From: Hericium rajendrae
Taxonomy: Eukaryota > Basidiomycota > Agaricomycetes > Russulales > Hericiaceae
Reading direction: 5' to 3'
DNA: 64,000 bases
Assembly (NCBI GenBank): GCA_033439255.1
Contig: CM065878.1
Span: forward strand, 620,001 to 684,000
A model generated the notes under the pieces. It worked only from the letters and a program-made list of their open reading frames with translations, searched no databases and had not been told where the DNA came from. Positions 1-64,000 of the stretch are shown in pieces. Positions within the stretch are counted from its first letter, which is position 1. Each line of letters begins with the position of its first letter. Made by a program: the position numbers and the translations under genes.

Positions 1-150
1 CCATCACTGAAGGTACCCACTTTTCGAGTGTTAGAAATTTCAAAAGAGTGGCCATAGTGAATGAATAGACAAGGTTGAAATTGAGCGACACAGGCTGTAT
101 TTACATTAGCCTGTTCCTGTATATTTAACGATCAGACTCCAAGCCTCGTT

Positions 151-567
151 TTGGAGAGAGCTCCCTTCAACTTGCAGCCGCCGAGCTTCCCCAACTGCTC
201 CCCGACCTCATTATGTAATACACCCCTGACATTGTTTCTAACCCCTTCTCTGTGGGAGAATCTGTCTTTACTCAAATATCTCCTTTCAAATCTGTCCCTC
301 TCCGTAGTACCTAATGGTGCTGAAATTTACTGCTTCCATCAGTTCCCTGGTCTGGATGCTGAGCTGGTCGAGGATAATGGCTCTGAGATGGGGGCCCTCA
401 ATTATGAACTTGAGGTCATACTCAGTCGTGACCGAGACACTGGACTTATTGTCTTCCAGGAGTAAGGGCTGTCCCTCACTGTGGTTGTCGATGTTATCGA
501 GCGATACATGACTGGATCTGATGGTGAGAACATTCTGTTGATCAAGTGGATCAATGATCTTCTCGCA
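151..567 (+). pseudogene. Fragment of an unknown coding sequence, split by the foldback element
   Basis: Two open stretches (151-465 and 481-567) in the same orientation give protein-like sequence with no family I recognise. The second reads VIERYMTGSDG then LLIKWINDLLA and stops making sense exactly at the foldback insertion. On the far side of the insertion (from 1375) the same frame continues as AARATFERAEVEVR, so the insertion site is a codon boundary inside an older reading frame. It may be the 5' part of the hAT-like gene further right or an unrelated host gene; the sequence does not decide this. Confidence 0.4.
559..567. repeat. Left 9-bp target site duplication of the foldback element
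   Basis: CTTCTCGCA, repeated exactly at 1366-1374. Removing the element and one copy restores an open reading frame across the junction. Confidence 0.85.
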
Positions 568-1365
568 ACTGAATGCAATCCTCCCACCACGTTATGCGCC
601 GCATCATCACGTGCTCCTTTCCCGCGCATTGTGCAACTTCCTTTTACGGATGTGTCGCATCCTCCGCCTAAGTCGAAGCAAAAGGAGGGCCCGTCTGACT
701 GAGTTCTGTGCATGGGGAGGGCACGGATAAATAGAAATAATGTTCCATGATGTGCCAAGGCAATTTTAAAGCCTTCTGTGGAAGAAAAATGAGAAATTCA
801 CCATTGGAATCACATAAATTGAATTTCTATTGAGGGACAGTTGAATCAGGACAAAGATCAATTGCTGGGGGCCTCAGAGATCCACAGAGACCAGAATGTG
901 AACAACAGAAGATAGAAATAAGGTTCAGCCATTCAAGAATATCTAGATTAGCAACAAGTAGACTTTTAGCCCCTCAGGATGCCTTTCACAGACCCCTCTT
1001 CAGGACCTTCCTTTTTTCTATCTTATATTTGTTCATATTCTGTTTTCTGTGGATCTCTAAGGCCCCCAACAATTGATCTTTGTCCTGATTCAACTGTCCC
1101 TCAATAGAAATTCAATTTATGTGATTCCAACGGTGAATTTCTCATTTTTCTTCCACAGAAGGCTTTAAAATTGCCTGGGCACATCATGGAACATTATTTC
1201 TATTTATTCGTGCCCTCCCCATGCACAGAACTCAGTCAGATGGGCCCTCCTTTTGCTTCGACTTAGGCGGAGGATGCGACACATCCATAAAAGGAAGTTG
1301 TGCGACACGCGGGAAAGGAGCACGTGATGATGCACACATAATGTGGTGGGAGGATTGCATTCAGT
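568..1365. mobile_element. 798-bp foldback element with 9-bp target duplication
   Basis: Two arms of about 350 bp (568 to about 920, and about 1005 to 1365) are inverted copies of each other, separated by a spacer of roughly 80 bp. The terminal sequence is ACTGAATGCAATCC. The direct repeat CTTCTCGCA lies immediately outside both ends (559-567 and 1366-1374). No transposase is encoded; short reading frames shared by both arms are just the inverted repeat read twice. Long terminal inverted repeats with a 9-bp duplication fit a non-autonomous Mutator-like (MULE) element, but the superfamily is inferred from duplication length only. Some substitutions separate the arms, so it is not very recent. 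Confidence 0.8.
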
Positions 1366-1374
1366 CTTCTCGCA

Positions 1375-2210
1375 GCAGCTCGAGCAACCTTCGAACGAGC
1401 CGAGGTAGAGGTCAGAACTTACCTTTTACTCATGGTTCCGAGCGGTGCTGAGAGGCCCAAACAGATCCCCATGCTGCCAGCTGAATTAACCAGTAGAGTT
1501 AATCATGAGCCTCTGAGCGGCACAACTGTGGGAAAGAGAAAAGCTGATGCTGCAGCTGCTCGACAAGAAGATAAGAAAAGGGCAAAAATGAAATGTGCAG
1601 AAGCCATTGCAAAGACATCGCAGAAGGTCAGCAGAGTTTTATCTGACGAGAGAAGTATACTCACGAAGCTCAGATAAACCATCCATATGACAATCTCCTT
1701 GATATTGCAGAGAAAGAATATACCACTGGGCACCCACCGAACCCAGTTCTCACGTGTTTGTCAATCACATGTATCCAGAAGTCCGATAATTGTAAGAAGC
1801 ACTTCTGCTGCAGCTCAGATGGGTGCCAGTAATCCTGGGCAGGCCCTGCTTGCCAGACCCCCCATATCATTGGCCATGCCGTAGAGGAGTGCAACTTCAT
1901 CTCAAATGAACTGCGACAACTTGCGCTTGATCATGCCGGCGATCTGTCACTTGGTTCCAAGGTGGCTGCGCTGCCACCTATACCTACTTCGCAGGCATCT
2001 GGGTCAACAGGAGGGAATAAAGGTGGAAAAAAGGGTGGCTCTGAGATAGTCTCGTTGAACCAGCCATCCATCTATAACATGGCTTCCGAAAGTGGATGTG
2101 TGACTCTGCAGAAGTGCTGGGAACTTTCAGTTCTCCGTCTTCTCTGCACTACCTCAGCACCTGCATACATGCTTGACTATCAAGAGTGGAAGAAATGTTT
2201 ATGTGACCAT
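1375..2210 (+). pseudogene. Decayed N-terminal part of a hAT-like (DUF659-type) transposase gene
   Basis: Coding-like segments in shifting frames. One is a basic stretch (KRKADAAAARQEDKKRAK, about 1530-1590). Another is a Cys/His-containing stretch (about 1740-1900) reading HVFVNHMYPEVR and GHAVEEC in different frames, as in a BED-like zinc finger that has acquired indels. A better preserved stretch from about 1890 ends in QEWKKCLCD at 2208, where the Plavaka element begins. The frame resumes beyond that element at 15523. I read these pieces as the N-terminal half of one dead hAT-family transposase; the DNA-binding domain assignment is tentative. Confidence 0.45.
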
Positions 2211-2221
2211 CAGGAAAAACC

Positions 2222-2903
2222 CCCCCTCTAATTAGATGCTAATTAGCTCTAATTAGCAGAGATTAGCAGATAATTCAATTATCAGATAATTTCTGCTAAT
2301 TAACCAAGTGTTTTATCAATTTATCTAGATAATTGTCAGACTGTTATCATGATAATTAGATGTTCAATAATGGTAGATTTGACACTATTTGAGGGATATG
2401 AGTATGATCATTTTGAATAATTAGAGATATAAAGCTTTAGATGATTTAGATAATTAGTAGCTTTTCTCTTAGCAAGTCATAAGTGGTGTTCATAAGAACA
2501 CCATTATCCTTTATTAGATTCTAATTATCCTTAGTTAGCACTCAAGTGAGCTAGTTTCTGAAAAAAGCTGATAATTAGATCTAGCATACTGTTAATTTGA
2601 GTTGCTCAATGTCTAATTAGCTCTGATGAGAATACTAATAAGAAATATATTTGGATAATGTGATAGATAATAATCACTCATTTCTACTATTTATCCTTAA
2701 AAAGATCACTCTTAAATCATTAGAAATCATTATATTGTAGCTGCATGAAGTAGCACAGGCAAAGGGTATCTAAAGTCAGTACTGCTACCTGACTCTATCT
2801 AGTGCTGAAATGACAAGATGATTGAAGCTAGAAAAATGAGTGTAGATAGGTATGAGCTGAACTATATGCAAGGATCTGCAACATTCAACTCTATATACAC
2901 ACT
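2222..2903. repeat. AT-rich left subterminal region with TAATTAG-type repeats
   Basis: Just inside the left end, about 2225-2345, TAATTAG and GATAATT motifs recur every 10-20 bp. The mirror-image region inside the right end (about 15405-15505) has the same motifs, so they are candidate transposase-binding sites. The remainder up to 2903 is AT-rich 3' flank of the DUF6532-type gene with no other coding signal. Confidence 0.6.
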
Positions 2904-5900
2904 TCATTCAGAATCACTGGTATCAGCAGATCTATAAATTAATAGTGAGACATATAAAACAAATAACAAAAGAAAGACATACGATGCAGTCTTGTAGAGG
3001 CTAGAAGCAAGAGCATGGTACACTCCAAGATCAGCATTACCCATGTCTTCAAGCTTCTTCATCAGGTCTCTATAGACCTTGACAAATGTGCCTGAAGAGA
3101 ACTTTATCTTCGCATATGATTCTGACTTGTATTGACAGAGTCCTGCATATACCTATTGAAATGTGAGTATCAAATACTGAAAAGGTAACTGAACTTACCA
3201 CCGTAGCAGCTAAAGCAATCATAGCCATGGGAATTTCAGGTTCCCCATCATTGCCTGCATCGTCTTCGGTCAGGATATATGCTGGCGGAGAAAATCTGTA
3301 TGTAGCATGACGAAAAAAGGCCTCTTCGATAACAGCAGAAATTGACGGGTGCTTGAACGGTGCTGCAAGATCGGGCTGCTATATATATATATCATAAATA
3401 GAAAAAAATCTCACAAGTTTACGAACTTGCCTTGCATTTATTGACTGGGTAAATGAATGTATATTCATGCAGAAGATCATCAATCTTCATGCCCTTCTTT
3501 CGCAGACGATACTGACTGGACACCATGTTTGATGCGGTCTCCTTGACAGCCATGCGCATAAGGCACATGCGAGTATCGGACTATATCAAGAAAGTCAGTA
3601 AAGAGAACAAACAATTAATTAAGATGCACATAGCTAGATAATATTTTTGCATAATCATAATCTTGTCGTAGACGTTGCACAATACCTTTATACTTGAATG
3701 CAGTAGCATGCTTGATAAGCGAAGCTCGAGTCACTTTAATTCGGTCTTCAGGAGTTGGAAATGCGAACTCAAAGCAAGCGTAGTAAAGCATATCAGAAAT
3801 GGAGACATCGAGGAGTTTGCAAATACTGCAGCTCTGAACCTTCTTAGAAAGCTTAGCATTTTGCGCAGGGTAGATCAAATGGGTCTCCGTATGCCACTTG
3901 GCGTCAGGATCGTCTCTGGAGCGACGATGACAATGAGAGCAGGAACGAGAGGGAAAGCGTGAGGGAGAGCAGGAACGAGAATGCGAGCGGGAACGAGAGC
4001 GGGAGCGGGAACGAGAATGCAAGCGGGAATGAGAACGCGAGTGAGAACGAGAACGAGATAAGTCTGACTCAGAATCTGAGTCAGACGGCGAGCGGCAGGC
4101 CTTCGAGGAATACATTTAGCAATGTCACATGTATTTATAGAGCACATACCTTTCGATGCTTCGAGGACTTGCGACGCTTGAAGGAATGCTTCCGTCGAGA
4201 GTCAGAAGACTCAATAGATGGTGACCGGGACCTCTTGCGCTTAGACTTGGACTCGGAAGCATGGCGGCGGTGCTTCTTCTCATGATGGTGGGACTTGCGT
4301 CTAGCTGTGTCACCGTCGGACACACATAGAATGGTGTCACTTGCGATTTACTATACAGTAGTTAGCAGTAACAGTGGCCTATATAAATAGATACTTGCCT
4401 TGTTGTCGACCATCATCTGATGGATCGTCAATCATGACAATCGTGTCTTGTTGGACCAGTGATTTTTTTCTCTTGAGCTTCAATTGCTGGTTCGGTGGCA
4501 CTTTGCGATGGGGCAACGGATCCTCAATGGTTCGAGGCGTAGCTGGGATACTGGCATAAGGATCATCATGCCATTGAGCAGTGTTGCGTGGTGGCGCCGG
4601 GGTCAACGGCTGACGCGCCCGATCTGGATCAGTCAAAGGGGTATCTGTAGGATGGTAGGGATGTTGATCAGAGGCATACGGGGATGATGGAAGGCGACGT
4701 TGAGATGCTGGAGGTGGACGCTGCGAAGACAGAGATAATGGGGGCTCTTGTGCTTGCGCAGGCGAAGTCGATGACCCATCGGCTGTCATCGTCTTGTGCT
4801 TTGCCGATTTATAGACACGGCGTGGTTTGGGTTTGCTCGCGGGTTGAGGAGACCGACGGGGAGTGGGCAGTAGGGACACACGATCCAGAGGATGCAGTGG
4901 TCTGTTAGTCTGGGCACCGGAGGACTTGCGCGAAGGGGATCTGGCATCAACATCCGAGTTGACATCCTTGACCCATCGAGGTCGCTAATAAATAGATCAA
5001 CTACTCGTATGAGCCTCAACACAGAGAACGACTTACCTCTAGCTCCATTTTTTTGCTAGCCTTCGATGGATTCTTTTGCGCGAGCTCAAACAGCTCATGA
5101 TCATCGGGCTCTTCCTCCTCGCTACCTTGCTGCTCTTCCTCGAGTTCTATGTCATTGCCATGGTCAGTCTCACCGCTCGAGCGCATCAGGTTATCTCCGT
5201 CATCGTATTCATAGCCCATGTCATATGCCGACTTCATGTTCCCATCTGGATCTGCCTTATCGGATCCACGGGCGGATTGAGTGTTCTTGGTCGAGGATTC
5301 AGCCTGAGTCTCAGCAGAGTGCACAGGCGTTATTCGAGAGGGCAGATCGGAGTCACTGCCACTCGATAGAAGTGTACCTATGGACAGATCAGACCAAGTA
5401 AATACTAGAGAAAATGCAGACTTGACTTACCGCGTCTACGGACACGCCTTCCGCGGCATGGCTGGGGCTCTTGGTCTTCGTATCTGTTGGAGCTCTCGCC
5501 ATGTTCCTCTGGGGGATCCTGCTGTGCGGGCAGTAGATTCGTTGTTCGAGATTGGGAGTCCGGTGCGGGTTTTGCACGCCCGCGCGTGGCTGCGTTAGGA
5601 TTGTTCCAAACTATATAGAAGAAGAAAAAACAATAACATTTAAGAAGGATTGCTCGTTTGACAATGAGCGACTTACTAGCTTGTGACTTCGCTTTCTCTT
5701 TGGCCCGGCGGGGACCGACTGGGGGATTAAACGCAAAAGCCCGGTCAGTAAGAAACATCTCACATGAATAAGACCTACCGTCGATCGGCTCAATGCTAGG
5801 TCGGCGAGACTTGCGCTTGGGTTTGGTTGAAGTATTACTGTCGAAAGGCGGTTCGACACCGGTGGGCTGCAAAGAAGGGCCCTTGGATTCCTCCTGGGAG

Positions 5901-5914
5901 CCCTTCTTTGCCAT
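2904..5914 (-). CDS. DUF6532-type protein, RS-rich, 812 aa, accessory gene of the Plavaka element
   Basis: The start ATG is at 5914 and the stop at 2904-2906. Eleven exons can be read (5914-5779, 5718-5677, 5610-5431, 5377-5037, 4984-4399, 4304-4150, 4100-3630, 3580-3431, 3378-3199, 3152-2983, 2931-2904); their total of 2439 nt keeps phase at every junction, so the gene looks intact. The N-terminal half is basic and low-complexity, then acidic, then rich in Arg-Ser dipeptides (exons 6-7). The C-terminal third has the pattern I associate with DUF6532: a helix-rich stretch ending AKILSSY, then SDTRMCLMRMA, APFKHPSISAVIEEAFF and PMAMIALAATVVYAGL. The biochemical role of that family is unknown to me. 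Two introns use GC donors (at 4398 and 3430). It starts about 200 bp from the divergent transposase, which suggests co-regulation. The exon 7 donor (GTGCAT) is weak and is the least certain junction. Confidence 0.7.
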
Positions 5915-6118
5915 GAGGAGAGACTAGGAAGTAGAAGAAACGAAGATATCAGAAGAAAAAGATTAGGTTGTACTACGGTGGTATGGTTGATGGTGAAGCA
6001 CGAGTCCGAGTTGTACGTGGCGCACATGTACCAACGAGTCACAACTCAGTCACATCACATCCGAGTTGGTACATCTTGACTCTTATTGATATCCTCTACA
6101 CCATCTCACGTTGCTGCC
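5915..6118. promoter_or_regulatory. Divergent promoter between the DUF6532-type and transposase genes
   Basis: This 204-bp gap separates two start codons pointing outward. It contains a perfect 10-bp inverted repeat, ATGTACCAAC at 6026-6035 and GTTGGTACAT at 6065-6074, with 29 bp between, plus further GAGTTG-like half copies. This could be an operator for an element-encoded protein. Function is inferred from position and symmetry only. Confidence 0.4.
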
Positions 6119-6579
6119 ATGGCCGACACAGTCCTTCGCCACTGTCGAGGCTGCAACAATCATTTTAGCATCTGGAAAAACAGGAAGAGCTACAGTGGGC
6201 TACCATGAGCTACAGTAGTGATTAGAATCCTACCGTAGTGACCTGTAGCTCCCATAGCTCCTGTAGTACTCGTAGGACCCCCCCCTACTACCGTGGCTCC
6301 GATAGTGAGCCGTAGTGACCTGTAGTGAATATGTCTCTACTGTAGCAATGAATCTCTTTACAGTAGTTATACAATTCAATGTATAAACAACTGTTGATAT
6401 CCTTATATTTCACTCAATTGCAATATATCAGAACATTCAAAAACTTTATTTAAGAATAACTACATAACATGAGCTAGCTAATTACTACTCCGTACTACAT
6501 TAGGCCACTTGTGCTGTCATCTCACAGATATATAAACACCAGTCCCCTCTACTGTAGTACATACGTAGGTCAGACAGAC

Positions 6580-6905
6580 ATGCAAGTAAGCAGGTGGGCA
6601 TGTGAGTGAGCAGGTGGGCATGTAGGCAAGCAGGTGAGTGGACGAGCATGCAAACAAGCAGGTGAGCAGACGAGCATGTGAACAAGTGAAAAGGTACATA
6701 GGTGAGCAGGCAGGTGTGCAGATGAGCAGGCAGGCAAGCAGATTGTGGGCAAGCCATCGGGCAAGCAGACGAGCCATCGGGCAAGCGGGCAAGCCATCGG
6801 GCAAGCGGACAAGCCATCAGGCAAGTGAGCAGGCAAGCAGGCAGGCATGCATGTGGATGGTTGCATGGGTGAGCGGGCAGGTAGGAGGCAGATGAGCAAG
6901 CATGT
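6580..6905 (+). repeat. GCAAGCAGG/GTGGGCATG minisatellite
   Basis: Imperfect short-period repeats of the type GCAGGTGAGCA and GGGCAAGCCATC run for about 320 bp. The inverted copy is at 14640-14890. Cys- and Leu-rich reading frames through it are artefacts of the repeat. Confidence 0.8.
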
Positions 6906-7147
6906 CAGCACTGAAACAACCAATAAAATAAAAACAAACATACATACAATGTACCAGTATCACTCTTCTAGCCTTCTCTTACACCCTTCTAACCTGAAAA
7001 GAGATGAGAACAAAAGAATAACAGACTTACAATAAAACAAGAGAGAGAGAAGTAAGAGAGTGAGAGAGTGAGAGAGAAGAGACTTAGAAAGAGTGGCAAA
7101 AATGATGCGCTGCTGGCAAATCCTGAGGCCAAACAACACCAAAGGCA

Positions 7148-7181
7148 GAAACCAGATTGCCATATTTGGCAATCTGGTTTC
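7148..7181. repeat. Perfect hairpin, 15-bp stem, in the left transposon copy
   Basis: GAAACCAGATTGCCA is followed after 4 bases by its exact reverse complement. A near-perfect equivalent lies in the right copy at about 14351-14388, and a weaker related hairpin lies about 130-140 bp further in on each side (7289-7330 and 14215-14255). Confidence 0.85.
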
Positions 7182-9164
7182 TGGCTCCTGCACGAAAAAT
7201 AAAAACATTGCAAGTTACATTACTAACAAAATTTCCTTCAGTGTTTATAGATATGAACTCTACACTGACTTACACTTGTCCAATGCTGGCAGAAATCAGA
7301 TTGCCAGATATGGCCATCTGTGTTCTGCCCTGTTGTGCGTCTTAGCTGCAAGGAGCGTGGGAGAGTATCCGGGTCCCCTGGAGAGTTCTGCATTTCTCTG
7401 CTACAAACATCAGTTTTCATCTGATTAACATGTACCTAGTACTGGCCAAGCCAGATGAATCGTCGCTTTCGAACGATGCCTTGTACGCCATGATCTGTTG
7501 GATATTAAAGGCGCTATGGCCAGAATGCTGTAAGTGACATTTAGTAGATACAAAAAGTGATATAACTTTATGAATATTGCACGCACCACATATCTTTTTG
7601 GCTCATCTGAATGTTCTTATTCGTAGCTTCCAAACAAGCCCTCATACGCTATGTTAGGTGCAGAACTCGTGCACTAGTGGCAAAATCTCTGAAAATGGAG
7701 GTCAAACAGCAGTTTTGGCATATCTTCACAACGAGAACACGCACCGCTGACGTTTCAGACATTCCTGAACGCGGTTGAGCATAGCTTTCGAACGGTGCCC
7801 TACACAACCTGATCCGAGAAGATTTAAAAATCGTCCCTTTGAGCGAAAATTGGATATATCATGACAAATATTGGACATACCACAAAAATCTTTATCTCGT
7901 TAAAAGGAGCTCATCAAGAGCTTTCGAACGAGTTATCGTGCGCCCTGATGGGTGAAAAACTCGAGGCACTACAACAGAATCTCTGAAACTGTCAGTAAGA
8001 ACATGTTTTGAGGTTATCTTTACAACGAGTGAACGCACCGGCAACATTTCTGGTGTTCCAGAAAGCGGCAATCAGTAGCTTTCGAACGCATGTACATACA
8101 TGCAAATCGGTGCAGTGCTTGGTGCATAACATCAAAATCTATGGTGTCAAAGCATCAGCCACACATACCTTTTGAAACTTGAAGTCGTCTATGCAAGGGT
8201 GTTATCCTAGACTTGTTGAAAAGTGTTAGTCAAGAGTATTTTAATACACTCACATTTGTTCTGAGTTATTTCCTGCTTGCCTTGGAACCACAAAAAAATG
8301 CAGACACACAGTATGAGCAGGACTTGCTTAGAGGCACATATGTGTGCGTAACATGTTACTAGTGGTGATAGCACATTAGTAATCAAAACTGGCAGATCAT
8401 ATGATGAAATACAAGCCTCACATCACTTTTGAAAGACTTTTGAGCAATATAATGGATTAAAAAGACAGTGTCACTACAGAAAACTACAGGAGACTACGGT
8501 AGGACAAGACAAGCTATGGGACCTGAATGCAGTCATACAGTATGTAATAGAAGAGCTACAGGATCAGCCGGAAAACACCGGTAGCTACCATCAGTGCTTC
8601 TATATCTACATCAGTGCTTCTATAGGCACATCAATGCTTCTATAGGCACATCATCTGATTTAGTGAAACTCCGGTTTTTCCTGATGAGCTACAACAGCTA
8701 TTCTCGACACCTCCGCCAGACGCAAGACCCTCGATGCCGTGCCATTTACGAAGAGGATTTTGCTGACATGCCTGATCTCATGGATATTTCAGATGACGAA
8801 GATAGCGACCAGGATGAAGATAGCGATGAAGACGAAGACAGCGACGAAGACGACGAAGATGACGAAGACGACAACATGGACATCGATCAACACGTCGCCC
8901 ACGTCGCAGCGGACGAGCCGATCAACGGCGATGGTGATTCAGTCGTGGATCACGATGACGCTGCTCCGACTTCAAGCAACAGTGACGATTTCCCTATCGA
9001 CGATGACAACGAGGTTCCCACTGAGCCCCTCGATCCCACAATTACTCAAGAAGAGAACGGGGCTGACATTGATCTCGAAGTTGGGGAAGAACCCCTGCAT
9101 GTCTTTGAGGGGGATTATTTCGGGGCTGATTATGACGAGGGAGATTTTCCGTGGCCAATTGAAG

Positions 9165-10445
9165 GTGCGCCTTATTCTCTTTGAGATCTCCTATTCGTTG
9201 CTCACATTATCGTGTCTTTCGCTTCCTCTACATTTCGACTTCCTCATCACCTTTCGAACATGCTATTCTCCTCTGCCCTTGCTCGCCTCCTCGCATCACA
9301 CCCTGCGCCTGTGCCAACACGCACCTATCAATGCCACACTATGCTCGCTCACATACGCACATGCCCGCCTCATGCGCTCATCTCCGTGCGATGATGCGCC
9401 TCCAACGACGTACGCCCGCGGTGCTCGTGCACCCGATCGTCTCCACGTGGGCCGTTGCCTTTCTCAACACCACACCGGTGTTTGTACATATGTTGCATCC
9501 ATGTACATACATATGCACTTGCGCACGCTGGAATGCACGCCACGCATGCATGCGTTGATGCACGCTGGGCCATACGCTGAACACTTGCCGCACCCGCATG
9601 CCGCTGGTACGTACGCCGCATCTGCATGCCTGCTGGCACGGATGCTGTGCCCATACACATTCACACTCGTCGTGCCCCACCTCGTGCTCACACTACGCCC
9701 GTACGATACGCCTGCATGCCCACTTCGCCGTCACCGCACTGCGTACGCGTGCGTGCTCACAATGCCCTCGCGCACCTACTCGCATCATGTCTGTCCACCA
9801 TGCCAACATGCCAGGTACTCACCCTGCACGGCACACCCACACTCGCCGCACTCGCCCCTGCATGCCACTTCCCTGTCCACTCACCCGTACACCGTGCATG
9901 TGCTCACTTATTCATGCATATATGCTCGCACATACCCTGCACACATGCATGCTTGCTGTGCCCTTGCACCCGATACTCCCACCAACTCACTGGTCTTGTC
10001 CTCTTGCCCTCATGCTCCGCATTCACGCCCCACACGCGCGCCTACATGCCGCGCATGTGTAATCATACTGCACATACACTCATGGCTCACGTACGCTGCA
10101 CTCGTATGCACATTGTGAACATCTCGCTTGTTTCACGGTCTTGGGTCTCGCTTCTTGCTTATTTCCTGTCTCATTCCTTTCAAAACTGTCATGCACTGAA
10201 TTGCTGCTCCGCTCATTGATGGCTGCCCTTGCTGACTTGTACCGCATACACCCTCTCAATTGCTCGCTCATGTCCATCTCTGTCCTGTCCTGTCCTCTGC
10301 TACTGCTTGTGGTGTTCTATTGGTTGCTGATGGCCATCTGCTGCTCATGGACTGTTTACTTGATCATTGCTGCTATTTGCATGCCTGCTATCTATCACTT
10401 TTTGGTCTTTGTTTGATGTTTCTATGAAATGATGCTTCAATGCAG
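9165..10445 (+). other. Unusually long (1,281 bp) biased intron of the Plavaka gene
   Basis: The donor (GAAG/GTGCGC) and acceptor (AATGCAG/ATGG) give an in-phase join between ATTGAAG and ATGGTGAT. The interior, about 9240-10110, is dominated by CA, TG and GCATGC-like words on a pyrimidine-rich strand with almost no AT-rich sequence, unlike the neighbouring exons. Long reading frames here are Cys/His/Pro/Thr-rich low complexity and not protein-like. It could be an expanded minisatellite or a repeat insertion that is spliced out. Confidence 0.55.
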
Positions 10446-12930
10446 ATGGTGATGATGAGTATCAAATGGGAGACTATGATGATGAACCAGCACATACCTA
10501 TGATATTGATGCTGAGGAAGAGCCTGATGCTGAATTGGATGACTTTGATGAAGAAGCTTGGGAGCCTCCTTTACCTGATGATGCTCATTATGATGAAGAG
10601 GCTGCTACACCTAATGATGATAATCCTATGCTTCCACATGAGCAGCAGCACTTTAATGCAGAACAGGTCATGTGGAATAATCTTCATGTTGTGCATTATC
10701 CTGATGCTAGAGCTGGTGCACCTATTGAAGAAGAAAGAGAAACTACTATGTATGAAAATCTGCATGCTACCTGTAACAACTCTGCACCAGGCAATATTTG
10801 GACTCCATTTCGCTCTAGAACTGACTGGGAAGTTGCAAGATGGACAAAGTTACGTGGACCAGGATCTACTGCAGTTTCTGAATTATTAGGCATAAAAGGA
10901 GTATGTATAATCAATCAATTCAGGTCCTTTTTTTAACTAACTATTGATATCTTGCACAGGTTCCTGAGAAGCTTGGTTTATCATACAATAACTCTAGAGA
11001 ACTGAATAGTTTGATTGATCATTTGCCTGGAAGGCCTGAGTTTAAACGAGAGGAAATCATAATTGGTACTGAAGTTCATGACACATATTTTCGTGATATT
11101 ATAGAATGTGCCAAAGCTTTATTTGGAGAGGCTGGATTTGCACCTTATATGAAATTGACTCCTGAACGTCATTACACAGATGTTGACCAGAAAAATTGTG
11201 CATATCATGACATGTATACTGGAAAATGGTGGTGGAAAGTGCAGAAAAAAATAGATGCATATAAATCAGGAGGAACTATATTACCTATTATCATCTCATC
11301 TGATAAAACTCAGCTTACTCTATTTAGAAACAAGCAGGCATATCCAGTATATATGACATTAGATAATATTCCTAAAGAGATTCAACGTAAACCATCTCGT
11401 CGAGCACAGATTCTATTAGGCTACTTGCCTGTAAGTCGCTTGATTGAAATAAAAAGTAAGTAAGGCTGCACGTCGAAGAGCATTGGCCAACTTATTTCAT
11501 ACTGCTATGGAGCGTATCTTACGTCCTATAAGAAAGCATAGTAAAAATGGCATTTGTATGGCTAAAGGAGATGGTACTCTATATCGCTGTCATCCTATTT
11601 TTGCCTGCTTTATTTGTGACTATCCAGAACAAATGTTAGTTGTATGTGCAAAATTTGGAGAATGTCCAATATGTACAGTCCCTCATAATTGTCTAGGAGA
11701 AAATCAAACTTATAAAACTCGTGATTTTGCAAAAGTTCTTAAAGCTCTATCATATGTTGATGAGCCCCCAGGTGTTTATTATCAGATGTGTAAAGATGCA
11801 GGTATTAAACCTATCTATCATCCATTTTGGAAAAGATTACTGTTTATGAATATATTTTTATCAATAACTTCAGATTTACTTCATCAACTTTATCAAGGTG
11901 TAGTAAAGCACCTCATAAAATGGTTGATTGCTGCTTTTGGACCTCATGAGATTGATGCACGTTGTCATCGTATGCCTCCTAATCATAATCTAAGACTGTT
12001 TACCAAAGGTATATCAGGGCTTTCTCGTGTAACAGGAACTGAACATCGTGATATGTGTCGTATACTACTTGGATTGATCATTGATCTTTGTTTGCCAAAT
12101 AATCTAGCACCAAATAGATTAGTTCATGTTGTACGAAGTCTTTTGGATTTTATTTATTTGGCACAATATCCATCTCACTCTGATGACACATTGCAGTATA
12201 TGAAAGATGCTCTTGACAGTTTTCATAAAAATAAAGACATATTTGTACAGCTAGGCATACGTGAGCATTTTAACATTCCAAAAATTCACTCTATGCAGCA
12301 CTACTATACACCATCTATTCAGTGGTTTGGAACAACTGATGGATATGACACTGCATACTCTGAGAGATTACATATTGACTTAACAAAGGATGCATATCGA
12401 GCTTCAAATAAAAAAGATGAATATTCTCAGATGACACAGTGGTTGGCTCGTAAAGATAAAGTTCAAAATTATGATCTTTACATTAAATGGCATAAAGCTG
12501 GTCATCCAAATGTAGCCAATGAGCCACCAGAAATATTTCATTATTACCATATAAAAATGACAAAACATCCAAGTGCAAAAGCTGTGTCATTTGAGAAACT
12601 GAGGCAAGATTATGGTGCCATTGATTTTCGACCTGCTCTTATAAAATACCTCATTTCTTACATTCATCCAGAGTATAGTGCTGTTCGGATTCATAATACT
12701 GCTCAGACTTTTCACTTGCCATTCAGCTCAGTTCCTGTTTTTCATAAAATAAAATTTCGAAATTTAGATGCACAAGGTCGTGATGATGCAGAAGACACAT
12801 TAGATGTTGCTCATGTGTGACCTGCATATCAAAATAAACAAAAAAAAACCATTTCAGGTCGATTTGATACTGTGCTGATTGACATACATCATGATGATGA
12901 ATCTGAGGATAATCGATATGGTGTGATGAT

Positions 12931-15216
12931 CAGGAAAAACCGGAGTTTCGCTAAATCAGGTGATGTGCCTACAGAAGCACTGATGTGCCTATAGAAGCAC
13001 TGATGGTAACTACCGGTGTTCTCCGGCAGATACTGTAGCTCATCTCATTCTATGGTAGCCTTCTGTAGCTCTCTGTAGTTATACTTTATTTTCAATTCAT
13101 TATATTCCTTGAATGTTTCTGAAAAATAAGTTGTGCTTGTGTTCATCATATAGTTTGACTTCTTTGATGACTCATGTACTGTCACCACAAGTGACATGTC
13201 ACATACATATGTGGCGTGCCTCTTGCAGCTCTCCACTCTACATTTATGTCCTAGGGCAAGCAAAGCACAAGTCAAGAAAAAATGTGAGTGTATCCAAATT
13301 ATCTTGATTAACATCTTCTAGGAGGTTTAACAGCACATCAGCAATTTTGGTTATGAAAAGGTATGTGTGATTGATGCTCTAACTAACAATCTTATATCCT
13401 AGATTTTGATGTTGTGCACCAAGAAGTGCACCGATTTGCATGTATGTACATGCGTTCGAAAGGTACGGATCACCGCTTTCTGGAACACTAAACATATCTC
13501 CGGTGTGTTTCCTTGTTGTAACGATATTCCAGAAACATGTTTTGGCTGACAGTTTTAGGGATTTCATTCTAGTGGCTCCAGTTTTGCAGCTACCAGGTCG
13601 CATGATGGCTCGTTTGAAAGCTCTTGATGAGCTCTTTCCAACACGCCAAAAAAGTCTGCGGTACGTCCATTCTTCGCTATGATACAGCCCATTCTTGTTT
13701 AGAGGGGCGATTTTTAGAAGTTCTCAGATCGGGTCATGCATGACACCGTTCGAAAGCTACGATCAACCGCTTTCCAGAACAGTTGAAACGTTAGCGGTGT
13801 GTTCTCTCGTTGTTGAGATAGGCCTGAAACAATATTTGACCTCCATTTTCAGAGATTTTGCCCCTATGGGACGAGTTCTGCCCCTATCATGGGGCATGAG
13901 GGCTTGCCCGAAAGTTATTGATTAGTGCTTTCAGATGGTTTAATCAGTTTCGTGGTGCGTGCAGTATTCAAGGCACTATGCCACTTTTTGTATCTACTAA
14001 AGGTCACCCATAGTGTTCGGGCTATAGTGCCTTCAATATTCAACGTATCACATCGTATAGGGCACCATTCGAAAGAGACGAATTACACGGTTCGAACGGT
14101 ACTAAGTACGTGCTAATCGGTTAAGAATTGATTGTTGTAGAAGAGAAAGGGAGATCTGTCAGGGGGACCCGGACACTCTCCCACGCCCCTTTCAGCTGCG
14201 ACGCATGCAACTAAGGAAGACAGATTGCCAAATATAGCAATCTTATTTTTGCCAGTACAAAGTAAATATAAGTTGATGTAGAACTAGCATTACTAGATGT
14301 TTTAAAAAAACTTGTAAATAGTGTAACTTACGACGTATTCTGCAAGGGAGCAGAAACCAGATTGCCAAATATGGCAATCTGATTTCTGCCTTTGGTGTTG
14401 TTTGGCCTCAGGACTTGCCAGCAACGCGCGTCGTCTTTACCACTCTTCCTCACTCTCTCCTCACTCTCTCTCCTCACCCCTTTTTTTCTTCTCTTTCTTT
14501 TTCTCTTATATTATTGTAAGTCTTTTTTTCTTGGCTTCTCATTTCTTTTCAGGCCAGTTTGGTGCAAGAGGTGGCAACAAGAACGTAAAAGGTAAGTTAA
14601 TTTGTTTGTATCTTAGAAGCTTCAGTACTGATGTGTACGTCTATCTGCCCACCTATATGCTTGCCCACCCACCTATCTACTCGCTTGTCCATCTGCCCGC
14701 TTGCTTGCCCACCCACCTGCTCACTTGCTCACCCGCTCACCTGCTTGCCTGCTCACCCACACTTGCTTGCTCGCTCACCCACTTGCCTGCTCACCTGCTT
14801 ATCTGCTTGTCCGCCCACCCACATGTCTGCCTGCCCACATTGCTCACCTGCACATCTACATGCCTGCACCCTGCACCCTTGCATGCCCCCCTTATATACA
14901 TAGATGGGTTGTAATAGTATAGATTAGAGTACTTAGTTTTTTTGTAGTTAATACAACAATGAGAATATTGAATGATCTGATTTATTAAATTTGTGTGAAA
15001 TAAACTGCTAACATTAGTAGTCTATGCTTAAGTTTGTAGAACTACTATAACATGTTTGGTTACTACAGTAGAAAGATCCTCACTACAAGTCACTACAGAA
15101 GCCACCGTAGAAGGGGGGGTTCCTATGAGTACTACAGGTACTATAGGATCTACAGGTGGCTACCGTAGACTACAGATTGCTACTGTAGCCAATGATAGCA
15201 ACTTCAGTTTTTCCAG
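12931..15216 (-). mobile_element. Right, inverted copy of the ~2.4-kb non-coding transposon
   Basis: It begins CAGGAAAAACC and ends GTTTTTCCAG, flanked by AT at 12929-12930 and 15217-15218. Sequence order mirrors the left copy: CTTTCGAACG units (13440-14080), hairpins (14215-14390), minisatellite (14640-14890) and GTAG/CTAC stretch (15055-15200). Some parts match the left copy closely (around 14349-14440 against 7100-7190) and others are clearly diverged. The Plavaka C-terminal codons just outside (15219-15350) are not in the same frame as those before it, so this insertion was accompanied by loss of host sequence. Confidence 0.7.
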
Positions 15217-15350
15217 ATGCTATTCATTTGATCCCAAAGTTTGGTCCAGTAGCTCCTAGAGAGTGGAATAGTAGCAATGTACTAGACCTATGTAAAACCT
15301 TTTATGTTAACAGTTTTACAGATAGACATACTTATATTACAGTTTACTAA

Positions 15351-15520
15351 TATTCTAAATGATGGTGGAGTGGTGGCAGGGTGGCAGCCTTTCTACATCA
15401 GTCTATAGATAATTAGATTCAGATAATTAGCAGTCAATAATTAGCAACTCTAATTATCAGCCACTAGATAATTAACAGAGCAGGATAATTAGCAGATAAT
15501 TAGACAGGAGGTTTTTCCTG
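15351..15520. repeat. Right subterminal TAATTAG repeats and right end of the Plavaka element
   Basis: GATAATTAG-type words occur repeatedly between 15405 and 15505, mirroring the left end. The terminal 11 bp (15510-15520) is the exact inverse of 2211-2221, and similarity extends about 20 bp further inward (TCTAATTA). Confidence 0.7.
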
Positions 15521-15522
15521 AT

Positions 15523-16860
15523 GGTTTCTCGATCGCGAATCCTCTTCTCAAGCCATTTTGCAGCATGATGTTCTCCGACCGGCATGTTCCCTTGGAGTCT
15601 GCTGCCATACTAAAGCTTTCCCAAGCAAGGCTGTGGGATTCGAAGGTCACCAAGAATCTCACGATCTCATTCGACGGAGGAATGTTGCGCAGCATGGAGT
15701 CAGTTTACACGGTCCATGTCACAACAGGCACTGAGCCTCGGGAGGTACATCTCATGGAAGGGAATGAAGCTTCAGGTGAATCTCACACGGCCGAGCACAT
15801 CAAAGAGGTTCTGCTTCGTGTGAGTTTGCTTTGGTGATCCATTTTTTGTGCATCGACTCACTTACCGGTCTCAACTCTCAGGTGATTGACACCGTCGGTC
15901 GCCCTCAGTTCTCGGGCATCTGTTCAGACAGTACGGGAATACGAGGCTCGCTCGGGATCTCATAGCCAGGGAGATTCCCTCTATCATTGTCCTTGCCGAT
16001 CCATGCCATCAACTCAATTTCCTAGCAAAGGACCTTCTCAAGCTTGACTACTTCTCAGTCATGAGTGGTGCTTTAGGCTTCACTTGTCCCCTTTGCTGTA
16101 TGTTAAATGTCTTTAAATTTAGTGTATTCTGACCATGAAGAAAATTATATAGTTTTTCAGGAAGTCAAGCTTCGGAAGCCGCCATCTCAAGGCTGCTCGT
16201 GTACGCTCAGATATTACTCGCGGGCTGGAAGGTATCGGAAAGACCCGATTCAGCACATTCTATTATGCTGGGATTTCGGTGCTACGTTGTCTCTCATCCA
16301 TGAGAGAATTAATTTCGGAAGGCATCATTGATGTTAAGGCAAAGGTGCGATAAATTTCTACCATATCTGTACTTGTTACACTAAAAAACACACATACATG
16401 TTTGGTCAGAATCACATCCCTTATATGTTCTCAACAATGCCTCGTCTGCTCTACAGTTTGAATTATGCCTAAGCCAGATGACTGCTATTCTCGCCCCTAT
16501 TGCAAAGGCGACAAAGTGTCTCGAAGCGGTCGAGACAACCGTCTGTGATGTTTATCTGTACTGGCTTGCGGTCATGGCCACCTTTCGGGATATGTTCAGC
16601 TCTGACAATGACAATTCCCTATCTCTTCTGTACGATCTCATCAGCAAGATCCAGTCACTTGTGAATGCAAGATACCGGGAGATGATAGATGGCCCAGGAA
16701 AAGAAATATATCTTGCAGGCTTCTTTCTCAATCCTTGTGAGTTATTTTGCTTAATTTCGTCTCAGATACCACTAATCTTCATATGTCGACCAGGCTACAT
16801 TACATCGGACATTCTTCGCCATCATGAGCGGAACCCGCTTGGCACTCGCATCACACAATA
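15523..16860 (+). pseudogene. C-terminal part of the hAT-like (DUF659-type) transposase gene
   Basis: Continues the frame broken at 2208: HGFSIANPLLKPFC, then NLTISFDGGMLRSMESVYTV and HTAEHIKEVLLRV. An intron of about 60 bp follows (donor near 15819), then GRPQFSGICSDSTG. This matches the DUF659/hAT pattern of a catalytic core (SDGW-like region, then CSDSTGNTR). A one-base loss after SDSTG shifts the frame; the continuation ARDLIAREIPSIIVLADPCHQLN is still readable. Further on, a segment at 16478-16735 resembles the hAT helical region (CLEAVETTVCDVYLYWLAVMA, then RYREMIDGPGKEIYLA). It fades out at about 16860. Dead element; no terminal repeats were identified. Confidence 0.65.
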
Positions 16861-16884
16861 CAGTGACTTTGGCTGCAACCTACA

Positions 16885-17580
16885 GGCCAGACAAAAGTGG
16901 CCTAAGGCCGTAAGTTACGGGCTGGTCAAACCCAGCTGGAATGAGGGTTTTTGGTCCGTAAGCTGCGGGCCAGCTGGATCTGGGAATAGACCATAAGTTA
17001 TGGGTCACCTTATATAGATGTGTACCGTAGGTTACGGTGGAGCTGGCAGGGGGTATCTCTTGGGTGTCAGACTAATGGAATTAAATCAGGACCAGACTAC
17101 TTTTTCTAGCTTCGGACTGCTTTTTTAGGGCTCGGACTAGTGGTTAAAAATTGAACTGGATTACATAAGATAACACAGGACTACGGACTATAGAAGATTA
17201 TGGAATAGGACTATCAGATAGGACTTCGGACTTGTATTGAATAAGACTTCGGACTACTCCACAGGACTTCAGACTACTCTATAGGACTTCGGACTACTCC
17301 ATAGGACTTCGGACTACTTAATAAAACTTTGGACTCTGAACTAGACTTAAGGACTCTGGACTCTGGACTTCAGATTGAGAACTTCGAATGAAGAATTATA
17401 AAATAGGACTATAGACAACAGACTTCGGACTAGGACTTAAAAGTCCGGAACATGACTCCAGACTCTAGACTACTACAGATCAAAGACTTCGGACTCCGAA
17501 CTCCGGACTCCGGACTTCGGACCTCGGACCTCGGACTATAGCCTTCAGACTTCAGTCTAAAGTCTAAATAATAGAATGAA
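16885..17580 (+). repeat. GGACTTCGGACTA-type tandem repeat
   Basis: From about 17090 to 17560 the words GGACTTC, GGACTAC, GGACTCC and GGACTATAG recur at 10-15 bp spacing with many variants. A short upstream part (16905-17030) repeats TAAGTTACGGG-like words. No coding sequence. Confidence 0.75.
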
Positions 17581-18310
17581 ACTAAAGATTATAAGCTAGC
17601 ATTCTTGAGAGCTTGTTTAAAGTAGTGGCACAGTAATCCATTTGATGTGATATAGCTACGACACAGTGACTATACTTAGCGGAGTTACAATATTAGATGT
17701 CAGTGATTGCCGAGCACTACATCAGAGGCTAATTTTTAGACTTTACTAACTTATATCTGCCATCTCATATACTATAGTATCTTAAATATAAATCTGTTGC
17801 ATTTTATAATATTATATGAGTTGAATGAAAGTATATGCTATTATTTTTGCTAATTTTATAGTATTTGATTTGATTTGTTATGACTCAAATACCGAGAATC
17901 TAGATATGGGTCTTGTGGCTATACAACTAAAGACGCGTCAACTTGAAAGTTTGATTGTCACTAGCTACTATTGTTTTGTCCTGCTCTTTTTCTTCATCCT
18001 ATAATAATTTAATTCAAAACTCAAGTAGCCTTTTTTATATACAAATTAGTCTGTTCAATGATTTTAGAATATATATTTATAGTTCTTAGTTCTATCTTAT
18101 AGTCCATAGTCTGATCATAGATCTTATAGTCCTTAGGCTAATTTTCTGATTCTAAATCTGTCTTTGTAGTCCTTAGTTCTATGTTATAGTCCTTTGTTTT
18201 ATTTTGTAGTCCTTAATTTGATTTTATCATTAGATTAGTCCTGATGCCTATTTTATGGTTCAGTCTGAAGTTCGAAGGCTATAGTACAAGCATGCATGAG
18301 CATAAAGTGA
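17581..18310. other. AT-rich spacer with an inverted AGTCC-word cluster
   Basis: Non-coding, AT-rich. Between about 18060 and 18270 the words TAGTCC and CTTAG recur (TATAGTCCTTAG-like), the reverse complement of the GGACTA words at 17090-17560. The two clusters could be the opposite ends of one non-autonomous element of about 1.2 kb; no precise ends or duplications were found. Confidence 0.4.
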
Positions 18311-18507
18311 CTGCAGAATTATGTGGCAGGCTCACACGGGGTGTCTAAAATGCAAGCGGGAGCAGGTCGAGTCAGGCTTCACATGCGAATTTGGCAGCAG
18401 TCCAGCAGATTTAACTCTGGAAACATGTGCGTTAGCCTTTCGCCATGTAGAGCACAAGCCACCGCGACTCACGCAGGTTCTTGCCGACCGGAAGGTCGAC
18501 ACAAGGC

Positions 18508-19240
18508 TTAATCCTGAGTGGCTCTGATATCTCCGTCTTCCCGATACCTACCATTGATCAGCCCGCACAATCCCGCACCCAGTGAGCGCTCACCAGACTG
18601 CACCAGCAGCTGCAGCGTCTTGAGCGCGCCCGCAGCAAGGACAGCCTCGTGTGCGGTGCACGTCTCGAACGTGCATCCGGCATGGGGTGTATGTGACGCC
18701 AATGGCTGCCGGCTCCGCGCCCTCCTCCGCGAAGAGCACCCTCTCCGTGAGCACGTCGTCGACGACGAGCAGATTCGGGCAGTGCGCATTCGGCTCGTAG
18801 TATGCCTGTCTGCGGGCGTGAGGCGCGCACATGGCGGGACAGAGGCAGGGCGACGTACGGAGACGACAGAGCTGCGCGTGGTGGTCGCAGGGTCGATGCT
18901 CGCGACCGCGAGCGTGCCGCTGATGCTGTTGCCCCCGTTCTGCGCTGGCATCAGCCATGACGGTGCAGGCTTGCATGTACTGATTCAGACGCACAGGATC
19001 GGGGTTGTGCGGCATGCCGTACGCCTTGAGCACGACTTCGACGAGCGCATGCAGCGGGCCGACGTCAAGCGGGTACGAGTACCGCAGGGGCCCATCCGCG
19101 CCGTGGTTCACGGGGTCGTGCGTGAGGTTGTACTGCGCGGCGAGCACGGGGTCGGGCGGCATGAAGGTCTCAGACTGAGTCGCGTGTCAGTGCGGGTGCA
19201 CGGGGTAGGGGGCAGGGCTGAGCGCGAGGGTGGAGGTGCT
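18508..19240 (-). pseudogene. GMC oxidoreductase fragment (aryl-alcohol-oxidase-like), frameshifted
   Basis: On the minus strand three frames together carry the mid-region of a GMC-family flavoenzyme. The order is PPDPVLAAQYN, then NHGADGPLRYSYP, ALVEVVLKAYGMPHNPDP, then in other frames SIDPATTTRSS, AYYEPNAHCPNLLVVDDVLTERVLF, and EAVLAAGALKTLQLL (the region that in the family reads REVVLSAGAIKTPQLL). The FAD-binding N-terminus and the catalytic C-terminus are absent and several indels separate the pieces. It is a relic of a secreted wood-decay-type oxidase truncated on both sides, next to the GGCTCGG repeat. Confidence 0.7.
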
Positions 19241-19350
19241 GCAAGCGGCGCAAGAGGACGAGGTTCAGCGGTGCATTGAGGAAGCTGAGGCGGAGCACGA
19301 GCGCGATGCACTGGCGAGTCGGTTCGCACGCTCGAGCAGCGTTCAGCACT
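19230..19350 (+). pseudogene. Short acidic coiled-coil-like fragment, unrecognised
   Basis: EVLQAAQEDEVQRCIEEAEAEHERDALASRFARSSS is coding-like and predicts a charged helix, but it ends in the GGCTCGG repeat. No family recognised; it may be the edge of a truncated host gene. Confidence 0.25.
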
Positions 19351-19369
19351 TGCTACTCAAAGCCCAGGC

Positions 19370-21515
19370 TCGGGCCTCCAGTTTCCTCAGCCCAAGCCCA
19401 CCAAAGCCAGGCCCAAGCCCCGGGCTTCAGGCCCGGCCCGAGCCCGCAAAACACTAGCCACACGCCGAGCCAGAGACCTACCGAGCCACTGACCGAGCCA
19501 GAGACCTAGCCACACGCCGAGCCACCTAGTCGCACCCCGAGCCACGAGTGCGGCTCGGGGTGCGACGACTATGGCTCGGGGTGCGGCTAGGTCTCTGGCT
19601 CGGTCAGTGCTGGGCTATTTGAGCCCATCATCCTATCTACTATGCAAAATTGAGCCACTACTAGCTGACACTGAGCTGCACAACCCAATCCACCCACTGA
19701 AACCACATACCAAGCCACAGAACAGTCAGCAGGCACTAAAGCTAGCCACAGACCGAGCCAGAGACCAAGCCACACCCCAAGCCATGGCTGGCTCGGTGGC
19801 TCGGTGTGGCTCGGTGGCTCACTGGGCCTTTTTTTTTTTGGCTCGTCTGTGGCTCGGCAGTTCAGTGTAGCTGCACCGAGCCATATCGAGCCAGCATTGG
19901 CATACCACCTTCCTTTTTGAGCAATATTTTTACCAACCCATTCTTTTTGTTCTCTCAAATATTACCCAGCTGAGGAGCAGCTCGGTCCTTGACCGAGCCA
20001 AACCAAATCAACATCAAACTATATTTCCAAATTTGGAAGTTTATTTTCAGTAGCTCGGTGGCTTTGCATGGGCCAGAGCCTCACCGAGCCAAAAGAGCCA
20101 ATGCCAATTACCAACCACATATTGAGCCAAGTGGAGCCATGTAGAGCCAGCACTGTGTTAGCCAGCCGCACCCCGAGCCACACTGAGCCAGACACCTAGC
20201 CATAGCTCGAGCCACACCCTAAGCCCACCAAGTGAGGTACTCGGCTCTTTTGGCTCGAGCCACCGAGCCGAGCCACCGAGCCACTGAAAATAAATTTCCA
20301 AATTTGGAAATATAGTTTAGTGTTGGTTCGGTCTGGCTCGGTGAGCCATTGAGCCAAGGACCGAGCCACCGAGCCAAGAACTGAGCCAAGGACCGAGCTA
20401 CTCCTCAGCTGGATCAGTGGATCAGTGACTCGGTGGCTCACTGAGCCAGACTGAATCAACACTAAACTATATGTCCAAATTTGGAAATTTATTTTCAGTG
20501 GCTCGGTGGCTCGGCTCGGTGGCTCGGTGAGCCACCGAGCCAAAAGAGCCGAGTACCTCACTTGGTGGGCTTAGGGTGTGGCTCGAGCTATGGCTAGGTG
20601 TCTGGCTCAGTGTGGCTCGGGGGTGCGGCTGGCTAACACAGTGCTGGCTCTACATGGCTCCACTTGGCTCAATATGTGGTTGGTAATTGGCATTGGCTCT
20701 TTTGGCTCGGTGAGGCTCTGGCCCATGCAAAGCCACCGAGCTACTGAAAATAAACTTCCAAATTTGGAAATATAGTTTGATGTTGATTTGGTTTGGCTCG
20801 GTCAAGGACCGAGCTGCTCCTCAGCTGGGTAATATTTGAGAGAACAAAAAAGAATGGGTTGGTAAAAATATTGCTCAAAAAGGAAGGTGGTATGCCAATG
20901 CTGGCTCGATATGGCTCGGTGCAGCTACACTGAACTGCCGAGCCACAGACGAGCCAAAAAAAAAAGGCCCAGTGAGCCACCGAGCCACACCGAGCCACCG
21001 AGCCAGCCGTGGCTTGGGGTGTGGCTTGGTCTCTGGCTCGGTCTGTGGCTAGCTTTAGTGCCTGCTGACTGTTCTGTGGCTTGGTATGTGGTTTCAGTGG
21101 GTGGATTGGGTTGTGCAGCTCAGTGTCAGCTAGTAGTGGCTCAATTTTGCATAGTAGATAGGATGATGGGCTCAAATAGCCCAGCACTGACCGAGCCAGA
21201 GACCTAGCCGCACCCCGAGCCATAGTCGTCGCACCCCGAGCCGCACTCGTGGCTCGGGGTGCGACTAGGTCTCTGGCTCGGCGTGTGGCTAGGTCTCTGG
21301 CTCGGTCAGTGGCTCGGTAGCTCGATAAGCCGCACCGAGCCATGTCGAGCCGCCGAGCCATTGAAAACTGGATTTCCAAATCTGGAAATCAGATTTCACC
21401 AGGCAGACTCGGGGTGTGTCGGTCGTCTCTGGCTAGCTTAGTACTGGCACTATGTGGCTTGGTATGTGATATTCAGTGGTATTGGCTCACGTGTCTGGCT
21501 CGGTGCAGCTTGGAG
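19370..21515. repeat. GGCTCGG-rich giant palindrome, copy 1
   Basis: The stretch is saturated with GGCTCGG and its complement. About 19480-20395 is inverted at about 20400-21335, so the block is a near-perfect palindrome centred near 20,397; the unit includes the markers CCAAATTTGG (twice) and a poly-T/poly-A run. Smaller foldbacks made from GCACCCCGAGCC and GGCTCGGGGTGC punctuate it at 19529-19566 and 21227-21268. The right edge (about 21510) runs into the helicase gene. All reading frames are repeats of Ser-Val-Ala-Arg or similar and are not genes. The second copy is at 36160-38370. Confidence 0.85.
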
Positions 21516-23156
21516 ATGCTGTCGTCCTCCCTGGGGTCCAACGACGTAGCTGTATTGATAACGGCGCTTTCAGGTGAGTCTGTTCGAACGTCAATCTTCG
21601 CATAAATCTCCGTAGTGAAGGAGCGCATACCACCTAGATTTCCTCCCGCCTGTCTTTGGACTCTTTGGATTTCGAACTGCACACGTTCTGACTCGACTAC
21701 ATCTTGTGCGACCTCTCGGCACTCCTCGTTTGTGACTGGCCCGCGCCCGATAACGTCGACATCCACCCCACCTGCCACAATATCCCGGTCCCCGGTAGAT
21801 GCTGATTGCTCATTGTCCTCTTCATTTACCTGTGCCGATCTTGCTGAGCTTGCAGGAACAGGCACATTTCCCGGATCGAGAAGCCGTGAGTCAAGTGGGT
21901 CGCGCTTTGCATACTCCAGCGCCGCCTCGATTTCCGTCTTCTTCACATATAAGATTGCCTCTCCCTGCATCCCTGGAGCACGCGCTGGCCGCCCTGCGCT
22001 CTGGACGATTGATGCTGCGCTTGCTGGGGCCGGAAACAGGATAACGCTGGCGATATCAGGTACGTCAAGCCCCACCTCCCAGACTGCTGCAGCCACGAAT
22101 ATCGCGGTCGTGCGCTCATTTCCTGTTTCCCCTAATGCTTGTAGCCCCTCCTTTTGCACTCCGGGCAGTTCATGGAATGCGCGTGACGAATGAGCGTGTA
22201 TCCAGAGCTTTGCAGGCGGCTTGGCAGTAGTCCCCGAAGATATATGGCAATCTGGTGGCCTGTCTCGATGGTATCGCTGTAGACAATATGCTTCGGGACA
22301 TCAGAGGCAGAGGCCAGATCGCATGGAACAAGCCAATCGAGGTCATGGAATCCGAAGCCGCTACAGGTATATTGTATAGTGCGGAAGATGAAGTCGACAT
22401 TGTGACGCTGATAGTCTCTTTTGTCCAGAAGAAATGTGTCTTCACGATAACCAAGGCGCTGTAGGATCCTGTTCATTTGCTGGCCTTTCTCGATGGTGGC
22501 TGACATTGCGACAAAGGTCAGATGCTCGGGGCCGCGGGAGCGCATGGTCAAAATTTCTGCGTAGGCTTTACGAAAGTCAGTACCCCAGTGATCAACAAGG
22601 TGTGTTTCATCAATGACCAAGACACCCCAGCATTGTCGAAAGTATGAATCATTGATGAGTGTGCCATACTCGCATGTCTTGAGCATCTCGGGAGACAATG
22701 CAACAACCTGGTATTGCCCATCCCTGGTCTCGTTCCACAGGCTGCGGTTTTTCTTCTTTGCTACCTCAATTTCTTCGGCATTGATCACAACAGACGTAAG
22801 TCCTCTGCGTTTGAGGCTAGAAACCTGAACATAAACTGATTAGTATCTAAATCTCGTTGGGCATGCAAACTTACCATGTTGTCTTCGAGTGCATTTGTGG
22901 GCTCTACAACAATGGGAATCATTTCCTTGCGTACTAAGGCCGGGATGTAGATGAGCGCTGATTTTCCGTCGCCTGTCGCAGATACACAGAAGACATCCTG
23001 TCTGTTTAGGATGCATGCGGAGTCATAGACTTGAAACTCGTGAGGTTCAAAAGAGAGGTATGGTTGAATGAGTGTCTTGATATTACTGAGACCGGCTGGT
23101 GAGGTCCAGTCATATGCTTGCCTTCGTGTCCATTCGAAGGCAGGAGTTTTAGACAT
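21473..23156 (-). pseudogene. RecQ-like DNA helicase, damaged and 3' truncated
   Basis: Start ATG at 23156; intron 22874-22825 (50 bp, phase 0). Superfamily 2 motifs are visible in order: Q-motif-like FEPHEFQVYD, Walker A SATGDGKSAL, VVEPTNALEDNMV, SSLKRRGLTSVVIN, Walker B VLVIDETHLVDHWG (DETH rather than DEAH), SATIEKG (motif III), KHIVYSDTIETG, GLDVPDI and GRPARAPGMQGEAI (motif VI). A frame change near 22145, between NCPE and VQKEGLQAL, is either a one-base indel or an unrecognised tiny intron. The C-terminus fades into the GGCTCGG block at about 21510. Related RecQ-like genes are numerous in Agaricomycetes and look element-associated; whether this one was a host gene is uncertain. Confidence 0.7.
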
Positions 23157-23341
23157 GTTTAAGAATAATTCAAAGGAATGTAGGCATTATACGAGCTTGA
23201 CAAGTAGAGGCACAGAGCGCAGACGAATATTTACAAGTCGGCGCGACGCGTCGAGCCATGTAGAAGATACGGTAATGTGACTTGCCGAACAAGCCGATGT
23301 GGCTGAAACAACCCCTCCCGCTAAGAGAGAACGTTCCGTAA

Positions 23342-23378
23342 CCGGCACAATCTGCGCTAAGACCCCAGATTGTGCCGG
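23342..23378. repeat. 13-bp perfect hairpin CCGGCACAATCTG
   Basis: CCGGCACAATCTG and its exact reverse complement are separated by 11 bp. It sits at the left edge of the GCGGAC-rich region. Confidence 0.7.
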
Positions 23379-23389
23379 ATATGGATCTT

Positions 23390-24190
23390 TTCGGGTTGTC
23401 CGCGTTTTTGCTCGGACGCGGACAACAGGTCGGATCCGAGCGCGGACGTCGGACGCAAAACGCGGACGAGAGACAGTCACAAAAAAACGCGGACGTCCGC
23501 CGAAAAGTGCGGACGTGACATCTGAGACATGCATGTCACAGAGTTACATCAGCTCCCTTTTCTGGATGTGACCCGCGGGGCCTATCCTTGCGGCCCGCCA
23601 TGCCCTCAACCTTGATGTTGAGGCTAGCTTTAGCCATTGTCAGTCTGGACTGACAGTAAATCTAAGAGATCTCAATGATCTCAGATTAATTATAAGACTT
23701 CAGACTGCATATACCACAAAGTAGCTTTTGCGGTCACGCCGGTTGAGGTTGGGATGGGTTGGGTTGGCGGTTGGTTGGCGGTTGGGTTGGCGGTTGGGTT
23801 GGGGTTGGGGTTGGGGTTGGGTTAGCCGGTATATGTTTGCTGGGGGTGGGTGAGGAGGTTGGGTTGGGGCAGGGGCTTGCATGATTATGACTAGTCTAGG
23901 TATTTGTGTGGAAATATTTTGCGAGGAGCTTCACCCTTCTTTCTTACTCGGACGTGACCCGCTGTGACCCGCGGGTTGTAGCTCTGTTTGATGATGTAAG
24001 CAGTATGTCACAAATTCCTGTCTCAAACAGGTCGTGCCGCCGTCCGACAGAAAACGCGGACTCCAGGGTCACGTTTATCAGGGAAACGTGACCCCCCGGA
24101 CAAAAACGCGGACGTCCGCGTCCGGATTTTTAATGTCCGCGTCCGCGTCCGCATCCGAGAAAAAACGCGGACTTCCACGTCCGGAACGCT
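23390..24190. repeat. GCGGAC-word clusters flanking a GGTTGGG array
   Basis: Two clusters (23396-23520 and 24040-24190) consist of repeated GCGGAC/GTCCGC words, often as AAAACGCGGAC. Between them at 23739-23836 lies an irregular GGTTGGG/GGTTGGC array ending in three GGGGTT units, with G-quadruplex potential. Weak inverted similarity between the two sides (TGACCCGCGGG, TTACATCA) suggests they may be the ends of one non-autonomous element. Confidence 0.6.
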
Positions 24191-24439
24191 CTCCAGATTT
24201 CGACCGTTGGAAACGCACGTGCCGCAGCATCTGCAGCCCGTCACGTGACCTTTTTGGATCTGGCCCCCTCCCGGCAGATCTGCAACCCTACCAACCCTAC
24301 CAACCCCAGCGCCGGGTTTCAAGGGAGGGGCGACCGGCGGCGGCGACGACGACTTTCTGCGGCCGCGGCGGGCACACTCGAGCACGGAAAAATCATGTAT
24401 ATTAGTGGCCATGTGCTTGTACTACAATAGAGCAATGCA

Positions 24440-24838
24440 GAGTGGAAGAAAATGCCCGGAGGGGAAGCAGAACAGCAAGAGAAAAAATGGGGATGCTAAG
24501 GTGCCTCAGCATCAGGGCCCTTTGCCCAGAGGCTAGTGTGAAGGTGGAGGTGCCGCACGTCCCGGTATTCGACGATATACTCTGCGTCGGTTGGGGGGTC
24601 GAGCTCCAGGTCATCGTAAAGCTTCTACAGGATGAGGCCAGTCGAAATGGTCCTTGGCGAGGTGTGTGACGACCGAGGCACATAAGTTGACGAGCTCACA
24701 AGGGAAATCACTGTTGGTCTGCTGCTCGAGCACGGTGCGCTCGATGAAGTAGTGAGGAAGAAGTCCAAGATATCTACTCCTATCATTAGCGCGGCACTTA
24801 CTGAATGCAGCGCAGTGACCAAATTTGGTATTTAACAC
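24440..24838 (-). pseudogene. Fragment of an unknown gene with a frame change
   Basis: On the minus strand, SRYLGLLPHYFIERTVLEQ and LVNLCASVVTHLAKDHFDW read as ordinary protein. After about 24620 the coding pattern continues in another frame as LYDDLELDPPTDAEY and VEYRDVRHLHLHTS, ending with a stop near 24500. Family unknown. The frame change could be an indel or a missed short intron. Confidence 0.35.
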
Positions 24839-25367
24839 GCAGTGTTGTAGACCGATTCACAGTTTGTTCAATCTAAGTACATACTGAGAATTACGACCCG
24901 CAGACACGGTCAAGAATGTGAAGCGACAAGCCTCAAGCCTGTCGGTCGGTCAAGCACTTGATCTCATCTCAGAAGGTATTTCGCATCACAAATGTCGAGG
25001 GTTTTGACCCGGCCAAGGACTAACCCTGGCCAGCCACCGGAGACGGCCCCGAAATCACCCTGGCAGCTCGTTCGCCCGCCTGCGGCGGGCGATCGCACTG
25101 GCTATGACCGATTTCGCCTACTGATGTCCCGCCGCCACGGTCACGTGTTTGTGCTGTCCGACAGGACAACACGTGACATAATTGCGGCAGACCCCTCGCT
25201 GAGTCGCAACGCTGCAACCATCTTCTGCCCTTGACACGTGCGAAAATCGTCGAATGTCTTTCCTCTTTGTATGACCTCGCTGATATCGAACCACGGTTTA
25301 CCTTTCTCTTCTCAACTTCGTTGAAACCATCGTGGCACGTGCCCAGGCTGCCACGTACACCGTGACC
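24839..25367. other. Intergenic region and probable promoter of the SET-domain gene
   Basis: No coding signal. A GC-rich block with a CGCCCGCC/GGCGGGCG inverted repeat lies at about 25070-25092. The CACGTG-containing sequences at about 25144 and 25170 are possible E-boxes; this is inference from words only. Confidence 0.4.
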
Positions 25368-28009
25368 ATGTCCACCTCCTCCACTCACGACGAATCCCTC
25401 CCATCTCTCCTGAAACGAATATTCCTTCAAAATTATTTCCATTATGAAGCCTGGCGTCGCATCGCATTTCGTGCGCCACCGACCAGCGATGGCCTATCGC
25501 CATCCGCAAGCGTAGTCAAATATGAACACAGCTCTTTCCCACTTGACATCAATCATGATGACAAGGTATCTTCTCAGCCCCAGTCCCTCCCACTCACCCC
25601 TATTCACTGTGTCTTCTCAGTGGCAGATGCCTTGGCATGAGTACCAGCATGTCTCATCCAATGTCTACATGATCTCCCCTCAATTCAAGTAAGCTAATTA
25701 CCCCACCAATGCCTCTCTTCTTCCCTGACTGTCCTTGCACCCATTCCCACCAGCATCTTCGATTTAGACGAAGACCACTGGGGTTTGCTTTCTGTCGTGG
25801 AACGAGACGGTGAGCTTCGTCTTTCCGTTTGACCGCGCTCACCTTCCCTCATTCCTGCAGCCCATATCATCACCCTCCAGACTGCTGCGAATGTCCTCCT
25901 CATCTGCGTGCAGCAAGGTAGGCCGACGACAACGACAAGTATTGACTCTGCTGTAACTCTGCCATGGAGGCTTGAAAACACTGAAGACGTTGTGGGGCTC
26001 CTCGAGTTGTATGCCAAACGGTGCGTGTAGATCCTTCCTTCTCATTTTTGCCCTATTTTGTCCTGGTTCCTTACCTATCATCCTCCTCTTCAATGACCAG
26101 AGATCTGGGATCGTGGCCCCAACTTCTCCGACATGACATTCAGTGCCTCATCCAAAACAGGACATGCAGAACGGCCGGCAAAATAGCAAGAGAACCCGCT
26201 ATCCCTGTCCTAAAGACCAGACATTCAAAAAAGCCGATGCTCACCCTCCAAGCCTCAACTCATTATTATTGTGATTCTTTATTCCCTTCTCCTCTTTGGT
26301 ATCCTTTTCATCAGTCCCCACAGGTGATTTCACCGCAAAAAACTTCTCCCCGTAAGGCCTGCTTCCCACCCTGCCCATCGGTCCCCTTGACCTCATCTTC
26401 TCTCTGCTTGTCTCTATCTGTCTGTCTGTCTGTCTGACTCTCTCATTCCCTCTTCCCTCCCTCAGCAATCGGTGCTGGCATAAGGGCCCTTGCACTTGGT
26501 TTGGATGTCTATGTTTCAGGGATCGCCTACACTGCAATTCAGACTGCAGATGTTCCCAAAACTGTGAGCACTTGATCTGCCCTTTCTGTTCTGATCATTC
26601 CTGATAATGTGAGAGGTATCCGGCAATGGCAAGGATGCAGCTGTCAGCCCACTTCCGAAGGGACTGCATGTCTTCTTGATGGAAAGGAATGTGTTTGCAT
26701 TCAGCAAGGACGCCAGTGCGAGGCTGGCATCTGCCACTGCAGGTAGTACTCTCCTACCCCAACTCCTCTCTTTTCTCTTATTATTACCTGTCGTGCAGTG
26801 GATGTGGGAATGACAACTGTCTCACCAAGATGAGCAAGCTATCGTACAACATTTCGAGAGGGCCAGCTTACGCAGACTGCGGCTTTGGTGCCACCGCCCT
26901 CAAGCCCATTCAGGCTGGTGAAATCATCGATGGCAAGTCACCATTGTCCCAACCCAGGTCTGGTTCTAGCTCTGACACCATCCTCCTAGAGTATGTGGGT
27001 GATGTGGTCAAGAAAGGCTCCCAGCAGGAGGAAGCCCGCCAGTCAGTCTGCCTGCTCTGCCTGCCCTGCCGTCTATGGACTCATGTTGACCCTCCCTCAT
27101 CTGCCAGTCGCTATCAAATGTTGCTCAACAGGTACTATGTGTTCGATTTGAACAAAGACTGGGTCATCGATGCGACCTTCCGCGGCAACAAGAGCCGGTT
27201 CATTAACCACTCATCTGCGCCCAATTGTGCTGCCAGCGGTACTTACATCTTTCTCCATCTCCCACACCCTTGCTTTCTCACTCATCCTCCAGTGGTATAC
27301 ATCCATGGCCAGCATCATATTGTTATCAGGGCCAGTAGGTGATGTCCGTTTGTGTGTTTTGTGATCCCCTGCATCTCATGGAATCTGCTTGTCAGTCAAG
27401 GACATCCCGCATTACAAAGACCTGTACCTCAATTACGGTGCAGGTATCCCTCTTCATTCAAGTCCTCAGCCTGACGTCTACTTTGCATCGCCTGACAACG
27501 GTTCAGGTTTCTTGATGGCACTCTTGAAGAACCCAATGTCAGCTGGGGTGGTCCAAAGCCCCACCACAACAAAGCATCGCTCCGAGTCTTCCTCCTTGCC
27601 TCCGGGTAAGGTTCGAAAAATGATCAATTGGAAGGGGCCCCAATCGAACAAAGCTGCAGTGGTGGACATCCAGCCCATGAGAGTTCTGACCACAAGCCAT
27701 GGAGGACATGGATCCAGCAGGGCTGGGGAAGAAGACCACTTGGACACAAATGGAAGTGAAACACCACTCTCTGTGTCCTCCTCCTCCTGCCTCCAGGAAG
27801 GGTGTGCTACAACTCAAGATGATGACACAAAAGATGGGGCACATGAAGACACATTGCTCAGCCTGGGGCTGCACAAGGTGGAACCGATCATCATTGAGAC
27901 AGAATCTGACTTGGAAGAGTGGCCAGTAGAGGTTGAACTCGAGAACTATGAGCTCTACAGCTCTGATGCTATTGAAGACTCAGAGGATGCCCCAGTCTGC
28001 CTAAGGTAA
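25368..28009 (+). CDS. SET-domain histone methyltransferase, E(z)/KMT6-like
   Basis: The first in-frame ATG is at 25368 (MSTSSTHDESLPSLL). A multi-exon gene: exon 1 ends at 25565, the second starts WQMPWHEYQH at 25621, and later exons carry IFDLDEDHWGLLSVV. A cysteine-rich CXC-type domain (about 26630-26860) reads CSCQPTSEGTACLLDGKECV, then RQCEAGICHC and CGNDNC. The SET domain follows: GFGATALKPIQAGEIIDEYVG, YYVFDLNKDWVIDATFRGNK, RFINHSSAPNC and YLNYG. The CXC-SET order, the VDAT-like motif and RFINHS match Enhancer of zeste, the PRC2 catalytic subunit that methylates H3K27. An intron at 26933-26989 (GC donor) splits EIID/EYVGD and is 57 bp, so retention would keep the frame. The C-terminal tail is acidic and unrecognised. 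It sits alone among transposons. Confidence 0.72.
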
Positions 28010-29654
28010 TATGTATGGAGATGAACCCAGGTCTGGAGCTTGATGCTCTTCTACCCAATTTGTCCTGTGAATGAAATGATGAAGAATGGTGAAGGAAGGT
28101 TCAATCTGTGGGTCATGGGAGTGGGATGAGTGGCTGAGGCTCATTATGTGATGATATCAGATATGAACATACGATGCAAATGGCAGTTATAAATGCTAGC
28201 TCTGACCCTTGCTTCAGATGGCCTCAAGCATAAAAATAAAAATTCATAAATGTTTTTTCCCCCTGCTGCATATGCTTTGTACTACTGTACTTTTTTGACC
28301 ATAAGTTCATCATGCATCTCATGTGTGCTTGAACCTAACTTACCTGTTGATTTGTCCCATGTCATGCTGTAAGTATGAACATAGAAACATGACAGAATTT
28401 CCTAAACAGATTTCCATACAGAACAGAGCATTTACAGCATTCTAGTGGTTGGTGAAGTCTGCATACTTCTTGTTGGTGAGCTTCCTCTGCTTTCCGTGCC
28501 TCAAATGCTCTGGATTGGGGACAACAATTTCATCAGGTTCCAGTTCATCTGCCAAACCTGGCACCCGATCAGCATCAACAGCAAGTGACAACATTTGTGC
28601 CATCAGAATGCTAGGTTCGAGTGCACTGTGATCACCACCAATGATATGAAATATGGAGTCCGCGGACCATTTGCAACGTGATGCGCTGAACCACAGCGCT
28701 GCCGCAGCAATGATGTCTCAACGTGTTTTGAACAATGGCGCGCAGTCGAACATATGTCCGACTCCCATGTCCTAGCGGCATATCTGAACCGTGACCTCAT
28801 TGAACAACTTATGGGGTCACAAATCACAAATTGTGAGTGAACTTGTGGTCGAAAAAGTACAGTACTCCTCAAAATTGTGGACTTTCATGTCCAAAATTTG
28901 CATATAAGTACATTCGTACTAGAACTCTCAATATACAAAATATTGGAGGCAAAGCGTATGTTTTTTCGCAGCAGGAAAGTGCTATTACCGCTAATTGCTC
29001 CGAGGAGTGGGTCATGCCTGTAAGTATGGTGACTCGAGTCTTAGCGGACTTCATGCAAAATAGGACATAAGATATAAATTGAATGCATGATAATAACATA
29101 GGTCTAGAAGAGCGCTGGAAGTGTGTACATTGCCAATCATTTGATCAGGTGCTGCCACTAATATTTCGGGGTCTCCAGTTGCCCGAGATCTGGATTTGTG
29201 GTAGCCATAAGGTGTGTCCCTCCGATCGCATAAAGCCATAAATATCAGACCGGTGGTTTTCATGATTGAGGTGGCAGCACAAAATCAGTTTGCGCAGCCC
29301 AAGAATGTCCATGCTAAGTATATTCCACAGATGCCATTCGCAGAGATAAAGATCAAAAAGCTCATCATTTGCAAGAATTGAACTATGTACCAAGCAATCT
29401 AAAACACTATAACCCACTACTCCATAATGCTTTGTCAATACTAGCTCACATGAGCTTCAGCCCGCAATGGGTGGTTAAGAAAGTACGAGAAGATGTACCT
29501 GTTCATATATGCTCATCTCATCTGTGTTCCACGACGCACTGTCTGACAGCTGCAGAATCATCACATATTCTTCGAAGATGTTTGAGGATGCTTGAGGATG
29601 CTTGAATTAACTTGAGAAGTACCGCCGAGTCTGTGCCGTCACAGTGCGAAGGCA
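28010..29654. other. Intergenic DNA with a small gene fragment
   Basis: Mostly non-coding. On the minus strand 28640-28445 reads SALEPSILMAQMLSLAVDADR and ends in ADFTNH before a stop, which looks like the last exon of a lost gene. On the plus strand 28700-28840 contains FEQWRAVEHMSDSHVLAAYLN, also fragmentary. Neither is recognised. Left host flank of the 5.8-kb transposon. Confidence 0.35.
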
Positions 29655-29662
29655 CAAGCATG
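29655..29662. repeat. Left 8-bp target site duplication
   Basis: CAAGCATG directly precedes the left inverted repeat and is repeated exactly at 35485-35492. Confidence 0.9.
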
Positions 29663-29682
29663 CAAGGGGGGCTCGGGATGTT
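29663..29682 (+). repeat. Left 20-bp terminal inverted repeat
   Basis: Exact inverse of 35465-35484. A G-rich stretch (29690-29715) lies just inside and has no clear mirror at the right end. Confidence 0.9.
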
Positions 29683-29923
29683 AACCCGCGACCGGGGGGT
29701 AGGGGGTTAGTTGGGGTCATAGTGTCCTTACGAAAAAATATGACAGCATCATGTAAACCCTAACATTAGGTCAGACCTTCCATATCAGGACATGTGAACC
29801 TCATGTTGCGACGAGTGAAATCCCAGAAAACATCTCGAAACATCATAAAAGAAAAGAGACAAGCTCAAAATACAGGTCAAATGGATTTCTATTATCCTGA
29901 GCATTATATTGAACTGATTATAG

Positions 29924-32900
29924 ATGGATATTGTTGTCGACTCCGATGGCTTTGTACTATGTCCGGATTGCAAGACGAAGATATCTGTTGGCAACGGGGG
30001 GATCAACAACTTCACAAAGACACACCTGAGAACAAAGAAATGTCTCAGCAATCAGGCAAAGCAGAAGAAGCTGCAGGCATCCAGCCGAGGCCAGCAAGCT
30101 CTCACCTCCTTCTTCACCACGAAAACCAGCATCGCGCAGCCAATTGCGTCGTCTGTATCAGCTCCTCGGCCAGTTTTATCTCGCATAGGTGCCCTGCCAT
30201 CTCATGAAGCACCTCCTACAATTGTCCGCCCTCGCTCAAACACACCCTGCAGCCATGCGGAGAAGCTCTTACATCAGTTGAAGACCGCAATCACGCACCT
30301 ATCTTCTATCGTCCCCGAAGCAACTGATCGCGATCTGATCACCGCGTTCTCTGGCGATCCACCGATTCTTCCTCAGGAAGATGCATGGGAATTTCTTGAT
30401 CCCATGCTCAACCGACTGGTGGGCTATGGAACAACTGTTAAAGAGGCTGCACTCCAGCTACGTTCCGGCGAACAGGGCTTGACGGGGCTGTATCGGTACA
30501 TTGAACACTTCATTGTGGTGAACGGAATCGAGAGCACATTATTGGAGGGAAAGGTGGAAATGATCGTCGCAGCTATTAAGCTTCTGTGAGTACGTTCAGC
30601 GATATATCAAGGCTGCGCGCTGATGACGAAAGAAGATTATCTGAACAGAACTTACCATCTAGTCTTGGGGCCATCGAACCATCTAGCGACATGGCGCCTC
30701 CATCACCATCTCCAGCGACAGAAGCACCGAGTGCTGCTGGTCTGCCTGTGTCAAATGCGAGCTCAGATTCTGACTCTGAAGTCATCCTTGTCAAGGTCAT
30801 ACCACCATCACAAAAGTGCGAAGGATATCAACTTGCCTTCCCATCAGACCAGACAGCGCTTGGAAGCTATCCCTTTATGCTGCATGATATGAGAAATCTG
30901 CCATGGGACCTTGAGTTGCGAGCTGGCATGCTGACGCTTCGGGCGCGTGCTTGCTCGGGGAAAGCCACATCTTACCGGAAGTGTTCCGCTTGCAAAAAGC
31001 TAGAAGACAACTCAATATTAGTTGGCATTCAAGAAAGAATACTAAACGGGGTGCACGAAAATGCACCATTTGCATTCTATGGATCTGGTGGCCTTACGGT
31101 CCTTCTGCGCCGCAAAAACGCCGTCATTGATCAGTATCGCCTTCGACGCCTCAACGAGGCTCGAAAACTTGTTGGGCGGGACACTGTAATTGATCAGCAC
31201 AAGCAAATGATCCTTGCCTTAGCGAGTAACAAGATTCCACGAATAGATCGTGTCCTTCGCGCAGGCATGAATCGAAATCTTGGTATGCATGGGATATTAG
31301 AACTCATCAAGAAGGCAGCAAATGGCACATACCATCCCAAAAGCTTCGACGAGGAGGACGATCTGCAAGCGGTCCTTCTGCTTAGACTGGGTGGAGCTCG
31401 GATAGCGAACATTGCTCACCACATCTTCGGGACACCTGCCGCTAACACCATCCGTCAACGACCATCCGTCCCTCTTCTCCTTCCATCTCCAGGGAAACCG
31501 GGTCTTCAAGAGCTTCAAAAGAATGTGGAGTCGAGCTTTGGGAGCTTGAAGGACTCAGACGCAATGAAAATTGCGATCGTTTTTCATGGCGTCGTGATGT
31601 TTGATGAGATTGCTACGGAGAAGAGGCCGAGATGGGATGATAAGAGCAATCAGTTCTTAGGAATCTGTCGCGAACATGGACACAAGACAACACTCACGTT
31701 CGAAACACCTGACGATCTGAAGGTATTGTTTGACGACTTGGATCGTGGTGACGTGCATCTGGCTTCAGAGGTGCGTCGTCGTTATTACCTCATTCAAGCA
31801 ATGCGCGTAATTCTCACGTCCAACTCGCTTTAGGCCACAGTCGGCGCTCTTGGCTTATTGGCCCCTTCATCACGCCTATATAGTGCTCGGCCGGTATTGA
31901 TTTCAGGTTCATGCAAGCAAGAGAAAGCTCAGCAGCATGCAAAGGTAATACAGACGACGATTGACGCAGTCAATAGCAAGCGCGACCTAACACGAACGCG
32001 CATCGTCTCGCTGGCTTCCGATGGCGAAGCTAGACGTGGAAAGGCACTTATCCAATTGACTTTTCAACGTGAGCTATCACCGTCGTCTTCCATCTACAAC
32101 ATGCTTTCTCCACTTGCGCTAATGGACCTACACGTTGGAGAAGACGACATCACAGCCGACAAGGATTACAAGCATGTCTTCAAGCGGCTTCGAAACGCGC
32201 TCTTGCGCGAGAAAGGCATTCTTGTCGATGGTCTCTGGCTCACCCCTCAGATCATTCAGGCTCAGCTTGCCGATGCTGGATTCTCATCAAGACACATTCA
32301 ATCGCTTTTCAATCCTGAAGATAAGCAAGATGTTTTGCTCGCGTACAATATGCTGAAGGACCTGTGGTCTCTGTCGGCCGAGACAAAGGATACTCGTCCA
32401 GCTTTTGTCGCAGCGCGCAGAGCTCTGCGGATATTTGGCCTCCTCTGCTACTGTTTGATCTATCCTTATATCTGCATTGACATGTCCCTCGTTGAGCAGC
32501 TCGAGCTTCTCAGTACCGCCGCACACTTAACGCTTGTCCTCTACACCTGGAATAATGCCCGCAGCCACTTCCTTCCCACCATGCTCTACATTGACATCAT
32601 GACCATGATCAAAAATGTCTATTTTTGTGTTGCGAAAGCCAAAGCAGACCTCCCAGACAGTGATTTCTTTATTATTTTATTAGGTACAGACCGCCTAGAG
32701 AGCTTATTCGGCATACTTCGAACCATGGTCGGGAATGATGCGAACCTGGATATCCTACAGCTCGCCCTTCGCCTAACTGGGACGACCGAAGTTGCTAACA
32801 TCTTCGCCCGGCATCCCGAATGGGATAAGTCCCCCCGCCGACTTCATCTTCCTGTTGCCGCCAAAGACTCGACGATTCTACCAGACCAGGCAGATCATAT

Positions 32901-35299
32901 AAGCCCTCGAATGTGGCGGGCAGATATCAGTGTTAAAAGTGCCTCTCTCGCGAGTTGTTGGAAGCAAGGACGGCGCCTGATCGAGGACTTACATCACTTC
33001 TGCGCAGACGTCCTTGACGATATTGACAACATCGAGGATGCCTCCATTTTCGCACCTGAAGGCACATTAATTTTCGATATACCTCTCGCTGAAGACGATA
33101 CGGAAGACCTTGAGGTCCCGCTAGAGTGTCTGCCTGCGGTAGATGCAAGCATGGCAAATCCGACTGAGGGCATGCAGGAGCTCGAGGAAATGGCAGCAGA
33201 CGGCGACGCACCAGATCTTGATGGAGATGGCGGTCATAGTAAGCTATTCCCAAGATCTGTTGATATCAACGGTGATGGTACCATGGTCCACAAAGCTCGA
33301 GCGCTTTCTAGCCGGTTCAAGTACAATAAGACTACAAGTTCGACTGATCGACTGCGTCGGGTGCAACAAGAGGGTCGATACAAGTCGGTGACATCGAGCG
33401 CGCGCCCTCCGTACCTCGTTGACGGCAACGGCACCGGCGGACTGGACGCTCACGGTCCATTACTCCTTATTCATGATCCTATTGCCTCACTTCTCTCATG
33501 TGATCAGAAGCTCTTTCTATGCATCGGTGAAGTCAACGCTATCCATGTCGACTCAAGGCCTGTTGATGAAATCCCTTTGGAGCTTCTCTCGGAGAAGACT
33601 GTCATCATCTCGTATCAACTTGTCAGTTTGACGGCGACAGACTCGGACGACGACCCCTCTCTAAAGCACGATTGGCGCTCTGCACGATCTCTGATGCTCA
33701 CATTCAAGGTTCCGGGCACACTCGTGCAGCCAGTTAATCCTCCCCTCGATTGTCATATTCCCGGACGTCCTCGAATGCTCTTTGAAAGCGGAATTCTGAT
33801 GGCCATGGCATCTAGTCTCCATGACCGACTGACTATGAACCACATCAAATTGATTCCGCGTACCAAAACGGCCGCGGAGTTTCCGTATCGTGAGCGATCA
33901 GGTATGTGATCTCCGATCTATTCATATTTCTAATCGACTGACGGAAGTATTTTACTAGGGAAGGCTTGCTTCATCACCGAAAGGAGTGATGAGGTGCGCG
34001 ACTTAGTTCCAAATTCATGCCCGAACTGCTTGTCCTCTATCGCCTTCGAATCCGGCCAACGGGCCCTCGAGCATATGGGCAGTCACGTCCTTCATGATGT
34101 CACTGTTGACCGTGCTTTGGAGCCATGTGGTTTATGCCTGCGCTCGTTCTCACTATGCCAGATCTTCCTGCAACAAGCGAGAGGGCGGAATGGAAATCTA
34201 TCTATCAACCGAAAGAAAAGTACATGTCAAAACATGGTCAGTTTTTCGTATGGAGTGGCCTCAACTTCGTCGAAAACCTCACCGTGCTCAAACGTGCCTC
34301 TGCGCTGTCCGCTGTGCTCTCAATCTGACCCTGCCGTCTGGAAGTACAACATGAGCATGCATTTTCAACGTGCTCACCCGAATGTACCTCTCAAGTCGTA
34401 TGAGAGTCTGTGGGCTATTATAATCTCCGAGGTACATGAAATGAAGCGAATCTGGCGGGACCGCTACAAGCAAGCAAAAAAGCGCAACAGGAATGCGGGC
34501 GCACCTCTGATAGTATCGGAAGCTCATAGCTCACGCTTAGTATTGACGTAGGTGACTTTTAAAGGGTCCTGGATAACAATCTGCTAACTGATATACAAGT
34601 CCGAACAGTGAAGAGGTGAACAGCGACACGGAAGATGATCTGAGTGCAGCTTCTGGAGATGGTGGGATAAGTGAGGCTGCAAGTGAAACCGACGAAGGAT
34701 ACGATGACTTCGGCACAACTGAATGGCATGGCCATGGACAGGACGAAGCCGAAGACCGAGAGGAGGAATATCTGCAAGAAGAGGATGCTCACCTCGAAGA
34801 CGCCGAGCGACCGTTGACAGAGACCACGGATGACGTTGATGGGACCATCACTGACGTTATTGGAGGTAATGCAGCAGCAGAAACTGGTTCCACATACCAG
34901 GAAATCGACAACGCTCTCGCTTCCATGCTTCCAACTCCTCTCGACAGCAGAATTCAAGACACAGGTATCCCAGCATCTCTGTCGCCCAAAGCGCACGCCG
35001 ACGCGGCAACCGCAAGCAATCGCCCACAGCGCAAACGGAAAGCGACCGACTTGCGAGACGTGAAAGTATGCTTTTGTGGCGAACGTGTCCTGGAAGAGGA
35101 AGAAGGTGCCGTGAAGTGCATGAAGGCGAGCTGCGAAACACAATGGGTGAGTACCAAGACTAGGAAAACAATTGGCATATTACTTACTGATCCTTGATTT
35201 AAGTATCACTTGGAATGTGTTGATCTTGATCTACCGCATATGAAATGGATCTGCAATGTTTGTAGAGAGGGGCAGAAGGGGAAGCGACGCAGAGCGTAG
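29924..35299 (+). CDS. 1,689-aa transposase-like protein with C2HC finger, P-element-like core and PHD finger
   Basis: Six exons (29924-30585, 30663-31770, 31834-33901, 33959-34547, 34600-35146, 35204-35299) total 5070 nt and keep phase at every junction; all donors are GT and all acceptors AG. Domains: a C2HC finger at residues 13-40 (CPDC ... H ... C); a low-complexity linker; a large helical region; an RNase H-like core inferred from VSLASDG (D about 653), then DKDYKHVFKRLRNALL (about 701), then GTDRLESLFGILRTMVGND (E about 879). The last two echo the D-x-H-L-x-K-x-x-R-N-N-L and E-x-F-F/L-x-x-x-R motifs of P-element/THAP9 enzymes. C-terminal to that are Cys/His clusters (CPNC ... H ... C, CPLC ... 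H) and a PHD finger at about 1631-1678 (VCFCGE ... CMKASCETQW/YHLEC ... WICNVC). It probably cuts and pastes the surrounding element. The catalytic triad is inference. Confidence 0.8.
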
Positions 35300-35464
35300 T
35301 GAAAAGAGTTAGCGATCGTGTCGCAGGTCGCATTAGAGTGCGGGGACAATGCGGGGAAACACATCTTATCTTATCTTTCCATATATGGTAATGTGCCTGA
35401 TTACGTACCTACCTAGGTCGACCCTCGGGGCCTTATAGAAAAAAAGTACCATATGTTTTCCTAC

Positions 35465-35484
35465 AACATCCCGAGCCCCCCTTG
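35465..35484 (-). repeat. Right 20-bp terminal inverted repeat
   Basis: Exact inverse of the left end; followed directly by the duplicated CAAGCATG at 35485-35492. Confidence 0.9.
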
Positions 35485-35492
35485 CAAGCATG

Positions 35493-36159
35493 CAATCCTG
35501 GGTTTCACGAGTAGAGATCAGAGGCTGCTCTGAAATAAGGTGCAATGATTCATGGCTCACACCAATCTGTATGGGTACACGCCATCGGAGGGACTTGAGA
35601 TTTCACACGATACAAATCTGAGGCACCCACAGATCTAGTCTTCGGTTATCGCTGATCGCAAATATTGATGGGTTTATCCATTCCCATGTCCTCCTGTGTA
35701 GGTGGATTACAGACATGTGCTAGAGGAGAGTGAGAAGGAGGAGAGAAAGGCAGAGGAGTCTGAAAACAACGTGCAGCGTGAGTCGCATGGCATTATAGGC
35801 TGTCAGTCACGGATGCCACGCACCTAACATATCTCGAACGTTGGCATGTACTAAGGCACAAAAAGTGGGATGTACTAAGGCATGAAAAGTGGGATGATAA
35901 CATGGTGTGGTATAGAGGAGTGCATATCACACACAAAAAGCTACTTTTTGGTGGAGAGTGGGCATGGGACGGTAAGTCAACGGTAAGTGACAGTTGCGGG
36001 CATGAGGATGGGAGCGCCACAACCACAGCCGGAAAGGGCAAGGCCGAGGTCTACACCGAGGTGCAGACGCACGGAGGCATCTTGTGAGATTGATACAGGA
36101 GTCAGTAGTTGTGAAAATATGCTAGGAGCTGCAAATGTCCATGATCAGAGGAGAAACAG
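35493..36159. other. Intergenic DNA right of the transposon
   Basis: No convincing gene. A short direct repeat (TGTACTAAGGCA, with AAAAGTGGGATG) occurs twice at about 35847-35895. The GGCTCGG array begins at about 36160. Confidence 0.4.
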
Positions 36160-38370
36160 AGACTGCATACCGAGCCATACCGAGCCACTGAGCCACACCT
36201 TAGTCCTGGCTCCATTGTGGCTCGATATGGCTCAGAGCAGCTACTGAGGTACTGAGCGCTGAGCTGCCGAGCAGTATTTCCAGTCGATTGTCAATGTTGG
36301 CTCGGTATGGCTCGGTGCAGCTACACTGAACTGCCGAGCCACAGACGAGCCAAAAAAAAAAGGCCCAGTGAGCCACCGAGCCACACCGAGCCACCGAGCC
36401 AGCCGTGGCTTGGGGTGCGGCTTGGTGCTTGGTCTCTGGCTCGGTCTGTGGCTAGCTTGCTTTAGTGCTGACTGTTTTGTGGCTTGGTATGTGGTTGTTT
36501 CAGTGGGTGATGGCTCGGTGTGGCTCAGTGTCAGCTAGTTGTGGCTCAATGGCCCAGTGTCACATTGAAATCTGATTTTCCAAATTTGGAAAATCTGGTT
36601 TTCAGTGGCTCGGTGGCTCGGTGGCTCGGTGTGGCTCGGTAGCTCGATCTCTGGCTAACCGCAGACACACCTCCAAGCTGCAGCAAGCCAGACACCTAGC
36701 TGCACTCCAAGCTGCACCGAGCCAGACACGTGAGCCAATACCACTGAATATCACATACCAAGCCACATAGTGCCAGTACTAAGCTAGCCAGAGACGACCG
36801 ACACACCCCGAGTCTGCCTGGTGAAATCTGATTTCCAGATTTGGAAATCCAGACTTCAATGGCTCGGCGGCTCGACATGGCTCGGTGCGGCTTATCGAGC
36901 TACCGAGCCACTGACCGAGCCAGAGACCTAGCCACACGCCGAGCCAGAGACCTACCGAGCCACTGACCGAGCCAGAGACCTAGCCACACGCCGAGCCAGA
37001 GACCCAGTCGTCGCACCCCGAGCCGCACTCGTGCGGCTCGTATGGCTCGGGGTGCGACTGGGTCTCTGGCTCGGCGTGTGGCTAGGTCTCTGGCTCGGTC
37101 AGTGCTGGGCTATTTGAGCCCATCATCCTATCTACTATGCAAAATTGAGCCACTACTAGCTGACACTGAGCTACACAACCCAACCCACCCACTGAAAACC
37201 ACATACCAAGCCACAGAACAGTCAGCAGGCACTAAAGCTAGCCACAGACCGAGCCAGAGACCAAGCCACACCCCAAGCCATGGCTGGCTCGGTGGCTCGG
37301 TGTGGCTCGGTGGCTCACTGGGCCTTTTTTTTTTTGGCTCGTCTGTGGCTCGGCAGTTCAGTGTAGCTGCACCGAGCCATATCGAGCCAGCATTGGCATA
37401 CCACCTTCCTTTTTGAGCAATATTTTTACCAACCCATTCTTTTTTGTTCTCTCAAATATTACCCAGCTGAGGAGCAGCTCGGTCCTTGACCGAGCCAAAC
37501 CAAATCAACATCAAACTATATTTCCAAATTTGGAAGTTTATTTTCAGTAGCTCGGTGGCTTTGCATGGGCCAGAGCCTCACCGAGCCAAAAGAGCCAATG
37601 CCAATTACCAACCACATATTGAGCCAAGTGGAGCCATGTAGAGCCAGCACTGTGTTAGCCAGCCGCACCCCCGAGCCACACTGAGCCAGACACCTAGCCA
37701 TAGCTCGAGCCACACCCTAAGCCCACCGTGACCAAGTGAGGTACTCGGCTCTTTTGGCTCGGTGGCTCACCGAGCCACCGAGCCGAGCCACCGAGCCACT
37801 GAAAATAAATTTCCAAATTTGGAAATATAGTTTAGTGTTGGTTCGGTCTGGCTCGGTGAGCCATTGAGCCAAGGACCGAGCCACCGAGCCAAGAACTGAG
37901 CCAAGGACCGAGCTACTCCTCAGCTGGATCAGTGGATCAGTGGCTCGGTGGCTCACTGAGCCAGACTGAATCAACACTAAACTATATGTCCAAATTTGGA
38001 AATTTATTTTCAGTGGCTCGGTGGCTCGGTGACTCGGTGGCTCGGTGACTCGGTGGCTCAGTGGCTTAGCTCAGTGGCTTGGTGGCTTGGCTCGGTGACT
38101 TGGTGGCTTGGCTCGGTGGCTCGGCTCGGTGGCTTGGTGGCTCATGACTCAAGCTACAGCTAGGTATCTGGCTCAGTACAGTGTGATGTCTAGCTCAGTG
38201 CAGCTAGGTGTCTGGCTTGATAACCTTGGCTAGGTGTTTGGCTCGGTGCAGCTCGGCATCTGGCTCAGTACGACTCAGTGTCTGGCTCGGTTGGCTTGGT
38301 GTGGCTCGGTGTCTGGCTCGGTGCAGCTCGGTGTCTGGCTCGATAACCTTGGCTAGGTGTTTGGCTCAAT
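36160..38370. repeat. GGCTCGG-rich inverted array, copy 2
   Basis: The same units as 19370-21515, arranged in another register. An inverted unit (about 36296-37015) meets a forward unit (about 37030-37960) at a foldback made of GCACCCCGAGCC and GGCTCGGGGTGC (37014-37065), and the start of a further inverted unit follows to about 38030. Beyond this is a degenerate run of GGCTCGGTGACTCGG words (38030-38370). Sections such as 37085-37740 are nearly identical to 19600-20230. No coding content. Confidence 0.85.
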
Positions 38371-38592
38371 GCAGCTTGTTAAGCCAGCATTGGCAGACAA
38401 AATGTCACCTTCCTTTTAAAGTAATACAACATACCATTCCTCACTGTTCCTCCCCAACATTGATTGATTTTTATCTTAAAATTGAGACCGCCAATTGCTC
38501 TAAAAATTTGCACATCATATCCTAATATGGTTCTGCATATGTGCAAAAAGTTTGAGCCCAATCCGACGAGCGCAAGATTTGTGCTACCACCA

Positions 38593-41500
38593 CTATTTGA
38601 CTGTATAAATAGAGAGTCCAAGGCCAAAGTATTTGGAGGTCAACTTTTCAAGGTGAGATGAAAATTTATCAGAAGAGACTCTTTCTCCATGTTGCATGTA
38701 GAGAAATTCAGCATAGTTGTCTTGCACTTGAGAGCCCCAGAGAATTCCTGCAAATAAAATCTCCAGTGGTCTGATATGGATCAGATAATACTGATTTAAC
38801 TTGGCAAGTGCTGTTGGAAGGAGCATCGGAACAAAGCTGTCCATACCACGAATATTGGTGCCTTTATGATATTGCATTATGAACCACATATCACCATGTG
38901 CCAGATAAACATTGCGTTGTCGAAGGCCATTGCGAATGCGAACATCCATAAATTCTGTTCCTCTTGGTGGTTGAGTAGGCAAAATGTGGTTCAAGACAGA
39001 TAGCATCTGATTGATCTCTGCAGTGTGAGCCATGAATTGTAGAAGTGCAGTATGATTCCAAGCCAAGCCATCATCAGAAACATGACCAATAGCAAATTGT
39101 TTGCCAGCCTCCAATTTCTCCAATAACTCCATGGGCTTAGTAGTGAAGGTTGCATTGTTTAGCCATGAGTATCCAGCATAGTCGTTGGACATATCGTCAA
39201 CAAGATTAGAGGGAATCTGATAATTAAGAGGAATGTTATCAGAAAGTTGGTACATCTTGTGTTCAACATCCTGCATGAGATGTTTCAAGCCTGAGCGTAG
39301 CTTGGCAATCTCTAGTGTGTGGCCTTTGAAGCTGACTTCTGTCATGTTACGACTCCATGTAATCTTGGGAGGTGCAGCTTGTCCCTTCACCAGAGCAGTA
39401 GTATAATGCTGATAGTCTTGAATAGCAGCATAGGTAGAGACAGCTTGCTCAGATAGAAAGAGCTGACAGTAGTGATGACATGCTCTACAAAAAAAATATT
39501 TAGATTATTAACTTTAATAATAACTTATTACTTACCCCATAGCTTTGTCCTCAAAGTCACCTTTCTTCAAATCTATTTGAAACAGCATAACTGCCTTGAT
39601 AAGATAGATCCAGACTGACAAGTGAGTGGCAAAAAGATTGGGACCAATAAAAGATCCATCTTCACGAAGACTGTCTACTGCTAAGAAGCACGTAAGGGGA
39701 TCAAGCCACACCTCATCACGATCATTGCCTGTGGAAGAAAAAAGAGCAAAGACCAAATTGTGAACAGCAAGAATGGTGGCTTCATCTTCATGGACATCAA
39801 GCTTGAGAAGAAATTGGTGTGCCAAAGTGATCTGACTAGGAGTCAAAGGAAGCTCATAGGTAGATTCATGGGTACCATCAACATTGCGGAGAACCATGGC
39901 CAAAAAGCGAGTTAAGAATAGAACAGATCTGTTGTGAGTATCAGGACGATCATATCCCTTCCATGTAGCGCCAGAAGATTCTCTGTAAGATATTATTAGT
40001 AAAATACTTATGATAATAATAAATGCAAACATACGATGGATATTGCTCTAATGCTTTGAGGATAAGCCGAGCTATATTGTGAGATTTATTGACTATAGAA
40101 TGCAGATACTTGTTGACAACTTGTTTGAGATGACCCAGTCTTATATTGAATCTTGATGGATGACCACCCTGACCTGGAGCAAAATATTCAGGCAAAGAAC
40201 CTAAATCCAAAAGCAGTGTCCGCTTTGAACGATCTTGATAGTAGTCTTTAAGATGAATATGCCAGTTGGTAACCTGTAAAAGAGGAGGAATGTCCCTTTC
40301 AGTGCTTGGAGCAGCTGCATTGTGTTTCAAGCTAGAGATGTGCTGAGGATAGAGAGTGGTGATAAACATATCATAGGCAGAGGTGATGGGAGGAACAGAA
40401 AGAGTGGGATCTACAGCAAAATACTGGCGTGCATTGGCTGTGACACTAGACCAGTAGAAAAATGTCTGAATGGAGGCTTCAACATCTTTTTTATCAAAAG
40501 CTGTGTGAGTACTAGAGTGCACTTCTCTGGAATGCCTAGATACAAGATCAAAGCTGAGAGAAACATATGAGCACTGAGGGCATTTGAAACCAGATTCGAT
40601 CTTCAATCCTTCAACAGGCCTCTTGTCCAATGGAGCAGGAACATTGAGATTACAATAAAGACCAAAGCGTTGAATAGCCTCCTGTAAAAATTTATCAATG
40701 TCAAGATTCTTGTGACCATGGGTTTGCAAATGTTTTTTCAAGTCCTGAGGAAGAGATGCTTTTTTACAAGTAACACAGATGATGAGTTTGTGAACTTTAT
40801 TGATGACACAACCTAAAGCATCTAAAGTATTGTTGCTGAAAAGCTGAGATGTAGAGGTGTCTGGTTTTATTTCATCACCTACAAAAATATCAATCATTTG
40901 AAATTGTACTTGATTAAAAAAATATAAATTCTTACTGAGATGCAAAGTCTGAGTCAGTTTGGCATCAACTAGATCAAGAGACATATTCATAGCATCATCA
41001 CTAGACAATGACTTGTGATCATCTTGCATGATAGTATCATCTTTTGGTTCTGGAGATGGTATACGTGACACATGCTCTGAGAGTTGACGAGAGGTTGACT
41101 GAGAGACCAAAGGGGTATGAGAAGCAGAAGATTGAGGAGTAACATTCCTAGTTGAGACTCCACCATATGGACCAGCTGATGGATGAGTTCTGATAGAACG
41201 ACTTGGACCGAGACCAGAATTATGATGCTCAGCCTCATGTGATCTGACATGATTGTACATATCACGGGAGTTGTCTGTAGTATGAGGGCAAAGCCAGCAA
41301 GTGAATAATCTTGTAGCTTCATCACGTTGAAGTGTATATTTGATGCCTGTATTAATAAATATATTAAAATATATTAATTAATAATAATATTTGAAAAGTT
41401 ACCCTTAAATGTAATAATAGTAGACATTGTGGTGACTGCAGAGTGATGTGCATTGTATGTTCCAACATTGCTAAACTTTTTGCTACAATGATCACACTTG

Positions 41501-41830
41501 AAAGTCTTGGCCACTTAATCTTGATGTTAGACATTATTTATATATAATAAAATTTTACATACTTTGTGGAGAAATTGGATCACCAAAGAGATGAAGAAGA
41601 AGATTGAAATAATCTAAACAGTTTCATTATATAAAAATTTAATCATATTTTTTTTTAATTTTAGATAGCAACTTACAGATGGTAGTGGTTCAAGATCAAG
41701 AGTGATAAAGAGTTGAGGCTATATAAAAAGTGTTAGTAGTAAAGTAGATTGGTAGCAAATGAGTACTTACTTGAATTGATGATAGTTGTAGATCAAGAGA
41801 TTATTTGGATTTGTTTATCAGATGATGCAA
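38593..41830 (-). pseudogene. OrsD/DUF3505-type C2H2 protein gene of a mobile element, 3' truncated
   Basis: Exons read leftward from about 41830: SLDLQLSS, then LDLEPLPS, LLLHLFGDPISPQ, a first zinc finger (KCDHCSKKFSNVGTYNAHH, about 41500-41410), a second (FTCWLCPHTTDNSRDMYNHV), and a Ser/Pro-rich linker. The OrsD-type pair of C2H2 fingers follows (ICVTCKKASLPQDLKKHL and KCPQCSYVSLSFDLVSRH, about 40780-40520). The rest is a long helical region containing WKGYDRPDTHNR, TPSQITLAHQFLL, HGDMWFIMQYHKG and HLEKLTSKYFGLGLSI, after which it stops at 38593. In relatives I recall, the chain continues well beyond this point, so the 3' end seems to have been lost where the GGCTCGG array now lies. The family is fungal and element-associated; its chemistry is not established to my knowledge. 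Start not resolved. Confidence 0.6.
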
Positions 41831-42099
41831 ACTTCTGACAATGCTTAGTCAGGATGAGTTCCAAAGTAATGCTGACTAAGACACTTAAGAAAAATATAAT
41901 ATAATATAATATAATAATAATAAAAACAGAAAAGAAAAAAGAATACAAGTCAGATTTTATAATCATACCTGTTTGATCTAGACATCTAATTATGTACAAA
42001 TTTTTTCAGATTTTTTCGAAATTTATAAAGAGATCATGACTTACTGATGGTAATAGTTCAAGATCAAGAGTGATATTTGTTCCTATTGACAGCTACAGG

Positions 42100-42480
42100 T
42101 CTCAAATAGAGTTCCGATGTTTTTTCCCACGCCTTAGCACAGGCACAATTTTCGACTTTTTGCTTATGTAAAAAGTGTGCAGATACTTTTTATATAAGCA
42201 TATCGTGAGAAGAAAATCAAAGTTGTAGAGAAAATTTTTCCGAACAAGGCTGCATTGGTCTCGTATACACAGCCATCATTGTTATTACATAAAATGCAAA
42301 ATACTCAGTCAGACCCGAGTTTGAAGAGACTTAGCCATGATTTTCGAAATTTTCTGCTTATGTAAAAGGTGTGCAGATACTTCTTACATAAGCATACTGT
42401 GAGAAGAAAATCAAAATTGTACAGAAAATTTTTCTGAACAAGACTGTATTAGTCTCATATGCACAGCATCTGTTGTTATA
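42100..42480. repeat. Direct repeats with a GCTTATGTAAAAAG hairpin
   Basis: A module of about 130 bp (TTTTCGA, GCTTATGTAAAA hairpin, GAGAAGAAAATCAAAG, TCTCGTATACACAGCC-like) occurs at about 42150-42275, 42340-42475, 43645-43775 and partly at 43835-43970. Each copy contains GCTTATGTAAAA and TTTTACATAAGC-like arms that can pair. Non-coding and AT-rich. Confidence 0.7.
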
Positions 42481-42499
42481 ACATAAAATGTAAAATACT

Positions 42500-43310
42500 T
42501 GGCCAAATTTAATTGATAAATTTTAGTATTTGGCTCATATCTTGCAAGGTACTCTGAGGTATTCTTAGCAAATGATACTCCTATAGTCGGAATAATAATG
42601 GCCACTACCATGCAAAATTTCAGAAGGTACAGACAGGTCCTTGGTATAGTTTCAAGACATGACCGAGCTTAACTGATGCATTTTAGTATTTGGCTCATAT
42701 CTTGCGAGGTACTCCGAGGTATCCTTAGCAAATGACACTTCCATAGTCGGAATAATAATGGCCACCACCACGCAAATTTTCAGAAGGTACAGACAGGTCC
42801 TTGATATAGTTTCAAGACATGACCGAGCTTAACTGATGCATTTTAGTATTTGGCTCATATCTTGCGAGGTACTCCGAGGTATCCTTAGCAAATGACACTC
42901 CCATGGTCGGAATAATAATGGCCACCACCATGCAAATTTTCAGAAGGTACAGACAGGTCCTTGGTATAGTTTCAAGACATGACCGAGCTTAACTGATGCA
43001 TTTTAGTATTTGGCTCATATCTTGCGAGGTACTCCGAGGTATCCTTAGCAAATGACACTCCCATGGTCGGAATAATAATGGCCACCACCACGCAAATTTT
43101 CAGAAGGTACAGATAGGTCCTTGATATAGTTTCAAGACATGACCGAGCTTAACTGATGCATTTTAGTATTTGGCTCATATCTTGCGAGGTACTCCGAGGT
43201 ATCCTTAGCAAATAATACTCCCATGGTCGGAATAATAATGACCACCACCATGCAAAATTTCAGAAGGTACAGACAGGTCCTTGGTATAGTTCTGAGATCT
43301 GATGCAGCCC
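42500..43310 (+). repeat. 160-bp tandem repeat, about five units
   Basis: The marker TTTTAGTATTTGGCTCATAT recurs at about 42520, 42680, 42840, 43000 and 43160, exactly 160 bp apart. Middle units differ at only a few positions; the outermost are more diverged. No open frame spans the units. Confidence 0.9.
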
Positions 43311-43601
43311 AACTAAGCCTAACTTATTACCCTTATTTCTCTACAACCACTTTGAATTATCCTTAGCAGCCACTTGTTCCATGTTAAGATAGATGATGTG
43401 TATTATCATGTTAAATTTCAGCCAAAACGATATAGATTTGAGCTAGCAAACATGCATCGTGCTCAGTTTTGCAGATCGGGGGATAGAAAAAGGCAAATAT
43501 CTTGAGAACGGCTCCGAGGTATTCTTAGCTCTCTTCAGATCTGAGATCGTGCATCAATACCTCAGAGATCCTGAAAGTTTCGGAGAAATCGGAGAGGGTC
43601 A

Positions 43602-43623
43602 CCGTAATGAGGCCTCATTACGG
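43602..43623. repeat. Perfect 22-bp palindrome, first of a related pair
   Basis: CCGTAATGAGG followed by its exact complement. A sister palindrome with the same outer six bases lies at 44735-44756, in the same context (GGTCACCG before, GAGCAAATAGCTTGG after). Confidence 0.9.
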
Positions 43624-43984
43624 CAGAGCAAATAGCTTGGTTTTCGAGATTTTCTGCTTATGTAAGAAGTATCTGCACACCTTTTACATAAGCATACCGT
43701 AAGAAGAAAATCAAAGTTGTAGAGAAAAATTTTCTGAACAAGACTGCATTCGTCTCGTATGCACAGCCTTAGTCACTATGGCATAAAATGCAAAATACTC
43801 GGCCAAACCTGAGTTTGAATAGACTTAGCCATGGTTTTCGAGATTTTTTGCTTATGTAAGAAGTATCTGCACACCTATTATATAAGCAAATTGTAAAAAA
43901 GACTTAGCCACAATTTTCGAGATTTTAGCTTATGTAAAAAGTATGCAGATACCTTTTACATAAGCATATTGATCAAGATAAGAT

Positions 43985-44700
43985 TTGTAGGTCAAGGACC
44001 ACCAAAACTCAAATATCTCCAGAATGAGCTTGAGCAACTTTTAGCTCTCTTCAGATCTGGGATGCTGTATAAATTGCTCAAATACTCACAAATTTTTAGA
44101 GAAATCAGAGCTAATTCATGTATTGACATAGAAACAAAGATCGAGGACCACTAAAACTCAAATATCTCAAGAATGAGCTTGAGCAACTCTTAGCTCTCTT
44201 CACATCTGGGATTGGACATAGATTGCTCAAATATCTGCAAAGTTTCAGAGAAATTGGAGCTGATTCATAAAGTAAGTAGCTTAGATAGTCTTTTAAACTT
44301 GTTTGCTATATATCTCCACAACAAGTTTGAGCAACTCTATGAATCTACCACTCCCAAAATCAGACAAATAGAGGCTATCGTCATGCCAAGTCTCAGCCAA
44401 AAGAGTAAGGAACGTGGCCCAGTTCACTCCAGTTTACTTCAGCCTAACAACCAAACTTAACACCCCTATATCTTTACAACTGCTTTGAGCAACTCTTTGA
44501 AACCACCACTTCCTTGATCAGACAGATGAGGACTAGCAACATGCAAAATTACAGCCCAAACGAGCCACATTTGAGCTGAGGAAGATCAGTCGAGCTGAGG
44601 TTTACAGGTTGAGGACCACAAAAACTCGAATATCTCAAGAATGAGCTTGAGCAACTCTTAGCTTTCTTCAGATCTGGGATCGAGGATTTATTGCTCAGGT
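43985..44700 (+). repeat. Repeated CAAATATCTC/GAATGAGCTTGAGCAACT modules
   Basis: The module with AATGAGCTTGAGCAACT and TAGCTCTCTTCAGATCTGGG occurs at about 44020, 44170 and 44640, interspersed with related CTTTGAGCAACTCT units. Non-coding. Confidence 0.7.
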
Positions 44701-44734
44701 TTTCTGAAATTTTCAGAGAAATCGGAGGTGGTCA

Positions 44735-44756
44735 CCGTAACGTGGCCACGTTACGG
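44735..44756. repeat. Perfect 22-bp palindrome, second of a related pair
   Basis: CCGTAACGTGG followed by its exact complement. Compared with 43602-43623 the inner bases have changed on both sides in a matched way, so symmetry is kept although the sequence differs. Confidence 0.9.
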
Positions 44757-44796
44757 CTGAGCAAATAGCTTGGGTCCTCCATTTTGACTAATCTCC

Positions 44797-45372
44797 TTAG
44801 CTACCGTAGTTTGTGTCGGCGCTTCGCGTCTCCTCCCAACCCAACCCAACCCAACGCTCGCTGCCATGCGCACGTGTGCTGTGACCGCACCAGACGCACA
44901 TCGTGTTGCGCTGAGTGCGCAGCTGTTCGTGTGCACCTTCCAGCGCCTGTGCCTCGAGCTCGGGCTCGACTGCAGCGAGGAGCACGGCCTGCTCCTCCTC
45001 GAACGCAACAAGCGCGTCAGACACCTCGATGGCAACGGGGAGTCTGGATCGAAATGTATGTGGAGCAGAGATGTCTTTGGACGCCTGGCGCAGGTGTTCA
45101 AGGTATACGACGACATCAACGACAGTTTTGGAGTGGATGTGTGCAGCTATGAAGTCGGGGCGGAGGCGTGAGTAGATAGACAGTGCGTAGAAAAATGTGG
45201 ACTTCTCGGATGCGGTCCAATATCCTGCAGGCGAGTGAAACGAGTCCTAAAATTTTAGTGCGTCATCTACGAGATGGGTTCGGGTCGTGGATATATGGTC
45301 GAGATAGTGTGACATATAGGCAGTGTTTGGCTCGGCGGCAAGTGACGGCGGCGCGTCAGGTTCATCGCTCAT
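44797..45372 (-). pseudogene. Rrn5-like SANT-domain protein gene, cut off at its 3' end
   Basis: From a possible ATG at 45372 (MSDEPDAPP) the minus strand reads NTAYMSHYLDHISTTR, then after an unresolved intron or stop near 45250 GYWTASEKSTFFYALSIYSR and LRPDFIAAHIHSKTVVDVV, a SANT/Myb-like domain. IEVSDALVAFEEEQAV and a Glu-rich helix follow. This matches fungal Rrn5-like proteins, subunits of the RNA polymerase I upstream activation factor. The reading collapses at about 44870 in a GGGTTGGGTT run next to the repeat-rich block, so the C-terminus is missing. Upstream exons may exist (SLEMRSEETPSSVD at about 45480). Confidence 0.5.
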
Positions 45373-45826
45373 GATTCGATCTGCAGGAGTTTTTTAGCTG
45401 GTATGATACATAAAGTGTGCTCTAGGGCTTACCTGGCAATGTCAACCGATGATGGTGTCTCTTCCGACCGCATCTCAAGCGAAGTATCCAATGCTTCGTA
45501 AGTTGTGGTCCTGTGAGAGACAGATTACAACGTGATTGACTGTCATAGAGAGTTCGTCGCACCTGGACCCTGCTGACCTTTCCGAGGCCTCTGTCGTGAA
45601 CGGCGATGTATGCTCTATGCTGTGACTACGACATGAGGGTAACGGCGAACTCAGAGTACCCGCGTACCTCAGAGATGCTCTGCCCTGATCACCGGGTTAG
45701 GATCATATCCTCTCGTCTTTCTCTTCCGTTCATCGTTCCAAGCAAACGACATAGTGAAGATATATATCGCGAAACAACGAATGTATATATATCGGAAACA
45801 ATGTATGTGTATAATACTTATCTGTG

Positions 45827-47965
45827 TCAACAATATTCTTCTTCAACTGCCGCAAACCAACATTCATCCATCAGTGATCTGTCAATGCCCAAATCACAGA
45901 CAAGATATCCGCGAAGCCATTTAATGTCGGGAGTCACGGGAGTACCACGCATGTCACCTAAATGTTGCTTGGTAAATGCGAAATCGATGAGAACTACCCC
46001 CGGCGCTTCACCGGGCACATCCGAAATCCGTGGACAAAGCACCTGGTCGAGGTGCCAGTCTGGTTGCGTTATCCCAGCGAACTTAAGTGCCCGTACCGCA
46101 TGGCGGAGTCGTGTGAGCTATGTAACAAGACACGTTCAGCTCCGAAAGTGATCCATTAAGAAGACTGACTGACAAAGCCCGCTTGTATTTCGCGAGGAAG
46201 GTTGGCAATGCCACTCCTGGATAACGAAGGTGCGTCGATGGCCTCCATCAAAAGTCCCAGCACTTCCCAGCCATCTGGAAGAGTAAACTGCATCGCATGT
46301 GCTCCGTGAACAAATTGCAATGAAATAACACAGAAAACTCACGACATGAAATCCATAGCAATGCGGAATGATATATCCCTGGAGATATGCAATGCGATTA
46401 TACGCAGCCTCCTCGCATCGCATCATATTCTCCGCAAAATTCAAATCCAACAAGCGATAGCATGGCTTGCCTGTCGCGAAATTGATGTCCTTATACTTCG
46501 GAGTGGGGAAAAACCGCTCATCGAAGAGCTTCAGACAGAGTTTGCGTGAACTGCCTGTGATATGTCCGAAGAACACCTGTGAAAAAGTGTTGCGATATGC
46601 CCGACAGACATCCAATATCTCGAAAGATAGGTCGGTCGACGAGGCTATAAGCGCATCGACGCTCGTATCCCTGGGTCGAAAGAACTGCTTCACACTGTTT
46701 AGTGTCTCAGGCGGTAGCGGATGGTTGGGGTAAGGCGATCGCCATGGCAAAAAGCGACGACGGAATCCATCTCGTTCAAGAGCAAGTACGTCTCCATGCT
46801 GCAAGGGCTTAGCCGTCAGTTCGTTTATGCGCTTCCACTCGCAAAATGTCCACCACTCCTCCTCCGAACGCTGCATCGTGAAGAGGTCAAAGTCACAGAA
46901 ACGTCGCCGAGCTAACACAAATGGTTCAAGTTCCTCGGGGGAGCGGTCAGGCGGGAGAGCTCCTTGTAGAACGTGCATAGCGGAAGGGCCAGAAAAGCCT
47001 TCCGAATTTAGCGCAACTTCGTTTGCGATCATGGCCAGCATCAGGCGAATGGGAATCTTGGTGGTTGGTACTGCTTCCGCCACAACTTCTTCGGGTGATA
47101 ACTTTGATGTGCTTCTGCCCGCCTCGTTGAACACAGCGGACGTGATCCCGTCCGTGATCATCCCGTATATGCATTGCACCTGTTGACTGCGTGACACGAA
47201 GGCTTTGATCGCGCAATGCACAACGGGAGGTGCGTTCAACTCAACGGACTCAGGGTGTGGGAAATCCTGAAGGCGAATGACGCCGGGTCGCTGTTAAAAT
47301 ATCAGCGCTCCTGTTTGAAAAACAAAGGTGGAGAAAAGTACTAGAAAAATGGCAATTCCGAAGCATTTCTTGTGAATTCTTGCGTCGAAGGTTTCTTCGG
47401 GTTTGCACCACTCTCGCGTGTCATCATCAGGATCGTTCATCGCGATCAGTGCAATCCGCATCGGTCCTGGGATTGGATTAAAGACAATGCCAGTTCAGCA
47501 AGAAAAAATGTGAAGGAGTGTAGGGAACCTATTTACCGTGCTCGACATCAGTTATGTACGCCCGCAAAGGAGGCAGGCCGAGCATGGGGTCAAAGAAATC
47601 TCTGTTCACGACCTCAAGTGTGGGCCCGAGATATCGCTCTTGGATCGTGTCGCAGTTGTTATCGCTGTGGCCCAGGTTAGCAAGGTTAGCGTGGACTATC
47701 CCAAGAGATTCAAAGAGAAAGCATACGCCACGGAGAAACCCTTGCAGCTTGAGGCTGTGACTTCAAAGGTGCTGTACTTGTAACGTCTGAGAAGATTTTC
47801 CAGCGGTCTGATATGTGAGCATATCCGGACAGACCATGGATACACCTGAAAGTTAGACTCGGTGCAATCACATTTTTCCGAGCCATAGTGCTTCGCATTA
47901 GCTGTTGTTCCACAATCTACGGTGATAGGTAGTTTCAAAAAGCGTTCTGGAGACAGCGCTGGCAT
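45827..47965 (-). CDS. Protein-kinase-like protein, copy A
   Basis: The start ATG at 47965 gives MPALSPERFLKLPITVDCG. Several exons follow, including EVVNRDFFDPMLGLPPLRAY, then VVHCAIKAFVSRSQQVQCIY and the long exon ending near 46345. C-terminal kinase-like signatures: KLCLKLFDERFFP (lysine strand), FAENMMRCEEAAYNRIAYLQG (helix C region), TLPDGWEVLGLLMEAID (hinge), TQPDWHLDQVLC (catalytic-loop equivalent) and VVLIDFAFTKQH (DFG-equivalent), ending VEEEYC at 45829. The HRD and DFG motifs are not canonical, so catalytic activity is doubtful. Kinase-like proteins of this type are expanded in Agaricomycetes. An inverted, near-identical copy lies at 54681-56800. Confidence 0.65.
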
Positions 47966-48990
47966 CCTGAAATAGTACGAGTGAGTACTCGCCAAGTGAC
48001 ACGTCTTGAGTCTCAGTGCCGGGCCAGAAATGCAGATGGACGCAGAGGCGGGCTAGCGAGGTCGGGTTGGCGGATGAAGGATATGGGCGCGGGCGGGGAG
48101 GCGGTAAGCGGCGGCATGACCTAGACATACTCAGACGCGCTGACTTTAGCCTATCATAGCGCGCTTCTTCCTCTAGGTCGCGGTGTCACGGACTCGGACC
48201 ATCCGCTAGCGCTGTGCGTGCTGATTGCCGCGGGGAGTCGGCGGGTCGTCGGGCGGCGCAAGGGGCACGGATACGCAGCTGGATGGGACAGACGATGCGA
48301 CGCTAGGGTTGCACCGTCAGAGAGAGCGTCGGGCGCAGCGAGAGGAACTGTAAGTAGATGCATATCTCGCTGCGCGGTTGCTATGGACCTAAAGGCGCAT
48401 CTTTACTGAGCGCCGAGCGCAGGTGCTTGTGCTGATTGGCCAACAGTTCACCCTTTCCAAGCCATTGGCCCATTCGTGCTGCGGTGAGATAACGAGCGGC
48501 AGACCCGAGAACTTGTTTGGTCCAAAGTTACTTTCTACTTGCGCATAACTTAATAAATGCTGCTACACGTATAGTTCGACTGCCGTGAAATGTACACCCA
48601 CCACAGTCGGCGTCGAGCTGGACTTGTCTTGGTGGGCTTGGCTGAAGAATTGGGAGACATGGAGAGCGGTCTTGGGTGCGATCGGAGGCAATCAAGCACA
48701 TGGTGCCGAAGGCCGGGGACCGAGGGCCGAGGGAAAGATGGGACAAGGCAGCTGAGATCTTTACTTAGTTATCCTCTACTCTGTTGTTGTACCATTGCTG
48801 TAGAAACTGTAGGCCGCAGGGATGCAACGAGTGTGGTCGACGTATCTTGTGCAGGGGTCGAACGCACAAGTCGCCCCGGAGCGCCCGTCGGTATGTGACT
48901 ATGCTGTGCGAACCGGTTACGAGCGCAACTGACCGCTTGCCCCGTTCGTCTCTATCTGATCTTCACGCTCACAAACACTCCCGGTTCCAG
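47966..48990. other. Intergenic region between kinase-like copy A and tetraspanin
   Basis: No supported gene. GC-rich upstream sequence; short open stretches lack family resemblance or intron logic. Contains the presumed promoters of both divergent neighbours. Confidence 0.4.
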
Positions 48991-50406
48991 ATGGACAGCC
49001 CCTCGTAAGTCCACTCTGAACTGTCACCTCATCATCATCTTTCTTGCGTTGCTGACACCGCCATTGTATAGGCAGTCCAGACGAGCCTCGTCGGTCATCT
49101 CCCACGCCAACTCAACTGCCTCAGCCGCCGCGTCCACCCAACATATGCTACCCCCCATGAATACCCAGCAGCTCGAACCCCCTCACGCTCCTTTCGGTTC
49201 CATGCGTTCCAACTCTCCTCGCACGGATTCACCGCTCCTCGCAGACTCGCAATCAACGCACTCTCTCAGCGTCAATTATCTCCCGACCAAGTTTTCTGAT
49301 GCCGTTCTCTATAACGGTCTCAAGAGACGCAATGTCAAGGGCTCGCCGGTTGGCGTACCGAAACGAGGCGGTGGTCGCGAAGCATTCCGAAGTGGGGAGG
49401 CGCGCATGCCCGGCGAGGCCGATGAGGACTACGACGGTGTCCAGAGCGGTTGGTTCGGCAAAGACGGTGCGAAAGCCAAGGGCCGGCTTCGCTGGAACAG
49501 ATTCAAATGGGTCCTTTTCTTTTCCAACATCTTGGTATGTAGCCACCGACTCTGTCCGGCCTTGTTACTGACTTCGCGTATAGTTCACCGCATACTCCAT
49601 GGCCTCTCTCATTTTCCTTCTCGTGACGTGGTTCGACGTGTGGCACCACGCGGACATCGTTCGCATTGGCAACCGCCCCGAACTCATCTTATCCACATTG
49701 GCCGCAAGCGTGGGCATCTTGACGTCTCTCATCGGTTGGTCCGGAATCCTGCTGAACAACCGGTCGTTCCTCGCCGTGTACACCTTCCTTCTCTGGATCT
49801 GCTTCGCCCTCCTCTTGATTCCCGGCTACATCACCTACAAGAAACACACCTTCAACCTCGAAGGCAAGGTCAACGCACAATGGTCCGACGACCTGGGCAT
49901 CGCCGACTGGCTCCGTATCCAGGACCAGCTGCACTGCTGCGGCTTCTTCTCGCCCTTCGTCGAGGCCGCCGTCTCGCAGACGTGCTACTCGCGCAGCGTG
50001 CTGCCTGGCTGCAAGGGCCCGTACATTGAGTTCGAGCGCCGCACGCTGAAGCGCTGGTACATCATCATCTTCTCGATCGTCCCCTTCCAGATCGCATGTA
50101 TCATTGTCGGCTTGCTGTGCTCCAACCACATCACGTACCGCTTCGGTAAGGGCATGATGCCCAAGGCATACCGCTTGAGCATGAACAGCATGGCCGTGAT
50201 CATGGATAACTACGCCAAGTATGTTTTCCGCCATCATCTTGTGTTTTGAGCTGACGCGACTGATCAACAGCCAACTCGCGGAGCAATACGGCGCTGACGT
50301 CGCCTCGGAAGCGATCGCCCGCTCCCGTTCAAACTTGAACCTCGACGTTATGCCCTCGATGCCCTACTCATCGGGCTCGGCAACATCTTCGTTCGGCAGC
50401 AAGTAA
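48991..50406 (+). CDS. Tetraspanin, basidiomycete Tsp2-like
   Basis: Four exons: 48991-49004, 49072-49534, 49584-50218, 50271-50406. The cytoplasmic N-terminus of about 150 residues is Ser/Pro-rich. There are four membrane segments (KWVLFFSNILF onward; LILSTLAASVGILTSLIGW; FLAVYTFLLWICFALLLI; YIIIFSIVPFQIACIIVGLL). The large loop between segments 3 and 4 carries the diagnostic CCG (LHCCGFF) plus further cysteines (QTCYS, LPGCKG). The tail is Ser-rich and ends FGSK. Tetraspanins organise membrane protein assemblies, and fungal members act in polarised growth. Length and long N-terminus fit the Tsp2 class rather than Pls1; this is an inference from memory of the families. Confidence 0.85.
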
Positions 50407-50764
50407 AGTTTGACAGCGGCCTAGAGCGCGCGATATGTACAGATTGGTATGGACAGAGAGCTTGGAAAGCGTAATATTTATGTGCTTTGAGCGCGGTTCT
50501 ATGGAGTATACCATTAGCTGTCAGTTATAAGGACTCTGACAGTGCTGTAGTGGCTAGTCTGCTGCGTCCCTTCGTTTACTAACTTCCGCCTACGCATACC
50601 CCTACTAGTATAGTATTTGCAATGCTATCCTGTACCTGTCTTGTTCGTCTCATGGTCGATGATCTACAACAGATTCTGCATTGATGCGTTCATGCATGTC
50701 GAACAAATACAAGGGCAATACATCTAGCAAGTCTACTTCTATAGCTTTTCGGGCATTCAGCTGA

Positions 50765-52785
50765 TTAGTCGGTCTTGGCGAGAAGCGAGCGCCCGGTCAT
50801 TTCTGCAGAATGAAGCATCAGTACTGTTTTAAAAAGAGGCTGAATCGGTACCGACCTTCAGGTTGCGGCAGCCCCATGATATCCAGGATAGTAGGCGCAA
50901 CATCGCAGAGCGCGCCCTCATCCTCCTCGCCATCCTTCTTGTCAACGGTGAACTTGAACTTCTTCGGGTCCCCGGTCATGATGAACGGCACGGGGTTCGT
51001 GGTGTGCGCCGTGTGGGGGTTGCCCGTCTCGGGGTTGATCATCTGCTCGGCGTTACCGTGGTCGGCGGTGATGAGCAGAATGTACCCCGCCTCCTGGCAC
51101 GCCTTGTAGACCGTGCCGACAGCCGCGTCCGTGTACGAGATGGCCTCGACAGCCGCGTCGTACACGCCGGTGTGGCCGACCTGCATATATCGCGATGAGC
51201 ACGGCTTGGGGGCGGTCTCAATGGCGCTCACCATGTCCGGAGGCGCAAAGTTGCACATCACGAAGTCGTCCTTGTCGGCTTTGACGACCTCGGCGACCTT
51301 GTCCGCGACGGCCTGGACGCTCATCTGCGGCTGCTTGTCGTACGTCGCGACCTTGGGCGAGGGAATCATGTAGCGCTCTTCGGCCTTGAACTGCTTCTCG
51401 ACGCCGCCGTTGAAGAAGAACGTGACGTGAGCGTACTTTTCGGTCTCTGACGGGCATACGTCAGTGGAGGATAGGAAACCGTTTTACGATGCACCGACCG
51501 GCGATGTGCGCCTGCTTGACGCCTTCCTTTGCCAGCCACTCGGCGAGGACGTTCGTCATGGCTTGGGGCGGGAAAGCGACGTTGAAGGGGAATTCCGCGT
51601 TGTATTGGGACATGGTAGTGATGTTCTATCGTAGCATGAATATGCATCACAATAGCTAGCGTGTACAGAGCACGTACCAGGTCTTTGGGGACCTCGACCT
51701 CGACAGGCTTGTCGGGGAGACCGAGGACGCTCACGAGCTCGCGCATGCGGTCCGAACGGTAATTGAAGAAGAAGAGGGTATCGCCGTCTGTTGGGCCGAT
51801 TCACACGAGATTATCAAGCTCCATGAGAACTGCTCACCCTTGATCCTGCCCTCGTCGCCGTTGACGATGATGGGCTTCAGGAACTCGTCCGTCTCGTCCT
51901 TCTTGTAGCGCTCCTCGATCGCCGCGACGACATCCTCGTTCTTCTCGCCTACTCCCTTGACGAGTCCGTCGACGGCGATCTTGACACGTTCCCATCGCTT
52001 GTCGCGGTCCATGGCGTAGTAGCGGCCCACAACGGTCGCAATCTTGCCGATCTTCTCTTTCTCGATGAAGGCGAGGAGGTCTTTCGCGTAGCCGGCGGCG
52101 GAGCGGGGTGCGGTGTCGCGACCATCGGCGAGGAAGTGGATGTAGACATGCGGGATGCCGACCTCCTTCGCGGTCTCGAGCAGGGCGTACAGATGCCTGA
52201 TGTGCGAGTGAACGCCACCATCCGAAATCTATAGAATAGCATAAATTTAGCCATGTTAGGAAGAGGAGACCACGATGTTGATCGTAGATGAGGAATGACC
52301 ATGCGTGTCTGAGGTGGTACTTACAAGACCGAGAAGGTGCAGCCGGCCATTGCCCTCTTTAGCGTGGTTGAAGCTCTTAAGGATGTTCTCGTTCTTGTGG
52401 AACTGCCTCTTCTTAATCGCAACATCAATCCTCACTATATCCTGCCACACAACGCGTCCAGCGCCGATGTTCAGATGCCTGAGCAAGTCCGTCAGTAACG
52501 GCCGCGCTTCCGTCAAGACACAAACGTACCCGACTTCGGAGTTGCCCATGAGTCCGTCGCTGAGTCCCACAGCCAGACCGTGCGCCGCGAGGCTGCGGTG
52601 AGCGTGCTCCTTGCTAATGGTATCCATGTTCGTCGTGTTGGCGGCGTCGATGGCATCGCCCTTCATGCCCTTCTCCGGCGCGATCCCCCAGCCATCGTGA
52701 ACGCTACAGAGGCGCATTAGACGGGCGCAGCGCGCAGAAGGCCAACGGCTCACATGAGACAGACTTTGTTCTTGACTTGGACCAT
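50765..52785 (-). CDS. gpmI: 2,3-bisphosphoglycerate-independent phosphoglycerate mutase
   Basis: Start ATG at 52785 (MVQVKNKVCL), stop at 50765-50767 (GRSLLAKTD). About nine exons with short introns. The fold is recognisable from end to end: VHDGWGIAPE (the family usually has IDGWG; the metal-binding Asp is kept), LMGNSEVGH-type phosphoserine motif with the catalytic Ser (about 52540), IGAGRVVWQDIVRID, SDGGVHSH, HFLADGRDTAP, FFNYRSDRMRE, TFFFNGGVE, CNFAPPDMVGHTG, LITADHGNAEQM, and THTTNPVPF-like AHTTNPVPF near the C-terminus. It catalyses 3- to 2-phosphoglycerate interconversion in glycolysis with two metal ions and no 2,3-BPG cofactor. It looks intact. The intron between PPDM and VGHTG is in frame if retained. 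Confidence 0.9.
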
Positions 52786-53099
52786 GCTTGTCGGTATGAA
52801 GATAGCCTGTGGGCGACGGGTTGCAGCAGTCGCAAATTGAGGGAGGGAGGTGCAAGGGTCGAGCGATTGCTCGAATGCGGATCGATCAATTGTTATGATC
52901 TGATCCGTGACGTCGTTGCGTTCAGCGCGGACTTTTGGCAGCCTTCGCACATAATCAAGATGTAACGCTCGGACTACGTTACAAATGCATCGGATTGCAA
53001 GAAAGACCGAGGGAATGAATTCGAAGAGTTACAGGAAAAAAAGTAGTTTGTGTTATAATAAAGTGATGCATTCAAGTCTATCAAACAAAGTGCCGAGGC

Positions 53100-54454
53100 T
53101 CATCGGGAAAGTGGAACACTATAAGCACTTGTCCGGAAACCTCTCTTCGCGTTCTGCTTGTCCTCACGCGACACCTCCGATTTCTTGCAAGACCAAGCCG
53201 TCGATCCATACAGCAGAGAAAAGTCCAAAGACTGTCTGAAGTCCGACCTCGGAAGCGATGTGCGCGGCGGAGAACCAGATATGCCCGAGAAGACCGAGTG
53301 GAAGTTACAGAGAGACCGTCGTCCAGTGTTGATGATAGAGAAGCGAGAGAACGTATCCCGGGAAGAAGGTGTGCTCGGTCCGAAAGAGTCAACCGAGGAC
53401 AGAGAGGTATCGTGGCTGCGATCTATGTCATCGTCGTCGTCAAGCTGGCCCAAGTCTGGATCGCTTGCATTCAACCTCTTTTGTTCGCAAGCAGTTGTGT
53501 CTTCCAGGGTAGTCTTGCTTTGTTCTTCCTGTGCACAGCACGTTTCGTCTTTTGCACTGACGTCGACCCCGCCAGGAAGATCCGCCAATCCGATGTTTCT
53601 TCGAGGGACCAGGGAAGTCATCTTGTCATCGGTGGTACAAGCGTCGGCCGCCGGGGCTGCCGGAGATGAGCATGACTCTGGCAGAGCCACGGCATCCGTC
53701 TGAGACCTCTGAGCCGTGGCTTGTCCGGAGAACGTCTGAAGAATGTTCAACTGTCCGAGCACGGCTGGCTTGGAGGACTCGGGGGACAGGGAGTCGCGAG
53801 TGGATAGTGGCAAAGAGACATCTGGCGTACTAGCACAAGGTCGAAAAAAGACCATATAGCGATATGCAGGATCGACAGTGAGACTGAACGGATGGTCATT
53901 GGTGACGGGGGCCTTTCGAAGGGAAGGCGTCGTCACCTTCGACGAGCGAAATAAGTCGTGCATGATATGCCCGATCTGTCGAAGTCATAAGCACAAAAGA
54001 CGAATGCTGAGTGAAAAGAGGGAGAGAGGTAGACTGCACTAACCGCAAAAGAGGTGCAGGCATACGACGGCACGTAGAACAGTTTGGCCTTCAGCCTTTT
54101 CTGCAGCTGCTCTGTCGACAATGCGGATACGGCTCCAAAGGCAACCTCAGCTGTCAGTTCTTTCTCGTTCGTCCTTGCGGAGGGATACTCATATACAGCG
54201 ATGACGTCCAGACCGAGATAGTCGACATGCAGGTAGCGGCGCCCCCGAGTATCGCCAGCCTCCAGCTCGCGCTTGACTGTATGATAGAACACCGATCTCC
54301 AGAGCTCACTAGGCGTCATGCATGCGTTGATGGATGCTTGGTAGTCATCCGCAAAGTCCTCGATGTCGTAGATAGAAGCCAAGGGAGGTGCAGGCTTGAA
54401 GATTCGCGCGAACTTGTCTCTCCAGTCCTCCGGGCTATTCTGTGTATGTGCCAT
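53100..54454 (-). CDS. Hypothetical protein, 428 aa
   Basis: Two exons, 54454-54044 and 53975-53100, joined across a 68-bp intron, give 1287 nt in frame. The first 170 residues look globular (WRDKFARIFKPAPPLASIYDI, then GRRYLHVDYLGLDVIAVYEYP, LSTEQLQKRLKAKLFYVPSYA). The rest is Ser/Thr/Asp-rich, with a DDDDDIDRS acidic patch and probably disordered. No family recognised. It lies tail-to-head upstream of the phosphoglycerate mutase promoter, between the inverted kinase-like copies. Confidence 0.65.
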
Positions 54455-54680
54455 GACTTTACTATGGCGAAGGAGCGTGCTTGATGTAACGAGTGTGGCG
54501 AAATGGTGGTAGAAGTGTCTGGCGTGCAGATGAGAGCGTTGAAGCACTCGAACTGGAAGCTTTCAAGTTGAGCGTTCAGTCGATGCTGACTGCGGGGATT
54601 GCCGAACACGCCTGCTGACGGTCAAGCAAGATATTCACTACGGTAGGACGGTTGTCGTACTTCAAGCTTCATGTCCCAGG

Positions 54681-56800
54681 ATGCCAGCACTGTCTCCAGA
54701 ACGCTTTCTCAAACTTCCTATCACTGTGGAATGTGGAACGATAAGTGACGCAAAGCACTCTGACTCGGGAAAGTGTGATTGCGTTGAGTCTGACTTTAGG
54801 GTGTATCCATGGCCTAATGGGATAGATTCACGTATCAGGTCGGTGGAAAATCTTCTCAGACGTTTCAAATACAACACGTTTGAGATCACGGCCTTAAGCT
54901 GCAAGACCTTCTCACCAAGGTATGTTTTGTCTCTAAACGTCTAGGGATAATCCAAGCTGACCAGGGCCACACCGATAGCAATCGCGACACGATGCAGGAA
55001 CGATATCTCGGACCCACACTTGAGGTCCTTAACAGAGATTTTTTTGACCCCATGCTCGGCCTGCCTCCTTTGCGGGCATATATAGCTGATGTTGAGCACG
55101 GTAAGTAACTTTCCTTCTGTACAACTGACATTGTCCTTAATTCGATCTCAGGACCCATGCGGATTGCGTTGATCTCAATGAACGATCCTCATGATGATAC
55201 GCTGGAATGGTGCAGCCCCAAAGAAACTTTCGACGTTAGAACTCACAAAAAATGCTTCGGAATTGCCATTTTTCTTGTAAAATGCCCGTTTTACCTCATT
55301 CAAATGGAAGCGCTGACGTATTTACAGCGACCAGGCGTCATCCGCCCTCAGGCGTTTCCACCGCCTTCCCCCATCAACTTGGAAGCGCCTCCCATTGTTC
55401 ATTGCGCGATCAAAGCCTTCTTATCACAAAGTCAACAGATGCATTGCGTATACGGAATGATTACGGACGAAATCACATCCGTCGTTTTCGACGAGACGAA
55501 CGGGGTCACAGGAGGATTATCACCTGTTAGAGTGGTTGCTCAAGCACTCTCGACCACGAAGGTTCCCATTCGACTGACATTGGCCATGCTCGCAAACGAA
55601 GTCGCGAGAAAATCGACAGGCTTTTCTGGCCCTTCCGATATGCATGTTGTACAAGGAGCTCTTCCGCCTCTGCGCTCCCCTGAGGAACTTATACTCAATG
55701 TGTTGGCTCGGCGACATTTCCGTGATTTCGATCTCTTCACGATGCAGCGTTCGGAGGCGGAGTGGTGGACGTTTTGCGAGTGGAAGCGCATAAGCGAGCT
55801 GACGGCTAAGCCCTTGCATCATGGAGATGTACTTACTCTTGAACGAGACGGGTTCAGTCGTCGCTTTTTACCATGGCGATCTCCTTACCCCAACCATCCG
55901 GTACCACCGGAGACGGAGAACCTCGTAAAGCAGTTCTTTCGACCTAGGGATACGAGTACCGATTTGCTCATGGCCTCATCGGCTGAACTATCGTTCGAGA
56001 TATCAGACGTCTGTCGGGCCGATCGGAATACTTTTTCACAGGTGTTCTTTGGACATCTCACAGGCAGTTCTCGCAAGCTCTGTCTGAAGCTCTTTGATGA
56101 GCGGTTTTTCCCCACTCCAAACTTCGAGGACGTCAATTTCGCGACAGGCAAGCCATGCTATCGCTTGTTGGATTTGAATTTTGCGGAGAATATGATGCGC
56201 TGCGAGGAGGCTGCATATAATCGCATCGCGTATCTTCAGGGATATATTATTCCGCATTGTTATGGATTTCATGTTGTGAGTTCTCAGTGGTACTTCATAG
56301 CAGTTTGCTTATTGGACTTATATTCTCCAGTTCACTTTGCCAGATGGCTGGGAAGTGTTGGGCTTTTTGATGGAGGTCATAGATGCATCTTCATTATCCA
56401 GGAGTGGCATTCCTAGCCTTTGTCGCGAGGTACAAGCGACCTTTGTCAGTCTGTCTTCTTAACGGATCACTTTCGATTTTCGAAGCTGAACTTGAGTCTT
56501 GTTACATAGCTCACACGACTCCGCCATGCGGTACGGGCTCTTAAGTTCGCTGGGATAACGCAACCAGACTGGCACCTTGACCAGGTGCTTTGTCCACAGA
56601 TTTCGGATGTGCCCGGTGAAGCGCCGGGGGTAGTTCTCATCGATTTCGCATTTACCAAGCAACATTTAGGTGACGTGCGTGGTACTCCCGTGACTCCCGA
56701 CATTAAATGGCTTCGCGCATTTCTTGTCTGTGATTTGGGTATTGACAGATCACTGATGGATGAATGTTGGTTTGCGGCAGTTGAAGAAGAGTATTGTTGA
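54681..56800 (+). CDS. Protein-kinase-like protein, copy B (inverted duplicate)
   Basis: The start ATG at 54681 gives MPALSPERFLKLPITVECG. The exon order, intron positions and C-terminal motifs follow copy A: KLCLKLFDERFFP, FAENMMRCEEAAYNRIAYLQG, VVLIDFAFTKQH and VEEEYC (stop at 56798-56800). The central exon is more than 90% similar to copy A by eye, with clustered differences (PTPNFEDVNF against PTPKYKDINF). As in A, the last exon begins after CTTGTTACATAG (56509). The coding frames seem kept in both copies, so both may be functional. It runs opposite to copy A. Confidence 0.65.
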
Positions 56801-57518
56801 TACAGATATCATACACATACATCATTTCCGATATATCTACATTCGTTGTTCCACGATTCATGTCTTCAATGCGTCCCGCAAAACATCTTCCTTTCAGACA
56901 GTGTTTGTCTAGTTCATGAACCACCCTAATATACGACTGCCACCTCAACCCCAAACAGAAGTGTTTTGAGGGTCTGCTTGGAGACTAATGAACTGTCACC
57001 CTACCCATTCCCGCTTCCAAATCGGAGTTCGCACGACGTGCATCAACGGCGAACGCCGCTTCCTGTTCGTTCATTGATTCAAGCCTCGACCATATCCGCA
57101 GCGCTGCTGTACGATTCAGGTGCACCCACCTTTCCTCTCGTTTTCTAGCTACGTGTCCGTGATCACTGATGCCCATTCCACCGCTCCGCCTGGTCCAACT
57201 CCGTTTTCGATTACTAGATGCGTGAACACGACGCTGCTGCGCTGCTCGACGTGCTCTCGGGTCGCCGTGCGCAGCACAAGTGAGTGCAATCCTGATTGCA
57301 TTCACTCGCTGCACATGCTCCCTTCGCACAATGTTGCGAATACGAGCCACGCTTTGGCAATATGGACTAGTACAAATTCGCACTTGCGGAAGCTAGAAAT
57401 GATCTTTTTCTTTTCCTTACTGAGTACGTCGAAGGAAGCTGGAGAAAGTTTTCGTTTCAATGAAAACAATGAATAACCATGAGATTTGAGTAGTATGAGT
57501 ACAAGCATCATGTAGGCT
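56801..57518. other. Intergenic region
   Basis: No supported gene; a 132-codon open stretch on the minus strand (57383-56985) is basic and without family features. The duplication that includes kinase-like copy B fades shortly after 56830. Confidence 0.4.
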
Positions 57519-58875
57519 CTAACGTCTCTTTGCCTTTTCCAGAGCCACCCGCTCATCGTCCAGTTTCTCTTGAACTATACCACAAGCACGCCAGAATATA
57601 TAAGCGAACGCGAGTCTAATATGCTCGCGATCCACAAATGCCCACTGGAGTTGAGGCCTACCCCTACGTTCCTTAGGTACCTCCTCAATGCTTCCGAGGT
57701 CAAGAATAACACTGCCGTCGTAAGTGCTTGCTAGCACAAACCTAGCCCCGTAATGATTACCATATCGAATAGCTTGTTGCAAAATTGCGATAGTCATCTT
57801 GAGGCGTGCATGATTTGCGGAAACCACGACATTCGTCGGTCTGAAGGCGCCGAGCTCATAATTAGCTCCTGCGATTTCTTGAAGCAGAGATTCTTGAATA
57901 CAGCCGTGTCGCTATATAAGAGATGTTGGTAACGGAAGGCTGAATATAGAAGCCGATAAGCTACCTTCAACTCAACGGGCACCAATGCTTTCAGGTGGTC
58001 TTCATGTGTGACCTTGTTGATGCCCCATATCTGGTCTCGTGCCAGGTATTGGTTCGAGCTGCGAGGGGGTAAAGCTTTCATGCCGGCTTTCGACCTGGTC
58101 TCTTGGCGTGTTTGCCTTTGTGCAGATGGTGTGGGTCTGTGGCCCTGGTACGAAAGGGCGCAGATCTTGTCGACACGGACTCTTCCCAAAGGAGGACGTG
58201 TGGCGACACGTGCATCTGCGTCAGACCCGATGGTGGGGGCTATAAGTACGATTCACGTTGGATGATGTTGATTTGTGAAGGCGATTGAACAAACGTACCT
58301 TGATGGTGGATATGGGGGTTTGAGCCTTCCTGCGGTTGCATGTCAGCAGACCCTGGTTGTTGACCAGAAGGCGCCTTCATATAGGCTTCGCTCAGTATTT
58401 CGGACTTCCACGTTAGGGCCTGCGTCGAGGGACAGGAGACCGGTTTGGGGATCCATCCCTGACTGATGCTCCATATGGGCAGCAAAACCTGAGCCTCGAT
58501 GGCAATCCTGGATATAGGGACGGTTAGTAAGATTTCTGCAAGGCTGGCTTTAAGCTTGACGCACCCAACATCTGCTTCGCTGCGAGGATATTCGAAGGGT
58601 ATTTGTTGGACGACTGGTACTGATACTTGTGCTGGGTCTTGCTTGTTAACAAAAGATATGAAATCCTCGTAAAAACCATCATCGCGCCACATCCATTGCG
58701 TCTCTTCCAACTGGACACCATGGAGACTTTGCTGTGCCCACTTGCAAGTGGTAGACTGCTCGTCAACTGAGACGACCACTTCGAGCGATGAGTTGGGATC
58801 CTTTTGTCTGTATTTCGCAGGTGCAGTTTTCAGAAATTGGAGGAGAGCTGAGTCGGCAGTGGACCGTCGGGCCAT
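57519..58875 (-). CDS. Hypothetical protein, 414 aa
   Basis: Start ATG at 58875 (MARRSTADSALLQFLKTAPAK). Three exons, 58875-58299, 58239-57965 and 57911-57519, sum to 1245 nt and stay in phase. The N-terminal half has SSLEVVVSVDEQS and RIAIEAQVLLPIWSISQGW; the middle is proline- and histidine-rich; the C-terminal part reads YELGAFRPTNVVVSANHARLK, then GNHYGARFVLASTYDG and DREHIRLAFAYIFWRACGIV. I do not recognise the family. It ends in a basic tail, ERVALEKAKRR. Confidence 0.65.
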
Positions 58876-60569
58876 GGTGAAAATGGCCAGTTGGTATGGG
58901 CAGACACGTTTGAGCTCGTTATATGATTGTCGCGAGTGCGCTCGTGCACAGGAAAATCCAGCCCATCGATAGCACAGATACGTACCATTCTTCGATATAT
59001 TCTGATGCAGTGCAGTCGATAGCGACGATCGATGGATGCGATTCAGGTGCGCGCCTTCGAAATATCTGTACAAGAACAATAACGTACGGGCGGCGTCTGG
59101 ATAAATAAATTGCCATCTGAGCCTTACAGGGTTAAGCGCAAATCAGTATAGTTTCATCGATGAAGAGCTCTTGATGCAGAATGGCGCATGAGTCGAATAT
59201 TGTGACGAAGTTGAAGATACTATACTTCTCGAGCGGGAGGTTCAGACAGGCCAACACCACGAGAGCCATCATGCAGCCTGCGGAAAGCACGGCCAATCGT
59301 AAACATCCCTCCACGATGTTCTTGCCAACGAAGACGAGAAGTGTTGACTATTACTAACCTCCAAGCTCGCACCTTCAATCAAGCCAGAGGCCGCCACGAA
59401 ACGTTTGAATTCAATTTTAACGAAAAGCGCCCAGATGGATATCATCGAACGTACAGCATGATCCACGCTCATGATTTCACACCTAGCCCGCAGGCGGACG
59501 CTGGTCCGTGCCCTCGAGATCGTACTCGACGGTTTCCTCGACACTGATTTGGAGCTGAGGACATCGTCAGAAGTGGGAGGGTCGGAAAAAGCAATTAAAT
59601 CTGTTACCTTTGCAGGCCTTGCTCTTTTTACCGATGTTAAGGTGTTTTGATGCAATCTGTCGACCGCCAGCATCGCCTCACATCGCATGTGGAAAGTATA
59701 GATATCGAGTCTTCTCATATTGGTGGGTGCATTCGTGCGTATCCGAGTAAGAGCCGTCCGCGCCGTAAGTGAGCACAATTAACGGGAGGACCCATATTTA
59801 GTGCAACAAGTTCAGAAGATGCGCGGTCGAGGGAGTCAGATATTAAGCCGACGGCGGGCTCAGCGACAGCGACACGGACGTCCGGGGTCCCGCACTGCCC
59901 GCTTGCCGGCGGCGTCGAAGGCAGAGTCTGGGGACGTGTGGCGTTTGGGAGAAAGCGAGCCCCCATCATAAAACCGCAGTCGCAGCGTGCAGGCGGCGTC
60001 GAGGGGAGTGTCTGTGTGTTCACTGGAGTAAACGACCAACACTGTGTCGGTTCCAGCCAGCCGCAGTCGCAGCAGCCCTAGTCACGGTCTCGATATCGCC
60101 TTCTGCTGCATGCATGTCAAGTACTTATAGGCAAGGTTGGAGTGAAAGGGGGGGTATTGATCAACTCCCATTCCGATTCGGAGTGTGAGGTCAACGTCAA
60201 AGTTGCGATCTTTCTGTCGTCATCATCAAGAGCACACATGTTGTGGAAAGCATTCAATAAGTAGAGAAATGAGAAAGTGAAGTTTGATAGACTTGCCTCG
60301 AGTCTTCGAGCGTTCGTTTGATGATTCCGAATTGCCTCACTGGCTTTGTTATCCAAACTAACTTTCGTTGAGGTACTGATATTCGGATGAGCTGCTATCC
60401 GGCCTTAAGCCTGAGCCTTACACAATATCGGGAAGTCAGAGCACGAGCGTCGAAGGAGACTCAGACGTGACGGCAGGTCGCGTCTATAACGCCCCCCGGG
60501 GTGGCGTCACGGTCACGACTCGCCTTCTTCCCAACCTGCACTTGCTGCACCCTAGCAGCTTTGCTCAAC
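58876..60569. other. Long intergenic region with doubtful small reading frames
   Basis: Minus-strand frames at 59778-59269, 59314-59132 and 60356-60117 are open but lack recognisable domains. Around 59600-59530 another frame reads ISVEETVEYDLEGTDQRPPAG, which looks more protein-like, so a small intron-bearing gene may exist here. A GGCGTCGA/TCTG direct repeat lies at 59908-60020. The right part holds the ISWI promoter. Confidence 0.35.
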
Positions 60570-63500
60570 ATGGCCGTGCGTCCCTCTTCATTTTACTAGT
60601 ATATCATCCTTTGACGAATTGTTTCGCTACTCTAGAGTTTAACTGCACCTCAGGACGAGGACATCCTTAGCGACGTTGTCCCAAGTAATATCGTTTCGCG
60701 TCAGGTATGTTAGGCCACACGCGTCTCTAGCTCTCAAGTGGCTCATATTCGTGCACTTTTGACATAGGAGACTCCAGGAGAAGGAGATGAAGTAGAAAGC
60801 GAATATGTGGACGAACCTATGGAGGAAGATGAGCTCGCCGAAGATGAGGACGAGGTGAGCAGCTGATTCGTTCTGGCACATGTCCGCCGGACTTACACAT
60901 TCTTTCTCGTCCGACAGTATGTTCCTGGGCCCTCATCAGGGGGTGTTAAAGCGCAGCAGACTACCGTTAGACAGGAGAAAAAGTCAAAGCGAAAGGCCGC
61001 TGAGGGCAAGCTCCAGGAGAAGCGGCATGAGATGGACAAGGCAAAGGTGTGTGTTATTGTTAATTCAGTTAGAGCTCATATTCAAAGTAATGTAGATTGC
61101 AGATGCCGTCAAGCGCTACTCCTATCTCCTTGGACAAACGGATTTGTTCAGGCATTTCGTAGACATGAAGGTACGTTTATTCCACGGCGACTTCTGTTCT
61201 CCTTACTCAGCAGTTGTCTTGAAGCGTGCCCGTGATCCTGAATATGCCGCTATGATGGACGCTCAACCGAAGCCGAAGGGCAGAGGACGCAAGAAAGCCA
61301 TGTAAGTTAGACAAGGAAAATGCCGATTCTTGTACTTGACTTACAGCCTTCGCAGTGACAACAACGCGCGGCACCGGAAGTCCGAGAAGGAAGAAGATGA
61401 AGAGCTTTTGAAGGATGGCGAACTTGCTGTGACTGGTGAAGACCAACCTTTCGTGTTTGAAGAGTCGCCCAGCTGTGAGTGTTGTCGTCTTTCACCGCAT
61501 CTCCTGTACCCATCTTTCGCTTTAGTCATTAAGGGTACCATGCGATCTTATCAAATTCAGGGTCTCAACTGGATGATCGCCTTGCACCACAATGGTCTGA
61601 ACGGTATTCTGGCTGATGAGATGGCAAGTCATGTTCGTCAATAGGCTTGGTGTCATTGACTGACAGCTTGTTTCAGGGTCTCGGGAAGACGCTGCAAACT
61701 ATCGCGTTCTTGGCCTACCTGAAGCACATACGTGACATCCACGGTCCTCATCTCATCGTTGTTCCCAAATCGACACTTCAAAACTGGGCACGCGAGTTCG
61801 CGCAGTGGGCGCCTGATTTCAACGTCGTTGTGCTTACTGGAACCAAGGAGGAACGTGCTGAGATCATCGCCAACCGCCTGCTCAACCAAGACTTCGAAGT
61901 CTGCATTACCTCTTACGAAATCTGTCTTATCGAAAAGAGCGCCATGAAAAAGTTCAGTTTCGAGTATATCATCATCGACGAGGCCCACAGAATCAAGAAC
62001 GTCGACTCCATCCTCTCGCAGATCGTCCGCTCGTTCATATCCCGTGGCCGGCTCCTCATCACCGGTACCCCTCTCCAGAACAACCTAAAGGAGTTATTCG
62101 CGCTCCTGAACTTCATTTGCCCGGAAATCTTCTCGGATTATGCAGATTTAGAGAGCTTCTTGCACAAGGACGAGGTCAGTCATGACGATGACGAGGCAAA
62201 GAGCAAGAAAGTCGTGGAGGCCTTGCATAAAATCCTTCGACCTTTCTTGTTGCGGCGTGTCAAGAGTGATGTAGAGAAGAATCTGCTACCGAGTAAGTTT
62301 CATGTTGCCGGTCTCTCGTGTACACTGACGTGACACCCTTTGCACTTTCAGAGAAGGAGATCAACATCTATGTCGGATTGACCGACATGCAGCGCAAGTG
62401 GTACCGCTCTGTTCTCGAGAAGGATATCGACGCTGTCAGCGGCCTCACTGGCCGGAAGGAGGGCAAGACGCGTCTGATGAACATGGTCATGCAGTTGCGC
62501 AAGGTTACCTGCCATCCGTACCTCTTCGACGGGGCAGTGAGTAGCAAGTCTTATCTAATTGATTGTCACAAACTTATGTCTTCAATTAGGAACCTGGGCC
62601 TCCATACACTACAGATGAACACATCGTCAAGAACTCAGGGAAAATGATAATTCTCGACAAGCTCTTGAAGTCCATGAAGGAGAAGGGCTCGCGCGTGCTC
62701 ATTTTTAGTCAGATGAGCAGGATGCTGGACATTCTGGAAGACTACTGTCTGTTCAGAGGATACAGTGCGTTATATGTTTACTCTCCATGCTCACGTCTTT
62801 TGCTCACAAGTCTATTTTATGAATGACTTTATGCAGAATATTGTCGAATTGACGGTTCAACAGCACACGAGGATCGTATCGTCGCCATCGACGAATACAA
62901 CAAGCCCGACAGCGACAAGTTTATCTTCTTGCTGACGACCCGCGCCGGTGGTCTGGGTATCAACTTGACCTCAGCGGATGTCGTGGTGCTCTACGACAGT
63001 GACTGGTATGGATTACGCTTTCTGCTTGTTCGCATATGTTCATTTGACTATTTCAGGAATCCTCAGGCCGATTTGCAGGCCATGGACCGCGCTCATCGTA
63101 TCGGCCAAACGAAGCAAGTTTATGTCTTCCGTTTCATCACTGAAGAGAGTGTCGAGGAGCGCATGCTCGAGAGGGCAGCTCAGAAACTTCGTTTGGATCA
63201 GCTGGTCATTCAGCAAGGCCGTCAGACACAGACTAAAGGTATGTGCGTTCTGTCGTTATATCGCTTGCACCTTCTAATGGCTCCTTAGCTGCCAACAAGG
63301 ATGAGCTGTTGGAGATGATCACCCATGGAGCGGAAAAGATTGTCAACGCTTCCGAACCGTGAGCCGTTCTTTTGTTGGCGAGCCTTATGAATGACGTCTC
63401 ATCATATCTATAAAGACTCGTGATCGACGAAGACATCGATGCGATCATCCACCGAGGTGAAGAGCGTACCGCTGAGCTCAACACCAAGTATGAGACCCTC

Positions 63501-64000
63501 AACTTGGAAGACCTCAGCAATTTCAAGTCGGAGAGCACGGTCCAACAATGGGAGGGCGAGGACTTCCGCACCGGTCAACGCAAGCCACTCAACTTCAACG
63601 TCCTGTCTCTGTCGAAGCGTGAACGCAAGTTGAATTACTCTGTGGACAGCTACTTCAAAGAGACCATGCGCGCAGGCCCATCAAAGGCGGAGAAGCCAGC
63701 TAAGATGCCTCGTGCACCTAAGCAGATCCAAGTGTATGTCTACCTCTATCTCTTATTTTTTTCTTTCAGCTCAATAAGTTGCCTTTCAGCCAAGACTTCC
63801 AATTTTTCCCTCCGAGGTTGGTTGAGTTGCAGGAGCGAGAACTGGCCGCATGGAAGGTTCGATATCTGCCGTATTATGTCTACTGGTATGCTCACGCCTT
63901 GCTGCAGAGGGCAAATGAGATCGCCGCTGCGCCCCGGGAACCGTTGGGCCCAGACGACACGCCCGAAAAGATTGAAGCTGATCAGAAAGCTGCTCAGGAA
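60570..64000 (+). CDS. ISWI: ISWI-type SNF2 chromatin-remodelling ATPase, 3' end outside the window
   Basis: The ATG at 60570 lies in a six-base first exon (M-A), then exon 60654-60704 ([17 protein letters not shown]), an acidic exon (from 60768) and a basic exon. ATPase motifs: [20 protein letters not shown], then MGLGKT (Walker A, split by the intron 61624-61676 with a GC donor), [55 protein letters not shown] and [16 protein letters not shown]. The linker [19 protein letters not shown] and [16 protein letters not shown] begin the HAND-SANT-SLIDE part that distinguishes ISWI from CHD and SWI2. Roughly the last quarter of the protein is missing because the window ends. It slides and spaces nucleosomes in the nucleus. 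At least a dozen short introns. Confidence 0.93.

Follow-up and report, generated by a model that had tools for sequence, protein, structure and literature searches.

A complete-looking DNA transposon of Hericium rajendrae encoding a putative P-like transposase with an ING-type PHD finger

Insects are the best-known hosts of P elements, as vertebrates are of THAP9, and the Drosophila P transposase has a length of 751 aa. A passage in a review describes the P superfamily as mostly confined to the genus Drosophila (PMC5791352). In excerpts of two papers on these enzymes, the distance between D303 and E531 of Drosophila P is given as 228 residues (PMC7776569) and that between D374 and E613 of THAP9 as 239, and the signature string of P contains a [C/D](2)H motif that follows the second D (PMC8230255). 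The N-terminal portion of the P/THAP9 catalytic domain is represented by the Pfam family TNP-like_RNaseH_N (PF21787). A P-like enzyme in a fungus, if true, would widen the range of P.

The window analysed here is the whole 64,000-nt stretch of DNA from the basidiomycete Hericium rajendrae. An element of 5,822 bp was delimited in it (29663-35484), of which a single copy was examined. We consider it likely that this element is an intact autonomous transposon of the cut-and-paste kind, with an enzyme that is a remote relative of the P-element/THAP9 group. Its features are listed in Table 1.

Table 1. Positions in the window of the element's ends, target site duplications and predicted exons; residue numbers refer to the predicted protein.
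Feature	Position	Strand	Details
Left target site duplication	29655..29662	.	CAAGCATG
Left 20-bp terminal inverted repeat	29663..29682	+	CAAGGGGGGCTCGGGATGTT
Exon 1	29924..30585	+	Start codon immediately follows an in-frame stop; BED-like C2HC pattern at 29960-30043 (residues 13-40)
Exon 2	30663..31770	+	Proposed first catalytic Asp, D535, at 31603-31605, covered by the sub-threshold PF21787 match
Possible HTH region in exon 2	residues ~455-490	+	By eye only
Exon 3	31834..33901	+	Proposed D653 at 32020-32022 (by eye), D701xxH704 at 32164-32175, E879 at 32698-32700
Insertion in exon 3	between D653 and E879	+	P-like in length
Exon 4	33959..34547	+	Two C2H2 patterns: residues 1300-1322 (34018-34086) and 1396-1419 (34306-34377)
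Exon 5	34600..35146	+	Acidic linker, then start of PHD finger (from 35069)
Exon 6	35204..35299	+	Remainder of ING-type PHD finger (to 35263), stop codon
Right 20-bp terminal inverted repeat	35465..35484	-	Inverted copy of left end
Right target site duplication	35485..35492	.	CAAGCATG

The terminal inverted repeats are identical at 20 of 20 bases; the identity stops there, with no inward extension. Both ends are bordered by CAAGCATG, a perfect 8-bp repeat. The insertion is real, complete-looking and probably recent, its recency being suggested by the perfect ends together with the perfect duplication. With up to three mismatches allowed, the terminal repeat occurs at two sites in the 64-kb window, which are the two ends of the element (chance expectation 0.01), and neither the element DNA nor its protein had a match elsewhere in the window at E<=1. 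No subterminal repeats of at least 9 bp, as in P elements, were listed at 29640-29930, and the right subterminal region (35290-35510) has one 10-bp palindrome and no direct repeat. Clustered G runs (GGGGGG, GGG, GGGGGG, GGGGG, GGGG), read by eye as a possible G-quadruplex, are present in the left end at 29663-29735.

The six exons join into 5,070 nt, or 1,690 codons with a sole, terminal stop, and predict a protein of 1,689 aa. All five introns are of the GT-AG type and 52-77 nt long. A CTNAY branch-like motif occurs at least once in each, with the nearest copy 12-21 nt from the 3' end; this lends modest support, since such a motif is contained in some 32% of all 40-nt windows of the element anyway. 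Exon 3 is open over 689 codons, against a longest open run of 212 in 500 mononucleotide shuffles. The protein has a C2HC pattern near its N-terminus, which we take to resemble BED fingers, and a C4HC3 pattern at residues 1633-1678 near its C-terminus. An earlier note on this DNA had described perfect 20-bp inverted ends, a perfect 8-bp duplication and a six-exon gene whose 5070 coding bases stay in phase, with an N-terminal C2HC finger and a C-terminal PHD finger. Each of these features was recovered here, both fingers by pattern, and the two C2H2 patterns of exon 4 come in addition to what it had described. The search with the 20-bp ends that it had proposed, run within the window, returned the element's own two ends and no further site.

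The relationship of the enzyme to P/THAP9 was examined with profiles and with a collinear motif test. In the Pfam scan of the full-length protein, a weak PHD-type match (E 1.9) appeared alone and the TNP-like RNase H was not listed. The core was scanned as eight pieces against 24,736 families, with four reversed pieces as control. The three core pieces containing VVMFDEIATEKRPRWDDKSNQFLGICREHG match TNP-like_RNaseH_N alone, over D535 (E 0.13, 0.065 and 0.084); the best score for this family, 14.0 bits, lies under the curated cut-off of 24.6 bits, so that the match by itself is a hint. The remaining five core pieces, which lack D535 and cover the second Asp, insertion and Glu regions among others, gave no Pfam family, and the four reversed pieces gave none either. 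Pfam presumably contains one or more further TNP-like models, and no second TNP-like family was listed in the scans of the core pieces.

In the collinear test, four segments of the Drosophila P transposase (around D230, D303, D339 and E531; sequence verified against PDB 6p5a) were used, and the best ordered ungapped chain was sought within residues 500-940. Shuffled sequences matched the chain score 2 times in 3000 with BLOSUM62 and 0 times in 3000 with BLOSUM45; for an earlier variant with nearly identical segments they did so 4 times in 2000 and once in 2000. A comparison with 229 overlapping chunks of translated ORFs, many of them not real genes, produced no score as high, the closest having 113 against 116 for the core and 146 against 157, and three other regions of the same protein gave background-like scores. 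The signal is carried by the E and D(2)H segments, as their scores were reached, each taken alone, by few shuffles (5 and 1 of 500 for E; 21 and 36 of 500 for D(2)H). The D1 segment (86 and 163 of 500) and the D2 segment (442 and 366 of 500) were not significant alone. The best placement of the D2 segment does not fall on D653, and this residue was therefore assigned by eye alignment. Pairwise alignment to Drosophila P was not significant, its gapped score being reached by 122 of 300 shuffles, and the single-comparison E values were 0.15 (best by blastp), 0.042 (phmmer) and 0.22 (hhalign). The gapped path aligns DYKHVFKRLRN...LTPQIIQ with DTPHLIKLVRN...LTKKTIQ and terminates by aligning the region around GTDRLESLFGILR with the region around NQDIVEHFFGSMR.

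The proposed core residues are, in order, D535, D653, D701xxH704 and E879. In the triad, D535 has the sub-threshold profile match as its basis, E879 the segment test and D653 the alignment by eye, and the D/D/E core is put forward as a proposal by similarity. With D653 so placed, the D2-E distance (D653-E879) is 226, close to that in P, whereas the D1-D2 distance (D535-D653), at 118, exceeds the 73 of P and the 70 of THAP9. The insertion between D653 and E879 has the length to be expected of the GTP-binding insertion domain of P and gave no profile match. No THAP family was listed in the Pfam scans of the whole protein or of its N-terminal piece, and two AlphaFold models built without relatives had a pLDDT of 35, too low to be informative on an RNase H fold. 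The P/THAP9-like core suggested in the earlier note is supported by the match at D535 together with the collinear test. The spacing that it likened to P/THAP9 agrees in the D2-E distance and differs in the D1-D2 distance, and the P signature's [C/D](2)H motif is present as D701xxH704. The profile comparison that it had proposed, carried out as Pfam scans, gave the TNP-like match at D535, under the cut-off, with hAT and KDZ families unlisted. Because the profile cut-off is not reached, no THAP family is matched and the first spacing differs, the element is filed as P-like and not as a member of P; it would act like a P element without being assigned to the P superfamily.

There is a small chance that the element belongs to an already named fungal superfamily, most likely an Academ lineage (Academ-1, Academ-2 and Academ-H in RepeatMasker), that its resemblance to P at a few motifs is due to chance, and that the true duplication is the 4-bp AGCA with ends beginning TGCAAGG. 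Academ target duplications are 3-4 bp long. The flanking octamer CAAGCATG and its reverse complement share 6 of 8 positions (read by eye), and this near-palindrome permits an alternative parse with 22-bp ends (TGCAAGG...) and a 4-bp AGCA duplication. That parse requires a chance match of four more flanking bases, which makes the 8-bp duplication the simpler and better parse; judged from one copy, the 4-bp parse is less likely. The P-like signal, moreover, exceeds background in the chain tests. AcademH was set aside because the full-length Pfam scan of the protein listed no helicase family. In an excerpt of a study that compares two strains of the bolete Phlebopus portentosus, one strain has 98 annotated Academ-2 copies and the second has none (PMC12411881).

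It is very unlikely that the element is a divergent hAT element, which would share with it the length of the 8-bp duplication, the CAAGG ends, which fit the hAT end rule YARNG, and the BED-like N-terminal C2HC pattern. A chain of Hermes segments scored at background against the protein (2128 and 2195 shuffles out of 3000 score as high), and no hAT family, dimerization or core, was listed when the whole protein and the core pieces were scanned against Pfam. The P segments against Hermes were at background as well (889 of 1000 and 907 of 1000), so the chain test is blind to kinship as remote as that between P and Hermes. P and hAT are not far apart, since a classification of RNase H-like enzymes, in the part seen here, groups P transposase and hAT families within a single clade (PMC3985635).

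An immobile, domesticated or silenced copy, in which an intact gene retains transposon ends by chance, would agree with the lack of a second copy within the window; we hold this to be highly improbable, given that the perfect ends and perfect duplication suggest a recent insertion. The element may be active, to judge from its intactness.

A KDZ element of the Dileera or Zisupton type is scarcely credible: no KDZ family, for which the Pfam library presumably contains a model, was listed either for the full-length protein or for the core pieces, a weak negative, since the same scans detect P only below the cut-off. In its favour, a Dileera element with an 8-bp duplication is mentioned in part of one paper (PMC12730594), and an extract of another puts KDZ and Plavaka together at about half of the DNA elements of the mushroom Marasmius oreades (PMC8290104). 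Other candidates were rejected: the window's own Plavaka gene is recognised by Pfam (E 3.8e-49) and the element's protein is not; DUF6589 was not listed in the full-length scan, nor was the term found in the open-licence literature; and for MULE/Rehavkus no MULE family was listed in the Pfam scans, the duplication is 8 bp and not 9 bp, and no minisatellite was found before the 3' end (35290-35510).

The Plavaka transposase gene just mentioned is at 11453-12817 and, like the short introns of genes in the window, suggests a mushroom-type fungus. It is flanked by long inverted arms (6166-8685 and 12929-15222) that are ~70-71% identical, and the interval of 6.1-15.2 kb may represent a single large element or two nested copies in opposite orientation. 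A ~2-kb repeat (19454-21515 and 36289-38048), in direct and inverted copies up to 95% identical, flanks the P-like transposon. Adjoining the first of these, two adjacent minus-strand ORFs at 21476-22839 have DEAD and Helicase_C matches, look RecQ-type by eye and could be part of a mobile element. A SET-domain ORF (26680-27339) lies upstream of the transposon. Further along are a minus-strand ORF with an OrsD-type zinc-finger match (39953-41377; Pfam E 2.8e-13), dense tandem arrays at 42141-44773, one of them with a period of ~160 bp, and a 2.2-kb inverted pair (45755-47969 and 54677-56868) that is 82.5% identical and contains long ORFs (385 and 435 aa) with no Pfam match at E 0.01.

Similar proteins are, in our impression, common in mushroom genomes. 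Searches with exon 3, the E region and the D1 region against IMG/VR contigs, and with the E and D1 regions against GTDB contigs, recovered no relative; seeds were exact 8-residue stretches, which detect close relatives only. The exact terminal repeat had no match in IMG/VR, and exon 3 found no relative among plasmids (tblastn) or in PDB (phmmer). These results are uninformative for fungi, as the collections cover viruses, prokaryotes, plasmids and solved structures. One IMG/VR match was dismissed as chance: its E value against the full-length protein was 0.015, the aligned region is interrupted by two stop codons, and the ORFs of its contig look bacterial or prophage-like by eye. No paper combining transposase, Agaricomycetes and PHD finger was found in the open-licence literature.

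By its sequence, the C-terminal finger is an ING-type PHD finger, which bears out and specifies the PHD finger of the earlier note. Its best PDB match is yeast PHO23 (E 4e-7), and the list of 29 PDB sequences at E<=0.1 is headed by 19 ING, YNG, PHO23 or png2 proteins. The Pfam PHD model scores 16.9 bits (E 0.0065), under its cut-off of 24.0. Besides the similarity to PHO23, the finger has in common with ING/PHO23/YNG fingers the C4HC3 pattern and the terminal WxCxxC. In ING-type PHD fingers two aromatics, Y and W, form a methyl-lysine cage. The aromatic preceding the first cysteine is Y in ING/PHO23/YNG proteins (YCYC/YCLC) and V in the element's finger, and the W is retained. Because V replaces a cage aromatic, the predicted binding strength, and even the target, may differ from those of ING proteins, in which the PHD finger binds H3K4me3 according to part of one paper (PMC9438315).

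For the preferred P-like reading, the following mechanism is proposed. The N-terminal C2HC and later C2H2 fingers would bind the element ends, and the P-like RNase H core would excise the element and join it at two points 8 bp apart, a presumed reaction that would leave the observed CAAGCATG on either side. The ING-type PHD finger would tether the enzyme to histone H3 tails, and this tethering could bias insertion or activity toward certain chromatin. The PHD finger may thus guide insertion through chromatin, which is a plausible and testable guess; a histone-reading finger fused to a transposase would make chromatin guidance of a DNA transposon testable on one protein. A bolder version, which we regard as unlikely, would make the element the founder of a fungal branch sister to P/THAP9, in which one polypeptide combines a P-like DDE core with an ING-type reader and aims insertion at methylated-H3K4 chromatin, a RAG1-RAG2-like solution reached independently.

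Compared with P/THAP9, the element shares the 8-bp duplication, the proposed D-D-D(2)H-E order, the D2-E distance (226 vs 228) and the sub-threshold TNP-like match at D535. It differs in lacking a THAP match, in its D1-D2 distance (118 vs 73), in its fungal host and in its C2HC, C2H2 and PHD fingers, and its protein is far longer than that of Drosophila P (1,689 vs 751 aa). With hAT (Hermes) it has the 8-bp duplication and the BED-like N-terminal finger pattern in common, without motif similarity above shuffles and with no dimerization domain listed in its protein. PHD-bearing transposases are already known, either in the enzyme itself, as in Rehavkus, or as a partner subunit, as in RAG2. Rehavkus, which is MULE-like, resembles the element in having a PHD finger inside a DNA transposase, and has a 9-bp duplication and a minisatellite before its 3' end, as described in part of one paper (PMC6446971); the element, in contrast, has an 8-bp duplication, no direct repeat at 35290-35510 and no MULE family in the Pfam scans. 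In RAG2, the sea-urchin RAG2-like protein included, a PHD finger that binds methylated H3K4 works with a DDE enzyme, according to an excerpt of another (PMC8355894). The PHD finger of RAG1/RAG2 is on a separate subunit, whereas that of the element is on the transposase itself, with histone binding predicted. Given the precedents of RAG2 and Rehavkus, a DDE core with a PHD finger is unusual yet not unheard of, and a P-like transposon with an ING-type PHD finger is worth a family-wide comparison.
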